NCBI GenBank assembly: GCA_003151515.1
Contig: PLXS01000005.1
Span: 1-64,000 of the forward strand
Reading direction: 5' to 3'
Length of the DNA stretch: 64,000 nucleotides
Origin: Opitutaceae bacterium
GTDB taxonomy: Bacteria; Verrucomicrobiota; Verrucomicrobiia; Opitutales; Opitutaceae
Shown here: piece by piece, positions 1-64,000 of the stretch
Position numbering within the stretch: position 1 is the first letter of the stretch
Layout of the letters: the number at the start of each line of letters is the position of its first letter
Notes under the pieces: generated by a model
Databases searched by the model: none
What the model was told of the DNA's origin: nothing
The model's input: only the letters and a program-made list of their open reading frames with translations
Translations under genes and position numbers: made by a program

Positions 1-1
1 T

Positions 2-379
2 CATTTAGTCTTTGTGACAAAGTACCGGCGGGGGGTGATAACGGAAAGGGTTCGGAAACACCTTCTTCAATCCTGCAGCCACGTGTGTGCGAAGATGGGC
101 GCCGAACTCAAGGAATTTGATGGAAAAGATGACCATGTGCACCTGCTGGTCGCCTATCCGCCAAAGCTGTCGATCTCCCGCCTCGTCAACTCCCTCAAGC
201 TCGTCTCGGCCCGACTCCTTCGCAAACGCGACTTCCCGGAGGTGCGCCGCAGGCTCTGGGGCAACCATCTTTGGACCCCGAGCTACTATGCCGGCTCTTG
301 CGGGGGAGCCAGCCGGAAGACCGTCAAACGATACATCCAAGCCCAGAGGTTGCCGAAGACTCCAGATCGGCGGCGCTAG
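2..379 (+). CDS. tnpA: IS200/IS605-family transposase TnpA (5' end outside window)
   Basis: Single-strand DNA transposase of the HUH (Y1) type. The frame is open from the first bases of the window and reads HLVFVTKYRRG, the usual N-terminal region of this family, so only the first few residues are missing. The HUH metal-binding pair is visible as DHVHLLV, and the conserved C-terminal helix with its catalytic Tyr is visible as VKRYIQAQ. Family proteins are about 130-150 residues, which matches. No tnpB accessory gene follows. A GC hairpin just downstream may be the element's right-end structure. The family call is secure; whether the copy is active is not known. Confidence 0.85.
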   Translation, partial: HLVFVTKYRRGVITERVRKHLLQSCSHVCAKMGAELKEFDGKDDHVHLLVAYPPKLSISRLVNSLKLVSARLLRKRDFPEVRRRLWGNHLWTPSYYAGSCGGASRKTVKRYIQAQRLPKTPDRRR

Positions 380-384
380 CTAGC

Positions 385-411
385 CCCGGCCTAAGCTGCG
401 CTTTGGCCGGG
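385..411. repeat. Hairpin downstream of tnpA
   Basis: A perfect 7-bp inverted repeat (CCCGGCC at 385-391, GGCCGGG at 405-411) with a 13-nt loop starts 6 bases after the transposase stop. IS200/IS605 elements end in subterminal hairpins recognised by TnpA, so this could be the right end. A short T run follows, so it could equally be a weak terminator. Confidence 0.45.
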
Positions 412-421
412 TTTGCGCGCC

Positions 422-456
422 GTCGGAGATCAACTCTATCGGGCCGGTCGGAGATC
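422..456. repeat. 10-bp direct repeat, two copies
   Basis: GTCGGAGATC occurs at 422-431 and again at 447-456, a 25-bp period, in the non-coding gap between the transposase and the next gene. It could be element-end sequence or a protein-binding site. Function is unknown. Confidence 0.35.
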
Positions 457-518
457 CTCAATCCTAGGGGTATTTCTGAAGGTGTCATATTTCAAAAATC
501 GCTAAGCCCGACAGACTC

Positions 519-1112
519 TTAGTGCTGGGCGGCCTCGGCCGAGGGCGTGGTGCTGCCCAGGTACTTGACGCGGGGGCGGCCGGACCCCTCGATCTCCATG
601 AAGAAGCTGCCCATCGATCCGGGCACGATGCGCACGTGCACGGGCTTGTTGGTCGGGGTCACGTAGTCGCCGTCGGTCCCGGTGACCACCCACATCTGGC
701 CGTTGGTTAGCATGAGGACGGTGCCCGTCCGGTAGCCGCTGAAGCCCGGGACGAGCGTGGCGTCGAGCGTCGTGTAGTCGATCTCGGTGCCCGGCTTGAG
801 CACCACCCTCATGCGCTCGACGATGCCCGGCGAGGCCGCCTCCGCCTTGCGGCTCTCCTCCTGCACCTGCTGGCGCACCTGCTGCGAGACCGTGGCCGTC
901 ACGGCCTTAGTCGTCTCCTCGGCCGCCTTGGCGGCGGCGCCCACCTTCTCCCCGCGAACGAGCGCGTCCAGCCTCGCCAGCTCCTCGGGCGTGAGCTTGC
1001 CCAGGCCGGCGGCCTGGAAGTCCTCGGGCGAAAGCCCCCTTGTGAAGGAATCGTCGGCCCGGGCGGCTCCGGCGCATAGGACGGCAAAGATCAGCAAGAG
1101 ACGCGGGAACAT
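519..1112 (-). CDS. Secreted protein of unknown function
   Basis: A 197-residue protein with a clear signal peptide: an Arg near the N-terminus, then a Leu/Ile/Ala-rich stretch ending in AGAARA. An Ala/Glu/Lys-rich, probably helical segment follows (about residues 50-95), then a C-terminal beta-rich domain with YTTLDATLVPG and GQMWVVTGTDGDY. I do not recognise a named family. I chose the ATG at 1112; a GTG four codons upstream at 1124 is the alternative. It stands alone between the transposase remnant and the divergent HAD gene and is probably periplasmic or surface-exposed. Confidence 0.6.
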   Translation of the reverse strand: MFPRLLLIFAVLCAGAARADDSFTRGLSPEDFQAAGLGKLTPEELARLDALVRGEKVGAAAKAAEETTKAVTATVSQQVRQQVQEESRKAEAASPGIVERMRVVLKPGTEIDYTTLDATLVPGFSGYRTGTVLMLTNGQMWVVTGTDGDYVTPTNKPVHVRIVPGSMGSFFMEIEGSGRPRVKYLGSTTPSAEAAQH

Positions 1113-1178
1113 GATGGCACGCAACGGTCAACGCTTGCGTCGCCCCCGGCGCAACGAAAAAGTCGCCTGCGACCGCAC

Positions 1179-1826
1179 ATGATAAGGGCCCTCATCTTCG
1201 ACTTTGACGGACTGATCCTCGACACCGAGACGGCGATGATCGACGCCTACGGCGACGTGCACCGCTCCCACGGCCTCCCGTTCGACAGGGAGCTGTTCGT
1301 GCGAAGCGTCGGCCACGCGGACTACGCCTTCGACCCGTGGAGGGCCTTCGGGCCGGGCGCGGACCGGGCCGCCCTCGAGGGCGAGCGGCGGGCCTTTAAC
1401 CGCTCCCGCAGCGAGCGCCAGCCCGTCCTGCCGGGCGTCCTCGCGCTCCTCGCGGACGCGGCGGCGGCGAACCTCCGGATAGGGCTCGCGTCCAACTCGG
1501 GCAGGGAGCACGTCGAGGGCCACCTGGGGCGCATCGGACTCTTTGGCCGGTTCGATTTCATCGCCTGCCGCGAGGACGCGGCCTCGCCGAAGCCCGAGCC
1601 CGACCTGTACCGCCTGGTCCTCGCCCGCTTCGGCCTGAGCGGGCGGGAGGCCATCGCATTCGAGGATTCGTACACGGGAAGCCTCGCCGCGCGCCGCGCC
1701 GGCCTCTGGGTGGTCGCCGTGCCGAACCCGTCGACGGGGCACCACGACTTCGACCACGCCGACGTGAAGGTCGCTTCGCTCGCGGATTGCCGCCTCGGCG
1801 AACTCGTCTCACGATTCGGCCCATGA
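1179..1826 (+). CDS. HAD-superfamily phosphatase/phosphomutase (beta-phosphoglucomutase-like)
   Basis: Cytoplasmic haloacid-dehalogenase hydrolase of 215 residues. The nucleophile motif DFDGLILDTE starts at D8 (nucleophile D8, acid/base D10). Motif II is ASNSG, motif III is the Lys in SPKPEPD and motif IV is FEDS. A helical cap between motifs I and II places it in the subfamily that holds beta-phosphoglucomutases and small sugar-phosphate phosphatases. The substrate cannot be read from sequence. Its stop overlaps the start of the following glycosyltransferase gene in an ATGA junction, so the two are probably translationally coupled. Confidence 0.85.
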   Translation: MIRALIFDFDGLILDTETAMIDAYGDVHRSHGLPFDRELFVRSVGHADYAFDPWRAFGPGADRAALEGERRAFNRSRSERQPVLPGVLALLADAAAANLRIGLASNSGREHVEGHLGRIGLFGRFDFIACREDAASPKPEPDLYRLVLARFGLSGREAIAFEDSYTGSLAARRAGLWVVAVPNPSTGHHDFDHADVKVASLADCRLGELVSRFGP

Positions 1827-2587
1827 CGGCGCCCGACCTTCCCCGCTACAACGTGCAGGGCGTCGGCGTGTCGGCGCTCGCGTTCGCCCAGGCCCGCGAC
1901 CTGGTGGCGGGCGCGCGCGCCGGCGGGACCCCGGGCTACGTCTGCCTGTGCACGGTCAACGGCGTCGCTCACGCCCGCAGGGACGAGGGCTTCAGGCGCA
2001 TCATGAACGAGTCGTGGCTGACGACGGCCGACGGCATGCCGATCGTCTGGATGGGCCCGCCGGGCGTTGAGCGCGTCTACGGGCCCGACCTCATGCTGGC
2101 CGTGTGCGACGCGGGGCGCCTGCGCGGGCTTCGCCACTACTTCTACGGCGGCAAGCCGGGCGTCGCGGACGAGCTCGCGGCGAGCCTCCGGGCGCGGTAC
2201 CCGGGCCTCGACGTCGTCGGAACGCACACGCCCCCCTTCAGGGAGCTGACCGGCGCCGAGCTTGCGGCCCTCGGGGCCGAGGTGGCGGCCGCGCGGCCGG
2301 ACATCATCTGGGTCGGCCTCGGGACGCCGAGGCAGGAGCGGTTCATGGCGGGCCCCGGGCGCAGCCTCGCGGCCGGCCTCCTCATCGGGGTCGGCGCCGC
2401 GTTCGACTTCCACTCGGGAAGGGCCCCGCAGGCCCCGCGCTGGATGCAGAGGGGCGGGCTGGAGTGGCTCTTCCGGCTCGGAACCGAGCCCCGCCGCCTG
2501 GGCCCGAGGTACCTGACGACGAACACGCTCTTCCTGCTTCGCCTGGCGGCCCAGAAGCTCGGGCTGCGCCAGTACCCGCTCAGCTGA
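1823..2587 (+). CDS. WecG/TagA/CpsF-family glycosyltransferase (GT26)
   Basis: A 254-residue transferase of the family that moves N-acetylmannosaminuronic acid, N-acetylmannosamine or glucose onto a polyprenyl-linked acceptor in surface-polymer synthesis. Visible family marks are the conserved TVNG with nearby Asp residues, the WLTTADGMP segment with MGPPGVERVYGPDLM, the GG.PG loop near residue 105 and WVGLGTPRQERF. The ATG at 1823 overlaps the stop of the HAD gene by 4 bases, and I prefer it to an in-frame ATG at 1787. It may serve the polysaccharide locus at 8-16 kb, but that link is inference. Confidence 0.88.
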   Translation: MTAPDLPRYNVQGVGVSALAFAQARDLVAGARAGGTPGYVCLCTVNGVAHARRDEGFRRIMNESWLTTADGMPIVWMGPPGVERVYGPDLMLAVCDAGRLRGLRHYFYGGKPGVADELAASLRARYPGLDVVGTHTPPFRELTGAELAALGAEVAAARPDIIWVGLGTPRQERFMAGPGRSLAAGLLIGVGAAFDFHSGRAPQAPRWMQRGGLEWLFRLGTEPRRLGPRYLTTNTLFLLRLAAQKLGLRQYPLS

Positions 2588-2651
2588 ACGGGGCGGCCGG
2601 AATTGCCCGGCGCCCCTTGTCAATCGGGCAATCCCGGGTAGCTTCGCCGTC

Positions 2652-3290
2652 ATGAAGATCGGAGTCATCGGGTCGGGGGACGTTGGAAAGGCGCTGGCGG
2701 GCGGGTTCCTCAAGCACGGGCACGATGTCGTCATCAGCACCCGGGAGCCGGCCAAGCTTGCGGACTGGGCGAAGCAGAACCCGCGGGGCCGGGTTGCCAG
2801 CTCCCCGGAGGCCGCGAAATTCGCGGAGCTAGCCGTGCTCGCCGTCAAGGGGACGGCGGCGGCGGCGGCGGTCCGGGCCGCCGGCCCGGAGAACCTTAAG
2901 GGCAAGCCGGTCATCGACACCACAAACCCGATCGCGGACGCGCCGCCGGTCAACGGCGTGCTGAAGTTCTTCACGACCTTCGACGAGTCGCTGATGGAGC
3001 GCCTGCAGCGGGAGTTCCCCGCGGTTGGCTTCGTCAAGGCCTTCAACTCCGTGGGAGCGGCGTGCATGGTCGATCCGCGGTTCAAGGGGGGCAAGCCGAC
3101 CATGTTCATCTGCGGCGGCGATGACTCGGCGAAGAAGAAGGTCGCCGCCGTCGCGGACGAGTTCGGCTGGGACGTGGCCGACATGGGCGCGGTCGAGGCC
3201 GCGCGGGCCATTGAGCCGCTGTGCATGCTCTGGTGCATCCCCGGCTTCCAGCGCAACGAGTGGTCCCACGCGTTCAAGCTGCTGCAGTAG
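2652..3290 (+). CDS. NAD(P)-binding oxidoreductase of the F420-dependent reductase (Fno/NPR-like) fold
   Basis: A 212-residue Rossmann-fold protein. It starts MKIGVIGSGDVGKALA, a GxGxxG dinucleotide-binding loop, followed by the STREP segment that usually recognises the NADP phosphate. The DTTNPIAD segment and the VKAFNSVGA segment are typical of proteins annotated as NADPH-dependent F420 reductase. In bacteria that lack F420 these proteins use other, mostly unknown, substrates. It is monocistronic here. The family is secure; the substrate is unknown. Confidence 0.8.
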   Translation: MKIGVIGSGDVGKALAGGFLKHGHDVVISTREPAKLADWAKQNPRGRVASSPEAAKFAELAVLAVKGTAAAAAVRAAGPENLKGKPVIDTTNPIADAPPVNGVLKFFTTFDESLMERLQREFPAVGFVKAFNSVGAACMVDPRFKGGKPTMFICGGDDSAKKKVAAVADEFGWDVADMGAVEAARAIEPLCMLWCIPGFQRNEWSHAFKLLQ

Positions 3291-3332
3291 GCGGCGGCAA
3301 TCCCCCCGGGCGCCGGGCCGCCCCCGGCACGC

Positions 3333-3998
3333 CTAGAAGAGGTCCCTTTGGACAATCGAGTCGCGCCTGCCCGGGTCCAGCGTGCTGAGCGCCAGGACCT
3401 GCATGAGCGTCAGGGCCGCCGTCTGGGCGTGGCGCGCGAGCGAGGCCAGCAGGAGCGCTCCGCCCAGGGCGTCGTAGAGCGCCGCGTGGTAGCGCTGCCT
3501 GCCCTGCGGGCAGTGGGCCTCCGCCAGACGGTCGAGCTCGCCCTGCAGACCGCAGGCGCCGACGAGCCACTCGAGGCGCCCGGACTCGAGGCCGGGGTAG
3601 AGCTGGGCGTAGATGCGGGCCGTGTCTATCCAGGGGCCCCAGTCGATGACCCGCTCGCCCGGCCGGGAGAAGTCGGGGGAATTCCTGGGGTACGGCCAGA
3701 CCGACCTGATCAGGGAGTTCTCGGCGCCGGAATAGTGCGCGGCAAGCGGGCCATTCTCGCGCAGCGAGGCGAAGACCTCCCAGTCGTCAGAGAAGGGAGC
3801 GCAGCCCCCCAGCGCCTCGGCGCGCAGCCCGTGCACCTCGGTGTCGGCCCTGTCCACCCGGCCCGTGGGTGCGCACAGGCGGGTGCGAACCCCGTCCACC
3901 CGGCCATCCAGCAGCGTGACAACGCCGTACTCGAGCACGCCCGAGGCGACGCTTCCCTCGAAGTCGATGAAGTGTACCGGCTGCTGCGTCCAGGGCAT
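3333..3998 (-). CDS. DEDDh-type 3'-5' exonuclease (DnaQ-like)
   Basis: A 221-residue protein resembling the proofreading exonuclease superfamily. Motif I is IDFEGS (D12, E14). The third motif is RYHAALYDA, giving the His and last Asp of DEDDh. The second motif reads AAHYSGAENSL, where the expected Asp five residues after His is a Glu (E93). This is an oddity that may reflect a subfamily or weakened catalysis. I start at the ATG at 3998, just before the catalytic strand; an in-frame start at 4073 would reach into the divergent gene's leader. Substrate (DNA or RNA) is unknown. Confidence 0.7.
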   Translation of the reverse strand: MPWTQQPVHFIDFEGSVASGVLEYGVVTLLDGRVDGVRTRLCAPTGRVDRADTEVHGLRAEALGGCAPFSDDWEVFASLRENGPLAAHYSGAENSLIRSVWPYPRNSPDFSRPGERVIDWGPWIDTARIYAQLYPGLESGRLEWLVGACGLQGELDRLAEAHCPQGRQRYHAALYDALGGALLLASLARHAQTAALTLMQVLALSTLDPGRRDSIVQRDLF

Positions 3999-4080
3999 GG
4001 GTCCACTTTCCGCGCTTAGCGCCCCGGCTCCGAGCTCATTTTTTCGTGTCTTTGTGCCGATTCGCCGATTCAAGGGTGTT

Positions 4081-4839
4081 GTGGATCTTGAGCCCTACCG
4101 CGATTTCATGTTCGAGCTCGCCGAGATGAGCGGCAACTTTATCCGGCCGTACTTCGGCAAGGTCGACCTTGAGGTGGAGCTCAAGGCGGACCACACGCCG
4201 GTTACCGCTGCCGACCGCGGCGCGGAGAAGCTCATGCGCGAGCTCATCAGGGAGACCTTCCCGAATCACGGCGTGATTGGGGAGGAGTTCGGCCCCGACC
4301 GGCCTGACGCCGAGTTCGTCTGGGTGCTCGACCCCATCGACGGCACGAAGTCGTTCACCTCGGGTGTCCCCCTGTTCGGCACCCTGATCGGCCTGCTGCG
4401 CAAGGGGCAGCCCATCCTCGGGTGCATCAACCAGCCCGTGCTGGACCAGCTTCTGATCGGCGACAACGAGTCGGCCACCCTGAACGGGCGCCCGGCGCGG
4501 GTTCGCGCCGCGCGCCCGCTCGCGGAGGCGACGCTGCTTACCAGCGACCCCGTGACCGCCTCCGCCGTCGCGGGCTTCCAGGCACTCGCGGCCCAGGCCG
4601 CCCTCGTGCGCACCTGGGGCGACTGCTACGGGTACCTGCTGGTGGCGACCGGCTTTGCAGACATCATGTTTGATCCCGCGATGCACCCCTGGGACATCGC
4701 GGCTCTTGTCCCGGTGATCCGCGGGGCCGGCGGCGTGATCACCGACTCCAAGGGGGGGGCGCCCTACCCCGCCTCCTCGCTCGTGGCCTCGGCGAACGCG
4801 GAGCTCCACCGCGAGGTCATAAGGGTCTTGCGCAGCTAG
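4081..4839 (+). CDS. hisN: Inositol-monophosphatase-family phosphatase, probably histidinol-phosphatase
   Basis: A 252-residue Mg2+-dependent, Li+-sensitive-type phosphatase. It shows metal-binding GEEFG, the core WVLDPIDGTKSF and the C-terminal HPWDIAALVP. The sequence style, with KADHTPVTAADRGAE near the N-terminus, is closest to HisN-type enzymes, which remove phosphate from histidinol phosphate in His synthesis. Related enzymes act on inositol or adenosine phosphates. The GTG at 4081 is preceded by AAGGG at 4072-4076; the frame is open further upstream, but that part reads as low-complexity non-homologous sequence. ATG at 4108 is the alternative. Confidence 0.8.
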   Translation: MDLEPYRDFMFELAEMSGNFIRPYFGKVDLEVELKADHTPVTAADRGAEKLMRELIRETFPNHGVIGEEFGPDRPDAEFVWVLDPIDGTKSFTSGVPLFGTLIGLLRKGQPILGCINQPVLDQLLIGDNESATLNGRPARVRAARPLAEATLLTSDPVTASAVAGFQALAAQAALVRTWGDCYGYLLVATGFADIMFDPAMHPWDIAALVPVIRGAGGVITDSKGGAPYPASSLVASANAELHREVIRVLRS

Positions 4840-4842
4840 GCC

Positions 4843-6042
4843 TTACAGCCCCTTAGCCCCGGCGGCCACCCACGCGGCGATCACCGCGCGCTCCTCGTCC
4901 GTGATGCCTGTCGCGTTGCCAAGCGGCATGATGCGCGTGACGACGACCTGCTGGTAGATCCTCTGGGCGTTCTGGACGATGGCCGCCGGGCTCGTGAGGA
5001 CGACGCCCGCCGGGGGCTGCGTTATGCCGGTGAAGGTCGGCGACTGGGAGTGGCACGTGACGCAGCGCTGGCCCACGATCGCGCGCACCCTGTCCAGGGT
5101 CACGGGGCCGCTGACCGCGGGCAGCGCCCTGACGTGCGGCGCCGTCCAGACGGCGACGGCGCCAAGGAGAACCGCGGCAACCGCGAGGTACTGCCACGCG
5201 AAGGCTCCCTTGTGCCTGCGGTTGAAGAAATGCCGGATCGAGACGCCGGCCGCGCCCATGAGCGCCAGGACCGCCCAGGCCTGCGGGTGGCCGAAGGTCG
5301 CCGCGTAGTGGTTGCTGATCATGATGAACACGACCGGCAGGGTGAAGTAGTTGTTGTGGACGCTGCGCTGCTTGCCGCGCAGCCCGTCGGCCGGGTCCGG
5401 CGCCCTGCCGGCGCGCATCGCCTCGACCATCCGCCTCTGCCCGGGGATGATCACGAAGAAGACGTTCGCGGCCATGATGGTGCCGATCGAGGTCCCGACG
5501 TGGATGTACGCGGCGCGCCCGCCCAGGAGGCGCGTGAGCTCCCAGGCCAGGAGCGTCAGGAGGGCGAAGGTGACGGCGGCCATGGTGGGCCCGCTCCTTC
5601 CGATCGGGGAGCGGCACAGCAGGTCGTACACGATCCACGAGGCGGCCATGCTCGCCAGGCCCACGCCGACCGCCTGGGCCCCCGTGAGGCTGGCGACCGA
5701 CGGGTCGACCATCATCGCCTGCGCGTGGAGCCAGTAGACGATGACCAAGAGCGCCGTCCCCGAGAGCCACGTCACATAGGCCTCCCACTTGAACCAGTGC
5801 AGCTTCCGCGGGAGCCTCGCGGGCGCGACCGCGTACTTCTGCGGGTTGTAGAAGCCGCCGCCGTGGACCGCCCAGAGCTCGCCCGCGACGCCCCTTCGCT
5901 CCGCCTCCGAGCCCGGCTCGGGCGGCTCGATGCTGTCGTCGAGCCACACGAAATAGAACGACGAGCCGACCCAGGCGATGCCCGCGATCACGTGCAGCCA
6001 CCGCAGCAGCATGCCGAGGAACTCGATCAGGTGGGCCTCCAT
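4843..6042 (-). CDS. puuD: PuuD-like membrane haem protein (urate hydroxylase family) with C-terminal cytochrome c domain
   Basis: A 399-residue inner-membrane protein. The N-terminal 300 residues carry about eight hydrophobic segments and the family start LRWLHVIAGIAWVGSSFYF. The C-terminus is a monohaem cytochrome c domain with CVTCH at 327-331 and probable axial Met372 in RIMPLGN. PuuD-type proteins oxidise urate to 5-hydroxyisourate and pass electrons to the respiratory chain. No xdh, HIU hydrolase or allantoin genes are adjacent, so the substrate is inferred from the family only. It lies 10 bases downstream of the RNase Y gene on the same strand. Confidence 0.82.
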   Translation of the reverse strand: MEAHLIEFLGMLLRWLHVIAGIAWVGSSFYFVWLDDSIEPPEPGSEAERRGVAGELWAVHGGGFYNPQKYAVAPARLPRKLHWFKWEAYVTWLSGTALLVIVYWLHAQAMMVDPSVASLTGAQAVGVGLASMAASWIVYDLLCRSPIGRSGPTMAAVTFALLTLLAWELTRLLGGRAAYIHVGTSIGTIMAANVFFVIIPGQRRMVEAMRAGRAPDPADGLRGKQRSVHNNYFTLPVVFIMISNHYAATFGHPQAWAVLALMGAAGVSIRHFFNRRHKGAFAWQYLAVAAVLLGAVAVWTAPHVRALPAVSGPVTLDRVRAIVGQRCVTCHSQSPTFTGITQPPAGVVLTSPAAIVQNAQRIYQQVVVTRIMPLGNATGITDEERAVIAAWVAAGAKGL

Positions 6043-6052
6043 GGTCGGCGGA

Positions 6053-7633
6053 TCAGGTGGCCGTCTCGGTGTAGCGCGCCTCGCGGATGACGGTGATCTT
6101 GATCGTGCTCGGGTACTGCAGCTCGGCCTCGATGCGCCGCCTGAGCTCCTTGGCGATCTCCCTGGCCCGGTCGTCGGTCACCTCCTGCGGCGAAACAACG
6201 ACGCGGATCTCGCGGCCGGCCTGGATCGCGAACGCCTGCTGCACCCCCCCGATCGAGACGGCCAGCTCCTCCAGCCGCTTCAGCCGCTGGATGTAGTTCT
6301 CCATCGACTCGGCGCGGGCGCCCGGGCGCGTCGCCGAAATCGTGTCGGCGAGGATGACCAGGCCCGCGTAGATGGTCTCGGGCTTGACCTCCTCGTGGTG
6401 GGCCGCGACGGCGTTGACCACGATCGGCGTCTCGCCGTGGCGCTTGATGAACTCCGCGCCCATCGCCGCGTGGCTTCCCTCGAGCTCGCCCGGCACGGCC
6501 TTGCCGATGTCGTGCAGCAGTCCGGCCCTCTTCGCGAGGTTGGGGTCCAGCCCGATCTCGCTTGCGATCAGCGACGCCAGGAAAGCCGTCTCCACCGAGT
6601 GGTCGAGGACATTCTGGTTGTAGGAGAAGCGGTACTTGAGCCGGCCCAGGAGCTTTATGATCTCCGAATTCAGGCCGTTGATGTTGAGCCTCGTGACGGC
6701 GTCCTCGCCCGCCTGCGTGGTCGACAGGTCGATCTCGTCCTGTGCGCGCTTGACGTACTCCTCGATGCTCGCCGGGTGGATCCTCCCGTCCTTGACCAGG
6801 GCCTCGAGGGCGTTGCGCGCAATCTCCCTGCGCACGGGGTCGAACGACGAGAGCAGGACGAGCTGCGGCGACTCGTCGATGAGGAGCGTCACCCCCGTCG
6901 CCGCCTCGAAGGACTTGATGTTGCGGCCCTCGCGCCCGATGAGCCGGCCCTTCATGTCCTCGCTCGGCAGGTGCACGAGCGATGCCGTGAGGTCCGTGTT
7001 GGGCTTGCTCGCGAGCCGCTGCATCGAGGCGATCAGGATCCGGCGCGACTGCGTGAGGAGCTCCTGCTCGGACTTCTCGAGCGTCTCGCGCCGCATCGCC
7101 CGCAGCTCGTCCTGGCACTCGAGGAGGACCTCCTCGCGCAGCTGCTTGCGCACCTCCTCGCCGTCGAGCTGCGAGACGCCCTCGAGCCTCTTGCGCACGT
7201 TCTTCGACAGGTCGCGAATCGCGTCGCGCGCCTGCCGGATGGCGCTGCTCTCGCGGTTGAGCCTCTCCTGGCGCTGCTCGAGCTGGAAGTCGAGGAGGGC
7301 CAGGGACTCCTCGTGGGCCTTTATCTCGCGCAGGCGCACATCGGACTCGATCTCGCGCCGGTCGAACTCCCTGTTGAGCTCGGCCCTCTTCTCCTGGATC
7401 TCGTGCTCGACCTTCTGCTTCATCTCCTCCGCCGCCACCGCCGCCTCGCGGCGGGCCACCTCGATCAGCTCGATCGCCTGCTCATGCGCCGTCCGGCGCG
7501 TGTAGCGGGTGACGATCCACACGACCGCAAACCCGGCCAGCATGCCCACCAGCAGTGAGGCCGGCAGTGCAGCGTCGAGAAATTCGCCAGGCAGTGAGAG
7601 TGCGGATACCAGTTCTGCTACGATTAGGGCCAA
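6053..7633 (-). CDS. rny: Ribonuclease Y
   Basis: A 526-residue membrane-anchored endoribonuclease that initiates mRNA decay. In order: an N-terminal membrane segment (about 25-43), a long Glu/Arg/Lys-rich coiled coil (about 50-200), a KH RNA-binding domain with GREGRNIK (233-240), and an HD domain with H374-D375 in LLHDIGKA, AHHEE (411-415) and D430. Full family length is about 520 residues. The start is a TTG at 7633; no upstream ATG is in frame and no clear ribosome-binding site is seen. The GC-poorer gap upstream should hold its promoter. Confidence 0.95.
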   Translation of the reverse strand: MALIVAELVSALSLPGEFLDAALPASLLVGMLAGFAVVWIVTRYTRRTAHEQAIELIEVARREAAVAAEEMKQKVEHEIQEKRAELNREFDRREIESDVRLREIKAHEESLALLDFQLEQRQERLNRESSAIRQARDAIRDLSKNVRKRLEGVSQLDGEEVRKQLREEVLLECQDELRAMRRETLEKSEQELLTQSRRILIASMQRLASKPNTDLTASLVHLPSEDMKGRLIGREGRNIKSFEAATGVTLLIDESPQLVLLSSFDPVRREIARNALEALVKDGRIHPASIEEYVKRAQDEIDLSTTQAGEDAVTRLNINGLNSEIIKLLGRLKYRFSYNQNVLDHSVETAFLASLIASEIGLDPNLAKRAGLLHDIGKAVPGELEGSHAAMGAEFIKRHGETPIVVNAVAAHHEEVKPETIYAGLVILADTISATRPGARAESMENYIQRLKRLEELAVSIGGVQQAFAIQAGREIRVVVSPQEVTDDRAREIAKELRRRIEAELQYPSTIKITVIREARYTETAT

Positions 7634-7947
7634 GAGTTGGGTTTGTTAACCATGGCGCCCCGACAAAAGACCTCAAGTCTGTTTCCCGCGCCGGAACCGC
7701 GGGGCCGTCCTTCTTTGCGATATTACTGGGCTCAAACAGACGTTAAAGTCGACTGTATCATATTGTTACGCTGTCTCCACCAAGCTTCGACCGCCGCTTT
7801 GCGGTTGCCCTCGATGAGCCGCCCGTCAGGGCTTTTGAACGCAGCTTCGTGTTGATCGCCTGAAAGCGCCCAAAGAAATGTCCGTCGGACACGGCCCGGT
7901 TCCATGCGGCTTCGACCACGCTGCAGACTCAGAGATAGCACTCCCGT
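7634..7947. other. Intergenic region upstream of rny
   Basis: 314 bases between the RNase Y start and the stop of the next minus-strand gene. It is visibly less GC-rich than the flanks. It holds one 69-codon minus-strand frame (7732-7941) whose sequence looks non-coding. I see no RNA gene or clear terminator. Confidence 0.5.
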
Positions 7948-9435
7948 TCAGAGCTTCCGCCACACCGAAAGGTCGTAGCCCCATTCAGTCCGACCCGGGA
8001 GCAGGTGGGTGTAGGTCCCAACCAGAGCCCAACCACCCCCATCGAGTCGATTTAGTGGCCGATTGGACTGGAGCCTGTCGATGACGACCAGGTCCCCTGT
8101 GCGCAACTGTCCATAAGCGTACGACTCGTATGCCCGTCTCCTTTGCAAGGAGGCATGGTACGGTAGGGTGTTCATCGAATACCTTTGGGGATCCGCGATC
8201 GCAACCTCCCAGAGAACTTCCGGGATGAGTATCCTCCTGCTGTTTGGCAGCCTCGCGACAACTTGGGCCAGCTCCTTGCGGACGTCGGGGCAACCGCTCG
8301 CAACATACTTCAATGTCCGTGTGAACCAGAACGCGCCGTGAAGCACAACGAACGTACAAACCGCAATCTTCACCACCAATTGCAGGCGCGAGTCCTCGAT
8401 GCACGCGACCGTTTCGGATCCGAACACGGCCACCAACATGACGACCACAGGAACGCCAATACTCAGATAATAGCCATTATAGAATTTCTGCTGCGCTATG
8501 ATGCACAAAATCAAAAACAACGAGCACACGGTCATCGCCCGCAGCGGTAGCTCAGTCTTCAAAGCCTTCGTCCAGAGCGAGTATGTGGCGACAAGGCAGG
8601 CCAGGGCCCACATGACATGTCCAGTTAGAGTCGGATAATAGAACTCCTTAAGGGAGCGCCAGAACGCCGATCCAAAGGAAAACGGAACCCAATTTCCGGC
8701 CGAGTGGTCGCAAAATGCCGACCACGCTTCGGGTTGAAGACCGAACCACAGGAAGAGCATCGCCACACCGATGATGTACCCTGCGGCGGAACATGCAAAG
8801 AGCCTCCAATTCCGACCCGGGTGACTACGCAAATACAAAGCCATCGCCAAGCACACACCGGCTCCGACAAGAAGAGTCACCGGATGCGCCGTAGCGAGGA
8901 CGGCAAATGCGCAAGCTGCTGCGATAAGCCGTAGCCCACCTCGGAAGGGTTCGAGCCCCGCCAATGCCATAACGGCGACGAGCAGCGCCAAGGATGCGAT
9001 GAATTCGGGCCTTTGGCCCAGCGCAACCGCGAATACCGATCGATCGGCAAGCACCAAGGCAATCGCGACAGCCGCCCATAATCTGCTCCCTGTAAGTCGC
9101 AGGACCGACCATCCGACTCCGACGCCGAGCGCCAGCCAAAAAAGAATGAACATAGCAACCGCCCATTCAGGATCGAAGTGGAGAAGTGCAAAGTATACGC
9201 TGTATATGAGCTGCGCGGCTGGGAAATGTAGACCCCAGGTGTGGTCGGCGCCGGCAAATGTACCGAGAAGCGGAGTTTCAAGATGGAATGGCGCGCCCCC
9301 GGTCGCCGCGGGGCTGAGGTAACACCACGTGTCCATCCAAGGAACGTCGAATCGGTAGAGATTCGTCCACGCAATGAGAATCCAGACTGCTACGCCCGCC
9401 GACAGCATTGCCGAGAATCCGAGTCGAGACTTCAT
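7948..9435 (-). CDS. Multi-pass membrane protein, GT-C-like (unassigned)
   Basis: A 495-residue protein with roughly ten hydrophobic segments from residue 10 to about 370, then a soluble C-terminal domain of about 120 residues. The first periplasmic loop contains DVPWMDTW, reminiscent of the acidic loop of GT-C polyprenyl-phosphate-sugar transferases (PMT/ArnT type), but I see no diagnostic motif. It lies 51 bases downstream of the exosortase gene on the same strand. The GC content is clearly below that of its neighbours, suggesting recent acquisition. A role in glycosylating exported polymer or protein is inference. Confidence 0.65.
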   Translation of the reverse strand: MKSRLGFSAMLSAGVAVWILIAWTNLYRFDVPWMDTWCYLSPAATGGAPFHLETPLLGTFAGADHTWGLHFPAAQLIYSVYFALLHFDPEWAVAMFILFWLALGVGVGWSVLRLTGSRLWAAVAIALVLADRSVFAVALGQRPEFIASLALLVAVMALAGLEPFRGGLRLIAAACAFAVLATAHPVTLLVGAGVCLAMALYLRSHPGRNWRLFACSAAGYIIGVAMLFLWFGLQPEAWSAFCDHSAGNWVPFSFGSAFWRSLKEFYYPTLTGHVMWALACLVATYSLWTKALKTELPLRAMTVCSLFLILCIIAQQKFYNGYYLSIGVPVVVMLVAVFGSETVACIEDSRLQLVVKIAVCTFVVLHGAFWFTRTLKYVASGCPDVRKELAQVVARLPNSRRILIPEVLWEVAIADPQRYSMNTLPYHASLQRRRAYESYAYGQLRTGDLVVIDRLQSNRPLNRLDGGGWALVGTYTHLLPGRTEWGYDLSVWRKL

Positions 9436-9486
9436 GTAAGCGGCGCTTGGAGTCCCGCGTATCTCGGTTCGGCGATCGGAACAGTA

Positions 9487-11151
9487 CTACCCATGCCTCT
9501 GGAAAGTAGGAAGCGTCTGGTCCAAGACGAATTGAATCCGCCCGAGCGCCGCCTCCTCGCCGTCGGAATCCCCGGTCTGGATGACGACGTAGGCCCACCG
9601 GTTGCTCTTGCCGTGCAACACTCGGTCCGCCGCGTCCCTTAAAATGCGCCCCCAATGGGAGGCAGTGATCGTGTCCTCACCGACGAAATAGTAGGCGAAA
9701 AGTTGCGGGACCACGAGCTTGCCTTTTGGCGTCGCAATCTCCTTCCGGACCCTGAGCACTGTCGCCGGGAACCCTCCCGGCTTCCCCGGGTAGGCAAATC
9801 GGTGTAGGAAGGACCCGCGAATGCTCCAGCCCTGTCCGACTAGGCAGTATTCCGGCCTGTGAATCGAGGTTCGGTCACGGCCGCTAAGCACGATAGAAAG
9901 GAACACCTGCTTGGCCGGGTCGGCTAGTGATATGTAGGTCTTTCTGGAAAACCCCGTGTCTGGCGGAAGTACTTGGCGCTCGACCTCGGTCACCTCGGAG
10001 GCGCGCCCAATCCATTCGGTCCCCAGAAAAGTAGGCAGCTTCACGGGGTTCAGTCCGTCGGGCGCGAGCCGTATGCCGGAATGTTCGCCGAGGGGCCGAC
10101 GCGTGACGTTGACAAGCGCTGCCGCCGTGAGGACCGAAACAAGTGCCACAGCAGCCGCAGCGCCCCAGAGTACCCGCGGGTTTCCGAACGCCGGACGATC
10201 GCAGTCCGCCAGCGGCGGTTGTGCAGCCGCGTCGACCGGCCCGGGCCTCACTGCGCCGGGCCACAGCCGCGCGACAATCTCGGCAAAGCCTAGGACGCAC
10301 CCAAGGACGATGGCGAATATGCCGTAGCCCATGGCATCGTGGACGCGGTCGCCCCACACGCTGCCCCAAAACTGGGCCGCGACCACGATTGACACAATCC
10401 GCGCCACGTTGCCCAGATAGACGAACGGGAAGCTTGTGATAAACATGAGGGCCCACGTCCAGCGGGATTGAAATCGCAGGTAACCGACCAGCACCGACAG
10501 GGCGCTAAGGGCCATGAGCGAGCGAACACCGGAACAAGCCGCGGCGACGTCGTAGTCGTAACGGCCGTCCGAGGACACAAGCTGGGTGCCATTCATCAGA
10601 ATCCCTATCCCGAGCCCGTGGGCGATCTTGGCGCTCGTGCCAACGACCCACATCCGCAGCCAGAAGCCCGCGGTGTCGAGCGCGTTCAGCGGGATCGCAA
10701 AGACCATGAATGCGACCGGGAAGGCTGCGGCCCGCGCCCACCTCGCGCCGCCGGCGAACGAAGCGAGACCCCACGTGAAGAGCAGCATGCCGAGGATCGA
10801 CACCCTCGCCTGCTCGGCGACAAACCCCAGCGCGTGGACAAGGATCCCCGCGGCCATCGCGCCGACCGCCGCCGTGGGGCCGCAGGCGCCCGCCTCTGCC
10901 GGCGCCGCCCCAGAACGCAGGTTTCGCACGAGCAGCCAGATGCTGATCCCGAGGATTAGGAACCCATGCTGCGTCTCCGAGCTCGGGTTCACCCACTGGA
11001 AGCCCCACCAGTAGAAGAGCGACGCGGAGCCTATGTAGCCCCGCGTGCTGTTACCGAGGAACTGAAATATGAGGGCCGCGCACAGGGCGCAGGAAAGCGC
11101 GGGCAGCAGTGTGCCGCGGGGCCGGGTGCCGACGCTTGTCATGCCCGGCAT
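9487..11151 (-). CDS. Exosortase with fused EpsI domain
   Basis: A 554-residue inner-membrane transpeptidase that would cleave PEP-CTERM-type sorting signals on exported proteins. Residues 1-300 are the multi-pass exosortase domain with the catalytic triad C206 (AAACSGVRS), R251 (GNVARI) and H271 (HDAMGY). After another hydrophobic segment comes an EpsI (DUF3485) domain with the signature HRPEYCLVGQGW. Starts at 11151 and 11142 are both ATG. Only 21 bases separate it from the divergent GT9 gene, so the promoters must overlap. The GC content falls towards the EpsI end. No PEP-CTERM substrate is seen in the window. Confidence 0.92.
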   Translation of the reverse strand: MPGMTSVGTRPRGTLLPALSCALCAALIFQFLGNSTRGYIGSASLFYWWGFQWVNPSSETQHGFLILGISIWLLVRNLRSGAAPAEAGACGPTAAVGAMAAGILVHALGFVAEQARVSILGMLLFTWGLASFAGGARWARAAAFPVAFMVFAIPLNALDTAGFWLRMWVVGTSAKIAHGLGIGILMNGTQLVSSDGRYDYDVAAACSGVRSLMALSALSVLVGYLRFQSRWTWALMFITSFPFVYLGNVARIVSIVVAAQFWGSVWGDRVHDAMGYGIFAIVLGCVLGFAEIVARLWPGAVRPGPVDAAAQPPLADCDRPAFGNPRVLWGAAAAVALVSVLTAAALVNVTRRPLGEHSGIRLAPDGLNPVKLPTFLGTEWIGRASEVTEVERQVLPPDTGFSRKTYISLADPAKQVFLSIVLSGRDRTSIHRPEYCLVGQGWSIRGSFLHRFAYPGKPGGFPATVLRVRKEIATPKGKLVVPQLFAYYFVGEDTITASHWGRILRDAADRVLHGKSNRWAYVVIQTGDSDGEEAALGRIQFVLDQTLPTFQRHG

Positions 11152-11172
11152 TGAAAGCTTAACTCCCGCACC

Positions 11173-12096
11173 TTGGCAAAGACATCCCAAGACACCGGGT
11201 CGACGCTGCTCGTGATCGAACTGTGGGGCCTGGGCGACCTCGCCCTCGCGGTCCCGTTCCTCAGGGCCGCCGCCGCCGCAGGCCGCGTGGTGCTTCTGGC
11301 CAAGCCGCATGCCGCACCCATCGTCGCGCGCTTCGCCCCGGGGGTGGAACTCGTCCCGCTGGTCGCCCCGTGGACCGCGTTTCGCGGGAAATACCAGTTG
11401 CACCGCTGGCCCTGGGGCGAGCTCGGGCGCGCGCTTGGCGCGCTCAGGGCGCGGAGCTTGTGGGCCGGCGTGTCCGCGCGGCCCGACCCGCGCGACCACG
11501 CGATCCTCAGGCTATCGGGCGCACGCAGGCGGATCGGCTTCCCGCGCATGGGATCCTCGGCACTTCTGAGCGAGCCGCTGCCGCGGCCCGGAAAGCCGCA
11601 CAGGGCCGAGCACTGGGCCCGCCTCGCGCTTGCCCTCGGGCTAAGCATCGTCCGGGACGCGCCGGCCCGCCGGAGCGGACGCCGGGTCATCATGCATGCC
11701 GGGGCGGGCCAGTCGACGAGGCTCTGGCCCAGGCAGCGCTTCGAGGCGCTCGCGACCGCGCTCCAGGGCAAGGGATGGCAGACGGAGATCCTCGACGACT
11801 CCTTCACGGGGGTCGAGCGGCTCTTGGAAAAGCTTGACTCCGCCGACCGGTTTATCGGCAACGACTCGGGGCCCGGCCACCTCGCCGCCCTCTTGGGCGT
11901 GCCCACGTTCACCATCTTCGGGCCGCAGCTGCCGGAGCTCTTCTCGCCGCGCCATCCCGGCGCCAGCTGGGTCGAAGGGGCGCCCTGCCCCTACAAGCCA
12001 TGCTTCGACAACTGCCGGTTCCCCGAGCCGCGCTGCCTCCTGGCGGTGGAGCCCGAGGCGGTCCTCGAGCGGGTAATGCCATGGCTGGAGGCGTGA
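11173..12096 (+). CDS. Glycosyltransferase family 9 (heptosyltransferase-like)
   Basis: A 307-residue GT-B fold transferase. It begins with ELWGLGDLALAVP, the N-terminal acceptor-side motif of GT9. It carries HAGAGQSTRLWP before the second domain and the nucleotide-sugar site IGNDSGPGHLAA. Several Cys and Pro residues near the end (PCPYKPC, CRFPEPRC) are common in this group. The start is a TTG at 11173, and a GTG within the first strand is possible. It overlaps the flippase gene by 16 bases, starting a plus-strand polysaccharide operon. Confidence 0.85.
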   Translation: MAKTSQDTGSTLLVIELWGLGDLALAVPFLRAAAAAGRVVLLAKPHAAPIVARFAPGVELVPLVAPWTAFRGKYQLHRWPWGELGRALGALRARSLWAGVSARPDPRDHAILRLSGARRRIGFPRMGSSALLSEPLPRPGKPHRAEHWARLALALGLSIVRDAPARRSGRRVIMHAGAGQSTRLWPRQRFEALATALQGKGWQTEILDDSFTGVERLLEKLDSADRFIGNDSGPGHLAALLGVPTFTIFGPQLPELFSPRHPGASWVEGAPCPYKPCFDNCRFPEPRCLLAVEPEAVLERVMPWLEA

Positions 12097-13406
12097 ACCC
12101 GCCGGCCCACGGACGCCCGGCCCATTTCGTGGCCTGGATCGTCGGAGAGCGCGTTGTGCGGGGCGCCGTGACCGTGGTCGCGCTCGCGGCCGTAGCCCGG
12201 CACCTGGCCCCCGCCGGATTCGGCGTCCTCAACTTCGCGCTGGCGCTCGTCGGCCTCGCTACGCCCCTGGCGCAGTTTGGCCTGGACGCCGTGTTGGTCC
12301 GCGACCTGGTCCGGTACCCCTCGCGAACCGGCGCGCTGCTGGGCACCTCGTTCGCCCTGAGGCTCGGCGCGGGCGTGGCTTTCGCCGCGGCCGTTGTCGG
12401 CGCTTCGCACGTCTCCTCCGTGATCGGGGCCGCGGTTCCCGCGCTGGCGCCCATGAGCCTGATCCTGGTCGCCCAGGCCGGCGAGGTCGCCGACTGCTGG
12501 TTCAGGAGCCGCGTGCAGTCCCGCACGGTCGTCGTCGTGCGCGGCAGCGTCATCGTCCTGGGCGCGGTTGCAAAGCTCGTTCTGGTCGCGGCCGGCGCCG
12601 GGATCGTCGCCTTCGCCTGGGTCTATACCGTCGAGGCCTCCGTCTTCGTCGTCGGCCTTGTCATCTGCAGCCAAACGGGGGCCGACCCGGCGCCGCCGTG
12701 GCGGTTTGAGGGCGCCTTGGCCTTGACGCTGATGCGCGAGGCCTGGGGGTTCGCGATCGCAGGTTTCCTGGCGGCGCTCGCCGTGCGCATGGACCAGATC
12801 GCCGTGGCCGGCGTGCTGGGCGACGCCCCGGCCGGACTCTACTACGGCGCACTGCGGATCATGGAGCTTCCCCTGCTGGTCGCCACTGCCACCGCCACCG
12901 CGCTTTTCCCCGGACTCGCGATCGCAGAGGACAACCCGGCGATGCACGCGAGGCTCGAGACCGTGTTCGGGATGATCTCGGTCGTCTCGTGGGTGACCGC
13001 GATAGGCGCGACGCTGACCGGCCCGTGGATCGTCCCGCTCGTCCTCGGCGGCGCCTACAAGGCCGCGTGGCCCGTCCTGATGATCCACGGGTGGGCCGCC
13101 CTTTTCTACTACTCCGGGCTGGTGCGCGCGAACTACCTCGCCCTGAGGAATGCGCCGGGAACCCAGGCGCTGGCAGCCGGCGCCGCCCTGGGGGTTCAGA
13201 TCCTTTGCAACTACCTCCTCGTGCCCCGATTCGCTCTCGTCGGCGCCGCCACCGCCTTCCTCATCACGCAGCTGTTTAACGCATGGATCCTGCCCCTCTT
13301 GCTTCCCTCCCTGCGCCCTTGCCTAGGCCTCCAGGCCCGGGGGCTTCTGGCGCCGTGGAGACCCAGCCGCTGGCGAGAGTTTATCTCGGCCGCAAATGGA
13401 TCATGA
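12081..13406 (+). CDS. Oligosaccharide flippase (Wzx/MOP superfamily)
   Basis: A 441-residue inner-membrane protein with about 12 hydrophobic segments. The N-terminus GERVVRGAVTVVAL and the segment LAPAGFGVLNFAL match the polysaccharide-transporter family that flips undecaprenyl-linked repeat units to the periplasm. ATG at 12081 overlaps the GT9 gene; GTG at 12093 gives a GTGA overlap and is the alternative. It is the last uniformly GC-rich gene before a lower-GC patch begins. Confidence 0.85.
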   Translation: MAGGVNPPAHGRPAHFVAWIVGERVVRGAVTVVALAAVARHLAPAGFGVLNFALALVGLATPLAQFGLDAVLVRDLVRYPSRTGALLGTSFALRLGAGVAFAAAVVGASHVSSVIGAAVPALAPMSLILVAQAGEVADCWFRSRVQSRTVVVVRGSVIVLGAVAKLVLVAAGAGIVAFAWVYTVEASVFVVGLVICSQTGADPAPPWRFEGALALTLMREAWGFAIAGFLAALAVRMDQIAVAGVLGDAPAGLYYGALRIMELPLLVATATATALFPGLAIAEDNPAMHARLETVFGMISVVSWVTAIGATLTGPWIVPLVLGGAYKAAWPVLMIHGWAALFYYSGLVRANYLALRNAPGTQALAAGAALGVQILCNYLLVPRFALVGAATAFLITQLFNAWILPLLLPSLRPCLGLQARGLLAPWRPSRWREFISAANGS

Positions 13407-13458
13407 CTATCCAGATCCTCTTGCGGCCGAATAATAAGTCCAGAGGGTTACCACGCCC

Positions 13459-14496
13459 ATGAAAGTCGTGCTTTTTAAATTCAATTACCTGGGCGATAAC
13501 ATAGTTTTTGTTTCGGCCGTTCAGTCATTGCGGGCTCGGTTCCCGGCGTGGCACCTCACTCTTCTGACGAATCCTAATGAAGCTGACCTCTATAGAGGGC
13601 CATTGGGTCCACAGGAAATCATCACCTGTCCAAAGATCACGTTTAACAAAGCCTACCGCAAGCCATGGGTTCTCGCGTCATGGATTTGGCGAGTTCGGCG
13701 CCTTAGACCCGATGCATGTCTTGTTCCATTTGACCAATCAAACGTCGCCCATCTAGTCGCAAAATTCAGCGGTGCGAGGATCCGGGTAGGAGGGAATCTG
13801 GAGAATATACGGGTCCCAGGGTCGCTGACTGAGGAAGTGCCAATCCCAGAAGACGGTCGTCCTGTAACGTGGAATTGGAGAATGGCTGGGGCCCTTGTCC
13901 GTTTAGCAGGGATGGATGCGCATTGGCCAGATGATCCTCCGGCACCTGATTTTGCCCATCTGCTCTCGCAAAGCGTCAAGACGGGCAGCGGTCGCAAACG
14001 TGTCGTTGTTCATGCTGGCGCCAATAAGATCTTCAAGCAATGGCCTCGAGACCGCTTCGAATCCGTTGCGGTTGCGCTTTCCCGTGATTTTGAGGTGGTG
14101 TGGATCGACCACGGCAGCACCACGGGACCTGCTCCAAAAGGTACGATCCCAGCTTTGGTCAGCACGCTAGGCGAGCTCGCTACGCGGCTTGCAGGCGCAA
14201 ATCTCTTTCTCGGCAACAATTCAGGCCCCATGCACATGGCCAACGCATTGGGCTGCCCAGGCGTTGTAGTAACTGGACCTTCGGCCTTTGGGTGGGACCC
14301 ATATTGGCACCCAGAACGCTGGACCGTTCTCAGGCACCCAAATCTCTATTGTGCGCCTTGTGAGAAGGCCAACAAGGACTTGGGGATCTGCACTAACACT
14401 GCGAGCCCTATGGCATGTATGGATTACTGGACCGACGAAAGGGTAGAGGCGGTGTGTAGGTTGCAGTTAAATTGCGACATGAAACCTGGATTATGA
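13459..14496 (+). CDS. Glycosyltransferase family 9, lower-GC gene
   Basis: A 345-residue GT9 protein starting MKVVLFKFNYLGDNIVFV, with VVHAGANKIFKQWP and FLGNNSGPMHMANALG at the nucleotide-sugar site and a Cys-rich end (CAPCEK, CTNTASPMAC). It is a second, quite different GT9 in the locus. Codon use is plainly AT-richer than the genes on both sides, which points to transfer or allelic exchange. Its stop overlaps the polymerase start (ATGA). Confidence 0.85.
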   Translation: MKVVLFKFNYLGDNIVFVSAVQSLRARFPAWHLTLLTNPNEADLYRGPLGPQEIITCPKITFNKAYRKPWVLASWIWRVRRLRPDACLVPFDQSNVAHLVAKFSGARIRVGGNLENIRVPGSLTEEVPIPEDGRPVTWNWRMAGALVRLAGMDAHWPDDPPAPDFAHLLSQSVKTGSGRKRVVVHAGANKIFKQWPRDRFESVAVALSRDFEVVWIDHGSTTGPAPKGTIPALVSTLGELATRLAGANLFLGNNSGPMHMANALGCPGVVVTGPSAFGWDPYWHPERWTVLRHPNLYCAPCEKANKDLGICTNTASPMACMDYWTDERVEAVCRLQLNCDMKPGL

Positions 14497-15971
14497 ATCC
14501 AAGGCTGAGATACGCCCTTTTCGCCATTATTGGAGTCGCGCTTGGAGTCTATATAGGGGTTGCCATTTCGAATGAAGACTACGCTTGGGCGACCTTGACG
14601 GCGCTCGCCAGTTGTTGGGTCATCCTGCAATGGAAGAGCACCATCCCCCCTGATGCTTGGTTCCTAGCCGTTGCTGTCTTCGGATACGTCGTCGGCAACC
14701 GCGGATTCGCACAGATCCAGCCCGCGGCGCAGATCCCGCTTCTGCCCGCCGAGGCCGTTCTCATCGTGGCCGTCCCATCGCTCGTGGCCCGCACGGCCAT
14801 GAAGCACCAGGTCGGGGTCCACAGGGATTTCCTCAACTACGCGATAATCGCCTGGGTGGTTATCGGCACGGCGCGGCTGCCGCTCGACCTGGGGAGGTAC
14901 GGCGTCATTGCCCTGCGCGATTACGCGATGGTGTACTACGCGGCCTTCTTCTTTATAAGCCAGGCCCACGGGTCCTCCCAGGCGTCCGAGAGGCTGCTGC
15001 TGCGCACTATGACGGTCGCCTTCGCCGGCCTCCTTCCCGCGGTCGTGATGGTCGAAGTCGCGCCAGACCTTCTTTACGACCACTTCACGTTCCGCGGAAT
15101 CCCGATCATCTACCACAAGAGCGACCTCGTCGGGACCTCCCTTGCCGCGGGTTTCTTCTGGCTGTGGACGCGCGCCGGGAAAAGCGGCCGCCCCTACTGG
15201 TACGCCGCGGCGGCGGCGAGCCTGCTCATGATCGGGACCATGGCGTCCCCGCGGGCCGCCATGGCCGCGGTGGCCCTGACGACGATGCTCTGGATCGCCG
15301 TGCGCCGGTGGCGGATCGCGGTTGCGCAGGTTGCGATCGTCGCTGTCGCCTCGGCCGTGCTCCTTGCCGCGTACAGCCTCGCGGGGCGCGACATCCGGAC
15401 CTCCGCCCCCTACTCCGCCCTCGAGCACGCCGAGTCCATCTTCGACCCGACCGGGCGGGGCTCCTACATCAACGCCGCCAGCGGGGACCCGGGTGACAAC
15501 AACCGCTTTCGCGTCATCTGGTGGGGCGACGTGATCGACGAGACGCTGTCCACCAGCCCCTTGACCGGTCTCGGCTTCGGCGCCGACCTGGCGTCGCGGT
15601 TCCTCGCCGACTACGACCTGCTTTCGGACGAGACGTTCTCGGCTCGCAGCCCCCACAGTATGCTGGTGACGGTCTTCGGGCGCATGGGGGCCATAGGCTT
15701 CCTCGCATGGATCGCCGTGTCGGCGGGGCTCGCGAGGATGGTGTGGCGCTTGTTCAGGCAGGGCGACCCGGACGGGCTGGGCCTGGCGAGCATGGTGTGC
15801 GTCATCTGGGCGAGCGCCTGTGTCGGCGTGGTGCTCGAGGGGCCCATGGGGGCCGTCACGTTCTGGACGGTGGCCGGGCTCGCCAACGCCAGAGCCCTGC
15901 GGGAGCCGCCCCCCGCCGAAACCCCTGTTGCAAAGGCCGTGGCGTTGGATACTGAATCCGCCATCCGGTGA
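14493..15971 (+). CDS. O-antigen ligase/polymerase-like membrane protein (Wzy type)
   Basis: A 492-residue protein with about 11 hydrophobic segments. A large loop in the second half (about residues 300-390) has an RGSYINAASGDPGDNNRF segment followed by PLTGLGFGAD, typical of Wzy_C-family polymerases and ligases that join lipid-linked repeat units in the periplasm. ATG at 14493 overlaps the GT9 stop by 4 bases. Base composition changes from AT-richer to GC-rich within about the first 60 codons. It overlaps rodA by 4 bases (GTGA). Confidence 0.8.
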   Translation: MNPRLRYALFAIIGVALGVYIGVAISNEDYAWATLTALASCWVILQWKSTIPPDAWFLAVAVFGYVVGNRGFAQIQPAAQIPLLPAEAVLIVAVPSLVARTAMKHQVGVHRDFLNYAIIAWVVIGTARLPLDLGRYGVIALRDYAMVYYAAFFFISQAHGSSQASERLLLRTMTVAFAGLLPAVVMVEVAPDLLYDHFTFRGIPIIYHKSDLVGTSLAAGFFWLWTRAGKSGRPYWYAAAAASLLMIGTMASPRAAMAAVALTTMLWIAVRRWRIAVAQVAIVAVASAVLLAAYSLAGRDIRTSAPYSALEHAESIFDPTGRGSYINAASGDPGDNNRFRVIWWGDVIDETLSTSPLTGLGFGADLASRFLADYDLLSDETFSARSPHSMLVTVFGRMGAIGFLAWIAVSAGLARMVWRLFRQGDPDGLGLASMVCVIWASACVGVVLEGPMGAVTFWTVAGLANARALREPPPAETPVAKAVALDTESAIR

Positions 15972-17197
15972 ACCTGCGACTGCCCGTAGACAATGCCAGC
16001 GTCTTCAAGACGGCGACCCGCGGGCGCTGGGACCTCTGGACGCCGGTGGCGATGGCGGGCCTGGGCGCCTTCGGCATCGCCTTCATCTTCTCGGCGCAGC
16101 TGCCCGTCCAGGGCAGCGGATGGATAGCCCAGCTCATGTGGCTCGTGATCGGGGCGGGGATCTACGTGGCCGTGTCGCTCATCGACTACCAGATCTGGCT
16201 GGGGGTCGCCCACTGGTTCTACGCCGTGTGCATGATCCCGCTGGTCCTTGTGCTCATCCCCGGCATCGGGACCCAGGTCTACGGCTCCCAGCGCTGGATA
16301 CGCATCGGCCCGGCCTCGTTCGAGCCCTCGGAGGCGGCGATGATCGCCGTGCTCCTCATCACGGCCAGCCTCCTGGTGCGCAGCGAGATAGGCACGGTCA
16401 GGCAGTCCCTGGGCGTGCTCGGGAAATTGGCCCTTGCTGTGGGTGTGCCCATGCTCTTGATTTTGCGTCAACCGGACCTGAAGTCCGCGATTGTGCTCCC
16501 CCCGATGGTGTTCTCCATGCTCTACGTGTCGCGGCTCTCCGGCCGTTTCTTCGCCGGCGCCCTTGCGGCATTCCTGTTGGTGACGGGGTTGGTGGCCCTG
16601 GACACGTGGCGCTACCTCGACTTCATGGAGTCCAACGGGTACTCGTTCCAGACCGACAAGGGCCTCTACGAGAGGCACAGCTGGGTGCCGCTGCACGACT
16701 ACCAGCGAAACCGCATCCTCTCCTTCGTTGATCCGGACAAGATCGACCCCATGGGCATTGGCTGGAACCAGCGCCAGTCGCTCATCTCGGTCGGCAGCGG
16801 CGGGCTCTCGGGCAAGGGCTGGACGGAGGGCACGCAGGCCCGCCTGGGCTACCTGCCGCGGGCCGTCGCCCACAACGACTTCATCTTCTCGGTCATAGCC
16901 GAGGAAAAGGGATTTCTGGGAAGCATCACGGTTCTCAGCCTGTTCGGTCTGGTGCTGTTCAATGGCATACGCATCGCCGGTCTCTCGCGGGACCGGTTCG
17001 GCACACTGCTCGCCCTCGGCGTGACGGTGCTCTTCCTGGTGCATGTGTTCGTGAACATCGCCATGACCATCGGGCTCGTGCCCATAACGGGCATACCGCT
17101 TCCCTTCATAAGCTACGGCGGCTCCTTTGTGCTCAGTTGCTGCTTCCTGCAAGGACTGGTCCAGAGCGTCTATCGTTTCCGGAAGGACTTCACATGA
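15968..17197 (+). CDS. rodA: RodA, SEDS peptidoglycan glycosyltransferase
   Basis: A 409-residue, about ten-segment SEDS protein that polymerises peptidoglycan during elongation. Family marks include YGSQRWIRIGPASFEPSE, QPDLKSAIV with the essential Asp, GSGGLSGKGW, LPRAVAHNDFIFSVIAEEKGFLG and the terminal PFISYGGS. The usual Gly after QPDL is Lys here, and an insertion sits between QPDL and GSGG. It starts with a GTG inside the polymerase stop. Placing rodA at the end of an exopolysaccharide operon is unusual because it normally sits with mreBCD and pbp2. Confidence 0.93.
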   Translation: MNLRLPVDNASVFKTATRGRWDLWTPVAMAGLGAFGIAFIFSAQLPVQGSGWIAQLMWLVIGAGIYVAVSLIDYQIWLGVAHWFYAVCMIPLVLVLIPGIGTQVYGSQRWIRIGPASFEPSEAAMIAVLLITASLLVRSEIGTVRQSLGVLGKLALAVGVPMLLILRQPDLKSAIVLPPMVFSMLYVSRLSGRFFAGALAAFLLVTGLVALDTWRYLDFMESNGYSFQTDKGLYERHSWVPLHDYQRNRILSFVDPDKIDPMGIGWNQRQSLISVGSGGLSGKGWTEGTQARLGYLPRAVAHNDFIFSVIAEEKGFLGSITVLSLFGLVLFNGIRIAGLSRDRFGTLLALGVTVLFLVHVFVNIAMTIGLVPITGIPLPFISYGGSFVLSCCFLQGLVQSVYRFRKDFT

Positions 17198-17218
17198 CCG
17201 TGTGTCCGACCCGCGATA

Positions 17219-19042
<1,824 letters not shown>

Positions 19043-19125
19043 GGTTTGGCCGCGTCTGTAAGGGCTGAGCCGCTATCGCAAATCCCTATTCTCGGAGGAA
19101 AAAGTCGAGCCACGTATCCATTTGA

Positions 19126-19154
19126 GTCGGGTCTCCCACTCAAGAGACCCCGAC
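19126..19154. terminator. Hairpin between convergent genes
   Basis: GTCGGGTCTC at 19126-19135 pairs with GAGACCCCGAC at 19144-19154 with one bulged base and an 8-nt loop. It lies between the RNase E/G stop and the stop of the convergent hydrolase gene, the expected place for a two-way terminator. There is no strong T run on either side, so its strength is uncertain. Confidence 0.55.
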
Positions 19155-19161
19155 GGGACAA

Positions 19162-21027
19162 TCACGGGCCTGCGGCCTGGGCATCCAGAACGATCACCTG
19201 GAAGGGCTTAAGCGCGACCTGGACAGGCTTGCCCGCCTCGAGCTTGGCCATGGGTGCCGGCGCATCCGGGTAGGCGCCTGAGACGCGATACGCCTTGGGT
19301 GCATCATCCGGAAGCTCGAATGCGGGCCCCGGATCCAATGAGAAAGTGGCCGGCTTCGACGACGGGTTGCGCAGCGTGATGACACCCTTGGCCGGGGCCC
19401 ATCCGGCCCATCCATAGACCTCCAGCTTGCCGGGGTCGCCGCCGATCCAATGGGTGTCCCGGAGAGCGGCGACATTCCTCCCGGCCCAAAGTGCTGCCGC
19501 CGCCAGGTCGTCCCAGTTCCCCTGCGTCAGGAGCTCCGGGGAGAGGTACAGCTCCTGGAGCTGCGTGCCCGAGCCAAAATAGCTCCGCACCTCGCTTGCG
19601 AAGTCGCCGGCCGGGTCCGAGTCGAGTCCCTTGGGGTTCCTCGAGTAGAGGATCCCGTGTATCATCAGCGAATTCAGGGGGTAGAGGGGCCCTGCCTGGA
19701 CGACGTTCCTGTAGGTCTCGCCGTCCCGGAAGGTGAGCCATTGCTGCCGGGGCGTGCCGACCCCGGCGAAGCCGTTGTCGTCGCCGCCCCGCCAGATGTT
19801 GTCGACGTGGAAGAGCCACCACGGCGAGGGCCAGGTGCCCGTGGTCTGGCTGATGTAGAGGCCGGGCCTCAGGGCGCGAAGCTCGCGGACTAGGCGGAGC
19901 ATCGCATCGAAGTCGCGGCCCGAGGCCGCGTCGATCGCGCCCGTTGCATCCGCGCCAATCCCGTCGAACTTAAAATAGACGACTCCGTCGTCGCGGACCG
20001 CGCCTGCGCAAAGCTCCCGGAAGCGCTCGTAGTACCGCGGGCCTGCAAGCGAGAACCTCCCGTCGCGGATCTCAAATCCCCCGGGGGCGGCCGCCTTGAG
20101 GCGCGCCGCTAGCCTCGTGCCGTACCCTCCCCAGGGAGAAAGCCAGAGGCCCGGCGCAGCGCCGTATCTCGCGGCTGCAGCCGTGAGATTCCTGAGGCCC
20201 GCGGGCCAGCCCGGGCCGAAGCGCCAGAGGGAGTTCGTGTCGTCCCATCCGTCGTCCAGGACGAAGCCGTCCAGCTTCACGCCCCGCTTCTCGACGAGCT
20301 CCCGGCCCAGCGCGGCGACGATCTCGAGTTCCTCCCTCTCCGAGAACGAACCGCCGTACCCAATGTTGTACCAGGTGTTGTGGTGCAGGAATGGCGCGTA
20401 GGGGCGCGCGCGCTCCGCCTCGATGTAGCCCAGGAATGCCCTGCGCAGCTGCGGGGCCTCGGCGGCCGCGCCGATGACCAGTGACGCCGTCACGCGCTCA
20501 CGCGGCCTGAGGGGGGACATGAGCGGGAGCGCGCACTGAATGCGGCCGGCCGATACGCGGTTGTCTGCGAGCGGATGCTCCACTCCGCAGAAGGTGCTTC
20601 CGGCCACGACCGGCGATCCCGGGAACCTCCCCACGACGCGGGCACCTTCCGGACTTGGGACGTCCAGGAGAACGATGCGCGAGAGCGCCAGGTCCCCGGC
20701 GCCGGTGTTCTTCACCTCGACGATGCAGCGGCAATAGGGCCTTCCGGGCCCCTGGGGAATGAGGGTTTCGGAGGCCTCGAGCCCGGCATTGGTCTCAGCG
20801 AAAAGCCGATGGGTGGCGTCGACGGCTGTCTCTTGCAATTCCCCGCTTCGGATCACCCTGCCATCGGAGAAGACTAGCGAGAACCCACGCTCCCCGATTC
20901 CGCCGCCAATCGTGGGGCCGGCGCCCGCCGCCCGAGGTCCGGCGACCACGCCTAGCACGGCCGCGAGCAAGGCGCCGAGAACGGGAGACGGCGGCCAGCG
21001 ATGGAGGGGCAGCGCAATGGGCTTCAT
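19162..21027 (-). CDS. Secreted alpha-galactosidase-like glycoside hydrolase (clan GH-D, GH36-like)
   Basis: A 621-residue secreted enzyme. The ATG at 21027 opens a signal peptide ending about AAGAG. The N-terminal 210 residues are a beta-sandwich. A TIM barrel follows with DGFVLDDGWDDT, SPWGGYG, YFKFDGIG (probable nucleophile Asp) and ISQTTGTWPSPW. A later HVDNIWRGGDD may hold the acid/base Asp. A small C-terminal beta domain ends the protein. These marks fit melibiase-like GH36 enzymes that remove terminal alpha-galactose. The exact family and substrate are inferred. Confidence 0.72.
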   Translation of the reverse strand: MKPIALPLHRWPPSPVLGALLAAVLGVVAGPRAAGAGPTIGGGIGERGFSLVFSDGRVIRSGELQETAVDATHRLFAETNAGLEASETLIPQGPGRPYCRCIVEVKNTGAGDLALSRIVLLDVPSPEGARVVGRFPGSPVVAGSTFCGVEHPLADNRVSAGRIQCALPLMSPLRPRERVTASLVIGAAAEAPQLRRAFLGYIEAERARPYAPFLHHNTWYNIGYGGSFSEREELEIVAALGRELVEKRGVKLDGFVLDDGWDDTNSLWRFGPGWPAGLRNLTAAAARYGAAPGLWLSPWGGYGTRLAARLKAAAPGGFEIRDGRFSLAGPRYYERFRELCAGAVRDDGVVYFKFDGIGADATGAIDAASGRDFDAMLRLVRELRALRPGLYISQTTGTWPSPWWLFHVDNIWRGGDDNGFAGVGTPRQQWLTFRDGETYRNVVQAGPLYPLNSLMIHGILYSRNPKGLDSDPAGDFASEVRSYFGSGTQLQELYLSPELLTQGNWDDLAAAALWAGRNVAALRDTHWIGGDPGKLEVYGWAGWAPAKGVITLRNPSSKPATFSLDPGPAFELPDDAPKAYRVSGAYPDAPAPMAKLEAGKPVQVALKPFQVIVLDAQAAGP

Positions 21028-21505
21028 TGGGCGGGGTCTTGCGGCGAGTCTTTCGTCCCGGCGGCGCCTTGGGAAACAAATTAAGGCAAGCTTGCGCCAG
21101 CGAAGATGCGATTCACGCATGGGTTCCCCGCCGCTTACGCCTTCGGCTCGACGGGGCCGGGCCTGGCGAGCCGGTGCTTTTTCCAGACGAGCGCGACAAC
21201 GCACGCGCGTATCGAGGTATTCGCGGCTATGACGATCGCCTTGGTCACGTTGGGGCCGTGCACCATGGACAGGGTTCAGGTCAACCGGTGTAACTACGCT
21301 GAGGGTAATGCTCTGCGCGACCCGGCCGATTCCGCTTCGGCGCGCCTCGCGCCCAAGAGTCAAGGTAAGGTTACACCCCATAGAGAATCCCCCTCCACCG
21401 TTGTAGCATGAGGCCATCTATGATGGGCCAAACAAACGGCGCGACAGCTGGACCGAATGGCGGACCGATAGGGGCCTGGACGGCAGCAGTTAGGATTCTC
21501 ACGTC
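21028..21505. other. Intergenic region between divergent genes
   Basis: 478 bases between the hydrolase start and the next plus-strand gene. The minus frame of the hydrolase stays open to about 21417 but reads as Arg-rich non-coding sequence. An exact 8-bp inverted repeat (GGTGTAAC at 21287-21294, GTTACACC at 21370-21377) is the only structure I see. No RNA gene is recognised. Confidence 0.45.
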
Positions 21506-21985
21506 ATGAGCGAAGCCGAGATTGTCCGAATGTCTCGGGAATTCTACGAGGGGCTTTTCCCCAAGGTATGCCCCAACTGCGGCCGCCGCTATGACACGCT
21601 CCGGGACTATATAGTTGCCAGTCAGCGCCTTTGGCCAACTTTGAACTACGACATGGAATTGGGCAATGACAAGTCTCCGCGCCCAATCGGCGGCCTTGCG
21701 ATGGCCAACTGCCTTTGCGGAAGCACACTGGCGCTTTCCACGAAGAGCATGCCAGTCTCGCAGACCCATCTCATAATGGAGTGGATCCGGACCGAGATGG
21801 GGCGGCGGGGCGCTAAGCAGGCGGAGCTTTTGGATCACCTGCGCGACGAAGTCCGCAAACAGGTCCTGGCCGAGGCGGCGGGCGCAGTGACACCGGAATT
21901 GAAGGAGGCTGCGTGCGTGCAATTCCCGGATCCGGCGCCCGCGCAGGTCGCACCGGCTGCGGGTCCGCCACCTCGCCAACCGTAA
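21506..21985 (+). CDS. Hypothetical protein with a probable zinc-binding Cys cluster
   Basis: A 159-residue protein of no family I recognise. It has CPNCGRRY at about residue 22 and CLCGS at about residue 70, which together could bind one zinc. A helical segment rich in Arg, Lys and Glu follows, then a Pro/Ala-rich tail. It has no signal peptide or membrane segment, so it is probably cytoplasmic. It is isolated, with gaps of more than 450 bases on both sides and a less extreme GC content than its neighbours, which may indicate recent arrival. Confidence 0.6.
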   Translation: MSEAEIVRMSREFYEGLFPKVCPNCGRRYDTLRDYIVASQRLWPTLNYDMELGNDKSPRPIGGLAMANCLCGSTLALSTKSMPVSQTHLIMEWIRTEMGRRGAKQAELLDHLRDEVRKQVLAEAAGAVTPELKEAACVQFPDPAPAQVAPAAGPPPRQP

Positions 21986-22458
21986 CTGCCCATTCCTAGG
22001 GGCATTCGGCAGAGAGGCGACTTGTCCGGCTGTATCAGCTGGGTGAATCTAACGACCTCCCAGGCGGCAATGAGAACGGATGAAACGGCACGGCTCGCAT
22101 GGCCGGCGCTCTTGCGTGGCCGCAATCCCGCGTCGCACCAAAATGCGAAGCGCCGGGTGCGATCTTGCCTGGCTCGCCCGTCCTCATGAACTGGACAAAT
22201 GTCTTCTGTCCAGAATGCTCCTTTGTATCCTTCAGGCCATCAATGAGGACCACCGACATTAATGCTGCCTAGTGGAGTGCGAGACGCTCAAGAGCTGCTT
22301 CTGGGCCCGGCGGGCCTTCGCCAGGGTTGCCCTATCCCACACGGCCCGCAAGGCCGCCACGTTTTCATGGATTGCTCCGCCCCTGAAATCGCCGACCGGC
22401 CGCGAGGCGGCCAGGTGCCTGAAGCCGTGAAAGCCGGCACGCCCGTCCCAACCGGCCC
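21986..22458. other. 473-bp gap, possibly decayed coding sequence
   Basis: No convincing gene. A 74-codon minus frame (22035-22259) and a 66-codon plus frame (22262-22462, whose stop overlaps the next start) exist, but neither resembles a known protein. Mixed composition suggests a remnant. The promoter of the following membrane-protein pair should lie near the 3' end. Confidence 0.4.
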
Positions 22459-25335
22459 ATGACTGACGCTGTGCCTCCCCGCGATAGGCCCCCGCTGCTT
22501 GCCAGGGCGGGGGACCGGGTAGCCCTTGGCGCGGCGCTCTTGGCGGTGCTCTCGTTTTACTACTGGACGGCGGCCACGAGCGACGGCCTGCCCCCCTGGC
22601 CGATGGGAAAGGCCCAGTATAGCGACTACTACAACCTGCTCCTGCATGGGTTTCTGAAAGGGCACCTGTACCTCGACGTCCCGGTGGACCCGGCGATGCT
22701 TGCCGCGAGCAATCCCTATGATGTGCGCGTGTGGGTTCCCCATGGCTGGATGCTCGACGCCAGTTTCTACCATGGGCACTACTACGTGTACTACGGGGTG
22801 GTCCCGGTGCTCGTGTTCATGCTTCCGTTTCGGCTGCTGACGGGAGGGGACCTGTGGCTCGGCGCGGCCGGCGAGTCCGCGGCAGTCCTCGCTTTCCTGG
22901 CGCTTGCCTGGCTCTGGCTCAGGATCCGCCGGGACTATTTCCCGCGCTGCGGCGCCGTGATCGTCTTCGCATCAGTCATGGCGCTGGGCCTGGCGACCGG
23001 ACTGCTTTCGATCGCGAGGCGCCCGCTGATGTACGAGTTCGCCATCGCAAGCGGATGCCTCTTTGCGACCCTGATGCTCCACAGCCTGTATTCGGCGCTC
23101 TCGTCGGAGCGGAGGTCCGCCTGGATGGCGCTCGCCGGCGCCTTCCTGGGCCTCTCCGTCGGCTGCCGCCCCACGTTTCTGCTGGCGATCCTGGCACCCG
23201 CCTGGGTGCTCTGGAGCCTCCTGCGCCAGGATCGCCCGGGGATTCTCCCGCTGTGGACCCCGGGGCGGTCGGCAAGGCCGGTGATGGGGTTCGCCGTTGG
23301 GTTTGGTGCGATCTTCTCCGGGCTGCTCCTCTACAATTACCTGCGTTTCTCGAACTTCCTGGATTTCGGATACGGCTACCTGCTGCAGGACCCGGTTGCC
23401 GACCTGAAGCACGTTTGGAGCCCCTCGTACTTCCTGTTCAACCTGCGCCTCTATTATGTCGGCTCCCTCGAGTGGTCGCGGCATTTCCCGTTTGCCACCA
23501 TGGGCCCCCTCCCCAAGTGGCCGCAGCATTACTACGGGTGCGCCGACATCTACGGGATCCTGAAGTACGCGCCGGTTGTCTGGTTCCTGCTGGCGAGCCC
23601 GCTCGCGCTGAGGCGCGGCCCGGCGCCGGGGCCCCGGCATTTCGCCACGGTGCTCGGAATGGTTGGCCTTGCGTATCTCGGACCAGCGGCCTGCGTCCTT
23701 TTCTTCAACAACACCGCGCTTCGCTACACGGTGGATTTCCTGCCCAACCTCGTCCTCCTGTCGACGCTCGGGGCGTGCGCGCTCGACCAGGCGGCGTCCC
23801 CTCCCCTCGCAAAGCGCGCCGCAAGGGCCGGCTGGCTCGTCGCGGCGGCCTTCTCCGCGGCCGTCGCGGCGGTTCTCAGCATTCCGCTTGAGGGATCCCT
23901 GACGGTTCACCGCGGCTACGGTTACTACGAGAAGGTGGCCCGGATTATGAACGTGCCCACATCCTGGTACGAGCGCGCTCGGGGCTGGTCCTACGGGCCG
24001 ATCACCTGGCGGATCGCGTTCCAGACGAGGCCTGCGCACACGGTCGAGAAGCTGGCGGAGACCCCGAACGCATCGCTCCTGCTGGAATACCTGCCTGACA
24101 GCCGGATTCGCCTGGGATTTCGGTGCGCCGGCGACGATTTCATTCTGTGGGGCGAGGGCGCAGGGGTCGTCCCCGGTCGCGCGAGCACGCTGTCGGCGTC
24201 GTTTGGCTCGCTGTATCCGACCACCGAGCATCCCTACTATCTGGGCTACCCGCCCAGCCCCATCAGCCGCTCGTCGGTGTACGTTGTCCTTGACGATCGC
24301 CCGGTGCTCGAGGGCCTACGCCCGCTAAACCCGGTTGACTGCAGGGATATTCACGTGGCCGGTGGCGAGGTTCGGCCCGGGTGGTTCTGCGGCAGCGTCC
24401 TGGGTGTCGCGCGGGGCAGGCTGCCGATCCGCGACATCACGCCGGATTTCGCGCCCCGGACCATCCGGCTCACCGTGCCCTCCAATGCGGGCTCGGGGCG
24501 CTGGCCGCTGGTGTCGGCGGGCTCTGCGGACGCCGGAGACCTGCTCTTCATGGAGGCCGCAGCCGGGGAAACCGCCCGCTTCGGGTATTTTTCAACGGGA
24601 TTCCCCTTGAGCTACGGGCCGCCGTTCCGGCTGGCGCCCGGCTCCTCGCTGGAATGCACCGTGCAGATGGAGCCGTTGGACCCTTCCGGCAGGATGCCGG
24701 GGCCGCCGCGCCCGCTGTTGATCGAGAAGGACGGCCGGACCAACTGGGTGAGCAGCGCTCCCTATCATCCCTGCGCGGCCGGCGCCGTCCGCCTCGGCGA
24801 AAACACGGTGTCGGCGTCGCTCGTCGAGGGAAGGTTCCCCGGAAGGATCGAATGGGCCGGGACCCAGCCCCGCCTCCTGCCGGCGGAGCCGACCGACCAC
24901 CTTCTCCTGCGCGTTGTCTTTCCCGCCCAGCCCCGATGGGGCCTGAGGGAACCCCTTCTGTTCACCGGCGTTCAGGGCTCAGGCGATCGCATCTGCGTGG
25001 TTCACTACGGCAACGGAAGCGGCCGCTTCGTCTTGGATCACTGGGGCGTGCTCAATCAGGAGGGTCCGATCGTCGATACACTGGACAGCGAATCCCTGCA
25101 CGACATCGAGATCATCACGCCCGTCTTCTCCCTCTTTCGGGGATCCCGACATCCGGCGCGGGGAATTGTCGTCGTCAAGATGGACGCAAGGGAGGTGCTG
25201 CGCTTTGACTCAGACCTTTATCCCGCGCGGCTGGAAGAGGCCGTTGTCGGCCGGAATGACAACGGGGGGCCGACCGAGAGGCGGTTCCTGGGAGCCCTCC
25301 TCCTGCAGCGCTGGATCAGCGCCCCGGACCGCTGA
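22459..25335 (+). CDS. Large GT-C-like membrane protein, copy 1 of a tandem pair
   Basis: A 958-residue protein. The first about 480 residues hold roughly ten hydrophobic segments with loops rich in aromatic residues. The first long loop has YSDYYNLLLHG and YLDVPVDPAML, resembling the acidic active-site loop of PMT/ArnT-type glycosyltransferases that use polyprenyl-phosphate sugars. The remaining about 480 residues look like one or more periplasmic beta-rich domains. I cannot assign a named family. The adjacent gene is a close full-length paralogue. A role in decorating exported proteins or polysaccharide is inference. Confidence 0.7.
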   Translation: MTDAVPPRDRPPLLARAGDRVALGAALLAVLSFYYWTAATSDGLPPWPMGKAQYSDYYNLLLHGFLKGHLYLDVPVDPAMLAASNPYDVRVWVPHGWMLDASFYHGHYYVYYGVVPVLVFMLPFRLLTGGDLWLGAAGESAAVLAFLALAWLWLRIRRDYFPRCGAVIVFASVMALGLATGLLSIARRPLMYEFAIASGCLFATLMLHSLYSALSSERRSAWMALAGAFLGLSVGCRPTFLLAILAPAWVLWSLLRQDRPGILPLWTPGRSARPVMGFAVGFGAIFSGLLLYNYLRFSNFLDFGYGYLLQDPVADLKHVWSPSYFLFNLRLYYVGSLEWSRHFPFATMGPLPKWPQHYYGCADIYGILKYAPVVWFLLASPLALRRGPAPGPRHFATVLGMVGLAYLGPAACVLFFNNTALRYTVDFLPNLVLLSTLGACALDQAASPPLAKRAARAGWLVAAAFSAAVAAVLSIPLEGSLTVHRGYGYYEKVARIMNVPTSWYERARGWSYGPITWRIAFQTRPAHTVEKLAETPNASLLLEYLPDSRIRLGFRCAGDDFILWGEGAGVVPGRASTLSASFGSLYPTTEHPYYLGYPPSPISRSSVYVVLDDRPVLEGLRPLNPVDCRDIHVAGGEVRPGWFCGSVLGVARGRLPIRDITPDFAPRTIRLTVPSNAGSGRWPLVSAGSADAGDLLFMEAAAGETARFGYFSTGFPLSYGPPFRLAPGSSLECTVQMEPLDPSGRMPGPPRPLLIEKDGRTNWVSSAPYHPCAAGAVRLGENTVSASLVEGRFPGRIEWAGTQPRLLPAEPTDHLLLRVVFPAQPRWGLREPLLFTGVQGSGDRICVVHYGNGSGRFVLDHWGVLNQEGPIVDTLDSESLHDIEIITPVFSLFRGSRHPARGIVVVKMDAREVLRFDSDLYPARLEEAVVGRNDNGGPTERRFLGALLLQRWISAPDR

Positions 25336-25364
25336 TTTGATGACGATCGCGGCCAAGCCATCCC

Positions 25365-28235
25365 ATGACTGAGGCAGAGCACCCCAAGCCAACGGCCCCT
25401 CTGCTGGCGACAAAGGGGGATTGGGTCGCCTTTGGCGTGGCGGCTCTGCTCGTCCTTTCATTCTACTACTGGACGGCCGCCACGAGCGATGGCCTCCCCC
25501 CCTGGCCGATGGGAAAGGCCTCGTACAGCGACTACTACAACCTGCTCCTGCATGGGATCCTAAAGGGGCATCTCTACCTCGACGTCCCGGTGGATCCGGC
25601 GATGCTGGCGGCAGCCGATCCCTACGATTCGCGGGTGTGGGTCCCCCATGGCTGGATGGTGGACTCCAGCTTCTACAGGGGGCACTACTACGTGTACTAC
25701 GGAGTGGTCCCGGTGCTCGTGTTCATGCTTCCGTTCAGGCTGCTGACGGGAGGTGATTTGTGGCTCGGAGCGGCCGTGGAGTCCACGGCCGTGCTCTGCT
25801 TCCTGGCGCTTGCCTGGCTCTGGCTCAGGATCCGCAGGGACTATTTCGCGCGCACCGGCGGTCCGATCGTTTTCGCGACAATCGTGGCGCTGGGCATGGC
25901 GACGGGACTGCTGTCGATTGCGAGGCACCCGCTGATGTACGAGTTCGCCATCGCAAGCGGATGCCTCTTTGCGACCCTGATGCTTCACAGCCTGTATTCG
26001 GCGCTCTCGTCCGGGAGGAGGTCCGCCTGGATGGCGCTCGCCGGCGTCTTCCTTGGGCTTTCCGTCGGCTGCCGCCCCACGTTTCTGCCGGCGATCCTGG
26101 CGCCCGCCTGGGTGCTCTGGAGCTTCCTGCGCCAGGATTGGCCAGGGGCCTCCCCGCTGCGGGCGCTGGGACAGTCGGCAAGGCCGGCGGCGGGTTTCAC
26201 CCTGGGGTTTGGGGCGATCTTTTCCGGTCTCCTCCTCTACAACTACCTGCGTTTTTCGAATTTCCTGGATTTCGGGTACAATTACCTGCTGCAGAACCCG
26301 CCTGCGGACCTGAAACACATCTGGAGCCCCTCGTACGTCTGGTTCAACCTCCGGCTCTACTACGCCGGCGCCCTTGGGTGGACGCGCCATTTCCCATTCG
26401 CCTCAATGGCCCCTCCCGCCGACCGGCCGCGGGGTTATTTCTCGTTCGGCGACCTCTACGGAATCCTGAAGTACGCCCCGGTTACCTGGTTCTTGCTGGC
26501 AAGCCCACTCGCACTGCGGCGCAGCCGGGGGCCCCGGCGTTTTGGCGCGGTTTTCGGCATGGTGGGCCTGGCCTATCTCGGCCCCGGAGCCTGCGACCTC
26601 TTCTTCGGGAACTCCGCGCTACGCTACACGGTGGATTTCCTGCCCAACCTCGTCCTGCTCTCGACGCTCGGGGCATGCGCGCTGGACCAAGCGGCCCCCT
26701 CGCAGCTGGCAAAGGGCGCCGTTCGGGCCGCCTGGCTCGCCGCAGCGACCTTTTCCGCGGCCGTCGCGGCGATTCTAAGCATTCCGCTTGCGGGATCCAT
26801 GACGGTTCACAGCGGCTATGCGTACTATGCAAAGGTGGCCCGGATCATGAACGTGCCGACCTCCTGGTACGAAAGCGCGAGGGGCTGGTCCTACGGGCCG
26901 GTCACCTGGCAGGTCGCGTTCCAGCCCAGACCTGCGCACACGGTCGAGAAGCTGGCGGAGACCCCGAACGCATCTCTCATCGTGGAGTATCTCCCCGACG
27001 AGCGGATTCGCCTGGGTTTGAAGTGCGCGGGCGACGACTTCGTGCTGTGGGGCGAAGGCGCCGATGTGGCCCGGGGCCGGGCCAGCACGCTGTCAGCGTC
27101 GTTTGGCTCGCTGTATCCGACAACCGAGCATCCCTACTACCTGAATCACGCGCCCAGCGCCATCAGCCGTTCGTCGATCTATGCTGTCCTGGACGATCGC
27201 CCGGTGCTTGAGGGCCTGCGCCCGCTCAACCCGGTCGACTGCAGGGATATTCGCGTGGCCGGCGGCGAGGCGCAGCCCGGATGGTTCTCCGGCAGCGTCC
27301 TGCGTGTCGCGCGGGACAGGCTGGCGGTCCGCGACATCACGCCCGATTTCACGCCCCGGACCATCCGGCTCTCCGTCCCAGCCAATCCGAAGCCTGGGCG
27401 CTGGCCGCTGGTGTCCGCGGGCTCCCCGGATCGCGGCGACCTGCTCTTCATGGAGGCCGCCGCCGGGGGCACCGCGCGCTTCGGGTATTTTTCGACGGGG
27501 TCCCCTCTGTTCTACGGCCCGCCCTTCGGGATCGAGCCCGGATCCTCGATGGAATGCACGGTGCAGATGGAGACGATGGACCCGTCCGGCAGGATGCCGG
27601 GGCCGCCGCGCCCGCTGCTGGTTGAGAGGGACGGCCGGACCAACTGGGTGAGCAGCGTTCCCTATCATCCCTGCGAGGCCGGCGCCGTCCGCCTCGGGGA
27701 GAACACGGTGGCGGCGCCTCTCGTCGAGGGATGGTTCCCCGAGAGGATCCAGTGGGCCGATACCCGCCCCCGCCTCCGGCCGGCGGAACCGACCGACCAT
27801 CTTCTCCTGCGCGTCGTCTTTCCCTCCCAGCCCCGATGGGGGCTGAGGGAACCCCTATTGTTTACCGGCGTCCAGGGAGCCGGCGATGGCATCTGCGTCG
27901 TGCACTATGGCAACGGCAGCGGCCGCTTCGTCCTGGATCACTGGGGTGTGCTCAATCAGGAGGGTCCGATCGTCGATACGCTGGACAGCGAGAGCCTCCA
28001 TGACATCGAGATCATCACGCCCGCCTTCTCCCTCTATCAGGGATCCCGCCTTCCGGCTCGGGGAACCATCGCGGTCAGGATGGACGGGAGGGAGGTGCTG
28101 CGTCTTGAGTCGGACATCTACCCCGCTCGGCTGGACGAAGCCGTCGTCGGCAGGAATGACAACGGCGGGCCGACCGAAAAGGAGTTCCTGGGGGCCCTCC
28201 TACTGCAGCGTTGGATCAGCGCCGGGCGAGAGTGA
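25365..28235 (+). CDS. Large GT-C-like membrane protein, copy 2 of a tandem pair
   Basis: A 956-residue full-length paralogue of the gene 29 bases upstream. Long blocks are identical at protein level (for example YYWTAATSDGLPPWPMGK and DHWGVLNQEGPIVDTLDSES) and often at DNA level. Differences are spread over the whole length. Topology is the same: about ten N-terminal membrane segments and a long periplasmic C-terminal half. Both frames are intact, so both copies are probably under selection. The pair is likely one transcript. Function is unassigned, as for copy 1. Confidence 0.7.
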   Translation: MTEAEHPKPTAPLLATKGDWVAFGVAALLVLSFYYWTAATSDGLPPWPMGKASYSDYYNLLLHGILKGHLYLDVPVDPAMLAAADPYDSRVWVPHGWMVDSSFYRGHYYVYYGVVPVLVFMLPFRLLTGGDLWLGAAVESTAVLCFLALAWLWLRIRRDYFARTGGPIVFATIVALGMATGLLSIARHPLMYEFAIASGCLFATLMLHSLYSALSSGRRSAWMALAGVFLGLSVGCRPTFLPAILAPAWVLWSFLRQDWPGASPLRALGQSARPAAGFTLGFGAIFSGLLLYNYLRFSNFLDFGYNYLLQNPPADLKHIWSPSYVWFNLRLYYAGALGWTRHFPFASMAPPADRPRGYFSFGDLYGILKYAPVTWFLLASPLALRRSRGPRRFGAVFGMVGLAYLGPGACDLFFGNSALRYTVDFLPNLVLLSTLGACALDQAAPSQLAKGAVRAAWLAAATFSAAVAAILSIPLAGSMTVHSGYAYYAKVARIMNVPTSWYESARGWSYGPVTWQVAFQPRPAHTVEKLAETPNASLIVEYLPDERIRLGLKCAGDDFVLWGEGADVARGRASTLSASFGSLYPTTEHPYYLNHAPSAISRSSIYAVLDDRPVLEGLRPLNPVDCRDIRVAGGEAQPGWFSGSVLRVARDRLAVRDITPDFTPRTIRLSVPANPKPGRWPLVSAGSPDRGDLLFMEAAAGGTARFGYFSTGSPLFYGPPFGIEPGSSMECTVQMETMDPSGRMPGPPRPLLVERDGRTNWVSSVPYHPCEAGAVRLGENTVAAPLVEGWFPERIQWADTRPRLRPAEPTDHLLLRVVFPSQPRWGLREPLLFTGVQGAGDGICVVHYGNGSGRFVLDHWGVLNQEGPIVDTLDSESLHDIEIITPAFSLYQGSRLPARGTIAVRMDGREVLRLESDIYPARLDEAVVGRNDNGGPTEKEFLGALLLQRWISAGRE

Positions 28236-28270
28236 CGTGCGCCGGCCACCGGTTCCTTTGGAGCGAGCCG

Positions 28271-28633
28271 CTAGCCCGCCTTGCCGGCCAGCGTCTCGGC
28301 GATCGCCGTGCAGAGCTTCTCGAAGGTGAACGGCTTCGCCAGTGAGCAGGACGCCCCGATGCTCTTGGCGTAGTCCAGCCGGTGGGTCCCTCCCCCGGAC
28401 ATGGCGATGATCTTCACGTCGGGAAACTGCTTGAGCAGCACCTGGATGGTCGAAAGCCCGCTGTGGGGCATCATGATGTCGGTGATGACGAGGTCCGTCG
28501 GGTTGTCCCGGTACTTCTGCGCGCCCTCGAGCCCGTCGGAGGCCTTCGTCACCACGTGCCCGTCCGCGATCAGCATCTCCTCGAGCAGCACCCGGAAGGT
28601 CTCGTTGTCGTCGATGATCAGGATGCTGGCCAT
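28271..28633 (-). CDS. Single-domain response regulator (CheY-like receiver)
   Basis: A 120-residue stand-alone receiver domain. The acidic pocket is D8-D9, the phosphoacceptor is D52 (DLVITDIMMP), the switch residue is S79 and the conserved Lys is K100 in AKPF. There is no output domain and no histidine kinase gene nearby, so it probably acts by protein-protein contact in a phosphorelay. It is the last gene of the minus-strand run that ends here. Confidence 0.92.
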   Translation of the reverse strand: MASILIIDDNETFRVLLEEMLIADGHVVTKASDGLEGAQKYRDNPTDLVITDIMMPHSGLSTIQVLLKQFPDVKIIAMSGGGTHRLDYAKSIGASCSLAKPFTFEKLCTAIAETLAGKAG

Positions 28634-28688
28634 GCGGGCCCCGCAACTTGACCATGTCCGGGCCCGGAGTGCAAGAGCGGCCCGCCTG

Positions 28689-29516
28689 CTACTTCGCCGG
28701 CGCCTCGGCCTCGCCGAGCGCCTTGGGCTCGCCCACCCTGACGTTGCCCTCGGGGACGGGCTTCCTGAGGAGGCCGTGGGTGTCCTGCCCGAAATACGCC
28801 GAGGCGTACTGCGCCATCGCAGGAAGAACCAGGTCGAACTCGTTGTGCAGCTCGTTAATGCTGAAGCGGGTCTCCCAGAGCTTGTGCTTCGTCCCCTTGC
28901 GGAACGCCTGGAAGTCGTACGCCATCAGCACCACGAAGTACCGGTTCTCCTCGATCTCCGACACGAGCTCCGACTGCAGCAGCCCGGGCATGCCAGACTT
29001 TGTGAAGAAGTCCCCGAAATCGGACTGGACGAGGCTCTCCGAATCGTATCCGAGGATCTTGGCGTTCTTTGCGGCCTGGATGTCGCGCTGTATCAGGTCC
29101 GTGTACATGATCGAGCCGTTGCGCGTCAGGGCGCCGAGCGAGCGGTTTAGGGGATCCGTGACGATGGTCGTTCCCCAGAAGACGACGATCAGGAGCTTCT
29201 CGCTGTCCAGGCTCTTGGTCGGAACGTATTTCTGCGCGGCGAGCGGCCCCGCCAGCGCCCTGGCGATGTCCAGAAACGTGAGCTTGTCTATCGAGGCGTC
29301 GTGGAACGTCCCGTCCAGGCGGCCGCCCTCCCCGAACCCGTACTCCTCCGGCTCGAAGCTCCCGTCGGGCAGGCGCGCCCTCACGTAATCGGAGCTCACC
29401 TTCGCCGAGAGGGCCGTGATGCCGCTTGTGCCGGTGGCCGCGGCCGCGCGCAGTCCCGGGGAGGCGAGGCCCGGCAGGGTCAGGGCCAGGGCGGCCAGTA
29501 CAAAGGGCGTTTTCAT
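28689..29516 (-). CDS. Secreted protein of unknown function
   Basis: A 275-residue protein with a signal peptide (MKTPFVLAALALTLPG, cleavage near LRAAAA). The mature part is a mixed alpha/beta domain with LIVVFWGTTIVTDP, a short hydrophobic strand, and YFVVLMAYDFQAFRKG near the middle. I do not recognise the family. The ATG at 29516 is preferred to one five codons upstream. It is divergent from the serine hydrolase gene across a 227-base gap that should hold both promoters. Confidence 0.6.
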   Translation of the reverse strand: MKTPFVLAALALTLPGLASPGLRAAAATGTSGITALSAKVSSDYVRARLPDGSFEPEEYGFGEGGRLDGTFHDASIDKLTFLDIARALAGPLAAQKYVPTKSLDSEKLLIVVFWGTTIVTDPLNRSLGALTRNGSIMYTDLIQRDIQAAKNAKILGYDSESLVQSDFGDFFTKSGMPGLLQSELVSEIEENRYFVVLMAYDFQAFRKGTKHKLWETRFSINELHNEFDLVLPAMAQYASAYFGQDTHGLLRKPVPEGNVRVGEPKALGEAEAPAK

Positions 29517-29743
29517 GGAGGCGGGGGGCACAAGGCGAGCGATTCTCGTCCTGGCCTATGCTATCGGCGCCGCCGGGCCCAGGCAAGTGCCTTCGGGGCT
29601 CCGGATCGTCTTGCAGCGGGCGGGCGGCGGGTATCCATTTCCCCTGCTTAAAGCCGGCATCCTTGCGCCCTCCGGTCAACGAGGCCGGAGCACCCGCCGC
29701 GAAAGGACGCAGGCGCAGCCAACGCGACGCCTCCCCGCCCTCC

Positions 29744-31045
29744 ATGAAGAAGCATCCCCTACTGCCCTGCCTCGCCGCCGCCCTGCTCCTGGCCTCGGCC
29801 GCCCTGGCCCAGGAGCTTCCAACCGCGATTCCGGAGTCGGTCGGCCTGTCCCCGGAACGGCTCTCGCGGATCGCGACGGCCGTCCAGAGGGAGATCGACG
29901 CCAAGCGCATCGCGGGCATGGTCACGATGGTCGTGCGCCACGGGCGCGTCGTCTGGCTCGACGCGAGGGGGATGGCCGACGTCGAGCAGAAGAAGCCCAT
30001 GCAGAAGGACGCGCTGTTCAGGATATGCTCCATGACAAAGCCTATCACGAGCACGGCCGTCATGATGCTCTACGAGGAGGGGCGGTTCACTCTCGAGGAT
30101 CCTGTCTCGAGGTACCTGCCCGAGTTCAAGGACCCCAAGGTCCTTGTGAAGCCCGAGGCGGGCCAGCCGAACACGGTTGCGGCGCGCCGGGAGATCACGA
30201 TCCGCGACCTTCTCCGGCACACCTCGGGGCTCACCTACCAGTGGAACGAGGTCCTCGGGCAGAGGTATGTCGACGCCAACGTCGCCAGCGGGCTGTTGCA
30301 GTATGACGGCACCATCGCGGACAGCGTCAGGCGCCTGGCGGGCGTGCCGCTCCTCTTCAACCCGGGCGACCGCTTCGAGTACAGCCTCTCTGTCGACGTC
30401 CTCGGAAGGCTTGTCGAGGTCGTTTCCGGCGTGCCGTTCGACGAGTTCCTGCGCACACGCATCTTCGCCCCCCTGAACATGAAGGACACGTGCTTCTACG
30501 TGAGCGCGGCGCAGCAGCCGAGGCTCGCAACCGCCTACACCTATTATCCGGACCGGGGCCTCGGCCGGTTTCCCGACGCCCCCATTTCCGAGGGGACGAT
30601 GACGTACTCGGCAGACTACCCCTACAACGGCCCGAGGAAGCTCTTTTCGGGCGGCGCCGGGCTGTGCTCCACCGCGCGCGATTACGCCCGCTTCTGCCAG
30701 ATGATCCTAAACGGGGGCTCGCTCAACAATGTCCAGATCCTGAGCAGAAAGTCGGTCGAGCTCATGTCCCACGACCAGATGGGAAAGATCGAGCCCGAGA
30801 TGGGCTTCGGGCTCGGGTTTGGCGTCAGCGGCGTCAAGGCGCCCCTGGACGAGCTGGGCTCGCCCGGCGAGTTCGGCTGGGGTGGCTTCTTCTACACCAA
30901 GTTCAACATCGACCCGAAGGAGGACATGATCGTCATCTCCATGGGCCAGCTCCACCCGACGGGCGGCGTGGCCCTCGACATGGTGGTCCAGAACCTGGCG
31001 TACCAGGCCCTTGACCAGCTGTCCCGGCCGGGCGGCACCGACTAG
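29744..31045 (+). CDS. Secreted serine hydrolase, class C beta-lactamase/DD-peptidase fold
   Basis: A 433-residue protein with signal peptide (ends SAALAQ). The SxxK catalytic pair is S96 and K99 in ICSMTKP, with Y213 in FEYSLS as the YxN-type motif (Asn replaced by Leu). DLLRHTSGLTY is also typical of the family. Such proteins include esterases, D-aminopeptidases and DD-peptidases, and the substrate is not predictable. Its stop overlaps the stop of the convergent gene by 4 bases. Confidence 0.87.
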   Translation: MKKHPLLPCLAAALLLASAALAQELPTAIPESVGLSPERLSRIATAVQREIDAKRIAGMVTMVVRHGRVVWLDARGMADVEQKKPMQKDALFRICSMTKPITSTAVMMLYEEGRFTLEDPVSRYLPEFKDPKVLVKPEAGQPNTVAARREITIRDLLRHTSGLTYQWNEVLGQRYVDANVASGLLQYDGTIADSVRRLAGVPLLFNPGDRFEYSLSVDVLGRLVEVVSGVPFDEFLRTRIFAPLNMKDTCFYVSAAQQPRLATAYTYYPDRGLGRFPDAPISEGTMTYSADYPYNGPRKLFSGGAGLCSTARDYARFCQMILNGGSLNNVQILSRKSVELMSHDQMGKIEPEMGFGLGFGVSGVKAPLDELGSPGEFGWGGFFYTKFNIDPKEDMIVISMGQLHPTGGVALDMVVQNLAYQALDQLSRPGGTD

Positions 31046-31551
31046 GAGGAGTCGCCGCGCAGCGACTCGCGCGCCTCGCGGACCTCGAGCCTCAGGGCCG
31101 TGAGGGAAACCCATATGTCCCTCAGGAAGGTCACGAGCGCCGCCACGAGCAGCGCCATGGCCGCGAGGAACAGGAGCAGGATGACGCCGCCAAGGTCGAT
31201 GCGCAGGGTCGCCCCCACGAATATCGCGATCACCAGCGCCGAGGACGCCAGCATGCTCGACACGGCGTAGGTGAGCGAGAGGCGGACGATCTTCGCGCGC
31301 CGCCACGTCACCTCAAGATGGGCCTCGAGCTCGCGCCGCTCCGCCGGCTTGGCCTGCCGGATCTGGGAGGCGTAGATGCGCGTGCGGTCAATGATGCGCC
31401 CCATCCGGTTGGTCATGGTCAGCAGAAGCAGGCCCATGCCCGAGATCAGGATCACCGGCGCCGTCGCCAACTGGATGATCGGTAGGATTGAATTGGTCGG
31501 AAGGGAATCCACGCAAGTGGGAACACCAATCCCGTTGGCCGCCGGAAACAA
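31042..31551 (-). CDS. DUF2721-family membrane protein
   Basis: A 169-residue protein with an N-terminal hydrophobic segment (about 22-46), a basic cytoplasmic stretch with NRMGRIIDRTR typical of DUF2721, and two further hydrophobic segments (about 90-145). A short charged tail follows. Family function is unknown. It lies 29 bases downstream of the PLP enzyme gene on the same strand and may be the end of that long transcript. Confidence 0.8.
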   Translation of the reverse strand: MFPAANGIGVPTCVDSLPTNSILPIIQLATAPVILISGMGLLLLTMTNRMGRIIDRTRIYASQIRQAKPAERRELEAHLEVTWRRAKIVRLSLTYAVSSMLASSALVIAIFVGATLRIDLGGVILLLFLAAMALLVAALVTFLRDIWVSLTALRLEVREARESLRGDSS

Positions 31552-31580
31552 TGCTATTGTTGGCGGGAGGCCCGGGACGC

Positions 31581-32723
31581 TCAGCCGAGCGCGGCCTCGA
31601 TGTCGGCGATCAGGTCAGCGGGGTCCTCGAGGCCCACCGACATCCGAAGGAGATCCGGGGGCGTCGTGCTCTGCGGGCCCTCGACGCTCGCGCGGTGCTC
31701 GACCAGGCTCTCGACGCCCCCGAGCGAGGTGGCCCGCTTCCAGACGCGCAGCCGGCCCATCGCCGCCAGGGCGCCCTGCGAGCCTCCCTTGACGCGAAGG
31801 GACATCATCCCGCCGAAGCCGCCCTTCATCTGGCGGGCCGCCACCGCGTGGCCGTCGAAGCCGGGCAGCCCCGGGTAGAGCACGGCCGCCACCCTCGGGT
31901 GCGCGGCGAACCGCTCGGCGATCGCCTGGGCGGCCCGGCTCTGGGCCGGCACGCGGGCGAAGAGCGTGCGCATGCCGCGCAGCAGGAGCCAGGCCTCGAA
32001 CGGCCCGAGGACAGCCCCGCCCTGGACGCGGACGGTCTTGATGCGCGCCCAGAGGTCGTCCTGCGCGCGCGTCGTCAGCGTTCCCGCGACCACGTCGGAG
32101 TGTCCGTTCAAGTACTTGGTCGCCGAGTGCATGACGATGTCCGCGCCGAGGGCTATCGGCTGCGTGTGGACAGGGGTGGCGAACGTCGAGTCGACGGCGA
32201 GCGTGGCCCCGGCCTTGCGGGCGACCCCGGCCAGCGCCTCGATGTCGGTAATGGCGAGCGTCGGGTTGGCCGGCGTCTCCGTCCAGATGAGCTTAGTGTG
32301 CCCGGGCCTCACGGCCGCCGCCACCACGGACGGCCTCGTCATGTCGACCTCCTCTATCCTGAGGCCCCAGGCCTCGGCCCAGTCGAAGAGCCAGCCCCGC
32401 AGCGCCCAGTAGATCACCCTCGGGACGAGGACGTGGTCGCCGGGCCTTAGCGCAAGGAATACCGCCGTCGCGGCGCCCATGCCCGAGGCGAAGACCGCCG
32501 ATGCCGCCCCCCCCTCCAGGGCCGTGATCACCGCCTCGACCTGGTCGTAGCTCGGATTGTCGGCCCGGGAATACAGGCGGCCGCCGAGGAGCCTGTTGTC
32601 GGCGTCCCTCTCGTAGGTCGTCGACGGGTGGACCGGCGGGACGATCGCCCCGGTCGCGGCGTCGACGAAGCCGAGGGCCTGCGCGGCCACTGTCGCTGGT
32701 CTCGTGTGTTCCGTCTGCCCCAT
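31581..32723 (-). CDS. Cys/Met-metabolism PLP enzyme, cystathionine gamma-synthase/beta-lyase type
   Basis: A 380-residue fold-type I PLP enzyme. The Schiff-base Lys is K203 in HSATKYLNGHSD, and the ring-stacking Tyr and Arg are in YSRADNP. Length and N-terminus fit MetB/MetC rather than the longer O-acetylhomoserine sulfhydrylases. Members exchange or eliminate the gamma or beta substituent of homoserine esters, cystathionine or Met; the exact reaction is uncertain. It starts 41 bases after the binding-protein gene, so it probably belongs to the RuBisCO-like gene run. That hints at sulfur amino acid work there. Confidence 0.88.
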   Translation of the reverse strand: MGQTEHTRPATVAAQALGFVDAATGAIVPPVHPSTTYERDADNRLLGGRLYSRADNPSYDQVEAVITALEGGAASAVFASGMGAATAVFLALRPGDHVLVPRVIYWALRGWLFDWAEAWGLRIEEVDMTRPSVVAAAVRPGHTKLIWTETPANPTLAITDIEALAGVARKAGATLAVDSTFATPVHTQPIALGADIVMHSATKYLNGHSDVVAGTLTTRAQDDLWARIKTVRVQGGAVLGPFEAWLLLRGMRTLFARVPAQSRAAQAIAERFAAHPRVAAVLYPGLPGFDGHAVAARQMKGGFGGMMSLRVKGGSQGALAAMGRLRVWKRATSLGGVESLVEHRASVEGPQSTTPPDLLRMSVGLEDPADLIADIEAALG

Positions 32724-32764
32724 GCGCTCCGATCAAACGCAGGTCCGCCCCAAAGGCAACCCGG

Positions 32765-33871
32765 TCATGGCCGCATGGTCTCGACAAAGACCAGGCGGCC
32801 GTTCCTCACGGTGATGATCGCCGCGTCCTTGTCCGCGTCGCGCCTCGCGTTGATCGTCGTGCGCCCCGTCACCCCGGGGAAGTCCCGGGTCGCGGCGAGC
32901 GACCTGCGAAGCGCCGCCCTCTGCGTCGTCCCCGCCCGCTCGATGGCGTCGGCGACCAGCCTGACCGAGTCGTACGTGAGCGCCGCCAGGCCGTTCGGCG
33001 CGGACCCGTAGCGCGCGCTGTAGGCGGCCACGAAGGCCCTCGACGCCTGGTCGGTGTTCTCCGTCGCGAAATGGGTCGCGTAGTAGGCCCCCTCAAGGGC
33101 CGCACCGCCGATCTCCAGAAGCTGCGGCGCCTCGAACCCGTCCCCGCCGAGGAGGGTCGCGTTCAGGCCGAGCTCTCTTGACTGGCGCGCGACGAGGCCG
33201 GCCGCGACGTAGTAGCCCGGCAGGAACACCGCGTCGGGCCCCGCCGCGCGGATCGCGGTCAGCTGCGCCCGGAAGTCCGTAGTGGCGCCCGAGTACTTCT
33301 GGCTGGCGACGATTTCGCCGCCCAGCGCCCTGAAGGTCCTCGAGAAGTAGTCCGCCAGGCCGACGGAGTACGGCGCCGAGGCGTCGATGAGGAGCGCGGC
33401 CCGCTTCAGCCCCAGCCGGCGCCGGGCGAAGGTGGCGATCACCTCCCCCTGGAACGAGTCGACGAAGCACACGCGAAAGACCGCGTCGCCGACCTCGGTC
33501 ACCTTGGGGCTCGTCGAGGCTGGCGTCACCAGCGGCACCCCGGCGGCCTGCGCGATCGCGGCCGCCTCCAGGGTCCGCGCCGAGGAACACTCCCCGATCA
33601 GCGCGGCCACCTTGTCGCGCGAGATGAGCTTTTTCACCGCCGTCGCCGACTCCCCGGGGAGCGACCGGTCGTCCTCGACGATAAGCGCCACCGGCCGGCC
33701 GAGCACCCCTCCCCCGGCGTTTATCGAGTCGACCGCGAGGCGCGCGCCGTTGAGCGAGGCCTCGCCGAAGGAGGCGTCCCTTCCGGTGATCGACATGAAG
33801 AAGCCGAGCTTCACGGGCTCCGCGCCGAGGGCGGAGGCGGCACACAGGGCAAGCAGCACCCGCAGCCTCAC
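32765..33871 (-). CDS. Periplasmic binding protein, Leu/Ile/Val-type (Peripla_BP_6)
   Basis: A 368-residue substrate-binding protein. A short signal peptide (LLALCAASALGA) precedes KLGFFMSITGRDASFGE, the standard start of branched-chain amino acid/amide/urea-type binders, followed by GECSSARTLEAA and VPLVTPASTSP. The start is a GTG at 33871, 5 bases after the cupin stop. No ABC permease or ATPase gene is nearby, so it is an orphan that must use a transporter encoded elsewhere or act as a sensor. Confidence 0.88.
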   Translation of the reverse strand: MRLRVLLALCAASALGAEPVKLGFFMSITGRDASFGEASLNGARLAVDSINAGGGVLGRPVALIVEDDRSLPGESATAVKKLISRDKVAALIGECSSARTLEAAAIAQAAGVPLVTPASTSPKVTEVGDAVFRVCFVDSFQGEVIATFARRRLGLKRAALLIDASAPYSVGLADYFSRTFRALGGEIVASQKYSGATTDFRAQLTAIRAAGPDAVFLPGYYVAAGLVARQSRELGLNATLLGGDGFEAPQLLEIGGAALEGAYYATHFATENTDQASRAFVAAYSARYGSAPNGLAALTYDSVRLVADAIERAGTTQRAALRRSLAATRDFPGVTGRTTINARRDADKDAAIITVRNGRLVFVETMRP

Positions 33872-33876
33872 GGCGC

Positions 33877-34329
33877 CTAGACCCGTATGAACGCCCCGAC
33901 GCTCGCGTCGGCGCGCAGGGACGCCAGCTCGCCGGCGGTGGGCCGTTGGGGGCGGTCCCGGTCCCGGCGCACGAGGCAGAGGAAGCCGAGCGCCTCCTCG
34001 TCCGTCGCGCGGAACTGGTGCCAGGTGAGCGGGGGGATGTAAACCAGGCTGTGCTGCCCAAGCTCGTGGATCTCGCGCCCCACCAGGGCGCGCCCGCGGC
34101 CCCGCACGACCATGACGCAGTGCACGTGGCCGTGGCGCTCCAGGGTCGAGTGGCCGCCCGGGGCGATTTCGAAGTAGCGCAGCTCGGCGCCCGCCTGCTC
34201 GCCTCCGCCGAAGAGCACCTGGCGGGTGACGGACTTGAAATGCGTCCCGTCCTCCTCCTTGTACGCCAAGAGCGGCACGTTCTCCCAGCGGAACGGCTCG
34301 GTCTGGCGGATGTGGGTCTTGCGCTTCAT
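33877..34329 (-). CDS. Cupin-domain protein next to RuBisCO-like protein
   Basis: A 150-residue single-domain cupin. The first metal motif is in GGHSTLERHGHVHC (H66, H68 and possibly H70) and the second His is H104 in PPLTWHQF. Cytoplasmic, no signal. The ATG at 34329 overlaps the RuBisCO-like stop (ATGA), so the pair is translationally coupled. In Rhodospirillum a cupin next to a RuBisCO-like protein releases methanethiol from 1-methylthioxylulose 5-phosphate to give deoxyxylulose 5-phosphate. That role here is a hypothesis, because many cupins do other chemistry. Confidence 0.82.
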   Translation of the reverse strand: MKRKTHIRQTEPFRWENVPLLAYKEEDGTHFKSVTRQVLFGGGEQAGAELRYFEIAPGGHSTLERHGHVHCVMVVRGRGRALVGREIHELGQHSLVYIPPLTWHQFRATDEEALGFLCLVRRDRDRPQRPTAGELASLRADASVGAFIRV

Positions 34330-35435
34330 CTGCCGTAGCCGAAAGCCTGCACGGACTCGGCGAACTGTCGACACCGCGCGACAAGAGTGTCCTCCGCGGG
34401 CTCTATGAGCCCGCCGCCGATGAGCAGCATCGTGTCCGCCCCGTAGGCGGCGAGAACCTCCGGAACGCGCTCCGGCCTGATGCCCCCCGCCGGGACGGGC
34501 ATGGCCGGCGCGATGGCCGAGCGCGGGGTGCGCAGCAGCCGCGCGATCTCGGCGCAGGTCTCGCGGCTGAAGCTGAAGCGCCCGCCCGCGTTCGGATAGA
34601 TGACCGCGTCCGCTCCGTAGAGCGGGAAAAGAACGCCAAGGAGCACCTCCGGGTGGATGCGCCGCACCCCGACCAGCGCCGGGTGCGCCAGCACCACCAT
34701 ACCGAGGTCGCGCACGAGCTCGGCGACGACGGGAAGCCCGAGGACCATCGGCGACAGGACCACGGCCCGGGCGCCCAGCCCCCTCGCCTCCTCGGCCTGG
34801 CGCATGACCGCGGACGGGCCTCCAATGAGGTTGGGCGCATACACGGAGCGCCTTCCGGTCTCCTGCGCCGCCCGCGCCGTGGCGTCCAGGCAGGCCCGGA
34901 TCCGCTCGCCGAACGGGCAGAAGGCGTGGTCCGCGAGGCCGTGGTCGTCCTTGATGACGTCAATGCCGCCGAGCGCGAACGCCCGGCACATCCCGCCCGC
35001 CTGCTGCGCGGACAGCCCCATCGGCTTGATCGCCGTCGCCGTGAGCGCCCGCCCCGAGACGCCCGCCACCGTGCGAAGGCCGGCGATCCCGAAGCGCGGT
35101 CCGCCGAGGGCGCGCGCGAGCGCCGGGGGCACGCGCACGTCCTCGAGCTCGACGTCGGGCTGGAGCGAGGAGTTGCCGAAGACGACATTGAGCAGCTGCG
35201 CGGGGTCGCCCCCGGTCGTCGCCTCGGGCTGCTCGATCGTGACGCGATACTCGCCCTCGCCGACCGGCGCCGTCGAGACGACCCGCCCGACCATCTCCCT
35301 TCGCACGAAGTCCCAGCGCAGCGCCGAGCGCGGCAGCTCGACCGTCTGCTCCAGGAGCAGCGCCTCGGCCCGGCTCTCGAGCGCTTCGGCGGATGTCCGC
35401 ACCCGGTAGACGATCTCGACCGCGTCCCCGTTCAT
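34326..35435 (-). CDS. RuBisCO-like protein (form IV)
   Basis: A 369-residue homologue of the RuBisCO large subunit, shorter than true RuBisCO (about 470). The active-site scaffold is visible: K137 in TATAIKPMGLS (position of K175), then K162-D163-D164-H165 in GGIDVIKDDHG (positions K201-E204), GGRF at 284-287, PAGG at 315-318 and IGGG at 339-342. H165 replaces the metal-binding Glu204 and the loop-6 Lys region is absent, so CO2 fixation is not expected. Known form IV roles are enolase or isomerase steps in methionine salvage and reactions in apionate-type sugar-acid catabolism. It overlaps both neighbours by 4 bases. Confidence 0.92.
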   Translation of the reverse strand: MNGDAVEIVYRVRTSAEALESRAEALLLEQTVELPRSALRWDFVRREMVGRVVSTAPVGEGEYRVTIEQPEATTGGDPAQLLNVVFGNSSLQPDVELEDVRVPPALARALGGPRFGIAGLRTVAGVSGRALTATAIKPMGLSAQQAGGMCRAFALGGIDVIKDDHGLADHAFCPFGERIRACLDATARAAQETGRRSVYAPNLIGGPSAVMRQAEEARGLGARAVVLSPMVLGLPVVAELVRDLGMVVLAHPALVGVRRIHPEVLLGVLFPLYGADAVIYPNAGGRFSFSRETCAEIARLLRTPRSAIAPAMPVPAGGIRPERVPEVLAAYGADTMLLIGGGLIEPAEDTLVARCRQFAESVQAFGYGR

Positions 35436-37021
35436 GCGTCCGCGGGCCTGCGGCCCAGAACCGAGAGGATCGCTATCACGGCGGCCAGCGCGACGTAGGA
35501 GGCCGTGAACTGGAACGCGAGCGTACGCGCGGTGCCGGACAGCGTCCACGGCAGGTACAGCCCCCCGCTCGGCTCTACGGAATGGATGACGCCGAAGAGC
35601 GCAAGCGCCGCCCCCGAAAGCAGCACCGCTAGCGCCGCGCGCGTCCTCCCGTCAATCAGCGCGGCCAGGAACGCGGCCCAGATCATCGACGTGATGATGA
35701 AGCCGTTGCCGAGGGTCACGATCACGCCCAGCTCCGGCAGCCCCCCTTCCGTCGAGGCGAGCAGCCGCTCGAAGCGCTCGGGCGGTACGTAGGTCGGGTC
35801 GCCCAGCTTGATGGCCACCATCCGCGCGATGGCCGGGAAAAAGCTGAAGACGACGGCCGCCGCGTGGTGCGGCGGCGTCGCCTCGAAGGCCTGGGCCGTG
35901 ATGTCGATCGCGATGAAGACCAGGATCGGGGCCAGCACCGCGAGGGGGACAAGCTCGACCAGGTTGGAGAGGTACCCGAAGACGCCGCCAAGGCCGACGA
36001 ACACGCCCGTGAGGAGGGTGTAGCCGGCGCGCGCCCCCATCCTCTTGTACGCGGGGTGCCCGATGTAGGGCGTGGTCTGGGCGACTCCGCCGCAGACGCC
36101 CGCGATCAGCGTGGCGAATGCCTCGGTGAGGAGGATGTCGCGCGTGCTGTAGTCGTCGCCGGCGGCGCGCGCGCTCTCGGCGACGTTGATCCCTCCGATG
36201 ACCATGAGAAGGCCGAAGGGCAGGATGAGGGGCAGGTACGGCGCCGTCGCGGCTAGGCCGTCGACGAAGCCCAGCGTCGGCAGCGGCAGCGCGAAGCGCA
36301 GCGCCAGCGCCCCGGGCGCGTGGTAGCCCGGGCCCGCGAGGCCCAGGGGTCCCAGCGAGTAGTAGAGGGCCGTGCCGACGAGGAATGCCGCCAGGACCCC
36401 GGGGACGTTGCCGGGCAGCCTGCGCTTCGCCGCGACCGCGTAGAGGACGACGCCCAGGCCGACGAAGCCGACGATGGGGATGCGCAGCAGCTCCACGATC
36501 GGGATGAAGCCGATAAGCATGAGGGCTATCCCCGCAATCGACCCCAGCAGGCCCGCCCGCGGGATCACGCGCCCGATCCACGTCCCCGCGAAGGAGAGCA
36601 CGAATTTGAGGGCGCCCATCACGATCATCGCCGCCATGCCCATGTGCCAGGTGGCGATCGCCGCGGCGTGCTCGTCCATCCCCCCCTGCCTGAGCTTCGC
36701 GTACGCCGGCCCCAGGACGAGGAGGGCCATGCCGATCGTGGTCGGCGTGTCGATCCCGAGCGGCATCGCGGTCACCCCCTCCCTGCCCGTGCGCCTCGCC
36801 AGGCGCACCGCCATCCAGGTGTAGACGGCGTCGCCGACGAGCACGCCGAAGGCCGTGCCCGGGAACATGCGCGTGAACACGACGTCCGCCGGGAACTTGA
36901 AGAGCCCCACGAGGACGCTCGAGAGGAACGCCATCACCGCGAGGTTGTCGACCAGCAGCCCGAAGAACCCGTTGAAGTCGCCGGCGACGAACCAGCGGCG
37001 CGGGCTTGCCTGGGGGGTCAT
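35432..37021 (-). CDS. NCS2/AzgA-type permease
   Basis: A 529-residue transporter with about 12-14 hydrophobic segments. It starts FVAGDFNGFFGLLVDNLAV and carries the family-type MPLGIDTPTT and TPYIGHPAYKRMGAR segments. The nearest characterised relatives move purines (adenine, guanine, hypoxanthine) with protons. Its overlap with the RuBisCO-like gene (ATGA) suggests it imports, or recycles a by-product of, that enzyme's pathway. Adenine from methylthioadenosine would fit one model, but the ligand is unknown. Confidence 0.85.
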   Translation of the reverse strand: MTPQASPRRWFVAGDFNGFFGLLVDNLAVMAFLSSVLVGLFKFPADVVFTRMFPGTAFGVLVGDAVYTWMAVRLARRTGREGVTAMPLGIDTPTTIGMALLVLGPAYAKLRQGGMDEHAAAIATWHMGMAAMIVMGALKFVLSFAGTWIGRVIPRAGLLGSIAGIALMLIGFIPIVELLRIPIVGFVGLGVVLYAVAAKRRLPGNVPGVLAAFLVGTALYYSLGPLGLAGPGYHAPGALALRFALPLPTLGFVDGLAATAPYLPLILPFGLLMVIGGINVAESARAAGDDYSTRDILLTEAFATLIAGVCGGVAQTTPYIGHPAYKRMGARAGYTLLTGVFVGLGGVFGYLSNLVELVPLAVLAPILVFIAIDITAQAFEATPPHHAAAVVFSFFPAIARMVAIKLGDPTYVPPERFERLLASTEGGLPELGVIVTLGNGFIITSMIWAAFLAALIDGRTRAALAVLLSGAALALFGVIHSVEPSGGLYLPWTLSGTARTLAFQFTASYVALAAVIAILSVLGRRPADA

Positions 37022-37040
37022 GGCACGGCGTGGCCGGGCT

Positions 37041-37505
37041 TTAGAACGACACGTCCGCCGCCTCGTTGACGAGGAGGACCGACTGGTCGTGCCACTGCGC
37101 CTTCCAGGCGAGCCTAATCGCGTCTACGGCCGCCCGCTTCTCGGGCGTGTCCTCGTGGAGGATGACGAGCACCTTGGTGCGCAGGCGCGCGGGCCTGTCG
37201 CCGCTTCTGGCGAGCCACTGCCCGTACGCGTCGAACACCGTGAGCCCGTCCGGGAAGCGCGGGGTCACCTCGCGGTCGAGGAACGCCTGCCAGTCGGCCT
37301 CCTTGGCCCGGGCGCGGCCGTCCTGGGGCTGGCCGGCGAGGCCGACACCGAAGTACAGCTCGCTGCGCACCCAGCGCGCCGAGCCCGGCCGCCCGGCGTC
37401 GCCCTGCATGGCCGCGGTCGCGGCCGCCGGGGCGTCGGACGATCGGGCCGCGAGGCCCGCCGCGGCCAGCGCGGCGAGCATGAGTATCATTTTTTTCTTG
37501 GTCAT
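37041..37505 (-). CDS. Secreted DUF3574 protein
   Basis: A 154-residue protein with a short signal peptide (MTKKKMILMLAALAAAGLAA). The DUF3574 core is plain: RSELYFGVG, then WQAFLDREVTPRFPDGLTVFDAYGQW and a closing QSVLLVN. Function of the family is unknown. ATG at 37505 is chosen as the signal-peptide start. It sits 19 bases upstream of the permease gene in the same run, so it is probably co-transcribed. Confidence 0.82.
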   Translation of the reverse strand: MTKKKMILMLAALAAAGLAARSSDAPAAATAAMQGDAGRPGSARWVRSELYFGVGLAGQPQDGRARAKEADWQAFLDREVTPRFPDGLTVFDAYGQWLARSGDRPARLRTKVLVILHEDTPEKRAAVDAIRLAWKAQWHDQSVLLVNEAADVSF

Positions 37506-37525
37506 GGGAGCTGTCGCCGGGTTCC

Positions 37526-38032
37526 TCACGCAAGGCGCGCCTTGCGCGCCGTGATGATCTCGGTGTTCATCCCGCCCCAGTGCAGCCTGCCCTGGTAGCG
37601 GCCGTGCTCAATCTTGACGCACCGGTCCATGACGACCGCGAGGCCCGCCCGGGAGGCGATCTCGGCCGCCTCGAGGTTCACGAGCTTGAGCTGGAGCCAG
37701 AGCGCCTTGGCCCCGATGGCGACGGCATCGCGCGCGATGGCCGTGGCATCGGCGGCGGGCCTGAACACGTCGACGATGTCGACGGGCTCCGGGATCGCCG
37801 CCAGGCTCGGGTAGCACTTCTCCTCCATGATGGTGTCCGCCTTGGGGTTCACGGGGATGATCCGGTAGCCCAGCTTCTTGAGGTAGTTGGCGACGAACCA
37901 GCTCGCGCGCTGGGGGTCCGTCGAGAGGCCGACGACCGCGATCGTGCGCGCCTCGCGCAGGAGGCGCTGGATGACGTGCGGATCCTGGTAGAGCCGCTGG
38001 TGCTCGGCGCTCAGGGCCGAGTTGAGCGTCAC
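37526..38032 (-). CDS. CoA-binding domain protein (YccU-like)
   Basis: A 168-residue Rossmann-fold protein. The CoA-binding core is visible as TIAVVGLSTDPQRAS, then YRIIPVNPK and the later DRCVKIEHGR segment. YccU-type proteins are small cytosolic proteins of unclear role and are often encoded beside sulfhydrylase genes. The GTG at 38032 overlaps the upstream O-acetylhomoserine sulfhydrylase stop (GTGA), supporting translational coupling. Confidence 0.88.
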   Translation of the reverse strand: MTLNSALSAEHQRLYQDPHVIQRLLREARTIAVVGLSTDPQRASWFVANYLKKLGYRIIPVNPKADTIMEEKCYPSLAAIPEPVDIVDVFRPAADATAIARDAVAIGAKALWLQLKLVNLEAAEIASRAGLAVVMDRCVKIEHGRYQGRLHWGGMNTEIITARKARLA

Positions 38033-39357
38033 CGAGCAAGCAATGCCTGGTCCAGGTCCCATAGGAGGTCCTCAACGTTCTCCAGCCCGATTGAGAGGCG
38101 GATGAGCTCGGGGGCGACGCCGCCCTTCGCGAGCTCCTCGTCGCTCAGCTGCTGGTGGGTCGTCGACGCCGGGTGGATGACGAGGCTTCGCACGTCGCCA
38201 ATGTTCGCCAGGTGGGAGAAGAGCTGCAGCGCCTCGATAAAGACCCTTCCCCTCGCCCGGGCGCCCTCGCCCTTCTTCGCCCTGAGCCCGAAGGAGAACA
38301 CCGCGCCCGGCCCGCCGGGGAGGTACTTCCTTGCGAGCGCGTGGTCGGGATGGCTCGGCAGCCCCGCGTACGCCACCCAGGCGACCTCCCCGTGCCCCTC
38401 CAGGAACTGGGCGACCTTGAGGGCCGACGCCGTCTGCCTCTCCATCCGCAGCGAAAGGGTTTCGAGGCCCTGGATGAGCAGGAACGCGTTGAACGGCGAC
38501 AGGCACGCCCCGGTGTCGCGGATGGTCTCGGCCCGGGCCTTCATGAGGAAGCCGTAGTGGCCGAACGTGTCGTAGAAGCGCAGGTCGTGGTATGCCGCGG
38601 AGGGGGCCGCGATCGATGGGTAGCGGCTGAAGTCGAACTTGCCCGAGTCGAGGAGCACGCCGCCCAGGGCGGTTCCGTGGCCCCCCATGAACTTTGTGGC
38701 CGAGTGCACGATCAGGGTCGCCCCGTGCTCGATCGGCCTGCACAGGGCGGGCGTCGCCATCGTGTTGTCCACGATGAGCGGGATGCCGTGCGACGCCCCG
38801 AGGGCGGCAATCCGCCCGATGTCGAGGATCGCGCCGCGCGGGTTTCCGATCGTCTCGCCGTACAGGGCCCGGGTCTTCGGCGTGATCGCGGCCTCCCACT
38901 CGGCGATGCTCGATGGGTCGACGAAGCGCACCTGAAGGTTGAACTTCCTGAGCGTGTGCACGAGCTGGGTGATCGAGCCCCCGTAGAGCTGGGACGACGC
39001 CACGACCTCGTCGCCGGGCTCAAGCAGCGTCAGGAACGCGACCAGCTGCGCCGCCATGCCGCTCGCGGTCGCGACGGCCCCGGCCGCCCCCTCGAGCGAG
39101 GCGACGCGCTCCTCGAAGACCGCGGTGGTGGGGTTGCTGATGCGCGAGTAAATGTTGCCGAACTGCTTGAGCTCAAAGAGCTGGGCCGCCTGATCGGCGT
39201 CGTCGAACACGAAGGACGTCGTCTGGTATATCGGCACGGCCCTGGCCCCGGTGACCGCGTCGGGAATGTGGCCCGCGTGGACCATGCGGGTCTCGAAACC
39301 GAATTTGCGGGTCTCGGCCTTGTTGCTCATGTGCTGCGGAGAATCCAGATTTTGCAT
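38029..39357 (-). CDS. metY: O-acetylhomoserine aminocarboxypropyltransferase (sulfhydrylase)
   Basis: A 442-residue PLP enzyme that joins sulfide or methanethiol to O-acetylhomoserine, giving homocysteine or methionine. The Schiff-base Lys is K222 in HSATKFMGGHGT, and the family N-terminus is FETRMVHAGHIPDAVTGARAV. The length (about 430) and the segment after the Lys (GGVLLDSGKF) separate it from MetB/MetC. Starts at 39357 or 39330 (MSNKAET) are both possible. It heads the tightly packed run that includes the RuBisCO-like gene. A methanethiol-using enzyme there is what a methylthio-salvage route needs. Confidence 0.92.
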   Translation of the reverse strand: MQNLDSPQHMSNKAETRKFGFETRMVHAGHIPDAVTGARAVPIYQTTSFVFDDADQAAQLFELKQFGNIYSRISNPTTAVFEERVASLEGAAGAVATASGMAAQLVAFLTLLEPGDEVVASSQLYGGSITQLVHTLRKFNLQVRFVDPSSIAEWEAAITPKTRALYGETIGNPRGAILDIGRIAALGASHGIPLIVDNTMATPALCRPIEHGATLIVHSATKFMGGHGTALGGVLLDSGKFDFSRYPSIAAPSAAYHDLRFYDTFGHYGFLMKARAETIRDTGACLSPFNAFLLIQGLETLSLRMERQTASALKVAQFLEGHGEVAWVAYAGLPSHPDHALARKYLPGGPGAVFSFGLRAKKGEGARARGRVFIEALQLFSHLANIGDVRSLVIHPASTTHQQLSDEELAKGGVAPELIRLSIGLENVEDLLWDLDQALLAR

Positions 39358-39410
39358 GCGGAGGCAAAGCTAACCATGCACCTTTTCGGTCCCCCCCGCG
39401 ACAATCCTTG

Positions 39411-40511
39411 TCATCTCCAGCCCGCCGCCTCGCGGATGGGGCCCAGCAGGTCGAGGGCTACCTGCTCCTGCTGGAACGCGACCACGTGGCCGTTGCTAGG
39501 GGTGCCCGGGAAGAAGCCCGTGTGCACGACCCTGATGCGGGCGTCCCCGGCCGCGGCGCGCCTGCTCGCCACCTCGTTCAACGTGGCGAGCAGTTGGTCG
39601 CGCGACGTCCTCGGCCTGCCGTCCGACCCGTCGGACTGGAAGCCGCTTTCGCTAAGCAGGATGAAGGCCCGGGGATAGGCCTTGCGCACCTGTGCGACGA
39701 ACGCTTCGTAGGCGTCGGTGAACTTTGCCAGGTCCAGGGGCCCGGCGTCAAAGTCCGTGCCGTCGTTGATCACGACGACGTCGGGAGCGTACCGGGTATG
39801 GTCCCAGACGGAGCCCTTCTTGTCGGGGAGCGCCCTGGGGAAGATGACCGGCAGCGTGCTGGCCGGGGCCTTGCCCGACCAGTCGCGGGTGATCCCCTGC
39901 CCTCCGTAACTGATCAGGTGGACCTGGGCCCCGAGCCAGCGGGCGAGGAGCATCGCGTAGGAGCGCGCAGCGTTCGTCGAGCGCGGCGTGGAGTCGAACT
40001 CGTTGGGGAAGCGCTCGTCGTACTCGCCGCAGGTCAGCGAGTCGCCTATGAACATGAGCTTGCGCTCGGGCCACGGCTGCGGCGCGCGGAGCCTGCAGCC
40101 CTCGGGGAGCGCCAGGCCGTCGAACGAGGCCGTGCCCATCCATGACTCCGTCCGCCTGACCAGCTCGATGAGCCATCCTCCCGGCGGCGCCGCGCCTGTC
40201 GAAAGCGCGATCTGGTTCTCGCCCTGGTTGAGCCTGATGACCACCGGGTCCCACCCGTTGCACGACAGGTTGAAGAAGCAGTTCGGGGAGTCGCCGGTCA
40301 TCCTCAAAACCGGCGCCGGGCCGCTGTAAACGAAGCGAACCGTGACGCCCGGGAAACCCATGTGGGCTCTCCCTTCGGAAATCTCGACGCGGCCCATGTA
40401 GGCGAACATCGGGTCGGCGGCTCCGACGAGTGCGGCGGGCGCCGCGCCCGCCCCCGGGGCGATGGGCATGCCGGCGATGAGAAGGACCAGGGCGAGGGGT
40501 GCCGCGCGCAT
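39411..40511 (-). CDS. Secreted carbohydrate esterase, CE2-like (SGNH hydrolase)
   Basis: A 366-residue exported esterase. The ATG at 40511 begins a signal peptide (MRAAPLALVLLIAGM, cleavage near GAGAA). The N-terminal 120 residues form a jelly-roll with FNLSCNG and RLNQGENQI, and the catalytic SGNH domain begins with LMFIGDSLTCGEYDE. This two-domain form fits CE2 enzymes that deacetylate xylan or mannan. It precedes metY by 53 bases on the same strand but is functionally closer to the polysaccharide genes downstream. Confidence 0.85.
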   Translation of the reverse strand: MRAAPLALVLLIAGMPIAPGAGAAPAALVGAADPMFAYMGRVEISEGRAHMGFPGVTVRFVYSGPAPVLRMTGDSPNCFFNLSCNGWDPVVIRLNQGENQIALSTGAAPPGGWLIELVRRTESWMGTASFDGLALPEGCRLRAPQPWPERKLMFIGDSLTCGEYDERFPNEFDSTPRSTNAARSYAMLLARWLGAQVHLISYGGQGITRDWSGKAPASTLPVIFPRALPDKKGSVWDHTRYAPDVVVINDGTDFDAGPLDLAKFTDAYEAFVAQVRKAYPRAFILLSESGFQSDGSDGRPRTSRDQLLATLNEVASRRAAAGDARIRVVHTGFFPGTPSNGHVVAFQQEQVALDLLGPIREAAGWR

Positions 40512-40683
40512 GGGCCCACAGCTTGCCGGCGCGGGCCCGGGACTCAAGCGGGCAGCACGGTGCGGCCCCGATTTTGGTTTCTTGCAACCGGGCGCCTCAT
40601 GGCGTTCGATTGGGCGGCTTTCGAGGGCGCAGTTCCCCGCGGGGGCCGTTGGAGACGGGAATCACGCTGGCGTACCCATCAAC

Positions 40684-42774
40684 ATGCACCCCAAAAACAT
40701 GCGACTGAGTGTCTGCTTCTCTATTCTCGCCGCTCTCGCCGTGCCGGCCGCGGCCGACGACCCCAACCTCACGCGCGACACGCCCGTCGCGGCCGGCGAG
40801 CAGATCCCTCTCGTCGACTTCTTCAGGCCGCCGGTCCTGCAGTCCCCGGCCCTGAACCAGGCCGGCACCCACATCGCGGCAATCGTGTCCGAAGGGGACA
40901 CCCACCTGCTGATGGTCTACAACGTCAAGACTCAGGCGAAGGAGTTCGCGAGCGGCGGGGCGGGCGACAAGGACATAGACTCGTTCTCCTGGCTCAACGA
41001 CACGAAGGTCGTCTACGACGTCTCGATGCGCAAGCTCTGGAATCTCGGCATCTTCGCGGCGGATGTCGGTTCGATAAGCGCGGGCTACCCGCTCGTGCAG
41101 AACTACGGCTCCCTGCTCATCTCGGTCCCCCTCCACGACAGGCTCCACCCGCTCGTTTGGAACACCGTCGACTCGTTCCACGGGGACAACAAGGACCTCG
41201 GGGTTTCCGTCCTGAACACCGCGAACCTGGGTGGCGAGGCGGTCAACATCCTCGCGGCCGGAGTCGACCAGGTGCAGAGGGACCAGGCCCGCGACAGCAA
41301 CGTCAGGCACATGGACTCAACCTTCCCGATCCCGAAGCCCGGCATAACGACCGGCTACTTGACGGACAAGGAGGGCAAGCTTGAGTTTGCGTTCACCTCG
41401 GACGGCGGCAGGCCCCTCATGTTCAGGCTGGAGGGTGGCCAGTGGGTCAGGTGCACGATCGACGCGGAGCAGCCCGGCAATGTCGGGGCCAACCCGATGC
41501 GCATCGTCATTTACGGCGCCGGGCCCGAGCCCGGCCAGGTGCTGGCGGTGGGCCCGCTCAACGGGAAGCCCCGGCCGCTGCAGTTCCTGAACCTGGCGAC
41601 CGGCCAGTGGGGCGACGCCCTCGAGACGGAGAAGACCTACGATTTCAACGGCTCGCTCTACCTCGACCCCGTCTCGCACGACCCGATCGGGGTGTTCACC
41701 AACCACGAGTACCCGCGCGTCATCTGGTTCACCGACATCTACAGCAACCTCCAGAAGCTCCTGAACGGCATGTTCAAGGGCCAGTTCGTGCAGATCCTCG
41801 GAAGCAACGACGCCCAGAACCTGTTCCTCGTCGCCACGTACTCGGACAAGCAGCCGGTGCTCTACAGCTGGGTCGACCTGGAGAAGCACACGGCCGGCCT
41901 CTTCAAGAAGTCCATGCCGTGGATCGACCCCGAGCGGATGCGCCCCGAGCAGGTCATGAAGTACAAGACCAGGGACGGGCGCCTGCTGGATGCCTACCTG
42001 ACCCTGCCCGCGGGGGCCACGAAGGAGCACCCGGTGCCTCTCGTCGTGATCCCGCACGGCGGGCCGTGGGTGCGCGACAGCTGGGGCTTTGACGGCGAGG
42101 CCCAGTTCCTGGCCAGCCGCGGCTACGCGGTCCTCAAGCCCAACTACCGCGGATCCCCGGGCTACGACTGGATGTTCCCCGAGGACGACCTTTGGGACTT
42201 CCTGAAGATGCACTACGACGTCACGGACGCCACGAAGGCGGCCCTAGCCCTCGGGATGTTCGACCCGAAGCGCGTGGCGATCATGGGCGGATCGTTCGGC
42301 GGCTACCTCGCCCTGCAGGGAGTCGTGCTCGACCCCGACCTGTACCGCTGCGCCGTCACGATCGCCGGCGTGTTCGACTGGGCGAAGCTGATCGCCGACA
42401 AGAAGTGGGACTACGAGCACTCACAGAGCGACCCGGAGTTCAACCTGCTCATGTACAGGCTCGGCGACCCTGAGAAGAATCCGGAAAAGTTCGACAAGAT
42501 CGCCCCCGTGCGTCACGTCGACCAGATCCGCGTCCCCGTCTTCGTGAACCACGGCGGCTACGACCCCATCGCGGACATCACGCAGTCGACCCGGCTCATC
42601 TCGGAGCTCGATAAGCACAACGTGCCCTACGAGAAGCTTATCGTGACCGAGGAGACGCACGGCATGGCGCACCTGAGCAACCAGGTCGATCTCTACTCCC
42701 GCATCGAGGCCTTCCTCGGAAAATACCTGAACCCGACCCCGCCGCCCCTGGGGCCGGCCCCCGCCGCGCACTGA
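40684..42774 (+). CDS. S9-family prolyl oligopeptidase-like peptidase, secreted
   Basis: A 696-residue exported serine peptidase. Signal peptide MRLSVCFSILAALAVPAAA follows an extra five-residue start; ATG at 40699 is the alternative. The first about 430 residues are beta-propeller-like. The C-terminal alpha/beta-hydrolase domain has IPHGGPW, the nucleophile Ser in GGSFGGYLALQG, the Asp in NHGGYDPIAD and the His in EETHGMA. Family members are dipeptidyl or acylaminoacyl peptidases. It is divergent from the CE2 gene. Confidence 0.9.
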   Translation: MHPKNMRLSVCFSILAALAVPAAADDPNLTRDTPVAAGEQIPLVDFFRPPVLQSPALNQAGTHIAAIVSEGDTHLLMVYNVKTQAKEFASGGAGDKDIDSFSWLNDTKVVYDVSMRKLWNLGIFAADVGSISAGYPLVQNYGSLLISVPLHDRLHPLVWNTVDSFHGDNKDLGVSVLNTANLGGEAVNILAAGVDQVQRDQARDSNVRHMDSTFPIPKPGITTGYLTDKEGKLEFAFTSDGGRPLMFRLEGGQWVRCTIDAEQPGNVGANPMRIVIYGAGPEPGQVLAVGPLNGKPRPLQFLNLATGQWGDALETEKTYDFNGSLYLDPVSHDPIGVFTNHEYPRVIWFTDIYSNLQKLLNGMFKGQFVQILGSNDAQNLFLVATYSDKQPVLYSWVDLEKHTAGLFKKSMPWIDPERMRPEQVMKYKTRDGRLLDAYLTLPAGATKEHPVPLVVIPHGGPWVRDSWGFDGEAQFLASRGYAVLKPNYRGSPGYDWMFPEDDLWDFLKMHYDVTDATKAALALGMFDPKRVAIMGGSFGGYLALQGVVLDPDLYRCAVTIAGVFDWAKLIADKKWDYEHSQSDPEFNLLMYRLGDPEKNPEKFDKIAPVRHVDQIRVPVFVNHGGYDPIADITQSTRLISELDKHNVPYEKLIVTEETHGMAHLSNQVDLYSRIEAFLGKYLNPTPPPLGPAPAAH

Positions 42775-42799
42775 CGCCCTCCCCGGCGCCAACCCCGGG

Positions 42800-43474
42800 C
42801 TAGCCCAGCTGCCCCTTCAGCTCCGACAGCTCGCGCCTGAGGTCCGCCACCTCCCGGCGCATGCCCTCGACCTCCCCCTCGAGCCGCGCGACGCGCTCGT
42901 CGCCGGGCAGCGCGGCCGCGGGCTGCGCGCCCGCCCCTTCTTGCGCGGGAGGGGCCTGCTCCGCGGGCCCCCCGAGCAGGTGCGCGTAGCGCTGCTCCTT
43001 CATTCCCCGCTGCCTCGGGAGCCTGGCGGCCAGGGCGCCCGCGGGCCTCGTGCAGAGGGCCTCGAGCGCCGCCTCGACATCCGCCAGGCTTTCGAAATCG
43101 TGCATGCGCCCCGTGCGCGAGCGCACCTCCCCGGCCGTCTGCGGGCCCCGCAGCATCAGGACGCACAAAAGCGCGACCCCGGGCCGGTCGAGCTCGAGGG
43201 TCTCGAGCAGACGGTGGCCGAACTTCGCGACGCGGCTCTCCGCCCCCTGGAACACGAATGCGAGCCGTCGTTCGCGCAGCACGTCAAGCGCGCGGGTCAC
43301 CTCCTGCTCCGAGTAGGAGACCACGGGATCGCGGTTGGAGCTCTGGTTGCAGGCGTTGGTGAGAGCGTTGAGCGTCAGGGGGTAGTAGTCGTGGGTCGTG
43401 ATGTCCTTCTCGACGAGCGACCCCAGGACCCGCACCTCGGCGGGTCCCAGCGGGGCGGGCGTTTCCGCGGCCAT
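42800..43474 (-). CDS. YceH-family protein (DUF480)
   Basis: A 224-residue cytoplasmic protein. The DUF480 core starts GPAEVRVLGSLVEKDITTHDYYPLTLNAL and continues with ACNQSSNRDPVV, forming a tandem winged-helix fold. It ends in a short coiled coil (RLEGEVEGMRREVADLR). Function is unknown, and a DNA-binding role is guessed from the fold only. It starts 18 bases after the GH2 gene on the same strand, so it is probably the last gene of the symporter-mutarotase-GH2 transcript. Confidence 0.88.
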   Translation of the reverse strand: MAAETPAPLGPAEVRVLGSLVEKDITTHDYYPLTLNALTNACNQSSNRDPVVSYSEQEVTRALDVLRERRLAFVFQGAESRVAKFGHRLLETLELDRPGVALLCVLMLRGPQTAGEVRSRTGRMHDFESLADVEAALEALCTRPAGALAARLPRQRGMKEQRYAHLLGGPAEQAPPAQEGAGAQPAAALPGDERVARLEGEVEGMRREVADLRRELSELKGQLG

Positions 43475-43492
43475 GATTGCCCTCCTGCCGCC

Positions 43493-46351
43493 TTACGGCG
43501 CGGGCGGCCTCGACTCGAGGGCGAACGACGCGTCCTTCAGTCCCCCGGACCGGGCCGTGAGGCGGATAGCCCCCGGCTGGCCGGACGACTGCACGATGAC
43601 CTGCGCAAGCCCGTTGAACACGCTGCGGCTCCAGTGGGGAGAGGGGGAATCGTACACCCAGACGAGCGACACGCCCCCGCTGATGCCGTAGGGGTCCGGG
43701 CCGTAGTTCGCCGCGGGGACGGCCACGACGTTCTCGCCGGCGTGCAGCAGGGCCTTGACGTCGTACGGGCACGGCGCGCGTGGGTCCGCCGTCCCGCCCA
43801 CCCTTGTCCCGTTGACATAGACCGCGATGCCCCCGGCGAGCCTGTGAAACAGGATCTGGGCCGCGGGCGCCGCGAGGTCCTCCGCCGTCACGTTGAAGCG
43901 GGCGCGGTAGACCGCCTTGTCGTGGAATCCCAGCGTGCCGCTCGCGGCGGAGACGTCGACCGTGCTCCAGTTCGAGTCGTCGAACTGGGCTCCCTCCTCG
44001 GGCAGGCCAGGCTGGTACGGTTCCTCCACCTTGTGCATCCGCCAGTTGAGGATCGGGACCGACCGCAGCACGGGAAGCCCAAACACCTTGTCGGGCTCGT
44101 GGCAGCTCGGGTCGCCGTTTCCCACACCCAGGATTCTTCCCGGCCCCTCGAGCTCGAACGCGATCGGGTTCGAGGCCATGGGCACCACGCGTCCGTGATC
44201 GTCCACGACCGAGACCGTGAAGACGGCGGCGTCCCTGCCGTCGGCGTCCACGACGGCGCGGTCCGGCTTGAGCCCGATGGCCGCGGGGGCGCCCGTGGTC
44301 TCAACCGCGGCCTCGGCGGCCAGGCGGCCGCCGTTGTAGCCGCGCGCGGAAAGCGTGCCCGGCGCGTACGGGACCTTCCACTTGAGCTGGAGGTAGGGCG
44401 TCACCGCCTTGCGGCCCAGGCTTTGCCCGTTGAGGAAGAGCTCGACCTCCTCGCAGTTGGTGAGCGCCCGCACGTCGATGTCCTGGCCCTCGCGCCCCGG
44501 CCAGTTCCAGTGGGGCATGACGTGGAGCACCGGGTGGTCGCTCCACCACGCCTGGTAGTACCAGAAGTTGTCCTTGGGGAACCCGCACGTGTCCAGGATG
44601 CCGAAGTGCGAGCTGATGCACGGCCAGCCGTAGGGCGTCGGCTCGCCGCGGTAGTCGAAGCCCGTCCAGACGAAGCCGCCGGAGAGCCACGGGCGCGTCG
44701 CAAAGAAGCTCATCCACGTCTCGGCCGTCTGGGCCCACTCGGGGGCGAAGTCGTCGTAGGAGCTCACGTAGCCCCGGGCCTTGTCGTCGGCGTAGATGCC
44801 GCGCGTGCCGACGGTGCTCCCCTGCTCGCTGCCGACGTTGGGCTGGCTGGGGTGCTCCCTGTGGTAGGCGTCCATCGCCGGGCCGACGTGGTAGCTCCAG
44901 CCCCGGACCTCGATCGCCTCGTCCACGCCCGCGAACTGGTCGCCCAGGTCCGCGTTGATCGTGACGGGCCGGGTCGGGTCGAGGCTCTTCACGAAGGCCT
45001 GCATCGTCGCAACGACCCGCATGCCCGCCTGCGTCGTCTGGACGGCGAACTCCTCGTTGCCCAGGGACCAAATGGCGACGCTCGGGTGGTTGCGGTCCCG
45101 GCGCAGCTGCTCCTCGAGGTAGGCCATGCGCAGGTGGTCGCTGCCAAGGATCCTGTTCTCGTCCATGACGAGCATGCCCAGGCGGTCGCAGGCGTCGAGA
45201 AGCTCGGGCGTCGGCGGGTTGTGCGCCGTGCGGTAGGCGTTGCATCCCATCTCCTTGAGCCGCGCTATGCGGAAGTACTGCAGCGCGTCGGGCAGCGCGG
45301 AGCCTACCCCGGCGTGGTCCTGGTGGTTGGACGTGCCCTTGAGCGTGTAGGGCTTGCCGTTGAGGATGAACCCCCGGTCCGCGTCGAAGCCCACCGTGCG
45401 GATTCCGAAGCGGGTCTCGACCCGGTCGACGGCCTGGCCCCCGGCGGATACCGTGGTGACGAGCGTGTAGAGGGCCGGCGCCTCCGGCGACCAGAGGACG
45501 GGGCCGCGCACCTGCGCGGTCTGCTCGAGGTCGAGGTGCTGCATGGCGCCGACCGAGCCCGAGGACGCCGCGGTCGCAACGACGGCGCCGCCCGGGGCGA
45601 CGACCTCCCAGGCGACATGCGCGTCCGCCACCTGCAGGCCGCGGTTGAGGAGGCGCGCCTGAATGACGATTGGGGCGGAAGGGCCCGGGACGTTTCCATC
45701 GAAGCGGCTGCTCACGAACACGCCGTCGGGCGCGACGGCCAGGGGCGCCGTCTTCACGAGCCAGACGTGCCTGTAGATCCCGGCGCCCTCGTAGAACCAG
45801 CCCTCGAAGTGCGAGGCGTCGACGCGCACGGCGACGACGTTCCTGCCGCCGCAGTTCGCGACATCCGTTATGTCGCAGCGGAAGCCGTTGTACCCGCCGT
45901 CGTGGCGCTCCACGAGCCAGCCGTTTACGAACACGGCGCAGTCCCGGTAGACGCCGTCGAATTCAAGCCAGATGCGCCTGCCGGCGTCCTCCTTCGCGAG
46001 TTCGAAGGACCTGCGGTACCAGCCGATGCTGTTCGGGCGGAAGCCCTCGCCCACGGCCCTGAACCCGTGCGCAGCGTCGGCCTTCGGGTCAAAGGGCAGC
46101 TCGATCGCCCAGTCGTGGGGAAGGTCCACGGACCTCCAGCTGGAGTCGCAGAAGTCGACGTTTGCCGGCCCGTACGACGACCCGGCCTTGGCTAGGCCCA
46201 GGCCGTCGCCCAGGTCGTCGCCCACACGGAACCTCCAGGCCGGGTCCATGAGGATCCTTTCGCGCGGCGAGGCCTGGGCGCCGGCGTGCGGGGCGAGCCC
46301 CATGGTGAGGGCCGCGACTAGGAGCGGGACAATGCGGTGGGATTTTCTCAT
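43493..46351 (-). CDS. Secreted GH2 beta-galactosidase-like glycoside hydrolase
   Basis: A 952-residue exported enzyme with signal peptide (ends PHAGAQA). The sugar-binding jelly-roll (about 35-200) is followed by an Ig-like domain and a TIM barrel. The acid/base is E433 in WSLGNEEF and the probable nucleophile is E509 in NVGSEQGS. C-terminal Ig-like domains include an extra sandwich with FHRLAGGIAVYVNG. Sequence style fits beta-galactosidases of polysaccharide-utilisation loci; beta-glucuronidase or mannosidase activity cannot be excluded. It follows the mutarotase gene by 44 bases. Confidence 0.9.
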   Translation of the reverse strand: MRKSHRIVPLLVAALTMGLAPHAGAQASPRERILMDPAWRFRVGDDLGDGLGLAKAGSSYGPANVDFCDSSWRSVDLPHDWAIELPFDPKADAAHGFRAVGEGFRPNSIGWYRRSFELAKEDAGRRIWLEFDGVYRDCAVFVNGWLVERHDGGYNGFRCDITDVANCGGRNVVAVRVDASHFEGWFYEGAGIYRHVWLVKTAPLAVAPDGVFVSSRFDGNVPGPSAPIVIQARLLNRGLQVADAHVAWEVVAPGGAVVATAASSGSVGAMQHLDLEQTAQVRGPVLWSPEAPALYTLVTTVSAGGQAVDRVETRFGIRTVGFDADRGFILNGKPYTLKGTSNHQDHAGVGSALPDALQYFRIARLKEMGCNAYRTAHNPPTPELLDACDRLGMLVMDENRILGSDHLRMAYLEEQLRRDRNHPSVAIWSLGNEEFAVQTTQAGMRVVATMQAFVKSLDPTRPVTINADLGDQFAGVDEAIEVRGWSYHVGPAMDAYHREHPSQPNVGSEQGSTVGTRGIYADDKARGYVSSYDDFAPEWAQTAETWMSFFATRPWLSGGFVWTGFDYRGEPTPYGWPCISSHFGILDTCGFPKDNFWYYQAWWSDHPVLHVMPHWNWPGREGQDIDVRALTNCEEVELFLNGQSLGRKAVTPYLQLKWKVPYAPGTLSARGYNGGRLAAEAAVETTGAPAAIGLKPDRAVVDADGRDAAVFTVSVVDDHGRVVPMASNPIAFELEGPGRILGVGNGDPSCHEPDKVFGLPVLRSVPILNWRMHKVEEPYQPGLPEEGAQFDDSNWSTVDVSAASGTLGFHDKAVYRARFNVTAEDLAAPAAQILFHRLAGGIAVYVNGTRVGGTADPRAPCPYDVKALLHAGENVVAVPAANYGPDPYGISGGVSLVWVYDSPSPHWSRSVFNGLAQVIVQSSGQPGAIRLTARSGGLKDASFALESRPPAP

Positions 46352-46371
46352 GGCACAAACGGGGAAGGGCT

Positions 46372-46390
46372 GGCCGCGGGCCCCGCGGCC
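46372..46390. repeat. Intercistronic GC hairpin
   Basis: A perfect 8-bp dyad, GGCCGCGG at 46372-46379 and CCGCGGCC at 46383-46390, with a 3-nt loop. It lies between the mutarotase stop and the GH2 start. It may modulate relative expression or stabilise an mRNA end. There is no T run. Confidence 0.5.
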
Positions 46391-46395
46391 GGGGG

Positions 46396-47547
46396 CTACC
46401 TGGCCGTAAAGGAGTAGAGCGTCACGGAGCGGTATGTACCACCGGCCTTCAGGACATACGATGGGAAACTGGCGTGGTTAACCGAGTCGGGGAAATGCTG
46501 GGTCTCGAGGGCGAAGGCCCCGTACTGGCGGTAGGTGACCCCCTTCTTGCCCGTGATCGATCCGTCCAGGAAGTTGCCGGTGTAGAACTGCACCCCGGGC
46601 TCCGTGCTCCAGACGTCCATCACCCGCCCGAAGGTGGGGTCGCGCACCGTGGCGACATGAAGGAGCGGCCCCGCCCCGCCGGTGTCCATGGGGGGCGGCA
46701 GCGCAGCCGACGGGGAGTTTACCACGTAGTTGTGGTCGTAGCCGCTGGGGCCGGAGCCCACCTCGCTGATCCTCGCGCCTATGGCCGTCGGTGTGAGGAA
46801 GTCCATCGGCGTGCCGGCGACGCCGCGGATCTCGCCGGTCGGTATTAGGCCGGCGCCGACCGGCGTGTAGCGGTCGGCGTAGAGCGTCAGCTCGTGGGCG
46901 AGGATGCTTCCGTTCTCCGGACCCGCCAGGTTGAAGTAGCTGTGGTTCGTCACGTTGACGGGCGTGTCCGTGTCCGTCGTCACCGTGTAGCGCAGGCACA
47001 GCGCCGTCCCCCTGAGCTCGTAGGTCACCGAGACGCGGCAGTTGCCCGGGTACCCCTCCTCGCCGTCCCGGCTCAGGTAGGTGAACTCGACCGCGGGGGC
47101 GCCGGCGTTGCCGACGACCCTCGCGTCCCAGACAACCTTGTCGAAGCCCCTGATGCCGCCGTGCAGGTGGTTGGGGCCGTCGTTGGCCGCGAGCCGGTAG
47201 GTCCTGCCGCCCAGCGTGAACCTCGCGTTGGCGATCCGGTTGCCCACCCTGCCGACGGTGGCGCCGAAGTACGGCTCCTTGCCAAGGTATCCCCCGAGGC
47301 TGTCGAAGCCGAGGACCACGTCGTCCGGCGTGCCGGCGCGGTCGGGGACATCGAGCTCGGTCAGCGTCGCCCCGTAGGTCGCCACCTTGGCAACGAAGCC
47401 TCCCGGGCCGGTCAGGACGTACAGGTCGACGTTCCTGCCGCCCACGCTGCCAAAAGGAAGCTTTTGGATCCCCTCGCCGGGGGCCGAGGCCGCCGCGGCG
47501 GCTGCCAGGATAAGCGTGCCTAGGCACGCGTGGATGGGCGTTTTCAT
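46396..47547 (-). CDS. galM: Aldose 1-epimerase (galactose mutarotase), exported
   Basis: A 383-residue enzyme interconverting alpha and beta anomers of aldoses. It shows VATYGATLTELDVPDR, FGATVGRVGNRIA, NHLHGGIRGFDK with the catalytic-site His, and VNVTNHSYFNLAG. An N-terminal hydrophobic stretch (MKTPIHACLGTLILAAAAAA) indicates export, placing sugar anomerisation in the periplasm next to the symporter. ATG at 47547 is chosen as the signal start. It sits 56 bases after the symporter gene. Confidence 0.92.
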   Translation of the reverse strand: MKTPIHACLGTLILAAAAAASAPGEGIQKLPFGSVGGRNVDLYVLTGPGGFVAKVATYGATLTELDVPDRAGTPDDVVLGFDSLGGYLGKEPYFGATVGRVGNRIANARFTLGGRTYRLAANDGPNHLHGGIRGFDKVVWDARVVGNAGAPAVEFTYLSRDGEEGYPGNCRVSVTYELRGTALCLRYTVTTDTDTPVNVTNHSYFNLAGPENGSILAHELTLYADRYTPVGAGLIPTGEIRGVAGTPMDFLTPTAIGARISEVGSGPSGYDHNYVVNSPSAALPPPMDTGGAGPLLHVATVRDPTFGRVMDVWSTEPGVQFYTGNFLDGSITGKKGVTYRQYGAFALETQHFPDSVNHASFPSYVLKAGGTYRSVTLYSFTAR

Positions 47548-47603
47548 GGGGGATATCGGGGGGTTGCGGGCCCGCTGCGGGAGGCGGCCAACGGGCGCAC
47601 CCC

Positions 47604-49433
47604 CTAGCCCGAGAAATAGACGTAGGCGCCCAGGATGCAAAGCAGGATGAAGACCGAGGCCGCGACCTCGCGGCCGCCGAAGCTCGCGCGCGTCTGCGCG
47701 CGGTCGGCGTCCGACGCCGTTGCGAAGGTGAGGCTCCTGATGCGCGCGTAGTCGGGCTCCTTGGTCATGAAGCTCACGGCAACCATCACGAAGGCGGAGA
47801 TGGCCGTAATGAGCACGCTGAAGTACTGGAAGTTGATGTTGTTGACGATCCACAGGAACGAGCCCGCCCTGTAGCCGCTCTCGAATCCTGCGAGCCTCAT
47901 CGTGACCGGCGTGTCGACGAGCAGGCGGAAGCCCCCGACGAGGAAGCCCACGATCATCGCCCAGAGGCAGCCCTGGGCGTTCAGGCGCTTCCAGAAGACC
48001 CCCGTGAAGAAGACGACGAAGATGGGCGGCGCGAGGTAGCCCTGGACGGTCTGGAGGTATCCGTAGAGGCCGTGCGCCCCCTGGATGACGGGGATCCAGG
48101 CCAGGGCGATGAGGACCATCGCGGCGGTCGCAATCCTTCCCATGCGCACGATCTCGTGCTGGGAGGCGAGCGGGCGCAGCTTCCCGTAAAGGTCGACCGT
48201 GAACAGGGTCGAGCACGCGTTGAAGACGCCCGCCAGCGACCCCATGAGGGCCGACAGCAGCCCCGCAACGACAATCCCCCGAAGGCCCGGCGGCAGCAGG
48301 TACTTGACCATCAGGGGGAACGCGGCCTGGGCCCCGGACGGCACGGGCCTTCCCCCGGGGCCCACGAGCGGGGCCAGCTCGGCGATCTTGCCGCTCTTCG
48401 CGAGGGCGAAGCAGATCAGCCCGGGGATGATGAAGAGGTAGACCGGGAAGAGCTTCAGGAACGCCGCGAATATGCTCCCGCGCCTGGCGGTCCTCTCGTC
48501 GGGCGCGCCCAGGGCCCGCTGCACGATGTACTGGTCGGTGCACCAGTACCACAGGCCGATGATCGGGGCGCAGACCAGCATGCCCGGCCATGGGAAGTTC
48601 CCGTTGAAATACCACGCCTGCCTGACCAGCGAGCCGGAGGCGTCCGACTCGAGTATGGGCGCCCATGTCGCCTGGACCCCGGCGGGCGTGATCGGGCGCC
48701 ACAGGTTGAGCATCTCCGAGCCGCAGTAGCGGCGCAGCTCCGACCATCCCCCTAGGACGTGCAGGCCGTAGAAGGTGAGGAGCGCCGAGCCGCAGATCAG
48801 GACCACGACCTGCACGGCGTCGTTGTAGGCCACGGCGCGCATCCCGCCCAGCATCGTGTACAGGCCCGTGAGCACGATGACGGCGACCGAGCCGATCCAG
48901 AAGCTGTTGATCGTCGCCGCTCCCACCGCGAAGTGGACCTCCGGCAGGAGGGTCGCGAACACCACGCCGCCCGCGAAGATCCCCACCGCTATCTTCGAGA
49001 TGACGAACGTCACCAGCGACACGATCGACAGGACGTAGCGCGACGGCGTGCTGAAGCGGCGCTCGAGGAACTCGGGCATCGTGAACACGAGCGATCGCGA
49101 GTAGAACGGGACGAAGACCCAGGCGAGGACGAGCAGGCACCAGGCGTGCAGCTCGTAGTGCGCGAGGGCTATCCCGTCCGTGGCGCCCGAGCCGGCGAGG
49201 CCCACGATGTGCTCGGAGCCGATGTTCGAGGCGAAGATCGAGGCCCCGATTATCCACCAGCCCAGGTTGCGCCCGGCGAGGAAGTAGTCGGTCGCCGTGT
49301 CCTTGGCCTTTCGCACGACCCAGGCCGCGACGCCGAGGAGCAGGCCGAAGTACAGGGCGATCGCGAGCCAGTCCGCGCCCGTCAGGGTCGATGCCGTGTG
49401 CGCGGCCAGGGCGAGCGGAGGCGGCGGGCTCAT
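47604..49433 (-). CDS. Sodium/sugar symporter (SSS family, SGLT-like)
   Basis: A 609-residue transporter with about 14 membrane segments. Family marks include FLAGRNLGWWIIGASIFASNIGSEH near the N-terminus, and GLYTMLGGMRAVAYNDAVQ and YWCTDQYIVQRAL in the core. It resembles bacterial galactose/glucose/arabinose sodium symporters. Location divergent from araBAD and upstream of mutarotase and GH2 suggests it imports arabinose or galactose. A strong hairpin lies 16 bases upstream of its ATG at 49433. Confidence 0.9.
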   Translation of the reverse strand: MSPPPPLALAAHTASTLTGADWLAIALYFGLLLGVAAWVVRKAKDTATDYFLAGRNLGWWIIGASIFASNIGSEHIVGLAGSGATDGIALAHYELHAWCLLVLAWVFVPFYSRSLVFTMPEFLERRFSTPSRYVLSIVSLVTFVISKIAVGIFAGGVVFATLLPEVHFAVGAATINSFWIGSVAVIVLTGLYTMLGGMRAVAYNDAVQVVVLICGSALLTFYGLHVLGGWSELRRYCGSEMLNLWRPITPAGVQATWAPILESDASGSLVRQAWYFNGNFPWPGMLVCAPIIGLWYWCTDQYIVQRALGAPDERTARRGSIFAAFLKLFPVYLFIIPGLICFALAKSGKIAELAPLVGPGGRPVPSGAQAAFPLMVKYLLPPGLRGIVVAGLLSALMGSLAGVFNACSTLFTVDLYGKLRPLASQHEIVRMGRIATAAMVLIALAWIPVIQGAHGLYGYLQTVQGYLAPPIFVVFFTGVFWKRLNAQGCLWAMIVGFLVGGFRLLVDTPVTMRLAGFESGYRAGSFLWIVNNINFQYFSVLITAISAFVMVAVSFMTKEPDYARIRSLTFATASDADRAQTRASFGGREVAASVFILLCILGAYVYFSG

Positions 49434-49449
49434 CGGGCGGGTTGGGAGG

Positions 49450-49478
49450 GGCACCCGGCCGCCGGGCGGCCAGGTGCC
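49450..49478. promoter_or_regulatory. Strong hairpin in the symporter-araB divergent region
   Basis: GGCACC (49450-49455) pairs with GGTGCC (49473-49478) and GGCCGC (49457-49462) pairs with GCGGCC (49466-49471). That makes a 12-bp stem with one C-A mismatch and a CGG loop. It lies in the probable leader of the symporter mRNA. It may be a regulatory RNA structure or a protein-binding dyad. The structure is seen; the role is inferred. Confidence 0.5.
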
Positions 49479-49505
49479 ATCACGTTCCTCGGCCGCCCGA
49501 GCCCA

Positions 49506-49527
49506 GTCAATACAGGATCGTGTTGAC
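49506..49527. promoter_or_regulatory. Operator-like palindrome upstream of araB
   Basis: A 22-bp interrupted palindrome with outer arms GTCAA and TTGAC and inner matching AC/GT bases around a 6-bp centre. It sits 39 bases before the araB start in the region shared with the symporter. Size and symmetry fit a dimeric repressor site (LacI/GntR/AraR type). No regulator gene is adjacent. Confidence 0.45.
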
Positions 49528-49566
49528 GGCCGCGACCCGTAGGATTCCTGCTGCTGGCTCTCAAAC

Positions 49567-51234
49567 ATGGCATTCACCCTCGGAGTCGACTTTGGAACCA
49601 ACTCGGCCCGGGCCCTGGTGGTCCGGTGCGCGGACGGCGCCGAGCTCGGCAGCTGCGTGGTCGGCTATCCGAGCGGCGACCGGGGCGTCCTGCTCGACCC
49701 CGCCGACCCCCACCTCGCGCGGCAGCACCCCGGCGACTACCTCTTCGCCCTCGAGCGCAGCGTGCGCGGGGCGCTCGCGGCCGCTCGCGCAAGGCGCGGC
49801 TTCAGCGCGGATCGCATCGCGGGCGTCGGCGTCGACACGACGGGCTCGAGCCCGATCCCCGTGGACCGCGCCAACCGCCCCCTGGCCCTGAGCGCGCGCT
49901 GGCGCAGGAACCTCTCCGCGCAGTGCTGGCTCTGGAAGGACCACACGGCGTGGCGCGAGGCCGCGCGCATCACCGAGGCCGCCGCGCGGAAGCGCCCGCG
50001 CTACATCGCCAAGTGCGGCAATCGCTACTCCTCGGAGTGGTTCTGGTCCAAGATCTGGCGCTGCCTGTCGGTCTCGCCGGAGGTCTTCCGCGCCGCGCAT
50101 TCCTGGGTGGAGCTCGCGGACTGGATCCCCTCGGTCCTTGCGGGCGTCGACGAGCCCGGGCGGGTCGTTCGCGGGATCTGCGCGGCGGGCCACAAGGCCC
50201 TCTACAGCGACGACTGGGGCGGCCTGCCCGACGAGGCGTTCCTGCGCGCCTTGGACCCGAGGCTCGCGGCGCTGCGCCGCCGCCTCTATGCGAAGGCCCA
50301 CGACGCCACGGTGCCGGCGGGGCGCCTGTGCGCCGAGTGGGCCCGCCGCCTGGGGCTGGCGCGGGGGATCCCGATCGCCATCGGGGAATTCGACGTGCAC
50401 TACGGCGCCATTGGCTGCGGCGTTCGCGAGGGGACGCTCGTCAAGGTGATCGGCACGTCGACGTGCGACTGCGCGGTCGTGCCGCTGCGGAAGCGCGTGC
50501 GCGACATACCGGGCATCTGCGGGATCGTTCCGGGCGCCATCCTGCCGGGCTATTACGGGATCGAGGCGGGCCAGTCGGCGGTGGGCGACATCTTCAGCTG
50601 GTGGGTCGAGACGATAGGCGGGGGCGACGCCGGGCTGCACGGGAGGCTCTCGGCGCAGGCCGCGCGCCTGTCGCCCGGCGAGAGCGGGCTCCTGTGCCTG
50701 GACTGGCACAACGGCAACCGCACCGTGCTCGTGGACCCTAGGCTCTCCGGGCTGATCGTGGGTTGCACGCTGCACACGACCCGCGCCGAGGTCTACCGCG
50801 CCCTCATCGAGGCCACCGCGTTCGGCGCGCGCATGATCATAGAGCGCCTGCGCGAGTACGGCGTGCCGGTGCGCCGCATCGTGTGCGCGGGCGGCATCGC
50901 GGAAAAGAACCCGCTGCTCATGCAGATATACGCCGACGTGACCGGGTGCGCGCTCCTCGTGGCCGGCTCCAACCAGGCCTGCGCGCTCGGCGCCGCGATA
51001 TCGGCCTCCGTGATCGCCGGGGCCCACCGCGACTTCCCGTCGGCCCAGCGGGCCATGACGAGCCTGGGGAGCAGGCGCTACCGGCCCGACCCGCGCCGCC
51101 GCAGGACCTATGAGCGGCTCTACGCCCAGTACCGCGTCCTTCACGACGGCTTCGGGGGAGTCGCCCGCAACCAGGGCCTCGCCCGCGTCATGAAGGAGCT
51201 GCTTTCCATCAAGTCCGCCGCGGCCGCACGGTAG
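49567..51234 (+). CDS. araB: L-ribulokinase
   Basis: A 555-residue FGGY-family kinase that phosphorylates L-ribulose to ribulose 5-phosphate, second step of arabinose use. It begins with the phosphate-binding [15 protein letters not shown] and has [34 protein letters not shown], and the adenosine-binding [19 protein letters not shown] followed by ACALGAAI. Full family length. Followed by araA after 13 bases. Divergent from the symporter operon. Confidence 0.95.
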
Positions 51235-51247
51235 GCGCCATCCCATT

Positions 51248-52762
51248 ATGACCATACGACCCGCCCGCTCAGAAGTCTGGCTCGTCACGGGCTCCCAGCA
51301 CCTCTACGGGCCGGGGCCCCTCGCCCAGGTGGGCGCCAACGCGCGGGCTGTCGCCAAGGCGCTGAGCGCGGCCCGGCCGGTCCCCTACCCGGTCGTCTTC
51401 AAGCCCGTCGTGACGAGCGCTGACGCCGTCCGCGCCGTCTGCCAGGAGGCCGACCAGGCGCCGCAGTGCGCGGGCCTGGTCCTGTGGATGCACACGTTCT
51501 CGCCTGCCAGGATGTGGATCGGCGGCCTCTCGGCGCTGCGCAAGCCCTTCGCCCACCTCCACACACAGTTCAACCGCGACCTGCCCTGGGGCACGATCGA
51601 CATGGACTTCATGAACCTGAACCAGGCGGCCCACGGGGACCGCGAGGCGGGCTTTCTGCACGCGCGCATGCGCCTGCCCCGCAAGGTCGTCGTCGGGCAC
51701 TGGGAGGACCCCGAGGTCCAGGAAAGGCTCGGGGCCTGGATGCGGGTGGCGCGCGGCTGGCAGGACCTGCAGGGCGCGAGGATCGCGCGCCTGGGCGACA
51801 ACATGCGCAGGGTGGCGGTCACCGAGGGCGACAAGGTCGCGGCCGAGGAGCGCTTTGGCTTCGCGGTCGACGGCCACGGCGTCGGGGACCTCGCGGCCGA
51901 GGTGGCCGCGGTCCCGCGGGGCGCCGTTACACGGCTCTGCGCCGAGTACGTCGAGAGCTACTCGGTCGCCGCGCAGCTTCGACGCGGGGGCGCGAGGCAC
52001 GAGTCGCTGCGGGAGGCGGCGCGCATCGAGCTCGGCCTTCGCGCATTCCTCGTCAAGGGGGGTTTCAAGGGCTTCACCACCACCTTCGAGGACCTGCACG
52101 GGCTGCGCCAGCTGCCCGGAATCGCGGTGCAGCGGCTCATGGCCGAGGGGTACGGGTTCGGCGCCGAGGGCGACTGGAAGACGGCGGCCCTGGTGCGCCT
52201 CATGAAGGTCATCGGGTCCGGGCTGGGCGGGGGCACCTCATTCATGGAGGACTACACCTACCACCTCCACCCCTCGGGCAGCCTGGTCCTCGGCGCCCAC
52301 ATGCTCGAGATCTGCCCCTCGATAGCCTCGGGCAGGCCCTCGCTCGAGGTCCATCCGCTCGGCATCGGGGCCCGCGAGGACCCGGTGCGCCTCGTGTTCG
52401 GCGCGCCCGCGGGCCCCGCGCTCAACGCCTCGCTCATCGATCTGGGCGACCGCTTCAGGCTCGTCGCGAACGAGGTCGACGTGGTCGAGCCGCCGGGGCC
52501 CATGCCGCGCCTGCCCGTGGCGAGGGCGGTGTGGAGGTGCCGCCCCGACTTCAAGACGGCGTGCGGGGCCTGGATCCGCTCCGGCGGCGCCCACCACACG
52601 GCGTTCAGCTACGCTGTGACCTCCGAGCACCTGCGCGACCTGGCGGAGATCGCGGGCGTGGAGCTTGTCCTGATCGACGCCGACACGAGGCTCGCCGGCC
52701 TTGAGAAGGAGCTGCGCTGGAACGAGTCCTACTACCAGCCGCCCCGGGGCGGGCGCATCTAG
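51248..52762 (+). CDS. araA: L-arabinose isomerase
   Basis: A 504-residue enzyme converting L-arabinose to L-ribulose. The start [17 protein letters not shown] is diagnostic. Metal and catalytic sites are visible: Glu in [13 protein letters not shown], Glu in [11 protein letters not shown] with the following His, and the late His in [11 protein letters not shown]. Length matches the family (about 500). It lies between araB and araD in the classical order. Confidence 0.97.
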
Positions 52763-52773
52763 GGGCCCAGGGC

Positions 52774-52779
52774 AGGAGG
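52774..52779 (+). promoter_or_regulatory. Ribosome-binding site for araD
   Basis: AGGAGG, 8 bases before the ATG at 52788. A full Shine-Dalgarno is rare among the genes of this window, and it fixes the araD start over the in-frame upstream extension to 52701. Confidence 0.75.
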
Positions 52780-52787
52780 CAAGCACC

Positions 52788-53477
52788 ATGCTCACCGAAC
52801 TCAAACGCGAGGCCTACGAGGCAAATGTCGCCCTGGCGCGCCACGGCCTCGTCGCCCTGAACTTCGGCAATGCCAGCGCGCTCGATAGGCGCTGCGGCAT
52901 AGCCGCCATCAAGCCGAGCGGCGTCGGCTACGAGCGGCTGCGGCCCTCCGACATGGTGCTCGTCGACCTTGACGGGAAGCGGGTGGAGGGCCGCCTGCGG
53001 CCGTCCTCGGACACGCCGACCCACCTGGCGCTCTACCGGGGATTTCGCCACATCGGGGGGGTCGTGCACACCCACTCCGTCTACGCGACGGCCTTCGCCC
53101 AGGCCGCGAGGCCCGTCCCGGCCATGGGGACGACGCACGCCGACTTCTTCGACGGGCCGGTGCCGGTGACCCGGCGCCTCACGCGCTGCGAGATCGCCGG
53201 GGCTTACGAGGCCGAGACTGGCCGCGTGATCGTCGAGCGCTTTGCGAGGCTAAGCCCGCAGGCCGTCCCCGCCGTGCTCGTGGCCCACCACGGGCCGTTC
53301 TCGTGGGGCCCCACCGCCGCGGCGGCGCTGGAGAACGCCGTCGCGCTCGAGCTCTGCGCCCGGCTGGCGTACCTCGCGCTGCAGCTGGGCCCGCGCGGGG
53401 CCCCGCTCGCGCGCGCCCTCGCCGACCGCCATTTCAAGCGCAAGCACGGCCCCGGCGCCTACTACGGGCAGGCCTAG
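52788..53477 (+). CDS. araD: L-ribulose-5-phosphate 4-epimerase
   Basis: A 229-residue class II aldolase-fold, zinc-dependent enzyme giving D-xylulose 5-phosphate. Zinc ligands are in VVHTHSVYATAFAQA and VLVAHHGPFSWG. The substrate segment GTTHADFFDGPVPVTR is characteristic of AraD rather than fuculose aldolase. It starts 25 bases after araA with a strong ribosome-binding site and completes araBAD. Confidence 0.96.
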   Translation: MLTELKREAYEANVALARHGLVALNFGNASALDRRCGIAAIKPSGVGYERLRPSDMVLVDLDGKRVEGRLRPSSDTPTHLALYRGFRHIGGVVHTHSVYATAFAQAARPVPAMGTTHADFFDGPVPVTRRLTRCEIAGAYEAETGRVIVERFARLSPQAVPAVLVAHHGPFSWGPTAAAALENAVALELCARLAYLALQLGPRGAPLARALADRHFKRKHGPGAYYGQA

Positions 53478-53486
53478 GGCGCGCCT

Positions 53487-54731
<1,245 letters not shown>

Positions 54732-54867
54732 CACACACATCCAACCCGATGGGTGTCCAACGCGAGGCAAATAGCATCCGGCCCGGGGGATCCGCAGTCG
54801 GCCCGCATCGCAGATGATTGGCCCGCGTGGGGTTGCCCAATCCCGATATTCCGCCATTCTGCCCGCC

Positions 54868-56787
54868 ATGATCCGCCGCCGCCACGCGCTCGCCGCATTA
54901 AGCCTGCTCCTGGCACTGTGCGCGGCCGGCGCCTCGCGGGCCACCCTGTGGGTCAGCGCCGACGGCGACGACGCGAACCCGGGGACCGAGGACCGCCCGC
55001 TTAGGACGATCGCAAGGGCCCGCGACGTCGTGCGGACCCTGAACCACGACATGTCGGACGACATCACGGTGTTCATCGGGGGCGTGCACAGGCTTTCCGC
55101 GCCCGTCGAGTTCGGGCCGCAGGATTCCGCGACGAACGGGTACTCCGTGGTGTACACCGCCGGCCCCGGCGAGCACCCGGTCCTGCTCGGCTCCGTCCGG
55201 GTCGCCGGGTGGGCCTGCGACGACGCGGCGCGCAACCTCTGGTCCGCACCCGCCCCGCAGGACCTGCAGGACGTGCTCGGCCTCTTTGTCGCCGGCTCGA
55301 GGGCGGAGCGCACGCTCGGCAGGCTGGCGCAGCTCCCGCCGAACGCCCCCGAGGGCTCGGCCCCGCCCCCACGGCCGCAGTGGAGGGAGCCGGCCGGCGT
55401 CTCCTACCCGCCGCCCGCGGCCGGCGCCATCTGGTCGGAGCGTGGGGGGACGGCGCCCCTGTACGCGGCGAACGCCTTCGAGCTCCTGGGCCGGCCGGGG
55501 CAATGGTACTTCGACAGGGGGGCGCGCCGGATCTACTACACGCCGCGGCCCGGCGAGGACCTGCCGCGGGCCGACGTCGAGGCGGCCGTCGCGCCTTGCC
55601 TGGTCGCGGCGAGCGGGCTAAGGAACCGCCCGGTTTCGGGCCTTGTGTTCAAGGGGCTGCGCTTCGAGTACGGGGGCGCCGAAGGCGAGCCCGGGGCCGC
55701 CGTGCGCTTCAACCTCGCGGGCGCGATCCAGATCCTGGAGGACACCTTCGTGCACCTGAACGGGAGCGCTCTCGACCTCGGGCCGGGGTGCGACGGCGCC
55801 TCCGTCGAGGGCTGCACGTTCGGCGACGTCTCGGGCACCGCGCTGAGAATTGCGTGGGCCTCCCAGGTGAGCGTCTCGGACAGCCGCTTCTCGTACGTCT
55901 CGACCGCGCGGCTGGACGGGGCCGCCGTCTCGCTGAGCCACTCCGGGGACGTCGAGCTGGCGAACAACCAGATCGACCACTTCCCCGGGGCGGCCATCAC
56001 TGAGGAGGGCGTGCGGCCCGGCGCGGCCCGGGTCGCCCTGAACCTGGTCGCGCAGCCCATGGTTCTGGCGGACGCCGGCGCGGCACAGGAGGCGGCACGG
56101 GCGCCCGACGTAACCCCGGCTGGGCTGACGCCGGCCTACCGCTCGATCCTAGCCGAGGCCGTAGTCCCGCCGTCGGCGCCCCACCCGCCCTCGACGGTCT
56201 CGGCCGAGGCCGAGGACGGCTTTGCCTACGTCGCCTGGGAGCCGCCGTGCCTGGACGGCGGCAGCGACGTTCTCTCGTACACGGTGCGCGCCTCCACGGG
56301 CGCCGTGCTGACCATCCCGGCCGCGCAGCTGCGCTCCAAGGGCTACGCGCTTGTCGCCGGCCTCGAGAACGGCAAGGAGGTCTCGTTCACGGTCGCGGCC
56401 GCGAACGCGTATGGCGCGAGCCCGCCGTCGCTTGCGTCGGCCGCCGTTGTGCCCGCGCGAAAGCGCCGGCTCAAGGCGCCCCAGGCGCCCGCGTCGGCCA
56501 CGCTGACCGCGGGGCCGGGAGCGTCCACGCTTCGCATCGCCCCCCCGGCGTCCGACGGGGGAAGCCCCGTGGTCGCCTACACCCTCACGGAGGCGCTGTC
56601 AGGCAGGCAGGTCATCCTCGAGGGCCGCGACGTCATCCTCGCGGACGCCGCGCACCCGCTGGTCAGGCGCCTCGAGGGGTTCTCCCCCGGGCGCGGGTCG
56701 ACGGTGGCCGTGCGCGCCGTCAACGCCAAGGGCCCGGGCGCCCCGCTGCAGCTCGGGTTCCCGCCGCAGGCGCCCGCCGGCCGATGA
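54868..56787 (+). CDS. Secreted right-handed beta-helix protein with C-terminal fibronectin III domains
   Basis: A 639-residue exported protein. The signal peptide ends about AGASRA. LWVSADGDDANPGTEDRPLRTIARAR is the typical start of parallel beta-helix polysaccharide-active or adhesive proteins. Helix rungs run to about residue 400 (FKGLRFEY, ILEDTFVHLNGSALDLG, VSVSDSRFSYVS). Two FnIII-like domains follow (about 430-530 and 545-635). Such helices occur in pectate lyases, GH-type enzymes and surface adhesins; no catalytic set is identified. Location beside arabinose genes suggests plant-glycan binding or cleavage. Confidence 0.75.
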   Translation: MIRRRHALAALSLLLALCAAGASRATLWVSADGDDANPGTEDRPLRTIARARDVVRTLNHDMSDDITVFIGGVHRLSAPVEFGPQDSATNGYSVVYTAGPGEHPVLLGSVRVAGWACDDAARNLWSAPAPQDLQDVLGLFVAGSRAERTLGRLAQLPPNAPEGSAPPPRPQWREPAGVSYPPPAAGAIWSERGGTAPLYAANAFELLGRPGQWYFDRGARRIYYTPRPGEDLPRADVEAAVAPCLVAASGLRNRPVSGLVFKGLRFEYGGAEGEPGAAVRFNLAGAIQILEDTFVHLNGSALDLGPGCDGASVEGCTFGDVSGTALRIAWASQVSVSDSRFSYVSTARLDGAAVSLSHSGDVELANNQIDHFPGAAITEEGVRPGAARVALNLVAQPMVLADAGAAQEAARAPDVTPAGLTPAYRSILAEAVVPPSAPHPPSTVSAEAEDGFAYVAWEPPCLDGGSDVLSYTVRASTGAVLTIPAAQLRSKGYALVAGLENGKEVSFTVAAANAYGASPPSLASAAVVPARKRRLKAPQAPASATLTAGPGASTLRIAPPASDGGSPVVAYTLTEALSGRQVILEGRDVILADAAHPLVRRLEGFSPGRGSTVAVRAVNAKGPGAPLQLGFPPQAPAGR

Positions 56788-56848
56788 TGCTTGTCACCGC
56801 CGGTGCCGTGGTTCATTCGGGATAGCCTCCCCGGGGAAGCCCTAAACC

Positions 56849-57347
56849 ATGCGAAACAGAGGATGCTCGCTCTGCGCGTCGCTGGCAATCGCAGCCATCC
56901 CGGCCGCCGCCGCGGCAGCCGACGGCCCGTATGTTGACCTCTCGGCCTCGGCCATCTGGCAGGACAACGTGACGAACGCCACATCGGGGGACGGCATCCT
57001 CGGCGCCTTCACGCTCGAGTCGTGCGCGGACGCAAGCTGGCTCAGGGCCGCCGACTTCTCGACCATCCTGTCGTGGGGCGTCGCCGCGACCGCCGACATC
57101 TGCACGACCTACAGCGGGCTCGACAGCTTCTCGGTGGTCGGGGACGGCGTTAACATCGCCGCCCGCCTCCAGGACCTGACGCGCATGTCCCAGTACCGGG
57201 CCGACATCCTCGTGAGCGCAGCGACGCTCGCCGCGGCCAAGGGGCGCTACGCCGTGAGGGCGCTCGGTGCGGCGCCGGTCAGGGGGGCGCGACGAGCCGG
57301 TCGAGATCTTTGCGGTTGACGGGCTGGCGGCGCCGGACCCCGCCTAG
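56849..57347 (+). pseudogene. Fusion remnant: outer-membrane-protein N-terminus joined to adenylate/guanylate cyclase C-terminus, frameshifted
   Basis: The first about 90 codons encode a signal peptide and a beta-barrel-like start (YVDLSASAIWQDNVTNA). From about 57120 the frame reads SFSVVGDGVNIAARLQDL, the conserved tail of a class III nucleotide cyclase catalytic domain. Its N-terminal half with the metal-binding Asp is missing. In the G6 run at 57292-57297 one G too many shifts the frame; dropping it restores RGRDEPVEIFAVDGL up to a stop at 57345-57347, as in normal cyclase tails. As read, the frame ends at 57319. This is a deletion scar (or assembly collapse) of two genes. Confidence 0.75.
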
Positions 57348-57414
57348 CGCCCGGGGCCGAAGTTGGGCTGGCCGTCCGCGGCATCTGCCACTTGCATCGG
57401 CGCCGTCCCCGTTC

Positions 57415-59355
57415 ATGAAAGCGCCGACCGCCTGCCTGCTCGCCCTGCTGGCCGCCACCCTCCGGGCCGGGGCGCCCCGCCCGGCCCCCGAGGCGGCGGC
57501 CCCCTTCCCGTTGGCGGACGTGCGGCTCCTGGACGGCCCCTTCCGCACGGCGATGCTGCGCAACGCCGACTACCTCCTGTCCCTGGAGCCCGACCGGCTC
57601 CTGCACAATTTCCGGGAGTTCGCGGGCCTGCCGCCCAGGGCGCCCCGCTACGGCGGATGGGAGGGCGCCGGCGTGGCCGGCCACACCCTCGGCCACTACC
57701 TGACCGCCATCTCGCAGCAGTACGCCGCCACCGGGGATCCGCGCTTCAAGAGCCGCATCGACTACATCGTGGGCGAGCTGGCCCTCTGCCAGGACGCCTA
57801 CGGCGACGGCTACGTCGGGGGCCTGCCCCCCCTGGAGCTCGCGACGCTTCGCGGCTTCAAGCGCGGCGTCATCGAGCCCGCGGGCCCGCACAACTTCAAG
57901 GGCGGGGCGTGGGTGCCCTGGTACACCGAGCACAAGGTGCTGAACGGGCTCAAGGACGCCTGGATCCTCGGCGGCAACCAGCAGGCCCGCGCGGTCGCCC
58001 TGCGGCTTGCCGACTTCGCCGACGCCGTCACGCGGGAGCTCGAGCCCGGGCAGCTCCAGGCCATGCTCTCCGTCGAGCACGGCGGGATGCTCGACGTCCT
58101 CGCCCAGCTATACCAGCTCACGGGCGAGCCGCGCTACCTGCAGGTCTCGCGCCGCTTCTATCACGAGGCCGTGCTCAACCCGCTCCTCGCCGGCCGAGAC
58201 GAGCTGCCCGGCAAGCACGCGAACACCCAGATCCCGAAGGTGATCGGCGAGGCGCGCACGTACGAGGCGACCGGCGAGCCCGCGGGCCGCGCGATCGCCG
58301 AGTTCTTCTGGGCGCAGGTCGTGCGCCACCACTCCTACGCGATCGGTGGCGACAGCGACTTCGAGTTCTTCTTCGACGAGGGGCTCACCTCGCACCACCT
58401 GAGCCCCGGGACCGCCGAGACGTGCAACACCTACAACATGCTCAAGCTTACCGAGCACCTGATGGCGTGGGAGCCCCGGGTGGAGCTCGCGGACTACTAC
58501 GAGCGCGCCCTCTACAACGACATCCTGGCCTCGCAGGACCCCGACACGGGCACCTTCACCTACTTCATGTCGCTCGAGCCGGGCCTCTTCAAGACGTTCA
58601 GCACTCCGACCGAGTCCTTCTGGTGCTGCGTCGGCACGGGGATGGAGAACCCCACCAAGTACAACGCCGCCATCTTCCTGCGCTCGGCCGACTCGATCTA
58701 CGTGAACCTCTTCATCCCGTCCGAGGTGACCTGGCGGGAGAAGGGCCTCGTCCTGCGCCTGGAGAGCGCCTACCCCAGGGAGGACACGGTGCGCCTGGCG
58801 GTATCCTCCGGGGGCCCGGCCTGGGCGACTGTTCGCGTGCGCTGCCCGGGATGGGCGGCCGGCCCTGTCTCCTTCGAGGTGAACGGCGCGCCGCTGAGCG
58901 CCCCCGGAGTCCCCGGGACCTACGCGGCGATCACCCGGGATTGGAGGCCCGGGGACGTCCTCTCGTTTCGCGTGCCGATGGCCGTGCGCACCGAGGCCCT
59001 GGCGGACGACGCGCGCAAGGTCGCGTTTCTCTTCGGGCCGGCCGTCCTCGCCGGGGACCTGGGGCCCGGGCCGGCGCCGGGGGTCTCGCCGTACGCCCAC
59101 GACCAGAGGGACAACCTGGAGTTCCCTCCCGTCCCGGTGCCGGTCCTCATCCTCGGCGACGGGCCTGCCGAATCGGCGCTCGTGCGCTCGCCGGACGGGC
59201 CGCTCGCGTTCACCACGGCGGGCCTGGACCACCCGCGCGACGTCGTCCTGCGCCCCTTCTGGGAAATCAGCCACGACCGCTACACGGTCTACTGGGACGT
59301 GATGACCGCCGAGCAGTGGAGGTACCGGGACGCCCCGGCCGTGATCAGGCAGTAG
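57415..59355 (+). CDS. Secreted beta-L-arabinofuranosidase-like glycoside hydrolase (GH127/GH146, DUF1680)
   Basis: A 646-residue enzyme with signal peptide (ends about LRAGA). The (alpha/alpha)6 barrel shows AGHTLGHYLTAISQQY, the metal site E335 and C337 in AETCNTYNMLKLTEHL, and C404-C405 in FWCCVGTGMENP, which supply the zinc ligands and the Cys nucleophile of the GH127 type. C-terminal beta domains follow. It releases beta-L-arabinofuranose from plant glycans and thereby feeds araBAD. Family secure; linkage inferred. Confidence 0.92.
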   Translation: MKAPTACLLALLAATLRAGAPRPAPEAAAPFPLADVRLLDGPFRTAMLRNADYLLSLEPDRLLHNFREFAGLPPRAPRYGGWEGAGVAGHTLGHYLTAISQQYAATGDPRFKSRIDYIVGELALCQDAYGDGYVGGLPPLELATLRGFKRGVIEPAGPHNFKGGAWVPWYTEHKVLNGLKDAWILGGNQQARAVALRLADFADAVTRELEPGQLQAMLSVEHGGMLDVLAQLYQLTGEPRYLQVSRRFYHEAVLNPLLAGRDELPGKHANTQIPKVIGEARTYEATGEPAGRAIAEFFWAQVVRHHSYAIGGDSDFEFFFDEGLTSHHLSPGTAETCNTYNMLKLTEHLMAWEPRVELADYYERALYNDILASQDPDTGTFTYFMSLEPGLFKTFSTPTESFWCCVGTGMENPTKYNAAIFLRSADSIYVNLFIPSEVTWREKGLVLRLESAYPREDTVRLAVSSGGPAWATVRVRCPGWAAGPVSFEVNGAPLSAPGVPGTYAAITRDWRPGDVLSFRVPMAVRTEALADDARKVAFLFGPAVLAGDLGPGPAPGVSPYAHDQRDNLEFPPVPVPVLILGDGPAESALVRSPDGPLAFTTAGLDHPRDVVLRPFWEISHDRYTVYWDVMTAEQWRYRDAPAVIRQ

Positions 59356-59370
59356 CCGGCCGCCGCGGCG

Positions 59371-60450
59371 CTACCTGCCCGACGCGAGAGGGGCCGCCGG
59401 CGGCCGCTGCATCGCCTGCCTGAAGAACTCCCCGCAGGCGTTGAGCGCAAAGCCGTCGTAGCTCTTGAGCATCGGCGGGCCCCAGTCGTCGTCAAAGACC
59501 CACGCGGTCCAGCTGATCCCCCGCTCCTCGAGGAAGCGCGTGATGCGCTCCCCGTAGTTCTCCGCAACGCCGACCTCTCCAGGCCTGGTCCCAAAGCCGA
59601 TCTCGGTGGCGATCATCGGATAGCGGCCCGCGGCGAACGCGAAGTCCTCCTCCCAGCGCGGCTCCCAGGGCTGCGGGCGCTTGAACGGGTACGGGTGCGT
59701 CACGTAGCCGATCCCCTCGGCGCGCACGGGCTCGTAGCGGACGCCGCCCAGGTCGTACGCCCAGTCGAAGCCGGCGACGAGCGGGATCTTCTGCCCGTCG
59801 AAGGAGCGGATGATCCCGATCATCTGCTCGTTCAGGTCCCTCCACTCGGACCAGCTCATGGCCCCCAGCCTGCCGTTCTCGTGAGTCGGCTCGTTGAAGA
59901 GCTCGAAGAAGGCGACCGTGTGGTTTCCCTTGAAGTGGCCCGCCATCGTCCTCCAGAAGTCGAACGTCTCGGCGCCCGTCGTGTCGTAGATAGGCTCCTG
60001 GAACATGCCGCTCTTCAGGTTGCCGATCGAGTGCCAGTCGGCGATCACGTACATGCCGAGGTCCGTGCACCAGTCGACCGCCTGGTCGAGGAGCGCGATG
60101 TACGCCCTGGGGGTCTCGTGGCGCCACGCGGCGGGGTGCACCGGAATCCTCACCAGGTTGGCGCCCATCGCCTTGATCGCCGCGAAGACCTCGCGGTTCC
60201 AGTGGCCCCGCTCGACCATGTTGTCCGGGTCGACGATCGAGACGCCGCGGAAGAGGATCGTCGCGCCGGAGGGCAGCACGAAGTGGTTGCCGCGAACCGA
60301 CACCAGGGGGAGGACCTCCGCCTTGGGGTTCGGCTCGGGCTTGCGCGGGGGGCCGCCGTGGCCCCACACGGACATCGGGCCGGCCTGGTCGGCGCCAGCC
60401 ATGCTGGCGGCGAGCACCGCGCACGCGATTGCAAGGGATAGCGTTTTCAT
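59371..60450 (-). CDS. Secreted GH5-type glycoside hydrolase
   Basis: A 359-residue exported enzyme with signal peptide (MKTLSLAIACAVLAASMAGA). The TIM barrel has VRIPVHPAAW, YVIADWHS, the acid/base E187 in FELFNEPT, HPYP and the nucleophile E283 in IATEIGFG, then WTAWVFDDDW. This is the standard GH5 (clan GH-A) set; members cleave beta-1,4-glucans, mannans or related chains. It is convergent with the GH127 gene, completing a local group of plant-glycan enzymes. Confidence 0.9.
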   Translation of the reverse strand: MKTLSLAIACAVLAASMAGADQAGPMSVWGHGGPPRKPEPNPKAEVLPLVSVRGNHFVLPSGATILFRGVSIVDPDNMVERGHWNREVFAAIKAMGANLVRIPVHPAAWRHETPRAYIALLDQAVDWCTDLGMYVIADWHSIGNLKSGMFQEPIYDTTGAETFDFWRTMAGHFKGNHTVAFFELFNEPTHENGRLGAMSWSEWRDLNEQMIGIIRSFDGQKIPLVAGFDWAYDLGGVRYEPVRAEGIGYVTHPYPFKRPQPWEPRWEEDFAFAAGRYPMIATEIGFGTRPGEVGVAENYGERITRFLEERGISWTAWVFDDDWGPPMLKSYDGFALNACGEFFRQAMQRPPAAPLASGR

Positions 60451-60508
60451 GGGTATCTTGGGGTTGGGACCGGGTGGCCAGGTTCCAGGGCAGCGCCCGT
60501 TGGCGCGC

Positions 60509-61144
60509 CTAGGGGCTTATCGTGACCTTCAGGATGACCGGCGGCTTGACCGGCATGCTCATCTCGCCCCCTGGGCCCATCTTGGTCGGGGTGCTTGCGA
60601 TGGCGTCGACCACGTCCATCCCCTTCGTCACGCGGCCGAAGACCACATAGTTCGGGGGAAGCGGATAGTCCTCGTGCATGATGAAGAACTGGCTCCTGTT
60701 CGTGTCCGGGCCCGCGTTGGCCATCGCGACCATTCCGCGTACGTAGCCGTGCCTGTAGAGCGCCGAGTCCCGGAGGATGTCGTCGGCGAACGGCCCTCCC
60801 CAGGCGCTGTCGCCACCCGTCCCGTCGCCCTTCGGGTCGCCGCCCTGGATCATGAAGCCCTTGATGACCCTGTGGAAGACGACGCCGTTGTAGTAGCCCC
60901 TCTCGGACAGGAGCCTGAAGTTCTCGACGGCCTTCGGGCTGTCGGTGCCGAGGAGCGCGACCTCGATCGGGCCCTTGTCCGTCACGAGGGTCGCGTGGAG
61001 CCCGCCCGAGCTGTGCGGACCGGCCGCGGATTTCGCGTCGGCGGGGTTGGATGAACTGCAGCCCGCAAGGAGGGCCAGGCTTAGCCCGATGGCCAGGCGC
61101 GGGAGCAGCGAAGGGGGCAGTCTGACAGGCATGTTGGCTTGCAT
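60509..61144 (-). CDS. Cyclophilin-type peptidyl-prolyl isomerase, lipoprotein
   Basis: A 211-residue lipoprotein: the lipobox LLAGC places the lipidated Cys at residue 29. The cyclophilin core follows with FHRVIKGFMIQGGDPKGDGTGG, MANAGPDTNRSQFFI and YVVFGRV, including the catalytic Arg in FHRV. It folds proteins in the periplasm. Starts at 61144 or 61132 are both ATG. Confidence 0.94.
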   Translation of the reverse strand: MQANMPVRLPPSLLPRLAIGLSLALLAGCSSSNPADAKSAAGPHSSGGLHATLVTDKGPIEVALLGTDSPKAVENFRLLSERGYYNGVVFHRVIKGFMIQGGDPKGDGTGGDSAWGGPFADDILRDSALYRHGYVRGMVAMANAGPDTNRSQFFIMHEDYPLPPNYVVFGRVTKGMDVVDAIASTPTKMGPGGEMSMPVKPPVILKVTISP

Positions 61145-61248
61145 GGCGTCGGCGCATACTAGTCGAAGCGCGCCCGCACTAGTCAAGGGCCGCGCTCACC
61201 CGGATTTTGTCGACAAAGCGGATCCGGCCGAAACGATGGCCCCAAGAC

Positions 61249-61905
61249 ATGGGCCAGCTCGACCACCTATTCGCTCAGAACAAGGCATGGGCGGACTCGA
61301 TCAGGGCCAGGGATCCCGAGTTCTTCCCCAAGCTGTCGCGCCAGCAGTCGCCCGAGTACCTGTGGATCGGCTGCTCCGACAGCCGCGTGCCCGCGAACGA
61401 GATCGTCAACCTGCTGCCCGGGGAGCTTTTCGTCCACAGGAACATCGCAAACGTCGTCGTGCACACGGACCTGAACTGCCTCTCCGTCATGCAGTTTGCC
61501 GTGGACGTGCTCAAGGTGAAGCACGTGATCGTCTGCGGCCACTACGGCTGCAGCGGCGTCAGGGCCGCCCTGCGCTGCGACCGGATCGGGCTCGCGGACA
61601 ACTGGCTGCGCCACGTCCAGGACGTGGCGGAGAAGCACAGGGCGTGCGTGCACCGTGTCGAAGGCGAGGCGCAGCGCACGAGCCTGCTGTGCGAGCTGAA
61701 CGTCATCGAGCAGGTGGCAAACGTCTGCCAGACGACGATCGTGCGCGACGCCTGGGAGCGGGGGCAGGCGCTGACCGTCCACGGCTGGATCTACGGCCTG
61801 AAGGACGGCCTGATCAGGAACCTGGGCCTGTGCGCCTCCTCGGCCATGGAGTTCGCTGCCCAGTACGAGAGGGCCCTGGCCGAGGATGGCCATCCGGTAC
61901 GCTGA
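61249..61905 (+). CDS. can: Beta-class carbonic anhydrase
   Basis: A 218-residue zinc enzyme for CO2/bicarbonate interconversion. Zinc ligands C42, H98 and C101 are in WIGCSDSR and VCGHYGCSG, and the D44-R46 dyad is present. ATG at 61249 gives the normal MGQLDHLFAQN start; a TTG at 61207 is less likely. The last few codons (DGHPVR) overlap the antisense end of a truncated transporter, so the native C-terminus may have been altered by a deletion. Confidence 0.94.
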   Translation: MGQLDHLFAQNKAWADSIRARDPEFFPKLSRQQSPEYLWIGCSDSRVPANEIVNLLPGELFVHRNIANVVVHTDLNCLSVMQFAVDVLKVKHVIVCGHYGCSGVRAALRCDRIGLADNWLRHVQDVAEKHRACVHRVEGEAQRTSLLCELNVIEQVANVCQTTIVRDAWERGQALTVHGWIYGLKDGLIRNLGLCASSAMEFAAQYERALAEDGHPVR

Positions 61906-62328
61906 GAAGGCCGTCACTCGCTGGCCGGCCGGCACCAGGTCGGCCAGGAGGGCGCTGCTCGCGGGCCTGTAGAGCTCGCCCGTGAGCCCGGTGAGCGCGG
62001 CGAAGGCGAGGATCGTCGGGAAGGCCTGCGCCTGCGAAAGCAGCATCATCGCTCCCGAGCCCAGGAACATTGACAGGACGATCGTCTTCCTGCGGCCCAT
62101 GTGGTCGGCGAGGTATCCCCCGGCCAGAGTGGCGAAGATATTGCCCACGCCGTAAGCCCCGATGGCCGCCCCGGCCTGCGCGAGCGAGTAGCCCCTGCGC
62201 GTCAGGTAGAGCGCGAGGAAGGGCACGACGAAGCTCCCGAACTTGTTCAGGAACGTGCCGAGGAAGAGCACCCACGCGGCCAGGGGCAGCGTGCGAAGGC
62301 TGGTGCGCAGGTTTGGCTGTGGGGTCAT
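61885..62328 (-). pseudogene. Truncated MFS transporter (N-terminal 148 codons only)
   Basis: The frame from the ATG at 62328 encodes four to five clear membrane segments and the MFS signature loop GGYLADHMGRRKT (residues 70-82), then ELYRPASSALLADLVP. After residue 148 (AYRMAI) it runs into the antisense of carbonic anhydrase and homology stops, so about 250 residues are missing. It is a 5' remnant left by a deletion whose junction is near 61885-61900. The open antisense frame hides the truncation. Confidence 0.8.
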
Positions 62329-62334
62329 GGACGC

Positions 62335-62366
62335 AAAAAAAACCTGCCCGCCTCACGGCAAGCAGG
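62335..62366 (-). terminator. Intrinsic terminator or attenuator before the MFS remnant
   Basis: Read on the minus strand, CCTGCTTGCC, a GTGA tetraloop and GGCGGGCAGG form a 10-bp stem (62343-62366, two G-U pairs). Eight T follow directly at 62342-62335. The T run ends 6 bases before the MFS ATG, so it may be a leader attenuator of that gene or terminate something upstream. Confidence 0.7.
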
Positions 62367-62635
62367 GTCGGAAATCGGGTTCGCTTCTCTACTGGATCGG
62401 TTTCGACGGGGTGCTTGCCGGCTAGGCCGCGGGCATCGGGTCAGCGCCTCACATAGCGACGGCGACTCGCGCAATGAGGCCCCAGGCGCGGAATCGCGCG
62501 CAATGATGGCTGCGGGGGTGGTGTTTCATTGGCGGCGCGACCTGAATGCATGCCCGGCGTTGTCCGTGCAACAGCGAATTTGGCCGATGCCTAGGGTTGA
62601 AAGTGCCGCCCCGATGGCCACACTGGGGGCGCGGC
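62367..62635. other. Intergenic region before the CNB-domain gene
   Basis: About 270 bases with no convincing gene. It contains GGTTTCGACGGGG at 62399-62411, which recalls a tmRNA 5' end, but no tag frame or 3' partner is found. The promoter of the following gene should lie here. Confidence 0.4.
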
Positions 62636-62989
62636 ATGAAGATCAACCTGTTCAACAGCGACCCGAATCTTGAGAGGTTCAGCGCCGGCCAGGCCGTCTT
62701 CCGCGAGGACGACCAGGGCGACTTCCTTTTCGCCGTGGTCAACGGCGCCGTCGACATCATCACGCATGGCAAGACGGTCGAGACCGTCGAGGCGGGGAGC
62801 GTGTTCGGCGAGATGGCCCTGGTGGAGGACAGGCCCCGGGTCGCCTCGGCCGTCGCCAAGAGCGACACGGACCTCGTGCGCATCGACCGCAAGCGCTTCC
62901 TCTTCCTCGTGCAGCAGACCCCGTTCTTCGCGATCCAGCTGATGGGGATAATGGCCGAGCGCCTGCGTCGCATGAACGAGAGACTATAG
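62636..62989 (+). CDS. Cyclic-nucleotide-binding (Crp-like) domain protein without DNA-binding domain
   Basis: A 117-residue protein made only of a cNMP-binding beta-roll: FSAGQAVFREDDQGDFLFAVVNGAVDI, then the phosphate-binding cassette region GSVFGEMALVEDRPRVASAVA, whose Glu and Arg contact the ligand. It ends in helices with MAERLRRMNERL. There is no helix-turn-helix, so it likely acts as a small cNMP sensor binding a partner protein. It is followed after 24 bases by the thioesterase gene. Confidence 0.88.
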   Translation: MKINLFNSDPNLERFSAGQAVFREDDQGDFLFAVVNGAVDIITHGKTVETVEAGSVFGEMALVEDRPRVASAVAKSDTDLVRIDRKRFLFLVQQTPFFAIQLMGIMAERLRRMNERL

Positions 62990-63013
62990 GCCCTGAGGGG
63001 CACGCACGCAGCC

Positions 63014-63412
63014 ATGGGCAGCAACCCCGAGAGAGCCGAGCCGCGCGGGGAGATCGTCATCAGGACGCTGGCGATGCCCGCCGACTCGAACGCGAACGGG
63101 GACATCTTCGGCGGCTGGATCATGTCTCAGATGGACCTCGGCGGCGCCGTGCTGGCGCGCGCCCTGGCGGTTAGCCGGGTGGTCACCGTGGCCGTCGAGG
63201 CCATGAGCTTCGTCGCCCCGGTGTACGTCGGCGACACGGTGACCTGCTACGCCGAGCTGCAGAGTGTCGGGCGCACCTCGATGAGGGTGGCGCTCGAGGC
63301 GTGGTGCCATCATTACTCGGGGGGCCCCCCGCGCCAGGTCACCCACGGCGTCTTCACCTACGTGGCGATCGACGCCGAGGGCAGGCCCCACCCCGTCAAG
63401 AGGCCGGCCTAG
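63014..63412 (+). CDS. yciA: Acyl-CoA thioesterase, YciA-like (hotdog fold)
   Basis: A 132-residue hotdog thioesterase. The conserved NANGDIFGGWIMSQMD holds the catalytic Asp, and AMSFVAPVYVGDTVTCYAE and GVFTYVAID complete the family pattern. It hydrolyses short- to long-chain acyl-CoAs in the cytoplasm. It is probably co-transcribed with the CNB-domain gene. Confidence 0.92.
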   Translation: MGSNPERAEPRGEIVIRTLAMPADSNANGDIFGGWIMSQMDLGGAVLARALAVSRVVTVAVEAMSFVAPVYVGDTVTCYAELQSVGRTSMRVALEAWCHHYSGGPPRQVTHGVFTYVAIDAEGRPHPVKRPA

Positions 63413-63476
63413 CCCGAGCCCGGAAGCCTGGAGGATTCGGCATCGACGTCGTGCCGGAACGCCGCGGCCCAAGGGC

Positions 63477-64000
63477 CTACGGCTCGCCCGGGGCCAAGAG
63501 CTCGATCCCGGGCTCCGGCGGCGCGGAGGCGCCGGCCCCCTCGAAGAAGACCTCGACCTCGGACACGCGCCCCGCCGGCAGGGCGACCTCGACCGTGCGC
63601 GCGCCGCCGGCGGGGACCTCGCCCGTCGCCTCGTAGCCCGGCGTCAGCAGCCGGTAGGCGGCGGCGCCCGGGCGCGGATTGGCGAGGCGAAACCGGACCG
63701 GTTCCGCGCCCCACGTCTTGACCAGCAGCCGCCGCTCGATCGCCCCCGGCCCCTCGCCCCGGCTGTCGCCGTAGACAACGGGGCGGGGCTCCTCGCCGGG
63801 CCCGAGGCGGCGGTAGGCGGCGACGCTGAAGGGACTCGCCGGATCGCCGTTGAAGAGCCAGACGCTCGCCGCAACCCGCCCCTCGCGCCCGAGGAACAGG
63901 GTCGGCGAGACGACGGCCCAGCCCGGCTCGCCCCTGACGAATTCCTCGGCGCTTCCCACCTCCCTGCCGGGAATCGCCCTCAGGCGGACGGCGCGCCCAA
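63477..64000 (-). CDS. C-terminal part of an unidentified protein (5' end outside window)
   Basis: The minus frame is open to the window edge, encoding at least 173 residues. Beta-strand-rich sequence (SVWLFNGDPASPFSVAAYRRL, VRFRLANPRPG, TVEVALPAGRVSEVEVFFEG) suggests the terminal beta-sandwich of a larger, probably extracellular, enzyme. A glycoside hydrolase would fit the neighbourhood, but no family mark is seen. The apparent GTG at 63959 is internal, since the frame continues upstream. Confidence 0.6.
   Translation of the reverse strand, partial: GRAVRLRAIPGREVGSAEEFVRGEPGWAVVSPTLFLGREGRVAASVWLFNGDPASPFSVAAYRRLGPGEEPRPVVYGDSRGEGPGAIERRLLVKTWGAEPVRFRLANPRPGAAAYRLLTPGYEATGEVPAGGARTVEVALPAGRVSEVEVFFEGAGASAPPEPGIELLAPGEP

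Follow-up and report, generated by a model that had tools for sequence, protein, structure and literature searches.

A closely packed gene run with a RuBisCO-like protein and a cupin as the probable distinguishing part of a methylthioadenosine–isoprenoid shunt in an Opitutaceae bacterium

A run of eight closely packed genes in an Opitutaceae bacterium very probably encodes the distinguishing part of a methylthioadenosine (MTA)–isoprenoid shunt. The run lies at positions 31581–39357 of the window, i.e., the whole 64,000-nucleotide stretch analyzed (assembly GCA_003151515.1, contig PLXS01000005.1, forward-strand positions 1–64,000). A two-enzyme shortcut from the sulfur waste of S-adenosylmethionine to an isoprenoid building block and methanethiol is known; what appears to be new is its packing with a methanethiol-recapturing enzyme and a transporter in an uncultured Opitutaceae bacterium. 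This reading builds on the gene assignments, the clade of the RuBisCO-like protein (RLP), the gene neighborhood, and a spacer element shared between loci. Every catalytic and transport step is modeled on relatives, the function of the related RLP and cupin being described in the R. rubrum and R. palustris work (PMC4958253, PMC5893883). Enzymes encoded elsewhere in the genome, either a phosphorylase or a nucleosidase with a kinase, would convert MTA to methylthioribose-1-phosphate; MtnA would turn this into 5-methylthioribulose-1-phosphate, and the RLP would form 1-methylthioxylulose-5-phosphate, from which the cupin would remove the methylthio group in a thiol-dependent reaction, yielding DXP. 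The adjacent O-acetylhomoserine sulfhydrylase (OAHS) would return methanethiol to methionine, and the permease and binding protein would import, or export, MTA or one of its products.

All eight genes were open frames on the minus strand, and their coordinates and junctions bear out the packing initially described. In order of transcription, the run contained OAHS of the MetY/Met17 type (38029–39357; TIGR01326, 584.9 bits, cut-off 495.1), a CoA-binding (CoA_binding_2) protein (37526–38062, alternative GTG start at 38032; PF13380, 141.1 bits), a DUF3574 protein (37041–37529; PF12098, 111.7 bits), a multi-helix, distantly NCS2-like permease (35432–37021), a form IV RLP of the DeepYkr type (34326–35435; RuBisCO_large), a cupin (Cupin_2; 33877–34329 from an ATG, a GTG at 34374 being also possible), a LivK-like periplasmic binding protein (32765–33871, GTG start; Peripla_BP_6, PF13458, 243.6 bits), and a PLP enzyme of the cystathionine gamma-synthase/lyase family (31581–32723; PF01053, 343.3 bits). 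The first four junctions were an overlap of 34 (or 4) bases, an overlap of 4, a gap of 19, and an overlap of 4; the RLP and cupin genes overlapped by 4 bases (ATG start) or 49, and gaps of 5 and 41 bases followed. The PF01053 family (Cys_Met_Meta_PP) was matched twice in the run, the upstream copy being OAHS. The eight genes may form a single transcript. The ends of the run are not sharp because same-strand genes go on at both sides, one 53 bases upstream of OAHS, which we take to be GDSL-like, and one (31042–31551) 29 bases downstream. An Rfam search at the gathering score matched zero families in the window and in eight loci, and therefore no known SAM riboswitch was present in them. It should be noted that in eight same-genus relatives, unlike in the single-strand run of the window, the OAHS half was divergently oriented.

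The best solved match of the RLP was 3qfw (E-value = 7 × 10−88), for which the best match among the loci compared was Rhodopseudomonas L144 (65%). The L144 RLP was 45% identical to that of the window and was left out of the tree because of a stop in the stretch taken. In the form IV tree, which was built without Photo, NonPhoto, and R. rubrum RLP rows, the RLP fell within a DeepYkr-type clade of 50 rows (support 100/99) that excluded the MtnW and OiaX-like proteins; the clade takes in RLPs of the Rhodoplanes, Meiothermus, and Rhodospirillaceae types, which are encoded ahead of a cupin like that of the run. The motif KDDH was found at residues 162–165 in 50/50 clade rows. From its clade, the RLP is proposed to be a DeepYkr-type 5-methylthioribulose-1-phosphate 1,3-isomerase.

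Two other functions of the RLP were considered, and both are most improbable. Under the apionate alternative of the original prediction, the run would serve apionate or other sugar-acid catabolism, with the RLP as a 3-oxo-isoapionate-4-phosphate decarboxylase of the OiaX type. OiaX-like RLPs are indeed common in the same order (OiaX was the best model for six partial stretches, L011, L012, L014, L018, L025, and L028, at 338–394 bits), and a gene set, presumably of the L-arabinose type, lies 10 kb from the run; however, the RLP scored 80.9 bits with the OiaX model (cut-off 700), eight OiaX-like rows grouped on their own (100/97), mtnA was present, and the residue after KDD was His in all clade rows but Glu in the one OiaX-like row and the one MtnW row compared, so this alternative fails by tree, profile, and active-site residue. 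The same holds in degree for an MtnW-type enolase of ordinary methionine salvage, with which the presence of mtnA and scores of 138.1 bits for the MtnW model and 183 bits for a related one would agree. These scores were below the respective cut-offs of 513.6 and 409, two MtnW-type rows branched off at 100/99, the cupin resembles Rru_A2000, and none of 38 genomes, among them the 13 from this genus, had an acireductone dioxygenase over the cut-off (2 of 14 controls did).

Of all solved structures, the cupin best matched 3jzv, that is, Rru_A2000, the Rhodospirillum rubrum methylsulfurylase (E-value = 1.4 × 10−50). Residues E79, H81, H83, H85, H119, and C133 (counting from the GTG at 34374) were invariant in all 26 rows of an alignment that took in 23 of 59 RLP-adjoining cupins. 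Judged by this resemblance, the protein is proposed to be a 1-methylthioxylulose-5-phosphate methylsulfurylase. The R. rubrum cupin uses glutathione as co-substrate, whereas searches for the synthesis families PF02955 and PF04262 yielded no hit in the 13 same-genus genomes, which speaks against the shunt as known. Since three glutathione or bacillithiol synthesis families in all had no match in these 13 genomes, the thiol of the cupin is in doubt, and in this lineage it is probably not self-made glutathione. That the thiol must vary among organisms was already stated in section 12 of PMC6302742.

Of 521 confirmed loci, the best 80 were kept; 59 of these, seven of them from the same genus, had a cupin at most 380 bases downstream of the RLP. 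Two of the other 21 loci were without room, and the absence of an adjoining cupin in 19 of the 78 loci having room counts against the shunt. Since RLP–cupin pairs occur in many phyla, and were already noted outside Proteobacteria (Meiothermus) in PMC4958253, the "new lineage" of the original prediction holds for Opitutaceae and not in a wider sense; no report of DeepYkr or the isoprenoid shunt in Verrucomicrobia was found by titles and abstract beginnings, in literature that left most subscription journals uncovered. Clustering of 4278 open frames from the 80 loci gave 32 families in at least four loci, which besides the RLP and cupin were mostly shadow frames, local synteny, or generic ABC ATPases; with this crude gene calling, no recurrent extra neighbor of the RLP–cupin pair (such as a possible reductase) was evident across phyla.

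The core of the eight same-genus loci consisted of the RLP, cupin, and PLP enzyme genes, divergent from the OAHS and CoA-binding genes. OAHS copies (83–88% identical) adjoined the RLP in 8/8 of these loci; the CoA-binding gene followed OAHS in 7/8, the eighth locus being cut by a contig end, and a DUF3574 gene was found near it in 5/8. OAHS is proposed to recapture methanethiol. The PLP enzyme gene followed the cupin in 8/8 loci, and its product did not reach the cut-off of any of the 25 best-scoring NCBIfam models (of 48). It was matched over its full length by two cystathionine gamma-synthase/lyase family members, 8sf4 (E-value = 2 × 10−91) and 3qhx (E-value = 2 × 10−87), but carried the motif ATSLGG where these have AESLG: the Glu before SLG was replaced by Thr in 9/9 readable motifs (of ten proteins, the window's included), and YWAL was present in 7/10 PLP enzymes in place of the YGG of both structures. 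The enzyme is proposed to act in the pathway as a sulfur lyase or synthase, and this conserved protein is a candidate for freeing the methylthio group or putting it to further use. Methanethiol release after the cupin step is unsettled in model organisms, where PMC5893883 considers a gamma-glutamyl cycle or a putative reductase. A lineage with the RLP–cupin pair, no detected glutathione synthesis, and an extra PLP enzyme offers concrete genes for this question.

The genome of the window also contained mtnA, over its cut-off, and dxs, which together with the RLP clade and the Rru_A2000-like cupin support the shunt reading. Among same-genus genomes, mtnA was found in 8/9 with the RLP (once as a contig-end fragment) versus 1/4 without it. 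Of the genes expected elsewhere in the genome, mtnP was represented by a homologue below the family cut-off (160 bits, TIGR01694 cut-off 274.85), which is located away from the run and is shared with RLP-negative genomes; this weighs against the shunt, as does the failure of nucleosidase-like genes to reach a second nucleosidase model (one gene had 79.3 bits with TIGR01704, over the cut-off of 73.8, yet 118.7 of 169 bits with NF004079). The known shunt of R. rubrum and R. palustris (Rru_A1998/A2000 and RPA2169/RPA2170, respectively) likewise has a DeepYkr RLP followed by a methylsulfurylase-type cupin, with mtnA, dxs, and an OAHS sulfhydrylase in the genome. Unlike there, OAHS and a second PLP enzyme here cluster with the pair, transporter genes are inserted, there is no clear mtnP, and the two glutathione families were not found.

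A further point against the shunt is that mtnA adjoins a gene for a fusion protein, a class II aldolase joined to a short-chain dehydrogenase (SDR), which would compete for the same intermediate. The fusion may carry the main flux as a DHAP shunt, splitting 5-methylthioribulose-1-phosphate (or 5-deoxyribulose-1-phosphate) into DHAP and an aldehyde that it would then reduce, with the RLP–cupin branch minor or conditional. This is rather unlikely, although the fusion adjoined mtnA in 6/7 RLP-containing genomes of the genus whose mtnA locus is intact versus 0/8 others examined (G012, and seven other Opitutaceae viewed with 1.5-kb flanks), and R. palustris runs both shunts according to PMC5893883. 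As in the known DHAP shunt (mtnK/mtnP–mtnA–ald2), mtnA is beside a class II aldolase, here elsewhere in the genome, but the aldolase is fused to an SDR, belongs to the broad bifunctional family NF006196 (RhaD-type models match too), and is barely like E. coli Ald2 (E-value = 0.003). Genome G004 has the RLP and mtnA without the fusion, and a DHAP shunt leaves the RLP–cupin pair unexplained while being compatible with the isoprenoid shunt. A glutathione-free shunt with its own supply line, taken jointly in all its parts, is improbable: MTA or similar 5'-deoxynucleosides would enter through the permease and binding protein, the cupin would use cysteine or CoA as thiol, the PLP enzyme would split the methyl-disulfide adduct to methanethiol for fixation by OAHS, the RLP would, by its usual chemistry, make DXP directly from 5-deoxyribulose-1-phosphate (from 5'-deoxyadenosine) with no need of the cupin, and the fusion would take the overflow. 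No description of deoxyribulose together with deoxyxylulose was found in the literature, judged by titles and abstract beginnings.

Within the isoprenoid shunt preferred here, the permease is proposed to transport MTA, adenine, or a compound akin to these. It had no Pfam or NCBIfam match at E ≤ 0.001 and no credible PDB match, and its structure predicted without an alignment had a pLDDT of 43.8. Profile comparison (hhalign) revealed weak similarity to E. coli AdeP and GhxQ of the AzgA branch of NCS2 nucleobase permeases, with an E-value of 5.8 × 10−5 at a probability of only 38% in global mode (single-sequence controls); in a local-mode repeat with two-sequence controls, the E-values were 3.7 × 10−4 (36%) for AdeP alone and 0.022 (2%) for GhxQ alone, versus 0.26 for a GntP pair and 0.47 for a mixed pair. 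As a benchmark, E. coli AzgA and NAT members, which are true kin, reached just 0.0016 (16%). With no Pfam permease match, this likeness is too weak for placing the permease in NCS2. The permease offers a candidate family of carriers for MTA or its products. Transport proteins for methylthioribose were already reported (PMC6302742, pointing to a Bacillus paper), and no MTA carrier in bacteria was named in the literature searched for MTA and methylthioribose carriers, by titles.

In all eight same-genus relatives, the permease and binding protein genes were located outside the RLP stretches, and in 6/7 relatives examined they were side by side and divergent, adjoining relatives of window genes 57310–59355 and 59371–60450, which are presumably glycoside hydrolases. 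The closest solved match of the binding protein was 3td9 (E-value = 6 × 10−75), and its likeness to amino-acid receptors counts against MTA-related transport. Chance neighborhood through rearrangement, with an unrelated cargo such as amino acids or sugars, would fit these locations and the LivK-like binding protein, and is less likely than not. Against it stands the occurrence of a permease orthologue (79–83%) in 8/9 same-genus genomes with the RLP versus 0/4 without it (Fisher p = 0.007, the genomes being related and so not independent). In addition, a GCAAAG element was common to the RLP/OAHS and permease/binding-protein spacers, and nine genomes had a permease paralogue beside a gene resembling MTA/SAH nucleosidases (115–132 of the 169 bits of the NF004079 cut-off). 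Because of this shared element and the nucleosidase-paired paralogue, two apparently co-regulated loci are taken to have been joined in the window, which points to MTA-related transport. The only other occurrence of the RLP promoter motif among the loci retrieved was its first half, at the binding-protein gene of G002; the window, where the RLP gene follows the permease gene, had no exact copy of it. The transporter of the E. coli DHAP-shunt operon, also considered as a relative of the permease, is, by its annotation, a sugar transporter of the GRP family and of a different type.

Eight open genes, all on the minus strand, make up the run at 31581-39357 of the window; in the order of transcription they correspond to an O-acetylhomoserine sulfhydrylase (OAHS), a CoA-binding protein, a DUF3574 protein, a permease, a RuBisCO-like protein (RLP), a cupin, a binding protein and a second PLP enzyme. 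At their junctions, neighbouring genes overlapped by up to 34 bases (49 with the upstream cupin start) or lay up to 41 bases apart, with several 4-base overlaps and one 5-base gap, which confirmed the predicted packing. The interpretation of this run as a methylthioadenosine (MTA)-isoprenoid shunt, in which RLP and cupin would convert 5-methylthioribulose-1-P to DXP and methanethiol, was largely right; the pathway itself is already known, since pairing of an RLP with a cupin is common (59 of the best 80 loci). The genome comprised 3.6 Mb in 42 contigs (92% complete), with the window on contig 33. Elsewhere in the window, the neighbouring plus-strand frames 22459-25335 and 25365-28235 (958 and 956 aa) had nearly alike N-termini and form an apparent tandem duplication.

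The RLP scored 82.7 bits against RuBisCO_large and remained under every NCBIfam cut-off, including that for MtnW (138.1, cut-off 513.6). Its closest solved structure was 3qfw (E 7e-88), followed by MtnW-type structures (5e-42), and the matches to true RuBisCOs and to 2qyg and 1ykw, which we take to be of the Photo type, were far weaker than either. The form IV tree suggested in the original prediction was constructed from 61 rows, including the window, 3qfw, eight OiaX-like sequences, two MtnW-type structures and one divergent second RLP; 50 of the best 80 of at least 521 loci were picked (L144 and L149, with a stop in the stretch taken, were left out), and the tree was built without Photo rows, NonPhoto rows and the R. 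rubrum RLP. The window RLP grouped with six Opitutaceae rows (support 100/99), and this group was nested in a 50-row clade (100/99) with 3qfw, Meiothermus, Rhodospirillaceae, Rhodoplanes and others. The residue following KDD was His in all 50 RLPs of the clade, as against Glu in the one OiaX-like and the one MtnW row compared. The alternative of apionate-type (OiaX) catabolism was not upheld: the OiaX score was 80.9 against a cut-off of 700, and the OiaX-like rows, as well as the MtnW rows, fell outside the clade.

The closest solved structure of the cupin was the R. rubrum methylsulfurylase Rru_A2000 (3jzv, E 1.4e-50), followed by 3kgz (E 5e-45), which shared 93% identity with the Rhodopseudomonas sp. 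BR0M22 cupin. The naming of the RLP clades was based on the NCBIfam OiaX model and on the part of PMC5893883 dealing with R. palustris RLP1, which is described there with cupin RPA2170. Four verrucomicrobial RLPs of the same clade (L085, L092, L093 and L094) lay in loci with no cupin detected and perhaps act on a different substrate, e.g., 5-deoxyribulose-1-phosphate. DeepYkr-type RLP-cupin pairs were also present in L099 and L136, whose records, titled Klebsiella pneumoniae, look like mislabelled MAGs. At the Eremiobacterota locus L122, a DeepYkr-type RLP was accompanied by a second, very divergent RuBisCO-like frame (4336-5226, minus strand; 27% identity, branch length 3.6).

The genome search proposed in the original prediction revealed both mtnA (401.1 bits, above the cut-off, G000:C2) and dxs (711.7 bits). 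An MTA phosphorylase homologue (160 bits, cut-off 274.85) was divergently oriented from four genes resembling uppS, cdsA, dxr and rseP; it was also found in genomes lacking the RLP (RLP-) and is therefore no marker of the pathway. Acireductone dioxygenase exceeded its cut-off in none of 38 genomes, with weak sub-threshold matches in two outside the genus, and in 2 of 14 controls. The RLP was present in 9 of 13 same-genus genomes (RLP+); its co-occurrence with mtnA (8/9 RLP+, one of them a contig-end fragment of 39 residues, and 1/4 RLP-; Fisher p 0.052), with an orthologue (72-77%) of the PLP enzyme (9/9 and 1/4; p 0.014) and with the permease (p 0.007) serves as an indication only, because the genomes are related drafts, 64-98% complete.

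A second branch is possible at mtnA. A fusion of class II aldolase and short-chain dehydrogenase (NF006196; 1002.5 bits against a cut-off of 831) directly preceded mtnA in six of seven RLP+ same-genus genomes (G000, G002, G003, G005, G006 and G008, not G004; window genome contig 2, L068:8616-11635), the count excluding G010 (mtnA cut) and G007 (mtnA not found). It was beside mtnA in none of eight others, namely seven other Opitutaceae, with 1.5-kb flanks, and RLP- G012, which kept mtnA and a PLP-enzyme orthologue (L184:7957-9087, 72%). The arrangement resembles that of the DHAP shunt, possibly with a built-in aldehyde reductase, although the aldolase is barely similar to E. coli Ald2 (E 0.003).

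Glutathione is the thiol that the R. rubrum cupin uses, and how methanethiol is released is treated as an open question in PMC5893883. Section 12 of the review PMC6302742 had already argued that organisms must differ in their thiol, and the idea is therefore not new; the novelty lies in the candidate lineage and in the additional PLP gene. Glutathione synthetase (PF02955), glutamate-cysteine ligase (PF04262) and bacillithiol BshC were each detected in 0 of 13 same-genus genomes; PF02955 was found in 3/38 genomes and PF04262 in 1/19, all of them outside the genus, and both were also found in controls. OAHS exceeded its NCBIfam subfamily cut-off, and the PLP enzyme, of the cystathionine gamma-synthase/lyase family, was under every cut-off among the 25 best of 48 models. 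In all nine proteins, out of ten, with a readable motif, the window's included, Thr replaced the Glu before SLG that is present in both cystathionine reference enzymes and presumably binds cystathionine. Clustering with OAHS, with the conserved PLP enzyme and with a permease from an MTA-linked family, in a lineage where glutathione synthesis was not detected, makes this a variant worth bench work.

The permease had no Pfam match at 0.001 (molybdate-transporter family: 15.6 bits, E 0.021). Profile comparison in global mode yielded AdeP/GhxQ (E 5.8e-5, probability 38%) and UraA/XanQ (4.9e-4, 13%), with DauA, UraA and XanQ taken separately, and two unrelated single sequences, at 0.59-0.97; local mode yielded AdeP alone (3.7e-4, 36%) and GhxQ alone (0.022, 2%), with two-sequence unrelated controls at 0.26 and 0.47 and true kin, AzgA vs NAT, at 0.0016 (16%). 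A permease paralogue (~34%) lay directly downstream of a PNP_UDP_1 gene, MTA/SAH nucleosidase-like, in nine same-genus genomes (eight RLP+ and RLP- G011; e.g., L174:7937-10464). Eight of the nine genes were scanned (that of G006, with a stop, was left out): seven exceeded the TIGR01704 MTA/SAH nucleosidase cut-off (73.8 bits), one reached 72.6, and all eight were under that of NF004079, of the same activity (115-132 of 169). This pairing ties the family of transporters to the breakdown of MTA or SAH, without pointing to any one substrate.

As regards the conserved core and REARRANGEMENT in relatives, RLP, cupin and PLP enzyme were consecutive in 8/8 same-genus loci, with OAHS and CoA-binding genes divergent across a ~100-base spacer in 8/8 (the CoA-binding gene unseen in a locus cut by a contig end). 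The permease and binding protein were in none of these eight RLP stretches (9-18 kb); they formed a divergent pair in six of seven relatives examined (G007, permease alone), beside relatives of window genes 57310-59355 (7/7) and 59371-60450 (6/7), and in four genomes the permease was on the RLP contig, ~19-35 kb apart. Since these flanking genes abut in the window (59355/59371), where RLP-cupin lies between permease and binding protein, the window genome joined two loci.

Upstream of the RLP, near the start codon, the 20-position motif TTTCTGCTTCC-N15-GTGTAGCGT (fixed spacing, e.g., L075:6958-6992) was identical in 8/8 relatives, though their RLPs were only 55-64% identical to that of the window; a ACAANGCAAAG-like element lay upstream of it. 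The window contained no exact copy of either spacer element, and the mtnA operon had a different conserved upstream stretch. The form MCAWNGCAAAG of the more distal element, a pattern drawn from the first spacer set and met again in the second, had 14 copies across 526,463 bases from the genus, where base composition predicts 1.5: six in RLP/OAHS spacers, four in permease/binding-protein spacers and four elsewhere. GCAAAG occupied the aligned place in 6/6 permease/binding-protein spacers, followed downstream by TTTCTNCTTCC in two and by a form one base longer in a third; the six are homologous and therefore count as one single event of sharing. We infer from these sequences that the RLP/OAHS and permease/binding-protein loci may be co-regulated.
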